This document shows, one piece after another, positions 1 to 64,000 of a stretch of 64,000 bases of DNA. The translations under genes and the position numbers were made by a program. The notes under the pieces are model-generated. The model worked only from the letters and a program-made list of their open reading frames with translations. It was not told the DNA's origin and did no database searches. Position 1 is the first letter of the stretch. Every line of letters begins with the position of its first letter. Origin of the DNA: Caprella mutica (Eukaryota; Arthropoda; Malacostraca; Amphipoda; Caprellidae); NCBI GenBank assembly GCA_947561585.1, contig CANNZV010000257.1:248001-312000 (forward strand). The letters are read 5' to 3'.

Positions 1-204
1 GACTACCAGTAACATCAATTTGACATCACTGCTCCAGCTCTAAGAGCTGGCCACTTGGATGCTCCTACAATTATAAATACTAAAAATAAAAAAATCAACA
101 GGCCAGAGTTCATATATAAATGAATAAAGAAACCTGCTTGAAATATTTTTTATTGAAATATAATCGCCAGTGGAGTGAGTCTCAATTTCTCATTTAATTA
201 TAAT

Positions 205-270
205 TACTATAGAAATATTTTTTCTAAATGATCGAAAATGTGGAACTGTCCAGTAACTCAGAGCTTACCC
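205..270. mobile_element. GGGTAAG-family MITE fragment (right half)
   Basis: ATGATCGAAAATGTGGAACT followed by CAGAGCTTACCC and TA. No matching left half is seen in the 200 bp before it. Confidence 0.6.
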
Positions 271-825
271 TAATGATTGTCGTGGGAAAAACTTTATGCT
301 ACGATTATTTTATTAAACTTGACTGATAATTTCAAAGTTTGAGGAGAGGAGAACGTCACAGTAGCACCATAATTAAGGTGTTATGTGAGTGTGAATTTGG
401 TTAATCACCTCCCACCACCCTAAAGTAATGAAGGTAATTAACGGGTAATTATCATGAAAATGAATAAAATTTAACAAACTTAATATACTGTTAGAAAAAT
501 AATAAATCTATAATATTTTCAGACTACTAATCCTCTTAATAATAATTTTAGTGCGTAGCTCTGATAAGTAAATGAAGACGTCACACACATAGCAAAAACC
601 TATGTAACTACTAAGTCTACTGCGTATATTCAAACACTCATATGTACGTCAAAGTGATATCTTCCCTCCCATTGGATAGTTGGTAATCAGCTTCAATCAC
701 AGTAATGCGGCAGATATTTCTTAGAGAGTGAAAAGTTAGGTGAGAATGCCCTGAAACTGCTGCAAACTTCAGAGAACTGCGAAAACTTGCCTCGAATGTA
801 GTGTATAAAAAACTTGGGATGATTT

Positions 826-1506
826 GGTGAGTAGAAATGACACACCCACAAAGTGGTGAGTGGAAATGACACACAGTGGTGAGTAGAAATGACACACGCA
901 GTCTTGAGTAGAAATGACACACACAGTGGTGAGTAGAAATGACACACGCAGTCTTGAGTAGAAATGACACACACAGTGGTGAGTAGAAATGACACACAGA
1001 GTGGTGAGTAGAAATGACACACACAGTGGTGAGTAGAAATGACACACACAGTGGTGAGTAGAAATGACACACAAAGAGGTGAGTAGAAATGACAGACACA
1101 CACAGTGGTGAGTAGAAATGGCACACAGAGTGGTGAGTAGAAATGACACACACAGTGGTGAGTAGAAATGACACACACAGTGGTGAGTAGAAATGACACA
1201 CGCAGTCTTGAGTATAAATGACACACACAGTGGTGAGTAGAAATGGCACACAGAGTGGTGAGTAGAAATGACACACATAATGGTGAGTAGAAATGACAAA
1301 CACAGTGGTGAGTAGAAATGCACAATGGTGAGTAGAAATGAAACACAAAGAGGTGAGTAGAAATGACAGACACACACAGTGGTGAGTAGAAATGACACAC
1401 ACAGTGGTGAGTAGAAATGACACACACACAGTGGTGAGTAGAAATGACAGACACACACAGTGGTGAGTAGAAATGACACACACACACAGTGGTGAGTAGA
1501 AATGAC
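826..1506. repeat. Minisatellite, ~25-bp unit, about 27 copies
   Basis: Units begin GGTGAGTAGAAATGACACAC and end in a variable CA-rich tail (ACAGT, GCAGTCTT, AGACACACACAGT). Unit length varies by the CA run. The unit has no stop in the minus frames, which creates three overlapping pseudo-ORFs of 238-316 codons. Confidence 0.95.
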
Positions 1507-1695
1507 AATTAGGAATATGTTTCCTAATTAGAAAAACATAAATTAGGAAACAAAAATTCACAGTCGTATAATAATTTTCTAAAATCATAACAAGCTTCAG
1601 CTACTTATATACCATAAATATTCTTTTTTTTTAGTAGTTTAATAAAAGAGAGAATATTCTATTTAACAAGCAAATTATAATGGGCCAAAAATATT

Positions 1696-1830
1696 GGGTG
1701 AGTTCTGAGTTATCGGACGATTCCGTTTTTTCATTTTTTTTTTTTTCTAGCGGTTGTTAAATGTTTTTTTTTTTTCCGGGGGGTTTATTTCACAGGGGAT
1801 TTTTGTCCGGGGGTATTTTGCACGAAGGGT
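1696..1830. mobile_element. GGGTAAG-family left half followed by a decayed short-repeat terminus
   Basis: 1696-1740 carries GGGTGAGTTCTGAGTTATCG, the left half of the MITE family. From ~1770 to 1830 there are imperfect repeats of a G4-6 plus T-rich motif (CCGGGGGG, CAGGGGAT, CCGGGGGTATTTTG) similar to 57583-57695. Confidence 0.5.
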
Positions 1831-2446
1831 TTGTCCTAGAATCCTCTTCAATATGGATCATTGAAACATTAGTGGTAGAACTTTCATTATTTGGACTAAA
1901 CTTGTATGCAATAAGTTGGAGTTACGTGTTCGATATCTTTTAATGTATTCAACATAAGTTTTGATATATAATCATTAATTAGTTTGCAGTGCATTATTAA
2001 TTCACGTAATTACTAAAGTTACAAGCCAAATAATTTGTTTCGGAATAAATTACCAAAGAAGGAGAAGAACAATCCTTATTGGGGAGAAGTTGAAGGTGGC
2101 GTGGCGTTCATTAAAGAACTTCGTTCGTCTTCTTGACCTTGCTATCTAAAATGAAGAACTACAATATGCTTTAATGAAGAACTCCAATATGTTTTTATTA
2201 AGAACTGCAATATGCTTTCATTAAGACCTACATGTATGTTTTTTTTAGGAAGAGCTAGATGCTTTTGTGAAGAATTGAATCCTTTTATGAAGAATCATAT
2301 GCTATTATGAAGAACCAAATGCTTTTTTCTGAAGCAAATGCAAATAAAAAAATATAAACAATTGTAGAATTGCAGGTCTGTATGGGCAATGAGAACACGA
2401 GCAGAATTGTGCACCGAAAGGAAAGGAGGGTTAGTGGAATGAATAA

Positions 2447-3455
2447 TTCGTCGCGGACAATTCGCCGTAAGGAAAAAGTGTCCTCTAGGGCAACTCGCCG
2501 CCAGGATAACTCACCGTGTTATTTATGTTTCACTGGCGTAAACATCACTTACATATATATTTCAAAGGATATAAATTTAAACAAGGATTTATTTCTATAC
2601 GATCAAACTGAAGTGAAAACATGCAGTAGTTGAGAAATTTCATTATTTTGATCAATTTATTTATTTCTTTTGTTATCATTTTTTCTCTGTGGAAATATTT
2701 CAGGTAGAAAAAGTAGTAGTGCTATCAATTTAAATTTAGTTGATGGTTTAACGTCTGCTTCGAAACTAAGGACGTTGTCGCTGATGTCAAAAGGAAACTA
2801 GATACAAGACACTGGAAGAAGCAGTCAGGAATGAAAGTGGCTCCTTGAACAAAGACACCAACCTCCAATTGGTGACAAAGTTCATGAATGCAGAAAAGCT
2901 ACTCCGTGAATGAGACGAAAAGAGACATAAGCACCGGTGGCTGCACTCACGAATATTAGAAGAAAATGAAGAGGTGATAGTAAATGTAACCTATTAGCCT
3001 ACCTAACACAAAAAATGTAAGACATCGTAGTTAAAGAATATTTTATTTGTACTGATGTTCTATAGGTTTGAACTAAAGTTATTTTTATGTCATTAAATAC
3101 ATGAAGAAGACACCATGAACTTGTTTTCTTTTCAATTGCATATTGTTTTTAGCAAAATACTTTAAAACAGAACGAAGAAAGTTATAGTTAATTTACAACA
3201 CACACTATGTTTATAATAGTTAAGATTATATGTTTAAAAAAACTTTACATTTAACTCATGAATTGGAAAAGAAAACATTTTCAAATAAGAATGAAAAAAT
3301 TTGATAATTAGCTTACAACACGCAGTATATATTAGGATATTTTTCATATATAAATAATTTAGACGACGGCAAAACATAAATCACACGGCAAGTGGTTCTG
3401 GCGGTGAATAGTCCTAGCGATGAATAGTCCTAGCGGCCAATTGTCCTAACGGCGA
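2447..3455. mobile_element. Fold-back-like element, termini of ~16-bp repeats; holds a SINE-like copy
   Basis: Left end (2447-2518) has several imperfect copies of GGACAATTCGCCGTAA; right end (3388-3455) has the same motif inverted (GGCGGTGAATAGTCCTAGCG, GGCCAATTGTCCTAACGG). The interior holds the SINE-like segment at 2740-3050. Similar scraps occur at 3717-3750. Confidence 0.6.
2737..3115 (+). repeat. SINE-like dispersed repeat, copy 1
   Basis: Shares TTAACGTCTGCTTCG, ACTGGAAGAAGCAGT, GTTCATGAATGCAGAAAAGC, TACTCCGTGAATG and GAAGAGGTGATAGT with the copies at 9296 and 56482. No stop-free frame and no clear RNA polymerase III boxes, so 'SINE-like' is only descriptive; a fragment of a longer retroelement is equally possible. 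Confidence 0.65.
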
Positions 3456-6400
3456 GATAATTTAGAAACAAAAAATACTCTTGTCTCAATAAGTTTCAAT
3501 TGTTGAAAATACTGAAAAATCAAACAATAAACTCCTTGATCTATCCAACAGTTATTCTATCAAAACTTAATATTTTATAATTTTTATATTTCATATTCTT
3601 TGGGAAAATGATTTTTCTAATAGAATTTCTTCCATAACGAAATCATAAATGAAACTGAATGAATGAAATTAAAGTAAATTCTCGCCAAACCAATCTACAT
3701 AATTTGCAATAAAAAACCTCGCCGCCAGGTTGAAAATTTCCTCGCGAACATTGAAATGGTGTCTCGCGTTACGGTCCGTTACGCACCAAGGCTAAATTTA
3801 GTGACAGACTGTCACACGTTATCCGACTGCCTGTACGTCACCACTCTGCTGTAACGTGACGTGTAACAGATTGTTATCGCAACAAATGTAAATTAAGCGT
3901 TACGAGAGAAAGGGAATTGGCAGAGTAGCGTTAATGTCTAACAGATGTTATTATTTATATCTCAAAGTACTAATTGAAGTAATTCGAAAATAGTAGTTAC
4001 TTAGGTTAAGTTCAAGTTATCACACAAATACACGTTTTCGATCAATCAATAGAGAAAATATATATTATATAAACAGTAATTATCATATAAATAGCATAGA
4101 AGATACCTGCAGGGAAAATTATTACAAAAAAGATAAATCTACTTTTTTTACACGATAGCAAATGTGGAACCTTCTAATTGCCCGGAATTTAGAACCATGA
4201 ATTGAATAACTTAGTTTAAAATATGTCATCTACTTTTACTTTTCATATTACTATTAAACTGATTAGATCATTTGGCTCCGAATGTTATTTATTTGGTTTC
4301 TTCAGTTCTACGAGCAGCCACTAACGTAAGTAACAAATTTGACGTCACTAGATAGTATGACGTCATCTATGATGTCATGCTATTGCCTCCATTGGTATTA
4401 ACATTATATATATATAATAGTTCCTGTAGTTCATCATTATAAGTTCAATTGATATAATGAGTTTGAGGATATATTTGAATGAAATAATGTTAGCAACACA
4501 TATATACCTACTGATTTAACAAAAATATATTTTGTTCTCAAAAGTCGAAACTATGATATATATATATATTAATTATAAATTCTAGTGTTAACTCATAGCA
4601 ACATAAAAATAGTTTATCCTATATAAATATCTGATATTTCAGACAAACAGACAGACAGACTGCTGTTTTATAATAAACAAATTTAACTAATTTGATATAT
4701 ATTTCTTAATATCTTAATTTAAATATCACAAATAAAATCATTTAAAAGAGACTCACGCGGTCTAGTATTAAGGTAACCGCGGCATAAATACGCCATTCAT
4801 CTGAACACACAAATACATTAAGATAAAGCTATGTGATTAGCTTACAACACTCTACTCAGAACTAAGCTATGAAAAGCTACACCTTATCACCTTCTTATCG
4901 TAAGCTTATGGAGAGCTGTGCTCAGTTAGAAACTTTTTGATCGGACTCTCATCTATCGTCGCCCATTACGATAAATATTCATCATTTCTATCGTAAAAAA
5001 ATCATCAGATATCATCCTCAGAAATGTTCACCGTAAGTACTAGGTTTGCGTTTCAATCTTTTTGCTTTTAGTGAGAAAAAGTATTTCTGTTTTTCAATAT
5101 ATTGATAAATTATTTTTGAATAGACATCAAAATATTTATTGTCATGGAGTTCTAAGAAAAGAATATTTTAATTGTTTCAAACAAGAAAACCGCATCATAT
5201 TTTATTTTAGGTCATCTCAATTTTATTATATAATATTTTTCTTCAAAAATTGAAATGCTCAAACAAAAAGAAAAGTGTCTTCTCCCATCCATAATCCAAA
5301 ATCATTATTTCTTGCCAAGAAGATGAACTTTGTTTCATTAAAAGTTAGCCCTAATATATCTCCCAGCAAATTCTGCAGTGTGAATCACTCTTTTTTATTT
5401 CTTTGATTTATCACGAAAAAACTGAACCACATCCCTGAAGTGTAAAAGTTTCCCTCATTCTATTCGGCTAAAAGTTACGTAGCAAATTAATAGTTTCCTC
5501 AAAGTGGTAATTCGAAGTGGGCAAATGGTACATAATTTCACTCGAGAGTAGCAATAAATTACACCAATAATGGCACCCGTAAGTACTGCAGATCAAATAA
5601 TTGCCATGTACCGCCATCTTCTAACTTAGAGAAATGGATGTGAGAGACAAAGAAGAAAGGACAAAATCATCTTCTCAAACTGACGCTGATATTACTAGAT
5701 TAACATCAGTCATCGGAGTACTCTATTATTTGGTAACATAGTATTGAATCTACCTAGAATTGATTATACATATAGGTAGTCAAGAGTAATAATATGAAAC
5801 ATTAATAATTGAAGTTACTGTTTATTTTAATTGGTATCCATACCAATTAATATAATAGAATAAGAAACTAAAATGTACTTTTTTATACGATCGGAAGCGT
5901 GAAACTTCTCGAAAGTGAGATATAATGCAATGGGGATAATGAATGTCAAATTAGATACCTAAAAATCTAACCATATTTATTTCTGACCTCTCATACACAT
6001 TCTTATAACTTAAATCCTTTGGTGAGCAACAAGCTCTATGAGACTATGACTCACAACATCTTGTGTATCGAAAGATGACAACAGAATAGGAATAGTAACT
6101 CAATGCACTAATGAACAGAAACTGAAAACTCTCCTGCAGCGAGAAAATAGAGACATTAGCAACAAAACAGATGCTACCTTAGGGTGGTGGAGGTAATTAA
6201 CGGTTATTGTATGGCTAAAGAATAGTAAAAGATGAATCAAGTGGTGGATTCTACATTCGATGATATGACTCTTTTTTATTTAAAATGTATCATTTTTTAC
6301 AAAAACTAAAATGTAATTTCACTCATTTTTTAACTCAATCTAATAAAAACAATACCATTTTACTGTCTTTAATACGATTGCTTCACCATTCTTTTTAATA

Positions 6401-7514
6401 CTGACTACATAGTGTAGATTTCAACAGAGATTAGAGCAATTGGTGAGAGCATTTCTGAGAATTAATAACAAGTTTAGTGAATAGAGTAAAATACATGGGA
6501 AATGAATGTGTACTGCGTTTATGATAAGAGATAATGGATATATATTACATCATAATTTTATATATTGAAAATATAACATTTATTACGATATATGGAATGT
6601 ATGATCTAAATATGTTATATCTTTCATTATTATGACGCAGTGTATATATATATATATATATAAGTTAAGTAGGTAAGTTTTAATATAATTAATGTACATT
6701 TAAGTTAGTGGCGAAACTATAGGTTCAGATAAAATTACTTATTAAATTAATGTATATATAAAAATAACTAGAGCTTCAATAAAAAGCAAACAAAGAGTAC
6801 GACGTATTCGATGTCGTGCGCATGTGCTCTATCTTTTGTTTATTAAAAAATAGCTAAAAAAATAGGATAAAACACATTAAATTAGGAAAACCTTCATTCT
6901 TTTGCTAAAGTTCCTCAATCGTCTTATCAAAAAGAGAGAAAAAGTTCGACCATAGGTTTATTGTCCATTTAAATATAAGTTTTCCAATTTCATAATATTC
7001 ATAAAAAATTATTTTTAATAGGTCAAAACTATTTATGAGCTTATTAACCATAACTATACCGTTACTAAACCACTGAAATAGTACAATAATCATTATTATA
7101 AGGATATTCTAATCAATGTTAAAATATATATAAGGATATTACATTATTTCTACGAATAGTCTCATTAAGATAATTATTACTATGTGATGCGAAACAAGAT
7201 GAACCCTCTCCCTTTGAACCATCCGTTAGAGGGTAAAGCACCCGCACATATGTTAGTACAGCCACCCTCAACAGTCATTATTCGCTCTGTAATGTATTGC
7301 TACTCATAACAATCTAAATAAAAATTAGCCTGTATGTTGAATATAAGTTATCAATAATTTACATTAGTATATTGTGTTGGTTAGAGCGCTATTATTTCCC
7401 TGTATGCAATATAAACTGTACACAAACACTTCATGGAGTCACTGTACATAAATGATGAATGTACGTCACTTTTTCTAACTTAGTAATTAATAATTATCTA
7501 TTTAGAGATAACTA
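3456..7514. other. No gene seen; AT-rich
   Basis: Only short chance ORFs (63 codons or less), a perfect short palindrome ATTGGTATCCATACCAAT at about 5830-5847, an ACAG tract near 4643, CRE-like TGACGTCA/ATGACGTCAT scraps (4340-4372), and the (TA)n run. No exon with good splice sites and coding bias was recognised. Confidence 0.6.
6641..6662. repeat. (TA)n microsatellite
   Basis: About ten TA dinucleotides in AT-rich DNA without genes. Confidence 0.9.
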
Positions 7515-7660
7515 TGTAAGGCATGTTCCGAGTTACCGTATTGTGCCACGTTTTCGATTATAAATGAAATCGAAATCTAACAATCAAATGAAATATAACA
7601 ATCAAAACAATCTAATTTGATCTCAAATGTGGAACATTCAGATAACTCAGAACTTACCTT
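7515..7660. mobile_element. GGGTAAG-family MITE, diverged ends
   Basis: About 146 bp. GTTCCGAGTTACCGTATTGTG at the left and its inverse ATTCAGATAACTCAGAACTT at the right; outer bases are decayed. Confidence 0.7.
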
Positions 7661-8719
7661 GTATTAATGGAGAAAATGAAAAATTTAATCAATCATCATT
7701 GCTTAAGTTCAGATCCCCAGATCAACATGTAATCAAATATTGTTCTCATATCTCAGTCTTTAGAGCTTAATTTACCACTGAATGTAAGAGGAAACAAGAT
7801 ACAGTCTCTAAATAGCGTCATTCCTAAATGTGTCGGGAATGTTCCCGACGTAATTGGCAGATTCCATGGATTCCATATAGCATTTCATTAGACTTACAGA
7901 AAAGATGTAAAACAATGATATTTTACAGAGAATAATGTGTGACCAATTGTATAGAAGTCAAGTAAGACTCATTAACAACATACTGCAACGTTAGAATATA
8001 TTATATAGATATACATATGTATAGCAAGTCATGTTAAACCACTCATTCATTACAAAATTTTATATTTTACCTTTGACCATTTTTCTTCATATATAATTTC
8101 TCCACAATAGTCCAATTGGGCAGTGAAATAGCAACTTATAAATAGTCACATATATAACTAACTTCCATGCATAAACTCTATCACCTAATTTACTACATTA
8201 CAGAATTCCCATCAATAATACCAGACCATTATTTTTAACTCACAAATGCCTGACGTGCACTCGTGAGTGTTTATTTTGTGTCCATGGGGTAGTAAGGGGT
8301 TTAGCTCTCGATGGTGTATGGGTTGAAGCCCATTAACCAAATTAATGGGTTGTTTGAGCAGCAGAAAAACAACCTCCACCACAACAAATTACACGCTACG
8401 GAAGAAACAATATAATATATTATTATATAATGTAAGGATACAATCATTGGATATTGTTGTGATTAGTAACGTTATTGCAAAATCAATTGTCTGTCAGTTA
8501 GAATTAGGTACAGGAAATTAAAAAGATATGTGGAGAAGAAAAACACGGTAAAAAATAAGAGGAAAGAACATGTTTAGAGGAAAAGCACGTGCAGGTTAAA
8601 AGAAAAACATGATGAAATTAAATTAAATTATAGATCGAAATTATAAATAAATGGAAAAAGGTATTATAAAAGGACTAAATTTATTTGTAAAATATCCAGC
8701 ATATCCAAGTCAGAATATA

Positions 8720-8863
8720 GGGTAAGTTTCGAATCATCGGACAGTTCCACATTTTCGATAATATAAGAAATAAGTATATAATAATTAATATTTAACTTTT
8801 ATTATATAATTTTATCGTATATGAATGAAAACGTGGAACAGCCCTAAAACTCGAAACTAACCC
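8720..8863. mobile_element. GGGTAAG-family MITE, 144 bp, intact
   Basis: Starts GGGTAAGTTTCGAATCATCG and ends in its imperfect inverse (...CTCGAAACTAACCC), flanked by TA on both sides. TA duplications suggest mobilisation by a Tc1/mariner-type transposase. There is no coding capacity. Confidence 0.85.
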
Positions 8864-9295
8864 TATGCAACAAATAAATATTAATTAAAGCATAAACTTA
8901 ATCATACCAATCTATGTTACTAATAAAACATCTCTTTATTATTATTAATAGAAACTTTATCAATTTATTAACTCAATTTACTACAGCAATTAATAGTTCT
9001 AATTGACCAAATTAAACCTCTGATTACTTCGCTTAGAACTCCACGGATTGCTTCACATTCTTTTATCCAATTATAATATTCATTAAAATATCATTAGCTG
9101 TGTTATCTGGTACATTGCTTAGAAATAATTGAATTAGAAAGATCTAATTTACAATTCGAATCATAGAATATAAATTGTATTCCATTTTTATCAATTTTAT
9201 TCCATATTGCTATTTACGAGTTAATTTATTTATTGTTTAATTATTTTATTATTTTATTTATTATTTAAAAAATTTAAAATTAATATTTATTTTGT

Positions 9296-9545
9296 TAAGG
9301 GTTCAACGTCAGTTTCGGAACCAAAGGCCATATCACTGAAGTCAAAATAAAATTAAGTACAACGGACTGGAAGAAGCAGTAAGAAAGGAAAGTGGCTCCA
9401 TGAACAAAGTTCTCTAACACCATCAGTAACAGTTTTCATGAATGCAGAAAAGCTACTCCGTGAATGCCATAACTTACCAAGGAAGTAAATGAAGACTGCG
9501 TGCGAGCCAACCTATCGAAAAATTTCAGACCTCATAGTCGAAGAG
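9296..9545 (+). repeat. SINE-like dispersed repeat, copy 2
   Basis: TTCAACGTCAGTTTCGGAAC, GGACTGGAAGAAGCAGTAAG, TTCATGAATGCAGAAAAGCT and ACTCCGTGAATG match copy 1 in order. It ends before a region with no recognised repeat. Confidence 0.65.
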
Positions 9546-10227
9546 CATGAACCAAGCGCTATCCTCTAAAGATGCAAATTGCGTTAAAAAAGATGAACAT
9601 GAAAACAAATACATAATCAAAATAACAACAGTCCTGGGCTCAAAGACACCAGAACAGCTTCAGAACAGAGTCCCTGGAGGCCATATTATTAATAATTTGT
9701 TTAACCTATCGCTCCATGTTATTGTTATAATAATTATGTTACTAATGCTATTTAAAAGTAAAAAAGCCAATATGACTAAGATCTTTTAGTTCGGTGCTAT
9801 TTCTACTCTAGTGAGGCAGAGGAAGGTTAGCCGTTCGTGTGCGGAAGGTACAATTTTAGCGTCAGTTTAGGGCCTCCGTTCGACATTTAATCAGCGTAAA
9901 GACGTCAGCCTGATGTTCATGCATAACAAAAATGATGTAATCATGACTGGAAAGCGATTTTATAATATCTCCTCTAAAGAATTTCTAGAATAATAACTAC
10001 TGAATACCTCTATAAATACGATAAATAAACTATGATAAATTCATACAAAAATATGTTTCTACTTTCACTATATTCTGTATAGAACATACGATGATTAGTA
10101 CTGAAAACACTTGGTATAGTCTCGTAAGGATGTAATTAATGTACCTCATCAGCAGGATAATCCATGCAACCGAAAAGAGAAAAAACATTCGGTAGTCTAT
10201 GACGGGTATGAGACTGGCGCTATCACT

Positions 10228-10325
10228 GTACAGAAGTCAATGGGAATGAGTCAATGGGAATGAGTCAATATAAGTGAGTCAACGGGAATAAGCCAATAGG
10301 AATGGGCCAAAGGAGGAGTCATTAA
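10228..10325. repeat. Degenerate ~15-bp repeat GAGTCAATGGGAAT
   Basis: Six imperfect copies (GTCAATGGGAATGAGTCAAT, AGTCAACGGGAATAAGCCAA, GGGCCAAAGGAGGAGTCATT). Similar in style to the fold-back-like termini; no inverted partner seen. Confidence 0.6.
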
Positions 10326-10652
10326 AAATGAAACTGTAGGAATTATTCGTTTCTATTCCTATTGTTGGCAGGTATGAGACAAAAAGAAGTAATAACTGCA
10401 AATGGTAATAATTTGCCTATTACATTTTCTAGGAATAGAGACACGTATGAGTATAACAGCAAACTGATTATATAGAAGGTTGTTATTTCTGTAATTAGCG
10501 TTATGGTAGGCAATCTATGACAGGAAATAATTCTGCAAGCATAATTGCCTTATACTTAAGTATCATAAAAAAGTAATTCTAATGAAGAAGAGGACTGATT
10601 AGATGGAATAAAAATCAATACAAAGTAAGGAGAGCTAATTATATGAAGGCGA

Positions 10653-11115
10653 CATAATTGCATTCTTTACTCACCAGACGATAGGCTTTGAATTACCCAG
10701 CATTGCAATCTCTACTCACCAGACGATAGGCTTTGAATTACCCAGCATTGCAATCTGTACTCACCAGACGATAGGCTTTGAATTACCCAGCATTGCAATC
10801 TGTACTCACCAGACGATAGGCTTTGAATTACCCAGCATTGTAATCTCTACTCACCAGGCGATAGGCTTTGAATTACCCAGCATTGCAATCTCTACTCACC
10901 AGGCGATAGGCTTTGAATTACCCAGCATTGCAATCTCTACTCACCAGACGATAGGCTTTGAATTACCCAGCATTGCGATCTGTACTCACCAGACGATAGG
11001 CTTTGAATTAGCCAGCATTGCAATCTGTACTCACCAGACGATAGGCTTTGAATTACCCAGCATTGTAATCTCTACTCACCAGGCGATAGGCTTTGAATTA
11101 CCCAGCATTGTAAAC
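10653..11115. repeat. Minisatellite, 45-bp unit, 10 copies
   Basis: Exact 45-bp periodicity, shown by ATAGGCTTTGAATTACCCAG at 10681, 10726, 10771 and every 45 bp to 11086. Copies differ by single bases (CAGACG/CAGGCG, CAATCT/TAATCT). Confidence 0.95.
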
Positions 11116-12450
11116 TACTATGAAGCTTATTGCAGTTCACGGTAATCTTCAATGAAGTGCAACTCCGTTGCAAGGTACTTATTCAAAATTTTAAGAAGAG
11201 TATGAATTTATTCGTTCTTGAATACGAATCTTCAATAGCATTGATGTCAAAAAGCTTATTTTCTCATTTCATTTCGGTCTTCTTCATTACTGATTCAGTC
11301 CGCGAATATAAAGTTCATACTCGGACTAAATCCAATTGCTACCAAAGCAATAGACATTCGATCGGGATTTAACGATGCAGTGAATGTTCGAAACGGGAAA
11401 TGAAATGAACTGATTTCAGGTGAAACCATCCCATTGTGACCATATTAGAATCGGTGTCTTCTGGCTTATTATTATAAGTTTCTATTATTATACCTTCTCC
11501 ATTGTAACAGAAAAATTAGTTATGGTGAGGTGAAACCATTTTAAATATATTCCTAGTAGCTGATTAAAAATAAAAATGAGATATTATATTTAAAGGAAAA
11601 TGTACCACAAAAACCTGCTGTTCTTTTATTTTTCGAATAATTCCAAAGCAGTAGCATACCCAAATCATTAGCATCTCATTCAATCTGCAATAATTGACAG
11701 TTCAAACAACCAATGAGTAGCCTGCAGACCATCATCAGGCATAGCAGGAAAATTATTGAAGACCATCTACAGGCCTAACAGAAAGTTATTGTAGACCATT
11801 TACAGGCCTCTTTCCAGATCTATCAATGGTGTTCTGAAGTAATTTTGTCTTCATGTTGTCAGTATCGACAGCTTTATTGACTTCGTGTCAATGGCACGAG
11901 AGATGGGAAATAGTCGGCCTATTTGATGAATAAGTTTCAACATAAATACAAATAGCCTTATATATTAATAACTAAAATGACTAATAATGGTATACTGTGT
12001 TATTAATTTGTAGAGTGTGCTTCATAGCATAACCCCAGCTGGGAAAATCGATCAAATACCTAACGAGAGCGTACACTAATTATCGTAAAAGTGAGGACAC
12101 GCCTTTCCCTAATGAGAAAAAACATGTGAGCCTAAAGTAACTGCGTGCGAAGAAAATTAGTGTAAACTAATAGGAAAATATTTGTACAAACTAATTGTGA
12201 GGAGAAAATTCTATTAATTGTAAGCTTAGAGCACATATATATTAACTATTTGATTAATATAGATATATATATAAGTTTACTATACAAATTACATGTGTAT
12301 GACCACAACAATTAACAAAATACCAAACAAAGAGAAAATTGCATTTTAGAATAACGCTTCAAGTTATATTCATGTAATTAGAATAGAAAATTGGTCAGAA
12401 ATTGGTTACCACAATTATTATGTTCCTATCATCACAATAATTGATTAATA

Positions 12451-12594
12451 GGGTCTGAGTTATCGAACTGTGCCACATTATCGATCATGCAATAAAATCG
12501 TATATAATAGATGTTAAATATTATAATTGTTATTAAATACTTTTTACTTATATAATAAAAAGTGAGAAACCGTCAGATAACTCGGAACTTACCC
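12451..12594. mobile_element. GGGTAAG-family MITE, 144 bp, intact
   Basis: Same length as the 8720 copy. Left end GGGTCTGAGTTATCGAACTG, right end CTCGGAACTTACCC, with flanking TA/TA. Internal CCACATTATCGATCAT is shared with other family members. Confidence 0.85.
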
Positions 12595-12703
12595 TATAGC
12601 AATTTACTGTTTAAAAAATATTTCCATATTACAATCTGTTAATTTGAAAGAAAACATGGAGTTTGTAGGATAACATAGAACTATAACATAACACTATAAC
12701 TTC

Positions 12704-12780
12704 CCCGAGAAAGTTAAGGTGTGAACATGGAAGATTTTGAGGGTAAATCTTCTATAGCCCCACCATTACTTTCTCTCCTT
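12704..12780. repeat. Stand-alone hairpin related to the 34-bp minisatellite
   Basis: GAGAAAGTTAAGGTGTGAAC...GGAAGATT pairs with AATCTTCTATAGCCCCACCA...CTTTCTCTC. The right arm is one unit of the 59.9-kb array. Confidence 0.7.
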
Positions 12781-12985
12781 GTAAGATTGGTCTAATTTCT
12801 CTTCCATTCTCTACATCGGAATTACATGCAAATAATAACAACACATGTAGTTCAATATTAATTCCCACACAAATAATTTAGCAACAACAAGCATCACCTG
12901 TTCTGTCAGGTAATTAATTAACGGATAAGTTTGTTCTGAATTGATTCAAAGTTTGTGATAGAATGGAATTGACCTGTTGAACTGG

Positions 12986-13150
12986 AGTAAGTTACGAGTT
13001 ATCGGACGGTTTCACAATCTCGATCATAAGAAAAACTGTATAATAATAACACGAGTTAAATTATGATTATTAAACATTTTTCAATAGTCGATAGAGTCCA
13101 GTCATGAGTCGATAGAGTCCAGTCATGAGTCGTTAGAGTCGAGTCATTAA
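12986..13150. mobile_element. GGGTAAG-family left half followed by a short tandem repeat
   Basis: GAGTAAGTTACGAGTTATCG at the left, no right half. From ~13088 to 13147 there are three copies of an ~21-bp unit beginning GTCGATAGAGTCCAGTCATG. Confidence 0.6.
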
Positions 13151-16100
13151 TATGTGTGGATAAGACTAGAAATATATCAGAGGCTGTACAAAAATTTCTA
13201 TTCTGATGCAGAAAAACTCTTCACAATTTCTGAGATGGGGATAGTGAAGTTTAATCCTTATTACCGTTTGATGACTTTGCAGATTAACGAGAATGCAATT
13301 TCCACCGTAAAATGCATGCAAAGAGTCATTAGAAATGCATCACATTAAATCAGGACAGTTAATGCATTTACAATTAGTATCATACGAGCTGCTGTGCCAT
13401 GTACTTAAATCACAAACACTTAATTAAAAACTAACTTAGTTGTATTTTTTAATTGATATCTACTATTGAACTAAATGTCATAAGATAATTAAACTAGGGT
13501 AAGGTCATTTTAAATCATATAAGAAAAGGTATACTGGGGGTTTTATTCCAGATCCGAAAAATATGACATATGCAACAAAAATAAAACCAAAACAAGCTTT
13601 TTCAATGTCTCTTTTAGAGATGTTCAATGTCTCTTTAAGAGATGTATTGACTGTCTCCATCACGATGGGTACTGAGACATTAATTTTATGCTACATAATC
13701 AGTTACAATCTCAGGGCCTTCTTTTGAAGAGTGAAGGCGATCAATAAAGTAATAGAGAAGGTGCGACCCATTGAACTTATCCTCTATGGGTAAACCCATA
13801 ACTAGAGTAGGGCTTAAGTATATTCTAACAAATATAACCATGCTATAGATGTATAACTAACTTTCGAAACGGTATAGTTGGCAATAGAAATTGGGTCCGC
13901 GGCATAATATTGTATTGCCATAATACATAATATTGTCATTGCTTTCCAATTTGGTTTTGTATTTAACTCCTATAAGAATAATTAGAAAAACCATTAATAT
14001 TCATTTACGAATGAGTAAAATGAGTAAATAATGAAGACTCTGCTGTAATTTTAGTCGCTATATTACTACAACATTGCTTAGTTTGTCTTTATTTATTTCT
14101 TCAATAACAATCTCGTTTATTTTTCTGCTATTGCTTTATAGAGCATGAACACTCTGTCGCATTACACATAAACATTTTTCTGTATGTACAATATATTCGT
14201 GGTAGATTCTCTGTGAATGAGAACACGTCACTGTGTGAGCACATTGGACGTGTGATGGATGTCACGCTGCGTGTGATCAGCGTCATCTAGTGGCGGCTGT
14301 GAGAGCTACACGATCGCGGTGGTGCTATGCTAATGGTCACCAAAGTGCGCAGATATTTAGCCGATAAGAAGGTATATGGTAATTCATCTCACAGTCGATA
14401 TGTGGTGTGTCAAAGGTATGTAAATTGAGTCTATTGATGATAAGAGAATAAATATGGCTTATTATAGTTCTAGAGATATTTATACAATTACACAAAATTA
14501 ATAGAAATTTAAGCTGATTAGTTTTACTACATGAAAACCATTGCTGGACTAGCATTTTTTCCTCCATTACCACCAAATTGACTTCTTGCCAGATGCCGTA
14601 TAACTCAATCATTTCTACTGTTCTCTTCAGCTCATACATACGTACGTCGTACATTCTAATGTCTGTCAGTGTTCAAACCTTTGTATTTCAAGTAAAAGTT
14701 AGGCATGTTCAACCATCAAAAGGAAGACAAACGCAGCACCAGAGTACACAGAGTTTGCTCTCTTGCTTTGATCGTCCTTCTGAGAAAAGAGTATCTTCTA
14801 AGGAAGAAGGAGATCTTCTAAGGAAGCTGAGAGGTGCTCTCCTAAGAGTTATGCATTTAGTAACTGTGTTTGACTGGAGAATATCATGCAGAGTCTTTCC
14901 TTCTTCATAACTACCTTGAGACTCTAACATCAAATTTTTTACAAATTTCTCTCATTAGTCATTACTTCATATAGTCAAAGACAAACCTCGAAAATCACTC
15001 AAGTTCAACACTGCAATTATTTTGCAAAAGACACACTTTTTTTCAAAAATTGCAACAAAATAGTTGTTATTGATTATGAACGAAAATTTGGTAAATTTTT
15101 AGTTTACGTTTCTATTTCATTTAGGGACGCGAACTAGGAACCGATACAAATACCCCCTTCCTAGTTCACGTCCCTAATTGATTTAGGGACGTGAAGTAGG
15201 AAGGGGGTATTTTTAAAATATTGTTACTTAATTTAATAACCTTCTATTTATTTTCATTAAGAAATATTACTTGACAGAAAATCTAGTGTCTTAACTACGC
15301 ATACAAATAATACCAAAAAGGAATATTTGAAATTCATTAAATTTGATAATATCGTTTTGAAAAATAAATAAATCAAGATACCTGACGTGTTTTGTTTGAC
15401 TCGATATTGAACTGTCTGTTCAAGATTGGACTACATGTGAAAAGTTATTCAAAGATTGCTACTTGATATAAAAATAAGACGTCTTTACCCATCCCTATTT
15501 CACGTCCCTAAATAAATTAGGGACCTGAACTAGCAATTTACCGAGAGTGTCATTCTCATATAATCATAATCACAATATTGAGACAATTTATAATTCATGA
15601 TAACATTCAGGGTTAATGGACTAATGGAACTAATATTAAATGTTGTTAATTCTATTAGTTAATCCTTTGCATTTTAAAGTTCATTGAAACTCCATGAATG
15701 AAATATTGAATAGAAAATGAATAGAGGATAATGTGAAAGGTTTGTTAGATATAAAGAGGATTTTGAGAACACTTTTTGCATTATTTTTTCTGTGTTTTAC
15801 CTTTATCAACTTTATAACAGTTGAATTGACTTTTAGTCGAGCTTAATATTATAAGTACCTTTATGCATCTTTAAAATTTGTGCATCTTTAAAAATGAACA
15901 TCGCTAAATAGCTCGTCTATTCAAAAGTTATCGTTTTTTTAGATCAGATTTAGTATGGTGTGTTTAGTTCATTTGATGTTCTATCACTACCCGATATACA
16001 ATCTGTGTAGTTTACGTCTTCATCATTCAAAACCTGTCGAATAGATTTATGTGTCTGTCCCTCAAAGTAAACATGCAAATAACAGGTAAAACTTCAATGA

Positions 16101-17935
16101 AAGTACTATTATTAATAATTTCCTTGAATGACTGTTTGTCGTTTAATTTATAATTAGTGTTTCATTTTTTACGAATCTTATAACAAAGTATGTATATTGA
16201 AAAGTGATGCACAATAATATTCGATTTTTTATTTCCACCTCCCATTTATGAAGAAATGGAGGGTCGGATTTTTTTTCCAAATTTAGCTTTAATTAAAGTT
16301 ACTACGCATACACCACCAAAATATCCAATTTTTATGTTATTTAAGAATTTAATCGTAGTATATAAAATAGATGGCAATAAAAACATCTAAATGGAGCTTA
16401 GAATAAATCTTGGAAAGAAGAAGAAACACGTTAGTCTCTTTTTACTCCCCTTTTGTATTTTGAAATGTATTTGACTTGTTATTCAGAGAGTTCTACTCGG
16501 AGACCATGTTATGGTGGGGATAGAGAAGATTAAGTCAGATCTCCTTTAATCTTCAGTGGAAACACATTTCACAGATTTACCTGTTAGTCCTTAATATCTA
16601 TTTAATGAGAGTAACTACAAACACTAACAAAATAATTCAAACTAACTAAATAAATTCATTTGAGAAAATTGGTAATTTATATTCATATCTTAACCTTATT
16701 CCCTCTTCAGATAATTAGTATATATTTTGAAATGGTGTGAAGGTTAAAGAACAGCTAATGAATTTCATAAAATAATTTCGAAAAAACGTCAAAGCAAGAA
16801 GATCTTAATAGTACCGCACTGGAAATAAAGTATTGTGGAACTTGTTTCTCTATAATTAGATCATGTATAGTGAATTTAAAGTCCTGTGTATGGAAGTAGT
16901 CTTTATGTCAAAAAAAATTAGTCTGCCATAAAATTGGTTCACTATACAGGCTACTTCCTTACTCAGAAATCAAACTAAACTAAACAGGATTTAACTATAG
17001 TTCAACTATAAAACAAATTACAAAGAAACCATGAATGTATATTACAATTTAGATTTTAACCATTGACTATAACCAGTGTACTGTGTACCATATACACAAT
17101 ATTATAATGCTTACATTACCATTCCAGTGAGGCTGAACTTATTTGTCTTAATTTCTGCCCAAAGATATGCACTATAGTCTCAGGCTTATCTCATCACTCG
17201 CTGCTCTAACGCCTTTAGAATATAAATCCTTTGAATCCATTCATTCAGTGGGATGAAATAAAAGCAATGAAGGTAAGGCATGTGAAGCCCTTACGCCTTC
17301 AAAGCAATAATAAAAAACAAAAGAATTTTGGCATGGTAAAACGCGTCTTCGAGTGCCGTGAACAGTTCCGACTTTTAGAATTTTCTGCCGATTGATCACG
17401 GCCAATAGAGTTAGAAAAATGTTGTGTGAAGTGCTTTTTAGGCATTCGAACGGATAAGCTCCGATGATTGCCAATGAATTTTAATATCAGCGGTGTGAAA
17501 CTTGATAATTTCATTGTCTACACACGTGCAAGCTTTTTATAAAACTCTTTAGCTTTTAACAAGCAAGTAGATCGACTGGAAACTGAAATTCTTCCATTTC
17601 TTTCAATAGAATCGCATATGAGATAAAAAATACTTCAATATACACAAATTACTCGTCATGAAATTTGAAATGACCATTTGGATGAAAGGAAAGTGCCAAT
17701 ATTATTTTTCAATTAAAAGACTTTTATTCACACTTTTATAAGGAAACACATTTTAAAATAAAAAACTATCAATTTGTGTCAGTTTTATGGCCACGAGTTA
17801 CAATAATATTAACAATTAAAATAATCACCTTTATATATTGGCTATTAGGAGATAATAAAACAGTTTTTGTTAATCATTATATTATATATAACTAGATGAA
17901 AGGCATTCGTAGAGCGCATACCGTTAAAGCCGCTT
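13151..17935. other. No gene supported; AT-rich with one fold-back repeat
   Basis: Opposed small ORFs at 14337-14933 lie in slightly more GC-balanced DNA (repeated ATCTTCTAAGGAAG), but neither frame shows a known domain or convincing splice sites. 17240-17510 has similar weak signals. Apart from the repeat at 15123-15538 I see nothing else. Confidence 0.55.
15123..15538. mobile_element. Inverted-repeat element with TTAGGGACGTGAA termini
   Basis: TTTAGGGACGCGAACTAGGA, its inverse CCTAGTTCACGTCCCTAA and a third copy TTTAGGGACGTGAAGTAGGA lie at 15121-15213; CTATTTCACGTCCCTAAATA and a further TTAGGGACCTGAACTAGC lie at 15502-15535. Both ends are themselves palindromic, a fold-back arrangement. 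Confidence 0.65.
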
Positions 17936-18500
17936 ATAAAGGACCTTGGCCATCCAATAATACCTAAATTATATATGACTCAAAATCTAGTCAAATGATT
18001 CCTAGATAATATCATAATGACTAATCATCCCACAAAATTTCAGCAATTATACCTTATGAGGTATAAATGACATTGATCTTTATATTTCACGAACTGTTTG
18101 AATGTAATGACCTTTGCCTTGACCTTTGACCCGATCTCTTCCAAGATTCTACCAAATGATTCCTTGTTATTGACCAATCGTCCCATCAAATTTCAGGTAA
18201 TTTGGTTGAATACTTTTTGAGATATAAAAGATTTTAACCTTCGACATAATCGCTCCCAAAATCTAATTAACTGATTCCTGAATAAATATCAATCGTCCCA
18301 CTAAATTTAAGCAATTTGGTTGAATATTTTTCTGAATTATTGAGTTATAAATGACCTTGACCTTGCCCTTCGACTTGATCACTCCTTTAATTTTACACAT
18401 TATTTCTGAACATCAGTCGTCACACCCAATTTCAAGCAATTTGATTGAATAAGTTTTAAGTTATGCAATCAAATATTGGCGACCAAAGCATGACCTTCCA
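17936..18500. repeat. Four ~130-bp diverged direct repeats with TGACCTTTGACC motifs
   Basis: Four imperfect units share CAAATGATTCC-like, CAATCGTCCCA(C/T)CAAATTTCA and ATTTGGTTGAATA segments, with TGACCTTGACC between them. TGACCTTTGACC at 18120-18131 is a perfect direct repeat of nuclear-receptor half-sites spaced by one base. It probably belongs to an interspersed element family. Confidence 0.6.
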
Positions 18501-18959
18501 CAATTTTACGTAATCAAATAACGATCACACCCAAGTGGTGAGCAAGTGGCCAAAATTATATCGCGTCATGCAGGACAGTTAATTCCATATTTTGAGGTCA
18601 CTTACTGGCAATCTGGCGTCATTTCAATAGAGTAATGATATATAACTGAAACATAATAAGGTTTTCAGCGTCCTGCAATCGCTTCCTCTCTCTAGAGTAG
18701 TTTATCATAACTCTATGATCACACCCAATAAAATAGTTTGAGTAAAATTCAGAAATTAGGCAAAATATGTTAACAAGTGGAAGAATGGATACTTTTTCTT
18801 ATCAGAGTTCGATAAGTGAAAAATTAATTAAATCAACAGTTTAGTTTTTAATGAACTCTTTACAATTTTCATGATTAAATTTTTGCACTCTATGACATAG
18901 ACTCATAGAGTCTAGCTTAGGTATAATACGTGTGTGGACACTTAGTCTAATGAAACTAT

Positions 18960-19264
18960 TGGCCGAAGGATTTTAGTACAAAAAACAGATGGCCGAATGT
19001 AAATTTGGTTGAACGGACATTTTGCAATTTTTTCATATTACTAAGTGTATCTTTCGTTTTTAAAATTACAATTTACTAATTATTTTTTATTTCCAATTAA
19101 TTAAAATTATCATATTAAAATAAAATGTTATGATGCATATTCTGATGATATGTATTACGAAATGCAACCATATTTTGCTGAACACTATAAATTTATTCGT
19201 AAACATGGATTTAATTGCTTTTCCTATGGTACAATTTCATACGGCCAAGTGTCCGTAAACCTGT
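18960..19264. mobile_element. Fold-back-like element, GGCCGAA...GTCC termini
   Basis: Left: ATTGGCCGAAGGATTTTAGT and ATGGCCGAATG...GAACGGACATTTTGC; right: CATACGGCCAAGTGTCCGTA. About 305 bp, with a very AT-rich centre. Fewer repeat units than the other members, so less certain. Confidence 0.45.
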
Positions 19265-19980
19265 ATAATATTATCGTCATTATTCAATAAATAACATCAA
19301 TTAAATCTGAGGGCACGGACCAGAAGTGTGGTTAGATAATTAAACAAAATTGATACTATTGTGAAATTGAAAACAAGTTATTATTAAGGGGCAAATAAGT
19401 ACAATAATTATATTATAATTAGTATATTTTTTTCCTTTCATGAATGAATACATGGAACCGTACAATAACTTGAAACAGACCCTAACATTTCAACGAATTC
19501 TTTTCGATTATATAGTGGAAGGAATTAGAGAATAAATAGTATGCAATCAGTTAGGAAACACACATACGTACAAAGTATGTACTTTCAATGCCTGAAAAAT
19601 TTCAAATAAAGGTGTCAAAAAGAAATATAAGATGAGACAACAGAGCAACTGATATTCCAATGTAATTCCCACGGGAAATATTATTCGACACACAAAAACA
19701 TCCTTTAGAGAATACTAAAGAGAATTATTTTAAACTTTCAGTCGTCTGGAATTATAGCGACAGGTTTTTTTTGGTTTGGATTTCAGCTAACATATCCAAA
19801 CTAAACTATATGCTACTTTTTAAAGTTAATCCAACCAAACTATTAAATTTGGCAGAGCTAACACAAAATCGTCTTTTCGGCTCATCATAAATTTTTCGAA
19901 AAGTCAAGGAGTCGAAAAATGTACAATTATACACAATGTAGTTACCCATTCTTATAATTTTCCAGTACAAATGTTCAGTG

Positions 19981-20176
19981 GGGTAAGTTTTGAATTATTG
20001 AACGGTTTTATATTTTCTGTTATGAAAGAAAAAGTTCATAACAATAATATTATTGAACTTTATAAATTGGTATCCTTGATACTTGCAGATATCATGGCTA
20101 TCAGTTAAAAGATAATTATAATATAGTTTTATCTTATATGATCAGGTGGAACAGTCCGGTAAATCGGAACTTACTC
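19981..20176. mobile_element. GGGTAAG-family MITE, longer form
   Basis: Left end GGGTAAGTTTTGAATTATTG, right end AATCGGAACTTACTC. The internal GGTATCCTTGATAC...ATCATGGCTATC looks like a decayed version of the palindrome in the 21892 copy. Confidence 0.75.
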
Positions 20177-20940
20177 AATTTCGCAACTCTCGTGAAAAAA
20201 TATTCTAATTATTTATCTACTTTTTCGATGAATTACAATGAAGGTATAAAAACTATTAAATATAAGTAAATATTAAAAATAAATAATCAGCAGTTATATC
20301 TAGACAATTGCTTAAGATGCTGTGAATAAATATTTTAAACCGAATAACCTCGCAGTTTAAATAATAAATATCTTTCATAAAATAGTCATTCTTCAAACAA
20401 TAATTATACGAATTCGAAATCTCCATTCGCAGAGTACAGACTGATAATTTTAACATCAATCGTATACAAGTATATGAATTAGAAAAAAAAAACATTATTT
20501 GTAACTCAACATTTCTTCTAAATATTATCACATACTAATCATCTAAATTCTAAGTGATTAAATAACTTATAAATACAAATTAGACATTGAAGCGTCTCCT
20601 CATCTTACAGTATTTATATATCCATTATCAAAGAGCAGTTTCAAAGAGATTAATTAACAATGAATTATATCTCTGTTTCCATTTGCTAATGTGTTGACTA
20701 ACATTTGTGCCCATTTGAATACCTTGTCAAAGGCCTATTGTTTATATACATATGATACATATGACCGTGTGTATCATTCTTATTTACATATGATACATGT
20801 GTGTGTGTTTATTATTCATAGGAGAGACTTGTTGTACATTAACTGTTACTTCAAAAGATGATACATCAAAGACAAGACAGTGTGTGTACAGAAGAATTTT
20901 GTAGTTATTTATAATGTCATAATGACGCTTGGGAAGTGAT

Positions 20941-21585
20941 GCAGTGCGCCTGTGTACTGACTGTGCGCCTGTGTTCTGACTGTGCGCCTGTGTACTGACT
21001 GTGCGCCTGTGTACTGACTGTGCGCCTGTGTACTGACTGTGCGCCTGTATACTGACTGTGCGCCTGTATACTGACTGTGCGCCTGTACACTGACAGTGCG
21101 CCTGTGTACTGACTGTGCACCTGTGTACTGACTGTGCGCCTGTATACTGACTGTGCGCCTGTATACTGACTGTGCGCCTGTGTACTGACTGTGCGCCTGT
21201 GTACTGACTGTGCGCCTGTGCACTGACTGTGCGCCTGTATACTGACTGTGCGCCTGTGTACTGACTGTGCGCCTGTGTACTGACTGCTGTGCCTATGTAC
21301 TGACTGTGCGCCTGTACACTGACTGTGCGCCTGTACACTGACAGTGCGCCTGTACACTGACAGTGCGCCTGTGTAGTGACTGTGCGCATGTGTACTGACT
21401 GTGCGCCTGTGTACTGACTGTGCGCCTGTGTACTGACTGTGTGCCTGTACACTGACTGTGCGCCTGTGAACTGACTGTGCGCCTGTGTACTGACTGTGCG
21501 CATGTGTACTGACTGTGCGCCTGTGTACTGATTGTGTGCCTGTGTACTGACTGTGCGCCTGTACACTGACTGTGCACCTGTCAGA
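20941..21585. repeat. Minisatellite, 19-bp unit, about 34 copies
   Basis: Unit TGCGCCTGTGTACTGACTG with TGTAT/TGTAC/TGTGC variants. Because 19 is not a multiple of three, the array reads through all three minus frames with one 19-residue repeat, giving long but meaningless ORFs. It is GC-richer than its surroundings. Confidence 0.95.
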
Positions 21586-21891
21586 GGTAAAAGCGCCCCA
21601 AAGGTTTATATCCCACAACAAGGTACGAGTTCTCATTTTATGAATAATTAATAACGTCACGCCCAACTTTAGTGTATTTTTATTTCTATTAACAGCGGGA
21701 CAGAACATTGAAATGATAAGAAAGAAAACACGGGGATCCGCAGCACTTCTTACCATTCATATTGACGAGATAAAAAATATGTATATGTGAATTTGCCATT
21801 GAGAAAGTTATAGAAGCTTCTAGGCCCTAGAAGCTTCTATAATTTTCTAGATATTAAATTGAATTAATTTATTAACTTACCCTAGAATCTA

Positions 21892-22107
21892 GGGTATTTT
21901 ACGAGTTATCGGACAATTAAACTTTTAAATTATATACAAAAAAAGTATAAGATAATTCATATTATTTAAATTTTATTTTAATTGTATCCATGGTATCTGT
22001 TGGTACCATGGATACCAATTAAAATAACGAGTTATATAATAATGAATATACACTTTCTTCTTAAATGATCGAAAAGGAGGAACAATACGATAACTTAGAA
22101 CTTACCC
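21892..22107. mobile_element. GGGTAAG-family MITE, longer form with internal palindrome
   Basis: 216 bp with TA flanks. The centre holds an extra palindrome (ATGGTATC...GGTACCATGGATACC, 21985-22025) that is absent from the 144-bp members. A related palindrome occurs in the 19981 copy. Confidence 0.8.
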
Positions 22108-22427
22108 TATTTACATAATTTAACATTTTAATAGGTATTTCAATTTGTATCAATTATAGACAATACGCATGCAATTATTTGTAAATAATACTCATGCAAG
22201 TCCACCTCCAGAGAGATAATTAAAGTGGGATTCTTTGAAGATGAAAAAGGGTACCCACAATAATTTCATCTTCTAAGGAGCACCATAGCTTTCTGCCTGT
22301 TAGCTAATTAATCTCCTACTTACTTTTGCCGTGAGAAGAACTAGCGAGAAGGAAGGCCAGGAGAGCAGAAAAAAAGAGACACTTTCCGTGGAATAGCATT
22401 GCAAGTGTCTCACATCACAAACTATGT

Positions 22428-22497
22428 AGTAATTCAGTACTCTCTATGTACTATGTCACTATCTATGTACTATGTCACTCTCTATGTACTATGTAAC
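22428..22497. repeat. Short tandem repeat, 19-23 bp, three copies
   Basis: CTCTATGTACTATGTCACT and variants, three imperfect copies. No associated gene. Confidence 0.7.
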
Positions 22498-23671
22498 TTT
22501 GAACACAATCACATTTACAAAGTGAGTTCACCACACTACACTAAATTAAAATTCAAAAAAGTGTTTTTCAGCAATTTTTATTTTATTTTAATGATCACTT
22601 TCGTTAAACTTTATCAATAAAACCTCCTCTAAAAAATGACAAAGATTTAATTAATTCTACTTGCAATCATTTATCTGTATCTTAATACATACATGCATAT
22701 AGTAATATTTCTAAATCACAATCAGAGACTTATTCTAAACCTCCTTCGTAACAGACTGACTAAAAATGCTGAGAAAAGCTGCTATAAGATTTTAAACCAT
22801 TTATTAGATTGTAAAGAATTATTGTCCATCTTAATTTTTTTTTCAATTTAACACATCACAATGTCTTCTAATATTTCTATTCCATATTTGAAAGAAATAA
22901 TTAAACTATATACAACCTCCATATTTAATTTAATGTTCATATATTGAGTTATTTATTCAATTGAAGCAATTTACTTCACAGTGCTCTTTGTCATTTAAAA
23001 TTAATTTCCCAACAAAGATTATTGTAAGAACATCATAATGAATAATTTAATAAAGTAGCAAATACATTAGAGTTACTCAATATAAACCCATTAGTTTATT
23101 AATGTTCTATAGAAAATTGTTTAGTTTAATAATTGGATTCGTTACTGAAGAAATAACTCTAAAAATAAAAACATTTTTTAGAAATCAATTAACTTTCTGC
23201 TTAGATTGAGTGTATATGAGAGATTTTAAAGAGAGAATTAATTAAATAGAGTTAATGTTATTAACTACCTTAATAGCGTTTTTAACAGTGATTCTCTAAC
23301 TGTTTATAATTTTCCACAAACCTATTCCCACATTTTCTCACTGACGTGTTTATTTTAAAACTGAAATGCAGTTAAAATACTGTAGATATAATAAACAAAG
23401 CAGACTTTATTGTTGCTCGCTTTAATAGAAGTAGAAGAGCATTCAAATTCACTTAAAACTCTTAACAGAATTATTTAGATATTCATAATAATATTTGACA
23501 TTTATTCCCACTATCGTGAAAGGTTACGAAGAGAATTTGCTACGCTACGAATTGACTGCAGTCGACCATTTTACTTTATTGCATCAAATGAAATGGGAAA
23601 ATAGAAAGAAATGAAATGGAACCTGGCAGTGACTGCGACTTATGGAAAAAGAACGAGAGAATGAAGTGACA

Positions 23672-24378
23672 GATGGTGTCGCAAATATTGATATGGTGTC
23701 GCAAATATTGATATGGTGTCGCAAATATTGATATGGTGTCGCAAATATTGATATGGTGTCGCAAATATTGATATGGTGTCGCAAATATTGATATAGTGTC
23801 GCAAAGGGATATGTTATCTTAAGTATTGATTTGATATCACAAATATGAATTTGGTTTCACAAATATGAATTTGGTTTCACAAATATGAATTTGGTTTCAC
23901 AAATATGAATTTGGTGTCACAAATATGAATTTGGTGTCGCAAATATGAATTTGGTGTCACAAATATGAATTTGGTGTCACAAATATGAATTTGGTGTCAC
24001 AAATATGAATTTGGTGTCGCAAATATGAATTTGGTGTCACAAATATGAATTTGGTTTCACAAATATGAATTTGGTGTCGCAAATATGAATTTGGTGTCAC
24101 AAATATGAATTTGGTGTCGCAAATATGAATTTGGTTTCACAATTATGAATTTGGTGTCGCAAATATGAATTTGGTGTCACAAATATGAATTTGGTGTCGC
24201 AAATATGAATTTGGTGTCACAAATATGAATTTGGTGTCGCAAATATGAATTTGGTTTCACAATTATGAATTTGGTGTCACAAATATGAATTTGGTGTCAC
24301 AAATATGAATTTGGTGTCGCAAATATGAATTTATGTCACAAGTATTAATTTGGTGTCACAAATAGGAATTTAGTGTGA
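23672..24378. repeat. Two abutting 20-bp minisatellites of related sequence
   Basis: From ~23672 to 23805 there are about seven copies of GATATGGTGTCGCAAATATT; from ~23828 to 24378 about 27 copies of GAATTTGGTGTCACAAATAT. Both share GGTGTCRCAAATAT, so one array seems to have switched unit. GTTTCAC, GTGTCAC and GTGTCGC variants are interleaved in short runs. Confidence 0.95.
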
Positions 24379-24399
24379 GATAGAAGAGTTTAAATGTGG

Positions 24400-24482
24400 C
24401 AAATATTATGAGCCCCGACAATTGTGCCCATATACAAGTGAGACCAAGACAATTGAGCCCATTACTAATGGGCCACAAGACC
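24400..24482. repeat. Short degenerate repeat, ~15-bp motif GACAATTGAGCCCAT
   Basis: Several imperfect copies of a GACAATTG(A/T)GCCCAT motif directly after the 20-bp array. It resembles the short-repeat termini seen in the fold-back-like elements of this window, but I found no inverted partner. Confidence 0.5.
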
Positions 24483-25446
24483 ATTGAGACAACTAGAATT
24501 ATGCGAATCTACACTTTTGCGGTATAATTTTTGTGGCTCTATCTCTATATTAACGAAAATATCTGTAAAAGAAGTAGTATGAAAAACATTGCACCGTCTA
24601 GCACCTATCGTTCCTTATAAAGTCATAAAGATATTGGTTATTGCAGACATATTCTGCAATTCGGATAATAATGACCCCATTGTTGAAAAAAACACTAAAA
24701 TGGGAACTGTTAAAATGAATGAAAGAAAAGAAAGAATTCAAGCAATTAAAAATAAGTTTGAAATTTTAGAGAAGCTGCCAAAGTCTATTATTATTTCTTA
24801 GTTTTCAATATTCATTATTGTATGACATATCTTTTTTTTTTTTGAATTGCCACAATTTTATCCCTATTTAGCGTAATATTCTAGAATCACCTCCATAAAT
24901 ACAGGAAATCAAAAATATACTAAAATGCGAAGTGTATGCGAGTAAATTAGGCTACATTATCATTCATTAAACGTTAACAAAGCATTAATTAAAAGATAAA
25001 TAATATGTATGCATTGTTTTTTAACAAAGAAAAATCTTGATAGTCCGGTATCATCTAACCGGGTCCATTTTCATCAGCTAGTGCATATTAAATTAATAAT
25101 TATTGAAGTTATTGCATTGCTACTGTAATAAGAAAGTAACACTTATTTGTTGTGTCTGTTTTTTCCTAATATGCAGTATATAATAGTAACTAATAAACTT
25201 AATTAATTTAAATGGATTTCAATATGTCATGTCAATATGTATAGTTTTAGTATTTTTTCTATGAAATTCACGTTCATCTGAGAGTCATTAGAAAAAATAA
25301 CATTAGAGTGTGGGAGAACTAAATAACGAAAAGTAACAGATGCAAATTAAATAAATAAATAATAATAAATTATGGCATATTATAAATAATGTAATTAGAA
25401 GCATATCATGAATATACCAATTAGGATAATAATTATTATAATTTTT

Positions 25447-25493
25447 TTATATGATCGAAAATGTGGAACTGACCGATAACTCGTAACTAACCT
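25447..25493. mobile_element. GGGTAAG-family MITE fragment (right half)
   Basis: TATATGATCGAAAATGTGGA and ACTCGTAACTAACC, then TTA. Solo right end. Confidence 0.6.
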
Positions 25494-27136
25494 TAGTCTA
25501 CTGATCTCTTTTATCAAAGAACTAGAAACAAATTAAATGTTCTAAAGTAAGTCGGTAATAATTTTCAATATAAATGTAAACATTCTTTTAATTAATCAAT
25601 TATAATTTTTTAATTAACTTTCATCGTCAGTATAAAATGAACATAAATTCTTGAATATAATTAAATAATTTTGATTCATTTAATGGCATAGTGGGAAATT
25701 ATTTCGAAAACATTTATAAAAAAAAAATTTCAATCGCATATGTAACGATTTGTATCTCCATTATTAAATCTACTTTCATTAAACTTTTCTTTTCAATGGA
25801 GTTTGTTAATGTTTTGGTAACATTTTATCGACACTCGTAAACACGTTGCCGGCTGACGAGAGACGCACACCACACCACCTCACACCATCAACTCTCAATC
25901 TACACTGGCCACTGTGGCCAGGAATAGGATTACATATAAGGCTTATAAGCACAATCATTATAATTTATAAACAATATTTCATCATTTCATGGTAATTTTG
26001 TGTATAAAACCTCTACTTTAATAAAAGTTATTTGAGTTATTTTAATTAATCTCTGTAGTATTACTATGGGAAAGTTTATTGAAAATATCCTTTCCAAGCA
26101 ATTGTTTTATTATTGTTCTAAGCAAAACGACTAATTTTGTTTATTATTTTACTGTAATCACAAGGAAATTTGATATTCATAGGTTTTACCACCTATGAAC
26201 TATTTTTATAATAAAGATATTGCAATACTGCTTTACTACAGAGTTTCTGATGTTAAGTCAAAAGAAAAAGAATATACTCCATTTGTTTTGAATGTCAGAT
26301 AAGTAAATTTATTCATATAATATAATATATTCAATATTAAATTTTTCGGATAAAGATATAAAGCAGGAGAAACAAATCATAAAAATCTTCCTTCACTTCA
26401 GGTATTCATTTAAAACTTAAACGAAAGCAATTTTTGTTCATAAAATTCCTGCCGGAATCAAAACAAAGAGTGTACAATCTTTTTCTTCAGCGTCAGATTA
26501 GTGTTTCTTTCGTACGTACTATTGCCGCACTCGGAGTATCAAAAACAAAACAATAAAAGCAGAGAAAAAACATATTCTGAAACAAATCTCATTCAATTTT
26601 TAAATTACTTTTCCTTATCTTAAGACCTGGAGGGGGGGGGGAGAATAATAACAACTATTTTTGTTATTATTATTGGATGGGCAATAAACCTCAGGACAAA
26701 CTTCGCTTCTGTAGATAAATCGATAGTACAACATTATAATAGAATAAACCGTTGTCAGTTTATTCTTCAAAATATGATATGATTTTTTAAATTAATTCTT
26801 TACGGTAGCGCCATCTACTGAGGGAATTCACAGTTAGCACAAATGTAAGAGCGCATGCGCACGATATCGCTAACTTCGCCCTGTTTGTTTGTGTGTTTTC
26901 ATTACGTTAAGACAGCTGAGTGTGTAAACAAACAGATCACAGCGCCAATCCTGTCGATGCGGTGAAATTCACAGTTACATGCATATGATAATATACAGTT
27001 TTACATGGTTGTTCATTTTATTTCAGACGAATGAAGGTATATAACTAAATAGTAACAATTCATTTTTACGAAGAGTACTAATATTTTTTTCATTAAATTA
27101 CTAGTTGTCCCTTTATAAGAATTTAGCTTATACCCA

Positions 27137-27212
27137 CGAAGAAAGTTATGATGGGATTATAGGAGATAATATTGAGCATCTTCTTTGGCCCCACCATAAC
27201 TTTTTTCGTAGT
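27137..27212. repeat. Stand-alone hairpin related to the 34-bp minisatellite
   Basis: ACGAAGAAAGTTATGATGGG pairs with GGCCCCACCATAACTTTTTT, with ATCTTC between. Same family as 12704-12780, 200 bp before the mariner-like element. Confidence 0.7.
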
Positions 27213-27323
27213 AGATATTTATGAAACAAGTTTTTTTACTATATATAAGTTAAATTTTCAACTAATATAGGAATTATAGTGCTATTATGTACAGTATTCA
27301 AGTACAGGGTGAAGTAATGATCA

Positions 27324-27412
27324 GGGTAAGTTCCAAGTTCTCGGACTGTTTTATATTTTCGATCATATAAGAAAAGAATACTTTAAATAAAACGTTAAAT
27401 ATAAATATTATA
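27324..27412. mobile_element. GGGTAAG-family left half cut by a mariner-like insertion
   Basis: GGGTAAGTTCCAAGTTCTCG and TTTTCGATCATATAAGAAAA run up to the TA at 27411-27412 where the 1185-bp element begins. The expected right half is not recognisable after 28599, so the host copy may have lost it. Confidence 0.6.
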
Positions 27413-28597
27413 CAGGGTGGCGCAAAAAAAGGAAACCCATTTTCAAATCAGTTTATTTTACAAACTATCAAAGCTAGAAAATTTCTAAAACACAGTTTTA
27501 TTTGTTCACTTTTTCTACATCTATCTTGATAATCTGTTAAGAGTTACGACAAAAATCAAACATCCTGCAGCGAATTAAAAAAAGGCTCCTAAAAATGGCT
27601 TGCGCAAGCACGAAATACGCAAAAAAGTTCATAATAGGAATAATTTATTTCCCTATGGTAGTAGTAAAAATTAAATCCTAGAATTTTTCATTCAATTAAC
27701 GTTTTTTATTGACTCTTTCATTCATGGACATACATCTTCATCACCAATCACGATATCTTCTACAAAATGTGCATTTTTTTGCAGAAAACATTTTGCAAAA
27801 TTTAGACGGTGCGGTAAATCAGTTCTAAGATTCGAGATTTACATACTTCTTAAAAGGATTATATCTCAAATCGTGTTTAACAATTCAGTAAAATGTGTCT
27901 TAAATGATATCTAATTCTTACCGTCTGAGTTATATTTTTGTATTATCAATATGCTGCTCATGAAAAAGATTAATGTTTTCATGCGTTCATTCTTTTCTCC
28001 TGAGACATGATCACTTTTTGTTCAAATTTAAAGTGGTTTCTTCAGTTTTGAACTTATTAACAATTGTCAATGTGGTTTTACAGTTGGTGGAAATCTTTCC
28101 GGAAAGCAATGTTCAAAATGAGGTTGAACCTGCGTAAAACTTACAGTGTTAAAAAAAATTATCACAACAAAAACTCTGTTCTTTTGAAAGCTGCCTTTTG
28201 AGGGTTTCGAATAGGAGATAAAAATTAATGGCGAGATGATTTTATAAAGATATCAATTTTACCTTCAAAAACAACTTTTAAATGGTAATTAATTGTTGTC
28301 TTTTCCTTTATTTGTTACAAAAATATAGTTGAATTTAATGTTTTTACATCCATATATAATGAAGTATACCTCTTATGCTTTTTTTTTATATATTTCGTGC
28401 TCGCACAAGTCATTTTTAGGTACCTTTTTTTAATTCGCTGCAGAATGTTTAATTTTTGTCGTAAATCTTAACATATTATCAAGATAGATGCAAAAAAAGT
28501 AAACGAATAAAACTGTAATTTTTAGATAATTTCTAGCTTTGATAGTTTGTAAACGAAACTAGTTTGAAAATGGGTTTCCTTTTTTTGCGCCACTCTG
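27413..28597. mobile_element. Non-autonomous mariner-like element, 1185 bp, long inverted repeats
   Basis: Begins CAGGGTGGCGCAAAAAAAGG and ends with its inverse, CCTTTTTTTGCGCCACTCTG, flanked by TA on both sides. The inverted repeats extend ~215 bp at each end (27413-27640 and 28383-28597), with shared internal sequence such as CTGCAGCGAATTAAAAAAAG. The ~740-bp centre is AT-rich with no open frame that looks like a DDE transposase. The TA duplication and CAGGGTG end are typical of IS630/Tc1/mariner elements. Confidence 0.88.
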
Positions 28598-30285
28598 TAT
28601 TTATTCATTTATTTATTTAAAATATAATTCTAACATTACGACATTATTTTTCGATAGACATATATAGGTTACATATTCCGTAGCGATATTATTACGAAAT
28701 ATATAGAGAAGTATTATTATTATTATAACTATTTCATGTATATTTTGTTTTGAAGCTTCCGATTTCCTATCAAAACTGAACATTATAGTCGATATCTGCT
28801 TATTTCATTATAATTCTCCACTTCATAGTGACACTGACTGTTTGTTTTTTAGCAATTGCTTGTAAGATGAGAGAATCGATGGTACTGAAGAAGAAATGAG
28901 AGTTTGTATCTCAAACTTTGAAGAAATCTCAAAGTCTCATCAAGTTCATTTTCCTTATTTACACGAGAAAATATAAACTGCATAAACACTCAGAGCAAGT
29001 TTTTTTTCACTTCAAAGGGAAAAAAATTTAATATTCTTTCAGCAGAAAGAATTATCATATGTTCCAAATAAATATTTACAAATTCACAACACTGTAAAGT
29101 GGAATTCAATATCTGAAAACATTTATGCTAAAAAAATTCACTGGATGCAGGGAATCTTTTTTCACTTTAATTTTTTTTTTTCATTATAGATAGAATCAGC
29201 TATTTTCATTGATTAATCCAAATTCCGCATTTTAACATAATATCCAGTTCAAATTTTACATATAATTTGCTAGAAATCTAAATAATATAAAGTTATTTTT
29301 CTATTGAACTACTATACAGGTAAAGTTTGCACAGCGGACGGTAAAGTAGAAAAATTGTCCATTCTATCGGACTGCAGCTTGCTAAAACCGACTTCTTTAA
29401 ATTATAAGTTTTAAAAGAAGTTCCCTTTGTTGTAGAGGTTTGTTGAAGTTTTTTTCGCTAATTGTTTTACATGTAACAGCCTTCTTCTCTGTCCAGTGCG
29501 CCATAAGAACCTGCAGTACATACAGTAAGTGCCTACAGACTATACAGTTCAAAAACCACTGCTTCAGATGGTACTTAATATCTACTGTTGAAATGTCATT
29601 TGGAGAGTTGGTGGATATTTGCCAAATCAAAATGCTAATGCACCACTATTCTGATTTCGGAATCAATTTCGAAAGTTGAAATTGCACCAGACAAGTTTTA
29701 GAAGTGTGACTTTGCTCAGATATTAATATATGTATACATCATATATTTACTTTTGAGTACAATATTAAATGTAAGGCTTAAGAACAAGGGAGTTTGAAAT
29801 ATTCAGTGCTCAGTAATACATATAATTATGAGAGATACTTTATATACAGTATAGTAGCTTGTAAAAACTCAATTTAATTAGGATAGTTATATTAAACAAT
29901 ATTGACACTATTGAGAAACTGTTATTTTTAACCAGTCATTACAATGTCTGCAGTAATAAATATATAAATTAATTAGTTCGCCATTTATCTAGCATATCTT
30001 TAACATCATTTCAAGTTCATAATCAATAACTTTTATTTCTCATTAGATAATGGAGAAGTTACGTGATATAATTTAATTATTTTGCCTGCTTCGACTATTT
30101 TTGGAAAATTATTTAACTAAGTATAGAGAATCGTGAAAGAATAGATATTTATGTTTGTCAAAATATTCTCTGAAGTTGAAGAAAGGATTTTTTTTATATT
30201 ACTTACAAGTAACTGTCTTGAAATTTAATGTGGTATGGAACTATAATTATTTTCCATTCATTTTATGATATTTAGTTTAATCTTC

Positions 30286-30650
30286 AAAAAAATTGCCTTA
30301 TTTCTAAATCAAATATATGGAAACATTGATTAAAAGTTTTCCGCCACTCTCATTTAGGTACAAGGACCTATACGCCACCCTTATCTAAATATCTAAATAC
30401 AAGGAACCTATATGTTTCAATAAATAAATAAAGTTATTTAAGTAATTTCCTCTTCAAGAAGTCACTGTCTTTATTTAAACAATACATATTACTCGTTATA
30501 TTTCTTTAAGAATTTCTACAAAGTAAACATTCAAAAGGATAGACTAACTAAAAAAGAATTATATTGCTTCTCTGTTACTAAGTTTTTCTCTTTACGGATA
30601 GTTTAGTTGCTAACTTCTGAGAGTCAATCAACGGGAAAGTGACTATAATA
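30286..30650. repeat. Interspersed repeat, copy 1
   Basis: Matches 62999-63357 over ~340 bp: TTATTTCTAAATCAAATATA, GATTAAAAGTTTTCC, AATACAAGGAACCTATATGT, AAACAATACATATTACTC, TTCTGAGAGTCAATCAACGG. It has an extra internal duplication of TACAAGG(A)ACCTATA. Confidence 0.8.
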
Positions 30651-30865
30651 TCCCAAACAGAACTTATTACACATCTCTCAGAACTGAGTATAGCTATTTA
30701 GAACTTATAAAACTAAGTATAGTTATTTACGTAAGCGATATCAGAGACTGCATCAAGTGTGGATGAATAATAGCGTCATTTCAACAGCAAATCACAATTA
30801 GTGTAAATAAAGTATTTTTTCAAATGTATACCTACACTGCAAGGGCACTAAATGCATTCGATGCT

Positions 30866-30919
30866 AACTGGAAGACAATCAAAGACTATATAAATGTAGT
30901 CTTTTATTGTCTTCCAGTT
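30866..30919. repeat. 54-bp near-perfect hairpin
   Basis: AACTGGAAGACAATCAAAGA at the left pairs with TCTTTTATTGTCTTCCAGTT at the right with one mismatch, around a short AT loop. No repeat family partner was seen in this window. It could be a tiny MITE or a hairpin RNA; nothing shows that it is transcribed. Confidence 0.6.
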
Positions 30920-31781
30920 TCCTATATGGTGACTGCAAGACAATAAATATCTTTGATAGAACCATTCGAAATTTGCTAAATATCCACAATAAGAGACTAT
31001 ACCATATTAAATTTTTGGTAACGAAACATCGTATTTCGTCAAAAGACATTTCTATTTTGAAATGAAACAAAGTTTTATATATTTTTTGAAAGCTTGTATT
31101 ATATTATTATACGTTGTTAAATCGCAAGCTTCTTTACATTTATTGAACATTTGTTTTGTAACCCGATTACAGATAATACACGATGTATGTTTCAGTAGAA
31201 ACTAACTGAATGTATGAAAAAGTCATATGTGAAATCTGTTATCAGTAAATGAAAGCATGTAAGCAAAAAATTAAATGTCAGTTAATAAATAGTAGATGAG
31301 AATATCTTTACGCCATTAAATTTTAAAAAGTGTAATGAAAAAAAAATAAAAGACAAATATATTAACTCTAAAATTAAATTGTAAAATATCATTCTATATA
31401 TTAATGAGATATACTGAAAGCTCAAACTATATGTACCTTAATTATATTTTAATAATTTATATAAAAAGACAAACAGCCATAATATGGATGCCTAATTTCC
31501 AATATATTTAATACAATTAAGCGGTTAAGTTAGCATTAGCGGTTACATTAGCAATAATAACTGCTGCATTTCAAGCTCCAAATGCAGGTACAAAGGGTCG
31601 TGATTAACCCATTTCCCTTTGGATAATGTGACGTCACTTGGAAAAGATGTGACGTCACTGGGGCAAAATGTCAATTTCGCTACAGTACACTGCAAGAAAT
31701 TTCAGAGACGAAAAACTAAAGAATGGAAACAGGAACAGGAAGGATATCTCGGTACTTAGGTTCTAAACGGTTCAGTGTAAA

Positions 31782-32322
31782 TTAATCGTAGGTAAATTCA
31801 TCGCATGGTAAATTCATCGCATGGTAAATTCATCGCATGGTAATTACAACTGCACAAAAAATATTTCTGAATTACTCTTAAAAAGATGAATTGTAACAAT
31901 ACCTCTTAAATAATTAGAAAACCTGGTTCCCATTTACTGAGGCAATTATGCTTTGCTGATCATATTTTCAAAGAGGTATAGCATTTACAGTTATATTTTT
32001 GTTCAAACTATATGAGTACTGAGTAGCTAAACAAATAAGTATTTTGAGATAACTATAAAATAATAAATTAATGCAATTACCTACATATTAAATATACATG
32101 TGAAAAATATATGACATTCTTTTAACTAGAAACTCAATCATTTAAAATAAACTAACAGCACAGATTCGTACAAACAAGTTACCCTAATCCAGCGAAAAAT
32201 AAAGAAAGGTCGGCGCAATTATTTGCAAAGAGTTTATTTAAGTTTATCAATTTAATGTTATATTATACCATTCGATGAATTTATCATATAATGAACTTAC
32301 CCTGCAATGAATTTACCGGATA
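31782..32322. mobile_element. Fold-back-like element, termini of 16-bp repeats
   Basis: Left end has three tandem copies of GTAAATTCATCGCATG (31790-31840); right end has inverse, diverged copies (CGATGAATTTATCATATAAT, GAATTTACCGG, 32272-32322). It overlaps the probable 3' UTR of the receptor gene. Confidence 0.65.
32233..32238 (-). promoter_or_regulatory. Candidate polyadenylation signal AATAAA
   Basis: An AATAAA on the minus strand lies about 200 bp past the receptor stop codon. In such AT-rich DNA the hexamer is frequent, so this is only positional support. It falls just outside a fold-back-like repeat (31782-32322, overlapping the putative 3' UTR). Confidence 0.3.
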
Positions 32323-32436
32323 CCTTTCAAAACAAGACTACTCATGTCTTCTAAATCTAGTAACTGGAACAACTAACTCTATCATTTACAAGTTAGAAAC
32401 ACATCCTCTTCTTATTTCATTTTCTTTGTGCAAAAT

Positions 32437-34728
32437 CTAGAGTTTTTCATATATATTGTAATTGTCATTGAAGAATTTAGCAGCTTCCATCATTTTCACA
32501 AGTTGACTCTGAAAAGTATACAAAATAAATTTTACAACATTTTTGCATGGACTCTAACAACAAATCTTGGAAATTAAATATCTAAACATTAGAAACAATA
32601 ATTCCTGCTGGTAAAACAAAAATAATAAAGATAGTTTATTGAATTTTAGGCTTTCATTTTCTTTTCAATCACAATGTATTAAGAAGCTAACATATCTATC
32701 AGTATAATAGATTATTTTATCTTTCAAAATTTCTTTATTAATGATGTTAGTCAAGAATCTGCAGTACAATTCCTCTAAAATTAAAATATTTAAATCAATT
32801 ATAAATCCAATAGAAAGTTAATACAACTTGAAATGATTACTATAAAAATTAATACTGCATAAGTTTTCAATAGATACTTTGATTTGATAATAAAATAATT
32901 AGATTACCTGATCCACGATGACATTAGGGTGACATCTTCTGAGCATGACTGCTGTCCTGTAAACATCAATGTCCTGGAACACCTTGAGTCTGTCGATAGT
33001 GTTGATGATGCCTATCATCAGACCACACGCTGTCACACCATCACTGTACAGGGGTAAGATGGGGGTAAAGAATGGTAATTATATTATTATTATACCATTA
33101 TTACCTATCATCAGACCACACGCTGTCACACCATCACTGTACAGAGATAAGATGGGCTAAAGAATGGTAATTATATTATTTGTCTAAATTACTGTTAACT
33201 AGCGGTACCTGTATATATTTCACGGTTTTATTACACTGATTGGTCAAATGTGTAGTATATTTTCAACTCAAATTGAAATTTTCATGAATTTGTTTGTAAT
33301 GGCTGAAGCGATATGTTGGTTACTAAAAATAACAGAATTTAACTAGATTTGCTCTTCCGTTTTTCTGTTTTTCATTTTTACCGGAGTTTTCACTTTTCCC
33401 TGATTTTTTGCTTTCCCAGAGTTTTTGGTTTCCGTTTATTTTGTTCTTCCGGATTTATTAGTTTTTCGTTTATCTGTGTTTTTCGGGTTTCGGAAATTAT
33501 ATCATGGATACTAATCGATATTGAAATTAAATAACAATAATTACATTTTATTTTTCCTCACATGATAGATAATGTGGTTCTGTCTGAAAAATCTGAGGTT
33601 GCTCTACAGCCCACATTTGGAAAATCTTTTGTTTTTAATATTTGCGCGAATGTTTTAATGTTAGGTTAAAAATCCAATTGCCAAATGTCACATATTACCG
33701 AATGAAAATGGAATTAAGACAAAAACAGAACCTTCCGCATATTTGCCATGGTAATATTTATTTTCGACCATATAGAAAATAATATTTAATTTACATTTTT
33801 TTTTTAAGGATAAAAAAAACAAGAAGGATAAAATCTTTACAGAAAAGGAAATTACTTCAGGAACTACGAGTGGGGGGTTGAGTTCCCTGAAGGGGTGGAC
33901 CCGACCCCCTAAAAACTCTCTTTCGTGGGTGAGAGGATGTTCAAGACTCCATTAGAACGATCAACAAGTTATGAGATACAACAAACAGCTATAAGGCTTA
34001 ATATCAAAATATTTACCAAAACATTTTTGCTCCTTATCAATAAATTACTTTTCTGGTCAGGGTTACATGCAGATTTGTAATGACTCACCCACACACGAAG
34101 AGAGGAGGCGTGGCATTCACATGGGAGAGCAAAATGTCTGCAACTCTCACAGATTCTGACAAATCACGAGGACAAGGAACACCACGCTTCCAGTTTTGAA
34201 CTTCGAAAACCTTGATTTCCTGAACTTCCTAAGGTGAAAATAAATAAAAATGAATATATTCCGAGTAAGTTCCTCATTAAATTGATTTCAAGTGTTGTAA
34301 CGATAAAACAATTGATAATAATTTACCCCCTTTCTGGAGTCAACAGTGATTTCTCTCTCTATCAAGTTAGTAGACAGAGAATTTATGCTGGTGCACTTGA
34401 TAACATTGCTGTCAACTTTAAAACTGCTGCCAACAACTGACGGGTAGAACTCGGGAAATTCCTGCAGAAAAAATATATTTCAACACAAATTTATTATAGC
34501 TATTCGTGTCTGTTAGAAATTGTAAGAATTGCTAAATTTTTAACTATAGCCAACCTCATCAAATTCTTTGTTCAGAACAACAATTTTGGAAGGTCTGTTC
34601 GCATGCACTAGATTCCAGAATTTGTCCAGATCATTCTTGAAAGGATGTTGAGTTGCAATGTATTCAACACCGATTTCCAAGCCTTGAAATTTTACAGCGT
34701 TGATGTATATATTTTCTCCATTTGAACC
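32437..34728 (-). CDS. Exons 33-37: PTP domain D2, degenerate, and C-terminus
   Basis: Five exons encode residues ~1634-1851. Family motifs: YINAVKFQG, EYIATQHPF, DKFWNLV, PSKIVVLN (matching YINA, IxTQxP, DFWRxV, xIVMLN of receptor D2 domains). The WPD loop is NWKRGVP (no Asp). The P-loop reads FVCGDGVTACG: C1782 (codon 34093-34091) is present, but A1788 (33030-33028) sits where the invariant Arg of C-x5-R should be. The chain ends shortly after the last helix, MMEAAKFFNDNYNIYEKL, then TAG at 32439-32437. D2 domains are commonly inactive in receptor PTPs and serve regulation or dimerisation. Confidence 0.88.
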
Positions 34729-37700
34729 CTACAAAAAAACATTGGAAATAATTAGTAATATTAAATATAAAGGAACAAATTACTTTTATTTTAAACGATA
34801 TCGACGATTACAATATTGATATTACTTGAATGTAGACACGATGCGCATCTGGAGCCAAGTATTGATAATTTCGATTACGACTCAAGTTATCAGGGTGATT
34901 TGCTGTGGAACAGTTCAGAGAGTTTGGAAGTCTTGCAAGTCGTTTATAGTTTTCGGAGCAATCTTTCTGGAGAGACTGCAGATTCTCACTGATTTCAGAC
35001 ACAGGGAATGAATTTTGGGTACCGTACAGCATTTCATCCAAGAGGTTTAAGCACAGCTTGAACTGCACTTGGTTTTCGATCAATCTGCCTCTATCTGACC
35101 TAAGTTGTCTGATAACTTTGAATATGTCGAGTGGCATTTTCTTGAGAAAATAGTCGTAGCAAATGAGACAGAAGAGAACTGTTCCAGTGCGCCCTATTCC
35201 TGCCGAGCCATGGACCACAGCATGAACTGTGATAGAAGACAATGAATTAACCTTCATCTTCAACTGCTAAATTAGTCATAATAACAACTTGTAAAGATAA
35301 TAATTATAACTAAAATATATTAATGACTGATTTACTATTATCGTGTTCAATCGCAATGTTCAGTATGATTTGAGAAAGAGTCTTTGTTTCAGTAGGAACT
35401 CCATGTTCAGGCCATTGAGTGAAATGGTAGTGGGTAACTTCACGTTGGACATATTTTTTGCCGACCAGAATTCGCACCTGTTAACGGAAATAGGAAAAAT
35501 ATATGAAGTGGAAGTGGTGATAATCTTTTTAAGTATATACATGCAGTTATTATTTAAATATTCAGTAGTTTTTTTTAATATCTTATGATCACTATTAATC
35601 AAATTAACTTTTCGAAGTTTTACTCATAATGTGCCATAAATACTACATTTCGATATATTCTTTATGAATTGTAATTAAAGAACAAATTTTATTACAAAAA
35701 ATGTATGAAATCAATACATAGATGTCTTTCAGAATAATCTCTTTCAGTATCCAAAGAATTACATAACGTAGAATGTAATGACAATTATACATAAGGCTAT
35801 TCCTAATTCATAAAGTAATAGTATTGTAAAAAGGGAAGAATACAAGTTAGTTACTGAAAATAGGTAAGATTCTATGTGATAAATGAATATAAATATATTA
35901 TATGACCTCATGCAATAAATGGATCTGATTGTTTAAGTGATTTGGTCACCTGGATAGTGGATATTGTGTAGAAAGATTCGATTTCACGCTTTACAACTGA
36001 AATGACGCCTTTGGGTGACTGAATTGGCAACGGGAATTCGGGACACATATATTCACCAACTTTCGCCTGGAATATTAACATCATTGAATCACCTTCAAAC
36101 AAGATTCTTAAGAAATAAAGCAAGAACAAAATATGAAACTATTATTTCTTTATTAGTAAATGCATTTTTGAAGAATACCGAACCCATACTCACAATTCCT
36201 TTTTCGATAAAGTTGGCAACCATAATAATCACGTTAACTTCTTGTTCAATAACCATCCTCCAAAAGTCATCGATTGTACAGTCATTGCAGTCTTTCGGAC
36301 CTTGAGACGCAATGTACCTCCTGTTCTTGGACACGCTCTGCAACCAGAGAAAATGTAGTCAAGAATATCGAATTATAGATGAGGAATTCAAACAGTAACC
36401 TCCACTTCAAATATTCAAAATAGTGTTTATAAAAATGAAGGGTTATCACAAGATTTACAATAAAAAATATGTTTATTTACCGTTATGTGGTTAGCATTTA
36501 TGTAGTCAGATGAAGGGTCTCCATCCCGGATTTTCAGTTTAACTCGAGTGTCATCGTCTGGTCAGAAAAAAGGAAACTGTTAACATAACTAACATTCACT
36601 AATTATTTGTGTTGTTTATTATATTTATTAACAAGAGGAAACTAAGAATAAATATGAGGAATAATACATAACCAAAATTAATAATGATGATTGTTTTAGA
36701 TAAATTTTGAATAAAATTAATTTACATAATCTGTTTTAAAATTCAATAGTAAAATAACTTTGAAAAGGAAACTATTGGGAATATAATGAATAAATATAAG
36801 TTAAATTTACTTTAGTATATAAGTTATTAAATCTCATTAAGATGTCAAAAAATAAATATAAATCAAATCAAAGAAGAATTTTAACCATTGACTGGATTTC
36901 AATTTTGCCCATCTGAAATGCTGACGACCAAAAGATGGTGAAATCTTATTTTTGTTACGATAGTTGGTGCTGACATTTTCTAAACATATTTATTATATAA
37001 TTATGCAAATTGGCAAATTAAGAATATTAAATACAAACATGGTAGATTGTTCTTGGAGCGGTTCTTCATTTTATTTTCATTGCTCTCTCCATCGTAGGTA
37101 GATTTTGGATAACATTTTGGAATTTCCTGCAAAAAAAAAAAAATATTAAGGTTTTGTTTATGTTCTATTCATCATTTCTCGATGGTAGAAATTATTTTAC
37201 TATACCTTGAACTTTTCAATTGCCCCATTAGAATTAATTAGGGAATGGAGATAGCCTTCCATGTTCACGAAAGACACTGCATCAACTTCTATTTCTTCCA
37301 TTTGAATTTCTACCTTTGGAATTCCTTCTATTGGAACTTCTGTAGAAGAAAAGGTTGGAAAGATAACGGATTTCGACATTTTAAAGTTTTTACTTCTCAG
37401 AAGCTTGGTTTTGGATAAATAAATAAGGAATATATTTTGAATATAGAAGCTACCTGTAAATGACTTTAAGATTTGAAGAGATATTAATTATTAGCGAGAA
37501 TGAAATATTCCAGTATAAATAGAAATTAATTATGAATATGATCATTAAATATAAATAATTTAATTCAAGAAACAAGCAAATTAGGTTAATAAATAATTAA
37601 GATAGTTTGAGGATCATCATTTTTGTGAAGGTTATCTTTGAAATTTAAACTTTTGCACATTTAGTCAACTTGGTCAACCTCAGATCCAATGTTTCAATTT

Positions 37701-40700
37701 CTGGTACGATAAGAATTCTTTCCCTCTCAAAACAAATATGATTTATTGATAAAAAATTAAGTCTCTAATTATTTATAATTTGGTCTGATTTACCATAGAT
37801 TGTTGATTCCAATTCACTGACATGCGTTCCTATATCTTCTTCTTGTTTTCTTTTTCTTCGGTAAACGAGAAATCTGTGAATGCATTAGGTATTTTATCCA
37901 TTAGGAAAATTATTTCATAAAAACCTTCGAATTAAAAAGTTTCCAAGTTATTTAGCGATAATATTTTATCCCACCGGTTTGGTCAGACATCTGAAATTCA
38001 CTTCAAAGTTCAAAATAACTTTATTTTTGATCACTCTTTTAATTACCCAATGGAAACTAGAGCGATTGCTACGAGAATAATGGTCAGGGGCACTATCCAA
38101 AGATTTTGATTAGGCTGATGAAGTGATCCACCAGCTGTGAAAGTTATTTTAGGTTCTTCCACTAGTAGCCGGTCATCTGAAAAAGTGATGAGAATATCAT
38201 GAAAAAACAACCGATCACTATTATATAATTTACTCTTAACTTCATCAAAATTGTTACACTTACTGTTTAGTTTGAGTTCAATGAGGGGGATAATAGAATA
38301 TACCTCTCCACAAATAAGAGGTGGATTGTTAGGTGAGTCACCTGAGCCAACTGTGAATTCTCTGTTGTTCTGAAGGAATGAAATTAATTTCAAACTTGTT
38401 CTGCTAATCCATATTTATCTAATCAGATGTAGGATAAGTTTGACAAATACAAAAATTTAACAAACCTCAACAACCCCGGCCACATATGATTTAGTTCCCG
38501 ATTCTTCTTCTCCTGAACGCTTCTTTCTCATTCTAGCTCTGTTGTATTCGTCATAAAGATCAGTAAAGTTTATCCTTTCTTCTCCATATCCTCTGACGAC
38601 AATGATGACCACATTTCTAGTTGGATGAAATTTCATTCAGTTGATTACTATTAATTTGATTTTTTTAAATATAACAATAACATATTATTTATAAATTGAA
38701 TAAGTTACACACATTGAGGAGTCTCCTGATTCGATTATTGGTATTTTGATTACTATTGTAGTATTGGTGATGGTGACTGATAAGAATTTATCAGTAAGCA
38801 CTGGTTCAGCCAGTTTCGTGTTAGTAGCTGTTTCTGCCACACTACTGCAAGCCTTTACGTTACAGCATCCACTTTTCACTAGATATTTGGAACTGGGTCT
38901 CAACCCGGTAAACTGAAAATAATAAGACAATTCAGTTTGACATATCAATCTCAAAATCATACTTGATAGTTCAATTAATTTATGTTTTCATAATTCCTAC
39001 AGTGAATGTGTATTCCTTCTGCGGAATGACTGAATGTTTGGAGCTATTTTGCTGAAGAAGACTCCCCTCATGCAAGCTAGTCCAGCAACTTGGTTGTTCA
39101 CCTAAGTACTGAGATGTAGTGACTACAACATCCATCACGTTAAGAGCGTTCATAGGCATCAGAGTGGGTTTACCTGGAGCTGAAATATTTAAAACAATAA
39201 TAGGTTTATTTCAGACTGTTTGTTCAGTTAATAATGAAAAAGTATATACCAATTTATTAAATGGAATATATTCTGAATATACTATACCTGTTGGTGTCGT
39301 CAATCCAAAAACAGTTTGTGAATCATCTGAACATTCACGTGCATCACTACTCTTGCAGCTCTGGACCTTGAAAATCGTTATGTTATGTTATGATAAAATG
39401 TGAATATTAAAAGTAGATAATAATAGAGAAGAAACATTTGAAAACTATACAATAAATTAAATTATCAAAACAATTCTGTCCATCATCTGATAAACATAAA
39501 GCTAACTTACTAATATTGTAAAATATATTTTGGACAACTAATTTTGTTCCGGGAAATTTCAATTTAATGTCATTACTCCCAACGGTGTTCCGATGTTCCT
39601 GCGCCTCTGTCTCTGTTCTAGTTTTTTATGAGATTTGCTGTGCAAATTTGTGTACTTAATATGCGCAGATGAGAACTCACGAGTGAACAGCTGAGATCTA
39701 ATTTTGTCTTATATTTTTAGATATATTAGCATTAATATTTTTTAGTGAATTAAAATAATCTAATTTACTGTGCAATAATAAACAGATAGGGGAAGTGAAC
39801 AGCAGATGTTATTATTAGTCATTTGGGGGGAGATTTTAATGTGAGACATGGAGAGGTGGAAGCAGAACATAATATCGTACTCTCATTTATTGGCAGTTGT
39901 AATGATGAAAATTGAAGGTGAAGTAAATAAATATTATATCAGATTTTGAAATAAAAACTCTACTCGTCAGTTCTATGGGACTTTTAAAAACAACTCAGAA
40001 AGAAAATTAAGAGGAAAACTGGGAAATACCAGTGAAGAAGAATAAAATGGACTTTCATCTCTCAAAATTGACTATCTTGCCTATAACTAATTATTCCACC
40101 TTCAATCTGTAGTTGACATTGAAGTTGAGATTTTCTAGCTGGTAGCAGATATAACCAACTGAGGATTCACAGAAGGATGTAGGATTTACAGTTTTTCTCT
40201 CCCACCTATTCTTGTTTCTGTAGCTGAGTTTGTAGGATTGAATTGAGGCGAGGGATGGACAGGGTATCAACCATTCCAAGAAGAGGGAATTGTTTGATGC
40301 TCCGCTAACTTTAAAATCTTGAACAACTGCTGGACCTGCATTTTTTTATATTTATGATAATTAGGAGTATCAAACGCGTCATTTTATAACAAAATTAAAT
40401 ATTAAATCATCAAACCTACTCTCTGCCTCCTTTGTAGAAAAGACACCCTCAGTAGATATAGATTGGCCAATGGAGTTCTCCAAATAGACCCTAATGGAGT
40501 ATCTTGTGTAGTCTTCCAAGATACTGAAATACTTTCTTAGAGCTGTGGAGTACGTGAATTTGTCCTCAATGATGTCTTCATATAGTGTGGCATTAGGACA
40601 TTTTGGTAATTTCTTTATTTTCCAAACCGATGTGATATTTGGACCATGAAACTTCTGACATTCAGATGCTATTTCAATATTACATTGTAGAGATTTATAT

Positions 40701-43700
40701 TGTGATGTAGGACTGCAACTCAGCTCTCGCCATTCTATATCAGGAACTGGAAAATATAAAAAGTCATGAACGGTGCGGTATATAATTATTTGTGTCTTCA
40801 CGTACTAAAAGGGAAGGTAGAAAATCGAATTAAGTTTTAAATAATATAGGCATCATTTATTATGTGATTTGTTATTTTTGGCCATCTAAATATCAATGAT
40901 TAAATAAATAGAGGTACAATTAATTTTTACATAGCGCCATTTTTGTCACCGATTTTCTTTTACAATCGTAGAGGCAGTACAGATTTGCATGAGGACGAGT
41001 GAAGAAATCGATTGTGGTGACACCTGATGGCGTCATGTGCAACATAAGAAAATTGTATTTAATAAGTAATGACGCAATTTTTAATTCAAATTAATTAATA
41101 ATTTGGTATTTTTCATTAATTAATAATTTAGTAAGTAATTGTTAACAGTATATTTAATAACAGTGTAAAAAAACATATTTTAAATAGAAAATGAAATAGA
41201 AAACAAATGAAATTTTTTTTATTTAAATATATAAATTTTTTATTAAATAAATAAAATTTACTGATATTACCTTATTCTATTCCATTTTACAATTTTTTCT
41301 ATTTAGAAAACAACTTTTAATACTTATTATTAAAGATGAAATAATAATTTTAATCAACATGTTTTTTGAATAACAGTATTATTAAATAAACTACTCTTAA
41401 GTTGTACTCCAACTCCACCAGGTGTCACCACAATCTTTTTCTTTTCTCGTCTTCACATCTTCTCGGTCCTCACGACAGAATAATACACTGGCTGTTTAAT
41501 TCGAATAAACTTTGTATTTACCAAAATATACAGTTATACACTCATTTTCAAAATTGTAATGCTAGAAATATTTTATTAGTTAATATAGTGTATAAAACTG
41601 AATATGTAATTCAAATTCTATTATCTATTGCATATTCACGCAGATAGTTTACATAATTCAAACGTAAATGAAGATTCAGGTTCATATAGCGGGATATAAT
41701 TTAAATAAATCCATCTACCGATCGTTCGATCAAACTTATGTTATCAATAAAACCCTTTTAGCTCTGAAAATAGAGTGATATTTGCCGAAATAATTATAAA
41801 TTTTATTGCATCCTGTAGATATTTAAAATATATGAACAATCCTAAATTAAATCATGATATAAAATATCATAATATGTCTCTATTGATTAATGATTATCCT
41901 TCATACTACGTTAATTTTTTTTAAAATAGCTCTTTAAAGTAATTTTTATTCTCGTGTAAGTATGGTGGAGTATCACTTACCTTCATTTGGAGGTGTGGAG
42001 AAGGTGTGACAAGTAGGTGTGGATTTACCTCCTCTATTCACTCCAACAACACAAACTTTGTACTTCGCAGAGTACCAAAAGTGATTATTGTAGTCAAGTA
42101 TCACCTCAGTGTCAGTCACTGCAACTGTTGTTACATTGGGACTAATCATGTACTGGCATCCAATGTATCGAACAAACTGAAAATTAAAATGTCTGTTACT
42201 ATCTTCTCAATAAGAAATGTATTTATTATCGTGATAGTTTGTTACATATTCATGAGTCTTACCTCCGTAGTTACTTCGTAGCTACTAGAATAATTAGCTT
42301 CATTCCATACGATGAGAGTTCTATCAGAGGTGACATTTTTTCGAATGTAGTCTGGAGACACGGGGGCTGTTGAAAAGAATTTAAAAGATTAAAAAAGTAG
42401 GATTGATTTCATAATTAATCCATTTATCATGTTTTTTGCAGATATTTTCTCTCTGACTATTTTTAATTTCAAATATCATATCTTATAAGTAAAAAACTAG
42501 TATTTTCTCTGAATATAACTAATTCCTGTCGATAATTGAAGCTTAATTTACGTTTGCAAATCGCTAAGATAGTAATGGTCAAAATCAAAGGAATTAACAA
42601 AATAAGTAAAAATTATTATATTTATGGAGAAAATATGAACGATTGAAAAATTTCATATCATATATGTTAATTTTATGTATTGAATTTCGATTTTCAAAAA
42701 CCTACTTAACGATATGATGTTTCAAAATATTTATCAATTTATTTTTCAAATCATACTATATACCAATAAAAATAAATAATATAAATTAGCAAATATATAT
42801 CAATTGAAGTAATATCTTGTTAGATAATGTTACACTAAGTAATGACATTTGCAATAACTATTCAATTTGTCTTTCATTAACGCAACACTGGGATTTAATA
42901 GGTTAAAATAGCCCATTATATTAAATGTGAACAATTTGTAAAAATATTTTTTGTTACGGTTGTCAACTGGTCATGAATTGATGACCTTGAAAACCTCATA
43001 TGGCATAAGTGAAATATTTATTAAGAATTGTAATAATAAAATATTAATTTTCCCTCTTCCTACGTAATGTTTAGAATGATTCACACAGCTTTTATTTCTT
43101 ACGATTTGGTAGCGTGGTAACAGTTTTCGTCTTGCCATCCAATGTTATTCGATAAAGAGTATCAGCTGTCAGACCATGGATTGTAAATTCTGCGAAGTAA
43201 CCGGATGTGTCAATTATGGTTTTTGCACCATCCATAACAAGGATAGGATACCTCACTCTGGGACAGAGTGGTCCATTTCTGTGTACCTGGTGATAAGAGA
43301 AAATCAACAACAGAACTCTTACTAAATCTCAAAGATTATAAACATGCATGGAAATATTACCCATTCAACAGTGACGGAAATCTGACCAATGTTAGTAACA
43401 TTGTAGTCAGCACTAGAGTACGTGTCTGTTAGAGGGAAATACATTAATAATAATAGCATAATTCAACAGAATAAACTTATAGTTAATGATATGTAATGCC
43501 GACACACACTTTGTTGTACTGTGCAAACACCGCAGGTACAGATGCGTCATTTGAGTTTTCTCTAAGAAAGGGCAGTTAACCCAGTCTGTACTCCCAAATG
43601 ACGCACCTGCACAGGTAATTCTATTGATTTAGCGTGATGTTGCTACATGCACGCTGTGACTTTATAAAGGAAATTATACAGCTTGACACTGCGTATTGAA

Positions 43701-46700
43701 GGAACATTTGTTATGTTTTAAGTCACTATGGAATAGATTTCACCGAATTTTATAGAATGTGAAATGAAATTTACACTTGAGTATATTTTATTTGAATATA
43801 ACAGTAACAATGATAACATGACAAGACTTTGTTTGAAATACTTACCACTGTGCAGTTCAAATAAACATTGATTTCAAATCAAAAAAAAATAATTTCAACT
43901 GAGTTATAGTTACCCAGACAAGGCAATGTTACATTATGGCTCTGTATTCTCATGTTATATCTCTCCGTTGCTTTTCCTCTGTTAGTCAAAATATTTAGTT
44001 TGATGTTGTAACTATTGCCTCTGAAGAAATCGTAACTGAACTCTGTGAGAAGAAATGAAGTTAAGATTAATATATTGTTAGATTAACTACCTCTTACATT
44101 ATCACGCTAGTGTCTGTTCAGGTAATTTGTCTACAAACCTCTTCGTTGTCCAGGGTAGGTAGGAATGTTTGCATTTTCACTGTGGGTGTATATATCTTCT
44201 ATCGATATTTCGTACCTGAACAGAAATATTTAATTTTTATGAAAATGAAAAGAAAATAGAAAGGCAAATAAAATAAGAACATTGATGGTAAATGATGGAA
44301 TGTAAGTTTTCTTTAATTAATGATGGTCTATAACTATTAATGTTATTATAATATATTTTTATACTATTTTCTTGAGATAAATTTTCTATTCAAGATAATC
44401 ACTGATGAAAATGATCTCTGCCATTACTCTTCGTGTATTTTACCAGTTTTTCTCACCTTAGTTCCCCGTCTGTGTCCGACAGCTCACCATCGTCATAATC
44501 TGAATCCCATTCGGAGAAAGTGACTGCACAGCCTCTGACGTCACAGTCAGTGATGAGGGGAGGCTTTCTAAATCTCGGTAAATTGAGAGGAGCTTTGTCT
44601 GACATTTTGGAGAGAGAAATTGTCTTTAGAATTGACTTACACGCCTCAGGAGTGACTTGGAATCACAAGAAATGCTACTGTTGTGAGGATGGACAAATGA
44701 AATATTCACATCTGAGGCCTTTTAAACATATTAGTTTTATAATTTAATCTACAATACAAACAAAATTGATACAAGTAATTATACTTTTATTTACCTTCAT
44801 TACAAAGATTTTCATTCTTGCATCTCTGATTACACCTGCCGTAACTGTCACAGGTGCCACCATTGCAATAATAACATCTGCTAAGACAGTCTGGTCCGTA
44901 ATTCCTAGCATCACATTCTATTGGAAAATGCCATTGGATTAAAAGATAGCCATAAATGTGTAAATTGAGGCCTCTTACTTGAGACTTTAATTCCTCTTTA
45001 AATTTTTTTAAATTTATGCATCTGAATTAACTCTATCTTACTTCTATTTTACACAAAAGTATTGGCATACGAATACAGGTAAGAAAGATTGATTTAACCA
45101 ATCCATACAATCGATTTAAATAAGCAATTTGTGTAATATTTAACTATACATAAAAATTGAAGAAGGTTGTACCACTCATTTTACTAAATAATATTTATAC
45201 ATTATAATAAAAGTACATTCCGAAGTCATTTATCTTTACTAAACAACTGACATATCATTTAAAACCACTCATGAAAATTCATCATAATTTATATCTCTAA
45301 TAATTGTCAATCGAAATTAAAGAACTATTATGTTTTTATATGAAGAGTAATCACCTGCAGCGCATCTTGGCGGCTTGAATCCTGGTTGACATGAGCAACC
45401 TTTCGGATCACGCAAACAGAACGTAAGGCCTTTACAGGTTCCACTTTTGTTTCCTCTCCACAATGAATGTATTCTGCTGCAGTCCAAGTGACATTCTGCT
45501 CCAAATTTATTGGCTGGGCAAACTTCGGGAATGAAAAGAAAATATCCGATAATTTGATTAAAGTTCTTTATATTCAATATTAACTCTCGCACTGTCATAT
45601 ATTTAACGGTAATTAGATATTAAGGTATCGTTGTTTACATATGTTTTTTTAGAGTAATTGTATTTAGATAACAGTAAAAGAGACTTGCAATTGATTTGAT
45701 TAGTCGGAAGTTAGCCTTTTTTATTCTTTGCTTAGAAAGTTGGAGGGTAGTAAAAAACACACACGAATAATTTTAAATAGATATTATCATAAATAAATAG
45801 AACTATAAAATGGTTTGCAGTTTTATAACCAGTAGGCTTAGATCTAATGAATAGAGTAAAGAAAATGTTCAGCATTGAAGGGATAATTAGTGGTTAGTGA
45901 TATTAACCTGACTAATATCATCAAATCATTTATTTAGTTCTTCATTTATTTAGTGACATTTCTGTATCCAAGAGAGAAAGAAGTGAGGGAGTGATAGAAA
46001 ATGGAGTGGGATTTTCCAATAATATCTTCCTCCTCTGGGATACATAACTTAGCATTAGGATGCATAACTTAGCCTTAGGATACATAACTTAGCCTTAGGA
46101 TACATAACTTAGCATTAAGATACATAACTTAGCCTTAGGATACATAACTTAGCCTTAGGATACATAACTTAGCATTAAGATACATAACTTAGCCTTAGGA
46201 TACATAACTTAGCCTTAGGATACATAACTTAGCCTGGTGGTTTAGAAAAATGAACAATGAAATCAAGATAATAAATACAATATGTGTTTTCAGAACAATA
46301 ATAATCGGAATTAATTCAAGAATGTAAGATATTAGGAATGAACGTAGTAAAACTCCTATCATGCGACACTTTCTCAACTCTATGTTCAATCGACCAGTAG
46401 CCTCAATTAAGTACTTGCTGAAAACATTTGAAAAAAATAGTTAGCTGCTGAATTTACTGAAGTAACATAGGGTTTTATATTCCAAACCAATATATAAGGA
46501 GGAAAAAAATGAATTGAAATAAAATTAATGGAATTTTGACAGAAAATCTTAAATAATAAATGTTATATTTCAACATAACCTGTTCATCATATATACGTCC
46601 GACTAAAATATTATAACTTTTTGTATCTTTGCTTTCTACGATGGTAGTTTGTGTTGTTCTTGAGATGATTTGCAATAATATTTTCAAAGAGAGGTTTCAC

Positions 46701-49700
46701 TTTCTATTTTAGTATAAAGCATCATAACCTGTTAATCGCAACTATGGTTCATATTATTAATTAGTAAGATGCTACGATATCGAACTCACAGTTTTGGCAG
46801 TTCTTGCCCCTGGTGCCGGAAGAACAGACGCATTCTCCAGTGTCCGAATCGCACTCTCCGTTGTTGAGACAATCTCTACACCAGCCAGAGCAATTGGCCC
46901 CAGAACGACCCTTCTTGCACCCTGAGTCATTAATTAGAGAGATTTGAAAAAAAAGTCCGAATTAATTGATTCATCAAGTAATTCAGACTTCTATATTCAG
47001 TTATATAAAAGGAAGATGAAAAAAAAAGAATAAAAGATTTTACTGAGAAGAAATAAACTTGGTGAATTCAATCTAGGAAAGGATGAAGAATAAAATATTA
47101 TTAGGTAGTTTTGAAATGACTATTAACGCGTTTTAAATAAATCCAATTTTATATAAGAACGAAACTTTTTTAGGTTATTTGTTCTTTTCACTAATGTATA
47201 ACTTGATAAAAGGAGTTATATTTGCAAGTTATTCTCACCTCTCACAATTAGTCGGGAATAGGCTTGGTAAAAACTATTACTATGACTGTTATACAGTCCC
47301 TGGTCAGAGAGAGAGACATTAGTTATCTCTATATCACTTCCTTGTACTGTGCCGGAGATGGGAGAGGGAGGCAATCTGACAGGACTGATGTTGTACCAAC
47401 TTCTATCGATGTACTGCAGTTTAACTGATTCTTCTAAACTGGCAGTGACAGTTGGATAGATAGCTTCAAACTTATCTGAAATTTCAGACAGTTAATAACA
47501 TGATGAATGAGTTTATTAAATGCCACCTAGGTAATGAATCTATAGATTTGCATTTCTTGACATTGCTTAGAAAAACTCGGAATACTGTATTTCCTTAGTA
47601 AATGCTGGGGAAAACCTAAAGTAATAATTATTGAATGTTTTAAGTTCCGTTTGATTTTACGATTACGAACTTAGCCTCTGCTATTCAAACAATAAAACAA
47701 ACAAATCCTTCTCAAACTGTTCGAAAAAATTCATAATAATGTCAGATGGACACTAACATTAACATCGGAAAATAATAGACTAATTAGCTCTCAAAAATAT
47801 TGTATGATTACAGAAAAGAGTATCGGTTTAATGAATCAAGGATATTGTTTAGAATTAACATTTAATAACTAATTGGCAAATAATAATTCTGCCACTTTAT
47901 TATTCAAAAAATTATAATCAATTAATAATGTAAAAAGGAATACAATTTTAGTGAGTGCAGACAGCATATCATCACAATGGTTGGTTATTATTTTCATTGT
48001 TGAAGTACATTTCAATAAAAAAAAACTGATAAAATGTTTATTCAAACCACATCGAGGAATCATAAAATGCAATATAACATTGAAATAACCCTTTCAATGT
48101 TACTTAAAAGGGAATACCACAGATATCTGTCCTACACTGAGAAAAATAAACAACTCCAACTGATGCACTCAGGTGTTTCGAGTTCACCCTATGGCTTTGT
48201 CTCTAAAGCAAGACACTTTAGTGCATCCAAACTATAGTTTGGATGCACTAAAGTGCATCAGTTCGATGCATTTAGTGTCTCAGCTATAAGTTTGTTAAAT
48301 TGACGAGGAAATTATTTTCATCATTTTAACAAAGGAAAATTTGTGACACTAAAATGCATCGAACTGATGCACTTTCGAACTTTAGTGCATCCAAACTATA
48401 GTTTGATGCACTAAAGTGTTTCGCTTTAGATACCAAGCCATAGGGTGAACTTGAAGCAGCTGAGTGCATCAGAATTTCTCTGAGTGTATTTACCATTAGT
48501 AAACCCAAAGATAGCAGTGATGTCCATATCAATGTTTGGCCCCATGCATCTAAGTACGCGAATACCACTTGTTGTTGATTCTATTCTCAGTGCGTTAATA
48601 CTTGCATGTTCACTGTCTTCGAATATATCATCATACAGTAGTCTGCCGTAACTCCATTTAGTGATATTTGGCTTTGCAGATGAGCTTCTCAAAGTTTCCT
48701 GGCTATTTGGTAAGCAAGTGACATAAGCGTCTGTTCTCCCTGACTGCTGATTGTTGTTATGAACCATGACCAACTCATCGGTACCTGCACCTGTGAATAT
48801 CTTCATTGTTAAAGAGAATAAATTTTAAATATTTTAACAATATAGAATTTCTGCTTAATTATTAACCTACTTATAAATTGTTTTAGAAATTAAATATACA
48901 ATAGTTTTTGTCCTCTCAAAATAAATTTACCGAAAATCTTAATAATCGTTTACCTTTAAATTTTTAAAAGTAGATTGTTATTTCTAATATCTTACATTTC
49001 CAGTTAGATATTAGAAAATATTATATTCAACATTCTTGATGGTAATTGATCTTCATTTGTATTAATACCATCAGTGTAGAGTGATGGTAATCTATTATTA
49101 CCATCAGTGTAGAGTAATGGTAATCTATTATTACCATCAGTGTAGAGTAATGGTAATCTATTATTACCATCAGTGTAGAGTAATGGTAATCTATTATTAC
49201 CATCAGTGTAGAGTAATGGTAATCTATTATTACCATCAGTGTAGAGTAATGGTAATCTATTATTACCATCAGTGTAGAGTAATGGTAATCTATTATTACC
49301 ATCAGTGTAGAGTAATGGTAATCTATTATTACCATCAGTGTAGAGTAATGGTAATCTATTATTACCATCAGTGTAGAGTAATGGTAATCTATTATTACCA
49401 TTAGTGTAGAGTAATGGTAATCTATTATTACCATTAGTGTAGAGTAATGGTAATCTATTATTACCATCAGTGTAGAGTAATGGTAATCTATTATTACCAT
49501 CAGTGTAGAGTAATGGTAATCTATTATTACCATCAGTGTAGAGTAATGGTAATCTATTATTACCATCAGTGTAGAGTAATGGTAATCTATTATTACCATC
49601 AGTGTAGAGTAATGGTAATCTATTATTACCATCAGTGTAGAGTAATGGTAATCTATTATTACCATCAGTGTAGAGTAATGGTAATCTATTATTACCATCA

Positions 49701-52700
49701 GTGTAGAGTAATGGTAATCTATTATTACCATCAGTGTAGAGTAATGGTAATCTATTATTACCATCAGTGTAGAGTAATGGTAATCTATTATTACCATCAG
49801 TGTAGAGTAATGGTAATCTATTATTACCATCAGTGTAGAGTAATGGTAATCTATTATTACCATTAGTGTAGAGTAATGGTAATCTATTATTACCATTAGT
49901 GTAGAGTAATGGTAATCTATTATTACCATCAGTGTAGAGTAATGGTAATCTATTATTACCATCAGTGTAGAGTAATGGTAATCTATTATTACCATCAGTG
50001 TAGAGTAATGGTAATCTATTATTACCATCAGTGTAGAGTAATGGTAATCTATTATTACCATCAGTGTAGAGTAATGGTAATCTATTATTACCATTAGTGT
50101 AGAGTAATGGTAATCTATTATTACCATTAGTGTAGAGTAATGGTAATCTATTATTACCATTAGTGTAGAGTAATGATAATCTATTATTACCATTAGTGTA
50201 GAGTAATGGTAATCTATTATTACCATTAGTGTAGAGTAATGGTAATCTATTATTACCATTAGTGTAGAGTAATGGTAATCTATTATTACCATTAGTGTAG
50301 AGTAATGGTAATCTATTATTACCATTAGTGTAGAGTAATGGTAATCTATTATTACCATTAGTGTAGAGCAATGGTAATCTATTATTACCATTAGTGTAGA
50401 GTAATGGTAATCTATTATTACCATTAGTGTAGAGTAATGGTAATCTATTATTACCATTAGTGTAGAGTAATGGTAATCTATTATTACCATTAGTGTAGAG
50501 TAATGGTAATCTATTATCACCATCAGTGTAGAGTAATGGTAATCTATTATTACCATTAGTGTAGAGTAATGGTAATCTATTGTTTGTAATTTATTTTTCT
50601 GGGGCAAGAGACTGTAAACATAAACTTTAAATGTTGAACTATAATAATTCCGCTGTATTTAGTAATCACTTTATAATATAGGGGTATGATTAACTTGTCC
50701 CCTTTTAGGGTAAGTTCCGAGTTATTGTACGGTTTATATTTTCTACCAAATAATAAATAACTCCTGAAAATGCTCTGGTAGAAGATAGAAAATAAGCAAA
50801 GTGAAATGAGGGACTGTGGGACACTCAGTTGGTGAGGAGAGCAGATGATATTAGTGCTGATGTGGCTAGTGAGCATTGGCAAAAATGTATGCAAATACTA
50901 ACTGAAAAAAGGAAATTGTTGTTCACTGTTTATTACAGAGAAAAATTATTTAATAAGTTCCACTCAGTGCAAAATATCGTTCAAGAGAACATTTCATTAC
51001 GAATGTTTTCAGCAGAAAATAAAATTTAAACACAAAAAATAATTATTGGTAATTAAAAATGTAATAAAATATAAAGAAAATTTGAATGAATGAGCCAGCA
51101 TTCAATTTTAAAACTCACGATCAGTCTGAACGAATCTCTCGTTTGTGAAATGAAATCCTATGTCTTCTTCCCTGCAATAAAGATATTGTAATCATTCTTA
51201 TTTCGAATATATCCTATTTAATTAGTTCTCAAATTTGTATCATCCAATATTGGCAATAATATTAAAATCACCATTGTGAAATATTTACTCTAATATTATA
51301 ATTCAGTAACGGATTTACTTGTTTCCGGAGATTACTCTGTTAGAAATTGTTCCAACAAACGTTTCTTGCGTTGCAGTCTGGGTGGAATTTAACGGACTTG
51401 GGGCACCAATGCGTGCTACTCCAGCATGTAGAGCAGAGAGACAGATTAGGGAGTCCTGAAATTAAATAGATAATCACTACACAAATTACTATAACTTAAT
51501 CTATTTTGATCTAACTAATGATATAATTTCAATAATTTGCATGTAAGATAGTTTGAAATCTCACCGGGTGGTACACTGATGTGCCAAAAACAACATCCCT
51601 GTTTTTAAATGGCCACCTTATGCATTCTTCAGGACAACTGGAAATGAATAGAAAGAGAAACTGTCAGCAGAAAAATATAATATTCAGTTGCACAGTTGAA
51701 GAAAAAACCAACTGTGATAACTTATAAACTATTTGATAATTTTCCCTTTTAAAACTGAAACTTTACAACTAGTGAAGACGGTACATAACATAAGCCTAGA
51801 CTGTAAACAAATTTACAATATTTGAAAATGAAAATACCAAAAAGGAATATCATGATTGAATTGGAAAATATATGCACATTTTTCTGAGTTTCCTTCTAAA
51901 TAATTTTCATACCTCAGAAAAAATTAATATTGAATAATTTTCATACGTTAGTGAAAAAATAAATTTCAGTCGGTGTTACAAATTGACGATATGAAAGTAT
52001 TATTATACATTGAAAATCCTAACGTTTATCTCCTTTTTAATATTAATTTGAAGTGTACGATAATTGTACATGTAATATAACATTACGATCATTTTCGAAT
52101 ATATTTTCATCGTATAAAGTTTTCTATCATATTCTCTAATAAAATCTAATCACTGCTGAACATTACGTCAGACATAAAATGGAGGACATGTTGAGACAGT
52201 CGGTAGATGGTAAGGAAGGAACTAAAACGAAATATAGATTTTCTAATTATTGTCTGATAATCATGAAGTTAATGATAAAGACCAAAGATTATTATGTTAA
52301 ATTTTTCTGCATTAGAAGTATTCGTATTTTTATGTATTTTGTACAAGCACACTTTTAACACCGTTTACTATAATCACAATTGCATCAATATACATGGATT
52401 TATTTTTTGAATCTTTCAAATAGACAAATACGATTTTTTTTTTAATTCAAGGAGTTACTAGTTTTTAAGATACATTGATTTAAAGTTAGGTTTCATAACT
52501 TTTTTGATCCACCCTGTATATAATTTTTCTCAATATTAGCTAGAATTAAAGATATGTACTTTATACTTGGTAAATATGGTACCAATCGATGTGTTTTATC
52601 CAATTTAATTTATAATCTATGGATCAAATCAACACACAATTATATTATAAGTAAGGGGATTAGTAGTTTTGAAATGTAATATATTTATCCTCTGTTTCAC

Positions 52701-53040
52701 ATACCAGCATTGCATAATGAATTTGAAATTCATTACATGCTTTAATCACCTAAATTCATATAATAAATTATTGCCTGAATAGATAATTAATTAATGACGT
52801 CACAAATGCAAATCATTATCTTTGATATTACCATGTCTATTCTGTACACTGAGGCAAACTGTATTCATTTCAATTACAATATTTCCTAAGTTAACAAAGT
52901 ACTCACATGATGCTGAAGGTAGAGGTAGTGTTCAATTGTCTGAAAGTTTTTTCGCATGTTTCGTTTCCTTGGACCAAGAAAACTTGATTGAAACTCAAGA
53001 AGAGAATCCAAAGAATCTCTCCGGTCCGTGAGAACCACAT
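32437..53040 (-). CDS. Receptor-type tyrosine phosphatase-like protein, LCCL/Ig/EGF/FN3 ectodomain, two degenerate PTP domains (37 exons)
   Basis: Hand-built spliced model, 1851 residues, complete from ATG to stop. Coding exons 5' to 3': 53040-52907, 51637-51565, 51455-51319, 51171-51119, 48790-48494, 47475-47239, 46921-46790, 45522-45355, 44917-44795, 44655-44457, 44215-44139, 44042-43914, 43425-43361, 43286-43103, 42366-42263, 42176-41981, 40746-40420, 40335-40100, 39366-39288, 39179-39001, 38912-38713, 38616-38466, 38369-38264, 38176-38047, 37873-37794, 37339-37206, 37126-37039, 36557-36481, 36337-36194, 36066-35950, 35477-35336, 35226-34826, 34728-34555, 34461-34327, 34228-34089, 33043-32908, 32508-32437. 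All junctions are GT-AG and in phase; the total of 5556 nt divides by three. It is a type I membrane receptor by signal peptide and one transmembrane helix. Both cytoplasmic PTP domains lack key catalytic residues, so I infer phosphotyrosine binding or scaffolding rather than catalysis. UTRs and promoter were not resolved. Weakest junctions: exon 21 donor (GTGTGT) and exon 18 donor (GTGGAA), both chosen because only they keep phase. Confidence 0.87.
33011..33180. repeat. 93-bp tandem duplication copying the start of exon 36
   Basis: Copy 1 is 33011-33103 and copy 2 is 33104 to about 33180, period 93. The duplicated segment contains the exon 36 acceptor, the first 33 bases of the exon (the second half of the D2 P-loop) and upstream intron. 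Exonic bases are identical between copies, so the event is recent or constrained. Copy 2 ends in a possible GT donor, but including it as an extra exon would break frame. Confidence 0.9.
33355..33795. mobile_element. Repeat sharing its interior with the 59.3-kb element but with a different flank
   Basis: 33508-33795 aligns with 59313-59590 (GGATACTAATCGATATTGAA, TTTCCTCACATGATAGATAA, GGAAAATCTTTTGTTT, CCTTCCGCA). To its left, 33355-33490 is a decayed T-rich short repeat (CCGGAGTTTTCACTTTTCCC and similar) instead of the GTTTCGTTACC repeats. It lies in intron 35 of the receptor gene. Confidence 0.6.
34826..37339 (-). CDS. Exons 26-32: PTP domain D1, catalytically degenerate
   Basis: Seven exons encode residues ~1266-1633; the PTP fold starts about 1285. 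Recognisable family motifs: ENKMKNRSKNNLPYDDTRV (normally KNRY; S1334 replaces Tyr of the pTyr loop), GDPSSDYINANHI, YIASQGP, DDFWRMVIEQ, HYHFTQWPEHGVP (WPE, E1476 replaces the general-acid Asp; codon 35408-35406), VVHGSAGIGRTGT (G1506 replaces the catalytic Cys; codon GGC at 35209-35207), and IENQVQF in place of VQTxxQY. The P-loop Arg (R1512) is kept. Cys-to-Gly is the same change as in the pseudophosphatase STYX. Exon 32 (401 nt) also carries the D1-D2 linker and the start of D2 (NRNYQYLAPD). Confidence 0.9.
37794..38176 (-). CDS. Exons 24-25: transmembrane helix and cytoplasmic stop-transfer
   Basis: Exons 38176-38047 and 37873-37794. Residues ~1221-1243 (LWIVPLTIILVAIALVSIG plus FLVY) form one hydrophobic helix, followed directly by the basic RRKRKQEED, the expected cytoplasmic stop-transfer. 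The two exons meet inside the helix; the donor GG/GTAATT was chosen because exon 25 is open only in phase 2. This fixes the topology: N-terminal domains outside, PTP domains inside. Confidence 0.85.
38264..38616 (-). CDS. Exons 22-23: juxtamembrane FN3-like region with a furin-type cleavage site
   Basis: Exons 38616-38466 and 38369-38264 encode residues ~1110-1195. RARMRKKRSG puts R-x-K/R-R before S1144 (R1143 codon at 38519-38517), a proprotein-convertase consensus in the same membrane-proximal position as in LAR-type and kappa/mu-type receptor phosphatases. SYVAGVV and the later NNPPLICGEVYSIIPLIEL match the usual juxtamembrane FN3 end of receptor PTPs (Y-x-A, N-x-PL-x-x-G-x-x-Y). I infer cleavage into two associated chains; this was not tested. 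Confidence 0.8.
38713..39179 (-). CDS. Exons 20-21: fibronectin III-like segment 6
   Basis: Exons 39179-39001 and 38912-38713 encode residues ~984-1109. The segment starts APGKPTL and reaches FTGLRPSSKYLVKSGCC, the FN3 GL-x-P-x-x-x-Y motif, then begins the next segment (EPVLTDKFLSVTI). Exon 21 is assigned a GTGTGT donor at 38712-38707 because the only reading of exon 22 without stops needs two carried bases. An alternative two or four bases downstream would give a stop or a frame break. Confidence 0.7.
39288..40335 (-). CDS. Exons 18-19: fibronectin III-like segment 5
   Basis: Exons 40335-40100 and 39366-39288 encode residues ~879-983. VVQDFKVSGASNNSLFLEW is the FN3 opening with the conserved Trp; SIQSYKLSYRNK is the C strand; LENLNFNVNYRLKVQSC is the E-F region. 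Exon 18 must stop at a weak donor (AAG/GTGGAA) because the open frame ends six bases later; that donor restores phase 0 into exon 19. Moderately sure of this junction. Confidence 0.75.
40420..40746 (-). CDS. Exon 17: fibronectin III-like segment 4
   Basis: A single 327-nt exon encodes residues ~770-878 in phase 1-1. The end of the segment, YTRYSIRVYLENSIGQSIST, is a classic FN3 strand F-G (Y-x-I-x-V-x-x-x-N-x-x-G). The segment holds several Cys (LSCSP, LQCNIE, SECQKF, PKCPN), more than a standard FN3, suggesting extra disulphides. The preceding intron (40747-41980) holds a ~480-bp inverted-repeat element. Confidence 0.78.
40990..41475. mobile_element. Inverted-repeat element in intron 16
   Basis: ATTGTGGTGACACCTGATGG at about 41011-41030 is matched by its inverse, CCACCAGGTGTCACCACAAT, at 41417-41436, with weaker pairing extending outward. 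The ~385-bp centre is extremely AT-rich with A-run repeats. Confidence 0.6.
41981..42366 (-). CDS. Exons 15-16: fibronectin III-like segment 3
   Basis: Exons 42366-42263 and 42176-41981 encode residues ~670-769. TLIVWNEANYSSSYEV carries the conserved FN3 Trp, and YSAKYKVCVVGVNRGGKSTP is the terminal strand with V-x-x-x-N-x-x-G. A Cys pair (C in FVRYIGC and later C residues) may add disulphides. There are potential N-glycosylation sites at NVT and NYS. Splice phases 1-0-1. Confidence 0.78.
43103..43425 (-). CDS. Exons 13-14: fibronectin III-like segment 2
   Basis: Exons 43425-43361 and 43286-43103 encode residues ~587-669. FN3-like signs are ISVTVEW at the first conserved Trp and TIHGLTADTLYRITL, the usual GL-x-x-x-T-x-Y motif near the end of the domain. 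The open frame runs a few codons past the donor (AATC/GTAAGA) to a stop, but splicing there keeps phase 1 into exon 15. Intron 12, just upstream (43426-43913), contains an imperfect inverted repeat at about 43545-43607. Confidence 0.75.
43914..44655 (-). CDS. Exons 10-12: linker and fibronectin III-like segment 1
   Basis: Exons 44655-44457, 44215-44139 and 44042-43914 encode residues ~452-586. An N-terminal linker (CKSILKTISLSKMSDKAP) is followed by an FN3-like segment with an acidic insert (EWDSDYDDGELSDTDGELRY) and the terminal strand pattern YNIKLNILTNRGKATE, matching the FN3 Y-x-I-x-L-x-x-x-N-x-x-G signature. Exon 10's acceptor (CCAAG) was preferred over an upstream CAACAG because the latter reads into a stop. 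Ends in phase 1. Confidence 0.75.
44795..46921 (-). CDS. Exons 7-9: three Tie-like EGF repeats
   Basis: Exons 46921-46790, 45522-45355 and 44917-44795 encode residues ~311-451, one EGF-like repeat per exon, all phase 1-1. Repeat 1 has GCKKGRSGANC...CLNNGEC...GECVC. Repeat 2 has CPANKFGAEC and FCLRDPKGCSCQPGF, the characteristic FCLxDPxGCSC form of the second EGF repeat of vertebrate Tie receptors. Repeat 3 has CDARNYGPDC...CNGGTC and is shorter at its C-terminal end. Intron 7, between repeats 1 and 2, carries a 20-bp minisatellite. The Tie resemblance is from recalled motif shape and needs an alignment. Confidence 0.85.
46039..46233. repeat. Intronic minisatellite, 20-bp unit, about 10 copies
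   Basis: Unit TACATAACTTAGCCTTAGGA with AGCATTA variants every third copy, lying in intron 7 of the receptor gene (46789-45523), between two EGF exons. Confidence 0.95.
47239..48790 (-). CDS. Exons 5-6: two Ig-like segments
   Basis: Exon 5 (48790-48494, residues ~133-231) has an Ig-like cysteine pair, C158 (YVTCLPNS) and C214 (GIRVLRCMGPN), with W178 between them. Exon 6 (47475-47239, residues ~232-310) looks like an Ig fold with the LSDQGLYNS strand-F signature (D-x-G-x-Y) but no canonical Cys pair. Each domain is one exon in phase 1-1, typical of shuffled Ig modules. Placement just before three EGF repeats matches the Ig-EGF arrangement of Tie receptors. The fold assignment is from pattern only. 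Confidence 0.7.
48135..48486. mobile_element. Hairpin MITE abutting the exon 5 splice donor
   Basis: Two ~140-bp inverted arms around a ~70-bp loop. Ends CACTGAGAAAAATA and (inverse) CACTCAGAGAAATTC, flanked by TA at 48133-48134 and 48487-48488. Arms contain TGATGCACTCAG and ACTTTAGTGCATCCAAACTA. It lies in intron 5 of the receptor gene; the element's edge is at intron position +8 after the GTAAATA of exon 5's donor. Confidence 0.85.
49067..50583. repeat. Intronic minisatellite, 33-bp unit, about 46 copies
   Basis: Very homogeneous 33-bp array in intron 4 of the receptor gene. Each unit contains an inverted repeat: AATGGTAAT, CTATT loop, ATTACCATT/C. Units come in two variants (ACCATCAG and ACCATTAG) arranged in blocks. 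The unit lacks stops in several frames on both strands, so the 455- and 526-codon minus ORFs and the plus MVIYYYHQCR-type ORFs are artefacts. Confidence 0.97.
50708..50760. mobile_element. GGGTAAG-family MITE fragment (left half)
   Basis: TA then GGGTAAGTTCCGAGTTATTG, in intron 4 of the receptor gene, 120 bp from the end of the 33-bp array. Confidence 0.6.
51119..51637 (-). CDS. Exons 2-4: LCCL domain
   Basis: Exons 51637-51565, 51455-51319 and 51171-51119 encode residues ~45-132. The LCCL hallmarks are visible: an opening CPEEC, then VFGTSVYHPDSLICLSALHA followed by GVARIG, which matches the family pattern of an aromatic residue, D-S-x-I-C, x-A-x-HAGV. LCCL domains are found in secreted and membrane proteins such as cochlin and DCBLD receptors; their ligands are poorly known. 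I know of no receptor phosphatase described with an N-terminal LCCL domain. The following intron (51118-48791) carries the 33-bp minisatellite. Confidence 0.85.
52486..52516. mobile_element. Solitary mariner-like end in intron 1
   Basis: Read on the minus strand: TA then CAGGGTGGATCAAAAAAGTT. I found no inverted partner in the 900 bp on the expected side, so this is probably a remnant. Confidence 0.5.
52907..53040 (-). CDS. Exon 1: start codon and signal peptide
   Basis: Exon 1 encodes residues 1-44 and ends in phase 2 at a GTGAGT donor. The ATG (53040-53038) is the first in frame and is followed by a short polar stretch, then a hydrophobic core (ILWILFLSF, residues 9-17, and VFLV, 20-23), with a plausible signal-peptidase site near G25. 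NETC follows at 26-29. The exon joins exon 2 (CPEEC...) without breaking frame. I did not identify a promoter or 5' UTR; a 41-bp minisatellite lies about 470 bp upstream. The start is a prediction, since an additional non-coding first exon further upstream cannot be excluded. Confidence 0.75.
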
Positions 53041-53506
53041 TCTATTTTCTTATCAGTTTATTTCAGTAGAAAGTAACTCATCAGGATTCACATTTGTTGA
53101 TTGGTGGAATTTGATTAGAATTCACTTTTAGAACGATTAATTATATCTAAAAAAATTATATGCATTAAGGGGATGAAAAATGATTAAAATTAAGCACGGA
53201 AAAATTTATAAAAAATTCGCTTATACATAGTTGTTATAGCTACCATAATAATTTATGTAGATATTTTGAATAACTATAGATTTAACCAAAGGAGAGGTGA
53301 ATTTAATTATAACTCGAATCAATATTTATTAATATATAACATGATTAAATAATGAGTTTTATGTCTATATTGAACTAGTTTAAGATTGAACTACGGTAGT
53401 TTTTTTTAACTCGCCACATCAACTAATATTCTGAAATTTAATCACAAGTTTCCTGCCCATTGTACTATTTTCTTGGTATACAAAACAATTTGAAAAAAAA
53501 ACACAC

Positions 53507-53780
53507 TCATTCACTAACACTGCCCTTCACTCCACCCCTTCACTGGTACATTCACTAACACTGCCCTTCACTCCACCCCTTCACTGGTACATTCACTAAC
53601 ACTGCCCTTCATTCCACCCCTTCACAGGTACATTCACTAACACTGCCCTTCACTCCACCCCTTCACTGGTACATTCACTAACACGGCCCTTCACAGGTAC
53701 ATTCACTAACATTGCTCTTCACTCCACCCTTCACTGTACAGTCACTAACACTGCCCTTCACTCCACCCCTTCACTGTATG
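53507..53780. repeat. Minisatellite, 41-bp unit, about 6 copies, upstream of the receptor start
   Basis: Units carry CACTAACACTGCCCTTCACT and CCACCCCTTCACTGGTACAT; some copies are truncated. It lies ~470-740 bp upstream of the receptor ATG, so it could be in the promoter or 5' UTR/intron. No effect is demonstrated. Confidence 0.92.
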
Positions 53781-55631
53781 GTCACAGTTCAAGGAAATAT
53801 AGAAGCTAAGCCATCTTTCCAAACTGTGGCGCAAACTCTTTACGTATCCTCTCTGTCCCGCGTAACAGAATTAACTGCTCCGTATTACCCCACAATAACT
53901 CTTCAAAGCTCTTCATTATATCTGTTATACAGGAAGGGTATATTGATAAAGAAAAAAATACCCTATTTAAAACAAAGAAAAATGATACGTCATTTTAAAC
54001 AAAGAAAAAAGACACGCCATTTCAAACAGGATGAAAATGTTATCTAAGTTCACAAAATAAAAATATTCAAATTTTAAAATAATGTTTTCTTCAACGACTT
54101 CATAATCAAAAAGATTTCCCAAACAACAAATTAGAAACTCCCATTGTTTTAAGTATCTCAACTAAAGGATATCGTTAAATATTTAAAGAAAATATATTGT
54201 AAATCCTTTGTTCAATATGAACAAAGAAATTCTAATGTAATATTAGACTATAATTACGATAAAAATTATTAGACAAAAGTTGATTATTTTCTATTCCTAC
54301 AAATTTCTGAAAATATAAATTTTTTCTTTGGGTGATAGGTCTATTAAAAATAGGAAAATTAGTTAAATAGAGTCACTCCAATAAGTTTGATGGTTTTAGG
54401 AGGTTTGGTTTAACCCTATCGTGTGATAACAACAAACTTTGTTACGAAAATGATTCGGAAGAGACACTTAAAATTGACAAGGTAAAGCCACGCATTTTGG
54501 AAATTGTCTCAGAGTGGACATTGATTCGCTGCAGCCAATCTTTATATTTTCGTGTGTTTTTTGAAGTGATTTTATGTGTTAATTGTCTTCATTGATATTC
54601 AGAATATACTGAATAATAATATAATCTGCGGATTTCCCATAGAACTGATTGGGACCTCCAATGTTATAATTATCTCAACTTGAAGGATATCATGAAATGT
54701 TAGCAGAAAAATAGCGTTGACATCATTGTGCGATTTAGTAATTGAAGAAATTCTTATAGCTATAATGAAAATGGTTAGACTACTTAACACTTTTACGGTA
54801 ATATTACGGACGGTTATAGGAATCATAGCTGTATAAATTGAATCAATATATAAATAAAAAAAAAAAAAAAAAATTTGATCTTTATTATCAAGTAAATTTC
54901 TAAAACTTTGTGCTATTCAATAGGGATCTAAGAAAATTTTACCGAATAGAACTGGTAACTTTAAATCAATCATTAAGTTTCATTTTTTCTAATCATTTAT
55001 AACTAGTAGCAAGTTTAACGGATGTCAAATCACAGCGATAAGAAGCGATAGTGACTGTTGGTATTATATGCGTAGTATGAAAGTGTTTAACATGCCTATA
55101 CTTATAACACGGGATACTCTCATATGTTTGTGTTTTAGCCCCATTCAACAAGTAATACTTACGAATTTAAATTTCAGTATATGTCTCTCTATCACCCAAT
55201 ACTTAAAAATCCTCCCCATCTTCCAAACCTTCCCATTGCTTCACCCTGTCACATGTCATTGATATCAGCATATCCTCAAGACAATACTTCCGATGCGAAG
55301 CAACTTATCCAATACATCGAACATCTAATACCCATTCACACATTTTCCAATGTTGTGGGAGGCTGTAGCGGTAATATATACAATATACATATCTTTCAAA
55401 TCAACATAGTTTCGGTAATATTCTTCAGATATTTATCAATATTGCAGTGAAAGGAGTGATACTCTCCTCATACATGTATTTATTTAAGTAGGTTCATCAT
55501 TCATTAGAAACATTCAGAAGTTAGAATATTGATAATCTGCACCGACTAAATAATTGAAAGGATTTCCCTAAAGAACTGATAATATATCAACTGAAGGCTA
55601 TCAATAAGTACATAGAGAAATGGTTATTATA

Positions 55632-55945
55632 CAGTGTGTCCGTAAAAAACGTATCAACTGCCATTGGTTCTAAAAATTCATAATTCTACAATAATATGCA
55701 TATTATATAATTAGTACCATAGATAAAATTCAAAATTAAATTTTTTTTATTGAAATAAAATATTCACAAAAAAAATAACTATGAAGTAAAAATACATCAA
55801 TTAAAGTTACAGAAAGAGTTAAACATACTTCACAATTAGATACACAAAAAAAAAATTCAAGCCCACATATAAGTTCGGATTAATTAATGAATTTTCCAAA
55901 GTACAAAATTCAATGGCAGTGGATACATTTTTTGCGGACACACGG
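55632..55945. mobile_element. TA-flanked MITE, 314 bp
   Basis: Ends CAGTGTGTCCGTAAAAAACG and inverse (TTTTTTGCGGACACACGG), with an extended inverted match (ATCAACTGCCATTG / CAATGGCAGTGGATAC). TA at 55630-55631 and 55946-55947. No coding capacity. Confidence 0.85.
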
Positions 55946-56118
55946 TATATCCTTTGTTCAATTTTGATCTAGTTGAGACTATAATGTAAATACTGTAGCA
56001 AATAACTATTGGCATACAAAAGTTAATGATCAATTCAGATATAAAATTAGGTGAAAGAATTGATGAGGAATCTGATATACGTAGCATGAATTATTAATGC
56101 AATAGATAAAATTGGTTC

Positions 56119-56455
56119 AAGGTATATTCCACGGCGGTATATTCCACCCTGGTATATTCCACCCCGGTAAGTTCCACCCTGGTACATTCCACCCCGGTAT
56201 ATTCCACCCCGGTAAGTTCCACCCTGATATATTTCACCCTGGTATTTTCCACCCTGGTATATTCCACCCCGGTAAGTTCCACCCTGGTACATTCCACCCT
56301 GGTATATTCCACCCTGGTATATTCCACCCCGGTAAGTTCCACCAGGTAAGTTCCACCCCAGTATATTCCACCCCAGTATATTCCACCCCGGTATATTCCA
56401 ACCCGGTATATTCCATCCCGTTAAGTTCCACCCTGGTATTTTCCACCCCAGTGAA
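56119..56455. repeat. Minisatellite, 15-bp unit, about 22 copies
   Basis: Unit GGTATATTCCACCCC with AAGTTC, ACATTC and ATTTTC variants in the middle. A multiple of three, so open in several frames on both strands. Its style (short unit with a variable centre) matches the termini of the fold-back-like elements. It sits between a TA-flanked MITE (55632-55945) and a SINE-like copy. Confidence 0.95.
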
Positions 56456-56481
56456 CAATTAATTTACTTTTACTATGGGAT

Positions 56482-56812
56482 TAGACGTCGACTTCGGGCC
56501 AACGGCCCAATCGCAGACGTCAGAAAGAAATTAAACTCAAAGGACTAGAAGAAGCAGTTAGAAAGCATAATTGGCATCACAATCAAAATAACCTACCACA
56601 TGTAGTTGACAAAGTTAACTAAGTAATTACATAAACCACAAGCACTGGTTGCTGGACTCACGGATGGAAGAGGAAAATGAAGAGATGATAGTGAATGAAG
56701 CCAACGAGCCTATATAACCAAAACAAAATCTAAGACCTCTTAGTTGAATAGCATATGGCATTAATATAATTATATGGTTAACGTCTGTTTCGGAACCAAA
56801 ACCCATTTACGA
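56482..56812 (+). repeat. SINE-like dispersed repeat, copy 3 plus a second 5' end
   Basis: TTAGACGTCGACTTCGGGCC, ACTAGAAGAAGCAGTTAG and GAAGAGATGATAGTGAATGA match the other copies. At 56775-56812 a second 5' end begins (GGTTAACGTCTGTTTCGGAA), so two units lie head to tail. Confidence 0.6.
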
Positions 56813-57582
56813 AATTTTTCCGTATCTGTTTATGTTCAATAATTTTTTTGTTAAAATCAGTTTTCTTTTTTGCTGCAGCATCGTTTATTCAAGATATAAT
56901 ACATATTAACTGAATGGCATCGTTTGAACATTTCTCTATTGATAGTTTTATTTTGCTAGTTTTTAATCATTTACCATCAGTCCAAAGTTCAATGGTTAAC
57001 TAGTTTCTTTCTCTTGTTTATATATAATATATATATTTCACGTGCATGTATGGTTAATTAAATGTCACAATTGCCTTACTAAGGTATAGGTGACTGTAAT
57101 ATAATTTTTAAAGGCTAAGGCTTCTACCCCAAAGTCTTTTGTAATGAAACAATCATTTCAGTTATTTCGATAAGAGCAACTTGTACTTATAACCCTCCTC
57201 TGAATCGCAAATAATAAAATTTTGATTATACTGTGCAAATTGTTGAAAAATAGAACGAATATACTGTAGTTCTTTTATAGACTATAACAAGGCCTTAATA
57301 AACAATTTAAGCTTTTTGTGTTACATAGCGTATTTACTATTTTCCGATGTTATATGACGTTAGTTAGCTATATACACTCACTCACTGCCGCCTACATGCA
57401 GTCTTAAAATTTTATATTAATTTATTCCAACAGTTGTAATTTGATACTACAAGTACATACTTTTCTTTCTAATATTGTCCTTTTCCTCTTTTTTAGGTAT
57501 TTTAGGGAAAAATTGATGAAAATTAATATTACATATTCTATTTTTGATTTGGGGATATTCTTCCTTCATTGGATGTTATTCG

Positions 57583-57695
57583 GGGGGATTTCCTCCTCGA
57601 TGGATTTTTCCGGAGGGATTTTTTCCTCGGAGGATTTTTTCTGCAGGAGATTTTTTCCGCCGGGGTATTTTTTCCTCCGGGGAATTTATTCCTAA
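57583..57695. repeat. Degenerate short repeat, ~17-bp unit around CCGGNGGATTTTTTCC
   Basis: About six imperfect copies (CCGGAGGGATTTTTTCCTCG, CGGAGGATTTTTTCTGCAGG, CGCCGGGGTATTTTTTCCTC). A related scrap lies at 1770-1830. It may be one terminus of a fold-back-like element whose partner I did not find. Confidence 0.6.
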
Positions 57696-59002
57696 ACCCA
57701 GAATTGGGTTCTCTGCAATCGCAGTGCCATTGCTAGTTTCAAATTACTTCTCTCTGTTAATTTAGCTCTGGAATGAGAAACCAAAGCAGCTAAACATTCA
57801 TGGAAACAGGGAATTCTGATTCTTCAAAAGAGGAAGCTGAGCAAAGAGGGAGAGAATCAAAGATTGTTTGTTGAATTTCACTCCATGGCTCTAAAGTGAA
57901 GTGAATGTTGTCAGTGATATTGGAGTGAGATGTGATTTAAATATGTACTTTTGGTTTATTTAAAACAAACCTAGTTTTCCATTAGGATGAGAAATACAGA
58001 ATGAAAATTCTTCCCAATCCCTTTCTGTTCTTCTGTACATGGTCTGATTCACACATAATCTCTACCACGTATACATTGTACATACAGAAAAATGTTTATA
58101 TGTAGCGCGACAGTCTTGGTGCTCTATAAAGCTATAGCAAAAAAATAAGCAAGATTGTTTGATAAATTGAGCAATGTTGTATTAATATTACAGCTAAAAT
58201 TACAGTAGATGGAAATCTTATTGTAAAAATGATAATAAACCAAAATGGAAAATTATGAATTGTTCTCTATAACGTTTTCTTTGTAAGGTTTTTTATTGGC
58301 CTAACTAGTTGGCCTAACTAGGCTTAGCTAGGCGGTCAGCATACTGTCAGGACCGTAGAGTTTTCTCTGTCGATATGAGTGGAGTGTAGAGTTCTAGCAT
58401 GATTACAGAGCCTTGCTCATCAGCTGCAACTGGCAACTCGTCAAATGACAGTAGTAGAGTGACGTTACAGACTGTCGCCTTGCACATAAAGAGTGTAATC
58501 TCTGCTGCCAGAAAACTTCTGCTGACTCATGGAGTTGCAAGATTGAGTCACTCGATCAGATTCACATCTCCACCGCTAGGGTGGTTGAGACATTCAGTTT
58601 TGAGATGGCACCTAACGAGGTTTGGAGTTAGATATGAAGATTTTCCCCCTCTTTTCTGAGGCCCTTAAACTTCTAAATAACTGACGTGAAAAGTGGGTGA
58701 GTGAGTGACAGGCACCTGGAGAGAGAGTTAAAAAGGCTTTCTTGTGTACAATCTTCTTGTTATTAACCAAGAGCACCAAATAGATTATTATAATATTCCA
58801 TTTAATCAATAGATATCACTCAGATTAGTAACAATCATGCACCTTAGCAAGCATTTAATTGAATTAGAATAAAAAGCTCTGAAGCACACTTCAGTCAAGT
58901 TATAAACTCAATGGTCAGAGAATATTATAGCATTTACATGGCTATTGCCTTTTTTGAATATACAGGGCCAATATACAGGGAAAGAAAACGGTGACCGGAA
59001 GT

Positions 59003-59815
59003 TTCGTACCTAGACGTTTCGTTAACGGACGTTTCGTTACTAGGACGTTTCGTTACCAGGACGATTCGTTACCAGCTTTTTCGATATTTTTTTATAGAAT
59101 GGAACTGTTTTTTTATTTGAAATGGGTTGCCGACTACATTTTATACCAATCCCATACATTATAAATTTAAACTACTTTAAAAAATAATGTTTACTTTTTA
59201 AACATATTTTTTATTCGTTTGGTTATATATTGATCATAAACAGAGGTATTAAAATTAACAATCATCTCTTAATGTCTTTGATTAGAAAAACTGGAAGTGA
59301 AAATATTATTGATACTAATCGATATAGAAAATAAATAACAATAATTATATTTTATTTTTCCTCACACGATCGAAAATGTGGTTCAGTCCGAGAACTTGGA
59401 GCTTGCTCTACTGCCTACATTAGGAAAATCTTTTGTTTCTCATATTTCCGAAAAAAATTAAATGTTAGGGTAAAATTCCAATAACAGATGTTATAAGTTA
59501 CCGAATGAAAATAACTTAATGAAAAAAACATAACCTTCCGCAATTTTGCGAAAGTAATAACTATTTTCGATCATATAAGAAAAGACTATATAATTCAACA
59601 TTTCAATTCTTTATTCTTATTCTTATATACTATTTTCAAATTTGTTTGAAAATTTCCGGTTATTAACTTTTTAAAAATCTTTCGTAGCGATTCGGAACGG
59701 AAAATCTGGTAACGAATCGTCCTAGTAACGAAACGACCGGTAGCGAAACGACCGGTAACGAAACGACCGGTAACGAAACGTCCGGTAGCGAAACGTCCAG
59801 TAACGAAACGTCCTA
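59003..59815. mobile_element. Fold-back-like element, termini of 14-15-bp repeats
   Basis: Left end: four copies of GGACGTTTCGTTACC (59003-59075). Right end: seven or so inverse copies, GTAACGAAACGACCG/GTAACGAAACGTCCG (59709-59812). The interior 59313-59590 is shared with 33508-33795. Confidence 0.75.
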
Positions 59816-59869
59816 GCACCATAGAAAACAACCTTAGTTGGGCCATAGAAGATTGAGTGAAGTCCCCAC

Positions 59870-60382
59870 TCAATCTTCTATGGCCCCACCATAACTTTCT
59901 CTCTCAATCTTCTATGGCCCCACCATAACTTTCTCTCTTAATCTTCTATGGCCCCACCATAACTTTCTCTCTTAATCTTCTATGGCCACACCATAACTTT
60001 CTCTCTTAATCTTCTATGGCCCCACCATAACTTTCTCTCTTAATCTTCTATGGCCTCACCATAACTTTCTCTCTTAATCTTCTATGGCCCCACCATAACT
60101 TTCTCTCTTAATCTTCTATGGCCTCACCATAACTTTCTCTCTTAATCTTCTATGGCTCCACCATAACTTTCTCTCTTAATGTTCTGTGGCCCCACCATAA
60201 CTTTCTCTCTTAATCTTCTATGGCCCCACCATAACTTTCTCTCTTAATCTTCTATGGCCCCACCATAACTTTCTCTCTTAATCTTCTATGGCTCCACCAT
60301 AACTTTCTCTCTTAATCTTCTATGGCCCCACCATAACTTTCTCTCTTAATCTTCTATGGCCCCACCATAACTTTCTCTCTTT
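59870..60382. repeat. Minisatellite, 34-bp unit, 15 copies
   Basis: Unit contains CTTCTATGGCCCCACCATAA then CTTTCTCTCTTAAT. The same GCCCCACCATAACTTT sequence occurs as one arm of stand-alone hairpins at 12704-12780 and 27137-27212, and the array begins right after an inverted copy (59842-59875). Confidence 0.95.
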
Positions 60383-60625
60383 TTTATAGTAATTACTTTC
60401 ACAAAAGTTTTCATCCTCCAATAAATTGGATTCAATAAAATACATTTATAATTTTTTTTGAACTAATTCAATTTTTATTAAAGCTCAAAAAATTAAAAAA
60501 TAATCATTAAATTCCAGTTGCAATATGCTGATATTCTGGCTTATCATTTTCCGCCTAAAGATAACAAAATCTATTTAGTGATATAAACTGATTATTATGA
60601 ATTTTATTAAAATATCAATATGCAA

Positions 60626-60818
60626 GGTAAGTACAGAGTAATCGGATGGTTGTACTTTTTCGATACAAAAATATATAATAATAATTATTGAACTATTAAT
60701 TTAATACCTGTGGAGTGTGGATATTATAGATTTATATAAAAGTTTTAAAAATTATTATAAATACTTTTCTCTTATTTGATCGAAAATGTGTAACCGTCCG
60801 ATAAGTCAGAATTTACCC
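60626..60818. mobile_element. GGGTAAG-family MITE, longer form
   Basis: Left end GGTAAGTACAGAGTAATCGG, right end ATCGAAAATGTG...CAGAATTTACCC, then TA. An imperfect palindrome overall. Confidence 0.75.
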
Positions 60819-61735
60819 TAAGTATCGATATCTTATTGAATGATTTTAATATTCTATTTTTTTTTCTTAAATTTAATTATATTATTTTCCTTCACAAAAT
60901 ATATAAATAAACAACTATCTAATGTAGCACACTTGCCTTTTATTTCATTGTATAAGAAGTATTTGAAGTCGTCTCATCATATACATATGATTCACTACAC
61001 TACATATTTTCATTCAAGAACTTAGCTCTTTTCATTTGCAACAACCCAAAATAAGACTGTGTTTTGTAAGAATGTTGTGACAATTTTTGGAAAAATTCTG
61101 GCTGGATTACCTTGCCCTGATCGCACTCACTTTTTTTTGATCGGTTGCTGTCAAATTTCGGATCCTCCCTATTCAATTGTTTCACTACAAACTATTTCAA
61201 GGAAAAGAAGAGTCTTATTCATAGTGAAAAGAGAGACGATTTTACGACAGCGGTATGACGAAGCGGAACTCTGATAGAAACAAGATAGAAAAGTTCAGTG
61301 GGACGAAGGAATATTAGTGTTAAAGGATAGACTAATTTGTTGATACACGAATGTGATTGTGAAACAGGAATAGTGACTTCGAAAAAATGATTTAACCTGG
61401 CCTTTGCTGAGGATGTCATAATTCACTAGGCTACATTTATTTGTCATTGTCTTGTTTTGCTTCATACTGGTTATAAAATATTTAATAATCACTTTTATAT
61501 GCTGAAAAATTAACAAGATACATTAACTTATTAGGTATGCTATGCCTTCATACCAAATTTAAACTCTTCTGCTCATAAACAAATACGCACATACGAACAC
61601 ACAAATGTGACCCTGCGATATTAGTTTACATACTTTATATACAATACAACAAGGTTATATACACTGTAATTTATGAGCCTTGCTATACAGCAGGTTAAAC
61701 AATTTTTAAATTTAATCCGTACACTGACTGCATTA

Positions 61736-62270
61736 AAGGGATAGTAAAGTCAAAATCAAACAATCGCCAAATTGGTTTTAAATCAATTCAGAATATTTAA
61801 TTATGTAATATTTGATTGCTCGTTTATTTTTAAAATGTTCATATAAAAAGTATATAATAAAATTAGCGACACCTAGCGGAAGCATTTGCTCTCATTAGTA
61901 TGTACGTGGGTTTGTTTGTTGTTTTCATATCAATTTTGTATGCACTAATAAAGCTTTGTTTGCGTCAAAATGGTGAAAAGATTATGTGAATTGGTAGACA
62001 AGAAGGTATAGTTTCAAAAATAAAGCCATCTCTTCACTTGAGCTAAAATCTAGATAAAAACTTATCTCAGTTGTTTGTTTACAAGATGGCGCCACTGATT
62101 GTGGCGCCATCTACCGTTATCATTTCTTAAGAAATTGATTATATATAAAATGATATATTTGAATTATTAGATTCTATTGAACATTGCAATTTTACACGAA
62201 TACTTTATTCTTACAAAACATTCGTTTGATATTAAAATTATTTTAACAAAAAATGACTGTACTGCCCCTT
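61736..62270. mobile_element. TA-flanked MITE, 535 bp, AAGGGAYAGTAMAGTCA ends
   Basis: Left end AAGGGATAGTAAAGTCAAAA, right end inverse TTTTTGACTGTACTGCCCCTT (imperfect), with TA on both sides. The interior holds GATGGCGCCACTGATTGTGG and GCGCCATCTACCG near the right. No transposase frame. Confidence 0.7.
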
Positions 62271-62998
62271 TAGCAAACATGGGCAAATCCTTATATACAA
62301 ATAACTATTCAATCCGATATACAGTACATAGAGTATGTAAAGTAATATTGCAGTGTCACACCTGTGCGTACGTATGTTCTTTGTTTATGCGCAGAAGAGT
62401 CTACAACTCGTATCAAGACATTTACCATACCTCCTAAGTAAATATATATTGAGGATAATCAACGTAATGCTGAACTAGTCAGTTTAGTCAAATAAAAAGA
62501 AGTTGAATCATTCGATTCTAAAAAAATTGTAAAAACATACCTCGTTTCTATGAAAAAATAGTTAACCCCCAGGCCACCGAATCGTCTTTCACAACAAAAC
62601 TGTATTCATCTTAATATGAACCTGCGCAATACTCTACCTTGTAGTTAATATACCTTCAAAATTACGATGATGTTTCCATCAATTGTCAATATAAAAATTG
62701 CATCCTTATCTTCCCATATGTTTTCTTTACACTCTTGTTGTTGGCCTGTCCCGAAGAGAAGGGAATACTATGTGGATTGTGGATATATTGCATGTGTTTA
62801 TATTTGTCCCACATAGCTGTCCCCTTGTACTTCCCTATCTTGAAATACCCATTATCAAGGTCAAAAAGTCTTAAAAGTTAAAATACCATCTATATCAATT
62901 TAATATTATAATCAATGTTCAGCATAGAAAGTTCGCCTCTAACGGAAAAGGCTAATTTTTCATCTATCAGTCGAGGTGTAGAGTAGGCTGTGGTTTAA

Positions 62999-63357
62999 TC
63001 TTCGATAAATTGCCCTATTTCTAAATCAAATCTATGTAAACACTGATTAAAAGTTTTCCCGGCACCTAAACTAAATACAAGGAACCTATTGTTTCAATGA
63101 ATAAATAAAGATATTTGAATAATTTCCTCTTCAAAAGGTCACTAACTTAATATAAAACAATACATATTACTCTTTATACTTTTTTAATAATTTCTACAAA
63201 CTAAACTTTCGAAAGTGTATAAAAAATAACTAAAAATGTTAGTTTATATATACTTTATTAACTATTAGCATATATAAACTAATAAAAAAAATTATCACTA
63301 AGCTTTCTCTTTACGAAATTTGAAGTTTGTAACTTCTGAGAGTCAATCAACGGTAAA
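62999..63357. repeat. Interspersed repeat, copy 2, leading into the terminal minisatellite
   Basis: Same repeat as 30286-30650. Its last bases, CAATCAACGGTAAAGTAACC, are where the 25-bp array begins; in copy 1 the same position reads CAATCAACGGGAAAGTGACT and is not amplified. Confidence 0.8.
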
Positions 63358-64000
63358 GTAACCAGAGGTAAAGTAACCAAAAGTAACCAGAGGTAAAGTA
63401 ACCAGAAGTAACCAGAGGTAAAGTAACCAAAAGTAACCAGAGGTAAAGTAACCAAAAGTAACCAGAGGTAGGGTAACCAAAAGTAACCAGAGGTAAAGTA
63501 ACCAAAAGTAACCAGAGGTAAAGTAACCAAAAGTAACCAGAGGTAAAGTAACCAAAAGTAACCAGAGGTAAGGTAACCAAAAGTAACCAGAGGTAAGGTA
63601 ACCAAAGTAACCAGAGGTAAAGTAACCAAAAGTAACCAGAGGTAAAGTAACCAAAAGTAACCAGAGGTAAGGTAACCAAAAGTAACCAGAGGTAAAGTAA
63701 CCAAAAGTAACCAGAGGTAAAGTAACCAAAAGTAACCAGAGGTAAGGTAACCAAAAGTAACCAGAGGTAAAGTAACCAAAAGTAACCAGAGGTAAAGTAA
63801 CCAAAAGTAACCAGAGGTAAAGTAACCAAAAGTAACCAGAGGTAAAGTAACCAAAAGTAACCAGAGGTAAAGTAACCAAAAGTAACCAGAGGTAAAGTAA
63901 CCAAAAGTAACCAGAGGTAAAGTAACCAAAAGTAACCAGAGGTAAGGTAACCAAAAGTAACCAGAGGTAAGGTAACCAAAAGTAACCAGAGGTAAAGTAA
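63350..64000. repeat. Minisatellite, 25-bp unit, about 26 copies, runs off the window
   Basis: Unit GGTAAAGTAACCAAAAGTAA plus CCAGA, with AGGTAAGG variants; it continues past the end. It starts directly at the end of an interspersed repeat (62999-63357). The three ~200-codon minus ORFs over it are artefacts of a stop-free unit. Confidence 0.95.

What the first reader, a model, noticed from the sequence alone, without database searches (positions are those of the whole stretch)
34826..36557. D1 phosphatase domain has Gly in place of the catalytic Cys, plus three more active-site changes
Seen directly: HGSAGIGRTG (Gly codon GGC at 35209-35207), WPE at 35414-35406, KNRS in the pTyr loop, and IENQVQF in the Q-loop. 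Everything structural around them is well conserved (YINA, ASQGP, DFWRM, GIGRTG with the Arg kept). Family knowledge: the Cys is the nucleophile and the WPD Asp the general acid, and STYX carries the same Cys-to-Gly change as a natural pseudophosphatase. Inference: D1 still binds phosphotyrosine or partners but does not catalyse. Four independent changes with an intact frame argue for selection on a non-catalytic role.
Basis: partly seen in the sequence, partly recalled or inferred. Interest (0 to 1): 0.88.

Follow-up and report, generated by a model that had tools for sequence, protein, structure and literature searches.

The report
Expanded family of dead phosphatase receptors
This is a cell-surface receptor whose phosphatase domain has lost its catalytic cysteine; most copies of this receptor in the same crustacean-like animal share that loss while a few sister copies keep the active site, so it looks like a real, maintained, non-enzymatic receptor rather than an error or a dead gene.

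Summary
In detail: GGC (Gly) at 35209-35207, WPE, KNRS and IENQVQF lie in an intact gene (37 exons, GT-AG, 1832 aa) encoding an LCCL-EGF-fn3 ectodomain, a membrane helix and tandem PTP domains. It is no error: the genome holds 23 copies of the D1 P-loop exon: 18 Gly, 1 Ser, 4 Cys. Four crustacean relatives keep Cys, so Cys was lost. Among 40 D1 columns conserved in 102 active-type D1s and in three Cys copies, changes in 14 Gly/Ser copies pile up in the Cys (14), the nearby Ala (10) and the WPD Asp (8); the P-loop Arg never changes. Purifying selection continues (median dN/dS 0.35). The Q-loop change is family-wide, not a loss; with the pTyr-loop Tyr gone, phosphotyrosine binding is doubtful. 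D2 also lacks Arg and WPD. Best reading: a catalytically dead receptor, PTPRU-like in logic, competing with or scaffolding for active sister receptors that share nearly the same ectodomain. New variant of a known kind; activity untested.

The parts
32437..53040 (-). whole gene (coding span), 37 exons, receptor protein of 1832 aa
   Evidence: intact splice model, all internal junctions GT-AG; Pfam LCCL, fn3, Y_phosphatase x2
52907..53040 (-). exon 1: start codon and hydrophobic signal-like peptide
   Evidence: signal peptide judged by eye
51119..51637 (-). exons 2-4: most of the LCCL domain (residues 29-114)
47239..47475 (-). exon 6: Ig-like domain (by eye; no Pfam match)
   Evidence: not reached by Pfam
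44795..46921 (-). exons 7-9: three EGF-like repeats of Tie-receptor type (by eye; no Pfam match)
   Evidence: Tie-1/Tie-2 hits with residues 1-640; exon 7 has 51 matches in the genome
38466..44598 (-). exons 10-22: fn3-type repeats
   Evidence: two stretches pass; exon 17 has 47 matches
38047..38176 (-). exon 24: transmembrane helix LWIVPLTIILVAIALVSIG
   Evidence: by eye
34826..37126 (-). exons 27-32: PTP domain D1 (Pfam 1309-1543) and the start of D2
37055..37066 (-). pTyr loop KNRS (Tyr to Ser)
35406..35414 (-). WPE (general-acid Asp to Glu)
35183..35212 (-). P-loop HGSAGIGRTG; catalytic Cys replaced by Gly (GGC 35209-35207), Arg kept
35060..35080 (-). Q-loop IENQVQF; family-wide variant, second Gln kept
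32437..34728 (-). exons 33-37: rest of PTP domain D2; Cys kept but Arg lost in VCGDGVTACG, no WPD (NWKRGVPCP)
   Evidence: same in the Cys copies; P0001 has CCADGVTACG

Best explanation
The gene encodes a type-I membrane receptor whose two tandem PTP domains keep the fold but should not catalyse: D1 has lost the nucleophile (Cys to Gly), has a weakened acid (WPD to WPE) and lacks the pTyr-stacking Tyr, and D2 lacks the P-loop Arg and the WPD motif. It is one of about 15 Gly-bearing loci (18 copies before removing likely alleles) that descend from a Cys-bearing receptor and were multiplied by tandem and dispersed duplication. I think the dead receptors act on the live ones: they share almost the same ectodomain with three Cys/WPD/KNRY loci on contig C41, so they could occupy the same ligand, form mixed dimers, or hold the same cytoplasmic partners without removing phosphate, lowering or redirecting the output of the live receptors. 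Shown: loss of the catalytic residues, kinship, retained constraint, similar ectodomain exons. Inferred: lack of activity in the protein, and competition or scaffolding as the mechanism.
For: 18 Gly, 1 Ser, 4 Cys among 23 of 23 copies read; outgroups P0001-P0004 all HCSAGIGRTG and WPD; 2 state changes on the tree. Of 40 otherwise fixed D1 columns, changes in 14 Gly/Ser copies: Cys 14, Ala 10, WPD Asp 8, five others 1-2 each, 32 none, P-loop Arg none; in the 10 more divergent copies Cys 10, Ala 9, Asp 5. Median dN/dS 0.35 over 45 pairs for D1 and for D2; codon model better at omega 0.35 than 1 for D1 (lnL -4104.8 against -4152.1) and at 0.5 than 1 for D2 (-2490.5 against -2514.2, kappa fixed). 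Ectodomain about as conserved as the phosphatase: EGF exon 7 98-100% identical to the C41 copies, fn3 exon 17 84-89% for the three C41 copies beside a PTP, exon 32 86-87%. Precedent: PTPRU, dead D1 and D2, binds substrates of active sisters (PMC7320164, passages).
Against: No expression, protein or activity data. With the trait positions masked the Gly/Ser group is not a supported clade; a tree that holds it is slightly better and not rejected (p-AU 0.70), and the four Cys rows also form one side of a branch (71/99), so the topology alone does not show that the Cys copies are ancestral; that rests on the outgroups, whose branches are long. A second loss or gene conversion is possible. 26 of 51 EGF matches lie on contigs with no exon-29 or exon-32 match, so other tails may matter as much. 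One Gly copy (C1407) has stops and shifted exons, so some copies are decaying. Ligand and partners are unknown.
Confidence: 0.58

Rival explanations
1. STYX-like phosphotyrosine reader: D1 still binds pTyr proteins through the intact Arg and P-loop backbone and shields them.
For: The window copy keeps Arg, Ala and the GxGRTG backbone; STYX has Gly for Cys and a Gly-to-Cys change restores its activity, so its pocket is intact (PMC8269279, passages).
Against: pTyr-stacking Tyr lost in 14 of 19 readable copies, by Ser, Asn or Cys; P-loop Ala replaced in 13 of 18 Gly copies, 10 times by Glu. Selection does not seem to guard the pocket.
Confidence: 0.2
2. Decaying genes: catalysis was lost and the copies drift neutrally in a duplication-prone array.
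For: Pocket residues erode in several lines; C1407 has stops and shifted exons.
Against: 19 of 20 copies with exons 28-35 recovered have no stop there (in 4 of the 19 one or two exon borders had to be moved by 1-9 bases to a splice site); 23 of 23 exon-32 matches free of stops; omega about 0.35-0.5, well below 1; 32 of 40 conserved D1 columns untouched in 14 copies.
Confidence: 0.08
3. Assembly or base error, or an alternative exon with Cys.
For: None found.
Against: Gly in 18 copies on 11 contigs, GGC or GGT; the likely allelic copy on C318, 99.1% identical over 9.9 kb, has the same codon; no second P-loop in the window.
Confidence: 0.02
4. Changed specificity: D1 is active on another substrate (for example lipids) with a different nucleophile, or D2 works.
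For: WPE occurs in the lipid phosphatase PTPRQ (PMC7320164, passages); D2 keeps a Cys.
Against: D1 has no Cys at the nucleophile position; D2 lacks Arg and WPD, as it does in the Cys-bearing copies.
Confidence: 0.04

Closest known systems
PTPRU (human R2B receptor pseudophosphatase; PMC7320164, passages)
   Same: Receptor with tandem PTP domains, both inactive; WPE and an altered KNRY loop; active close paralogues exist.
   Different: PTPRU keeps the catalytic Cys; here Cys itself is gone and the dead form is a multigene array. Ectodomains differ (LCCL-Ig-EGF-fn3 here; MAM type in R2B, recalled).
STYX (DUSP pseudophosphatase; PMC8269279, passages)
   Same: Gly in place of the catalytic Cys, P-loop Arg kept.
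   Different: STYX is a dual-specificity-type protein without receptor parts (recalled); here a receptor-type classical PTP with WPE and KNRS in addition.
Malacostracan LCCL-type RPTPs (P0001 Penaeus japonicus, P0002 Oratosquilla, P0003 Petrolisthes; P0004 Procambarus lacks a listed LCCL)
   Same: Similar ectodomain plan, degenerate D2 (CCADGVTACG in P0001), same Q-loop variant; 26-40% identity.
   Different: 4 of 4 keep HCSAGIGRTG and WPD, with KNRY or KNRF.
Python PTPRV-like P0058 and Zophobas P0024
   Same: Other receptor-type PTPs with the Cys replaced: HGSAGVGRTG with WPN in P0058, HSEEGCGRTG in P0024.
   Different: Single sequences in this search, far relatives; not shown here to form an array.
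Tie-1/Tie-2 receptor kinases
   Same: EGF-like repeats are the nearest vertebrate match to the ectodomain (37-43% over 25-32% of residues 1-640 in the better Tie hits).
   Different: Kinase, not phosphatase, inside; no LCCL among the Pfam domains listed for them.

Membership tests
Tandem receptor-type PTP | Ectodomain, one TM helix, two PTP domains D1-D2 | tested here: met
   (TM by eye)
Tandem receptor-type PTP | Catalytic HCX5R in D1 | tested here: not met
   HGSAGIGR. Related by sequence and descent, not filed as an enzyme
Malacostracan LCCL-RPTP family | LCCL, EGF and fn3 ectodomain joined to D1-D2 with a DGVTACG-type D2 | tested here: met
   (EGF by eye)
Pseudophosphatase (PTP superfamily) | PTP domain by profile with catalytic residue(s) lost by sequence | tested here: met
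Pseudophosphatase (PTP superfamily) | No measurable activity | not testable with these tools
   needs protein
PTPRU-like receptor pseudophosphatase | Both D1 and D2 degenerate, WPE, altered KNRY | tested here: met
PTPRU-like receptor pseudophosphatase | Orthology with R2B receptors | tested here: inconclusive
   no tree with R2B was built; nearest proteins are crustacean LCCL receptors, best-scoring solved chain is PTPRA
STYX-like pTyr reader | Cys to Gly with Arg kept | tested here: met
   23 of 23 copies keep Arg, 18 have Gly
STYX-like pTyr reader | Binds phosphorylated ligand | not testable with these tools
   loss of the pTyr-loop Tyr argues against

The most novel reading that the evidence does not exclude
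A paired-receptor system built on tyrosine phosphatases: one surface-receptor family of about 50 ectodomain copies (alleles not removed) in which a few members carry a live phosphatase tail, many carry a dead one, and many may carry no phosphatase at all, with copy number differing between haplotypes (two copies on C257 against five on C318, counting the matching end copies). The dead and tail-less members would be built-in competitors of the live ones, in the manner of immune or self-recognition receptor families.
Probability: 0.27. Interest if true: 0.86.

Novelty: new variant of a known kind. Interest (0 to 1): 0.7.

Why it matters
The pseudophosphatases in the passages I read (STYX, PTPRU) are single genes. 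Here a dead receptor phosphatase has been multiplied into an array while live-type copies of the same receptor persist in the genome, and the course of decay (Cys in every dead copy; the neighbouring Ala, the pTyr loop and the WPD Asp in part of them; most of the fold untouched) can be read from sister copies. That makes the question of what a receptor phosphatase does without catalysis directly testable by comparing closely related live-type and dead natural proteins.

Tried and rejected
Rejected: base error or alternative exon; pseudogene for this copy; Q-loop as a further loss; kinase tails in the PTP-less copies (of the contigs carrying ectodomain matches only C276 has a kinase match, about 57-74 kb away on the other strand; 135 of 554 candidates scored, so this is weak). 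Single origin of WPE: not decided (p-AU 0.233). Naming the species failed: the COX1 search did not complete; nearest proteins are malacostracan crustaceans. Structure prediction was not run: spliced proteins are not read letter for letter from the DNA, which its stated rule asks for. Searches with the TM exon, the D2 exon 36, exon 5 and exon 23 did not complete. No paper on such an array was seen in ten searches (listings; passages of PMC8269279 and PMC7320164); this does not show that none exists.

Full report
What is there. The minus strand of the window carries a gene, 53040 to 32437, that I modelled by hand from reading frames and splice sites: 37 exons, every internal junction AG/GT, 1832 codons without a stop. 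Pfam finds an LCCL domain (residues 29-114), fn3 (two stretches) and two Y_phosphatase stretches. By eye there are also a signal-like peptide, an Ig-like exon, three EGF-like exons and a membrane helix. A search with residues 1-640 finds a Hyalella azteca protein first (P0121, 34% over 86% of that part, no PTP domain listed, possibly a truncated model) and then Tie-1/Tie-2 receptors.

The active site. Against solved PTPs the Gly sits on the catalytic Cys, the Glu on the WPD Asp, the Ser on the KNRY Tyr. D2 has VCGDGVTACG and NWKRGVPCP where HCX5R and WPD would be: it keeps a Cys but lacks Arg and WPD. The Penaeus relative P0001 has CCADGVTACG in D2 and LVENQAQY in the Q-loop, so this D2 form and the Q-loop Glu are family traits, present in relatives whose D1 has Cys and WPD.

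Not an error, but a family. The window is part of a 903-Mb assembly of 7200 contigs. A protein search with exon 32 finds 23 copies (40 of 40 candidates scored), none with a stop inside. I read the P-loop in all 23: the window and 20 loci, C280 and C558 from fetched loci. Eighteen have Gly (GGC, or GGT in C318f and C558), one Ser (AGC, C815), four Cys (TGC: three on C41, one on C4206). WPE is found in 11 of 23, WPD in 12. The pTyr residue could be read in 19: Tyr in the four Cys copies and C1407, Ser in 8, Asn in 3, Cys in 3. The P-loop Arg is kept in 23 of 23. The P-loop Ala is kept in the four Cys copies and five Gly copies (window, C318a-d) and replaced in the other 14, by Glu in 10 and by Asp, Lys, Gly or Val in one each.

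Alleles and copy number. Window and C318a are 99.1% identical over 9.9 kb, C257b and C318e 97.8% over the 8 kb aligned, C41c and C4206 98.0%, C583 and C809 95.0% over 6.2 kb; these are probably alleles, the last pair less surely, leaving about 19 loci: 15 Gly, 1 Ser, 3 Cys. The two C257 copies lie 34.8 kb apart with no further exon-32 match between; the matching C318 copies lie 131.9 kb apart with three more between. That is either a copy-number difference between haplotypes or an assembly artefact.

History. With four crustacean outgroups the tree of D1-D2 exons 28-35 (24 rows; C809 left out as incomplete, C280 and C558 not included) puts the 16 Gly/Ser rows in one group, support 100/99, with two state changes, Cys to Gly and Gly to Ser. 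With the P-loop and WPD positions masked that node is not supported; holding the 16 together gives a slightly better likelihood and is not rejected (p-AU 0.70), and the four Cys rows also form one side of a branch, 71/99. So one loss is the simplest but not a proven history. A single origin of WPE is neither shown nor rejected (p-AU 0.233). The four outgroups, on long branches, all have Cys, so the direction is read as loss.

Constraint. Of 48 D1 columns at least 90% conserved in 102 Cys- and WPD-bearing D1s from the homologue search, 8 deviate in the three Cys copies compared and 40 do not. In those 40, among 14 Gly/Ser copies (three of them near copies of the window, and the probably decaying C1407 included), the changes are: Cys 14, Ala 10, WPD Asp 8, one further column 2, four columns 1 each, none in the other 32, including the P-loop His, Gly and Arg, WP and the last Gln. 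In the 10 more divergent copies alone: Cys 10, Ala 9, Asp 5. The decay is aimed mainly at the chemistry and not at the fold. Pairwise dN/dS among 10 Gly/Ser copies (45 pairs; exons of unequal length dropped per pair; the other copies left out as near-duplicates, incomplete or decaying) has median 0.35 for D1 and 0.35 for D2, against 0.28 and 0.31 for three Cys-Cys pairs. A codon model on 12 Gly/Ser copies, kappa fixed at 2, gives D1 lnL -4104.8 at omega 0.35 and -4152.1 at 1; D2 -2490.5 at 0.5 and -2514.2 at 1. Gene conversion between copies may blur both. Of 20 copies with exons 28-35 recovered, 19 have no stop there, in 4 of these after moving one or two exon borders by 1-9 bases to a splice site; C1407 has stops and shifted exons.

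The ectodomain side. EGF exon 7 has 51 matches (69 of 69 scored) and fn3 exon 17 has 47 (48 of 48), against 23 close copies of exon 32 and of exon 29 (exon 29 also has 5 weak matches). The EGF exon of the C41 copies is 98-100% identical to the window's. Of the 51 EGF matches 26 lie on contigs where neither exon 29 nor exon 32 is found; contig breaks, allelic duplicates and unlike tails can all contribute. A 1.5-kb stretch from C150 shows an EGF and a following ectodomain exon but says nothing about the tail. No kinase match was found within 50 kb of such copies (135 of 554 candidates scored, weak).

How it most likely works. Loss of catalysis in D1 is expected from general PTP chemistry: the Cys is the nucleophile. 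In PTPRK an Asp-to-Glu change of WPD alone lowers turnover about 115-fold, and PTPRU, with dead D1 and D2, is proposed to compete for substrates of its active sisters (PMC7320164, passages). The window receptor goes further, lacking the Cys itself. Because live-type and dead copies share nearly the same outside, the most economical mechanism is interference or scaffolding at the level of ligand, dimer or docking partner. pTyr reading as in STYX (PMC8269279, passages) stays possible for the window copy, which keeps Ala and Arg, but the missing Tyr and the Glu in most sister P-loops speak against it as the general purpose. None of this has been tested in protein.

Taxon. The best proteins are from a shrimp, a mantis shrimp, a porcelain crab, a crayfish and an amphipod, at 26-40% identity; the host is probably a crustacean, species unknown.

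Noticed in passing
49060-50581: 46 copies of a 33-bp unit, 98% matching, in intron 4 of my gene model; open on the minus strand for 543 codons.
   Followed up: no
33136-33104: The first 33 bases of exon 36 (D2 P-loop half) with the acceptor AG before them are repeated in the intron just upstream; a similar double start is seen in L044.
   Followed up: partly
G000 contigs C257 and C318 (L031-L036): Likely haplotypes with two against five tandem receptor copies, counting the matching end copies.
   Followed up: partly
G000 contigs C150, C40, C155, C1475, C3121 and others; L051: 26 of 51 EGF-exon matches lie on contigs without a detected exon 29 or 32; their cytoplasmic tails are unknown.
   Followed up: partly
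L038 and L039 (C41b, C41a), around exons 32-33: An 887-bp block holding the P-loop exon is 95.7% identical while other aligned blocks are 81-94%: looks like gene conversion among Cys copies.
   Followed up: no
L044 (C1407): A Gly copy that still has KNRY and WPD but carries a stop in exon 31 and shifted exons: probably a decaying copy.
   Followed up: partly
P0058 (Python bivittatus), P0024 (Zophobas morio): Other receptor-type PTPs with the Cys replaced: HGSAGVGRTG with WPN, and HSEEGCGRTG.
   Followed up: no
825-1507, 10657-11110, 20944-21581, 23674-24376, 56121-56449, 59872-60381, 63355-64000: Long tandem arrays with units of 15-45 bp, several giving long reading frames that are probably spurious.
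   Followed up: no
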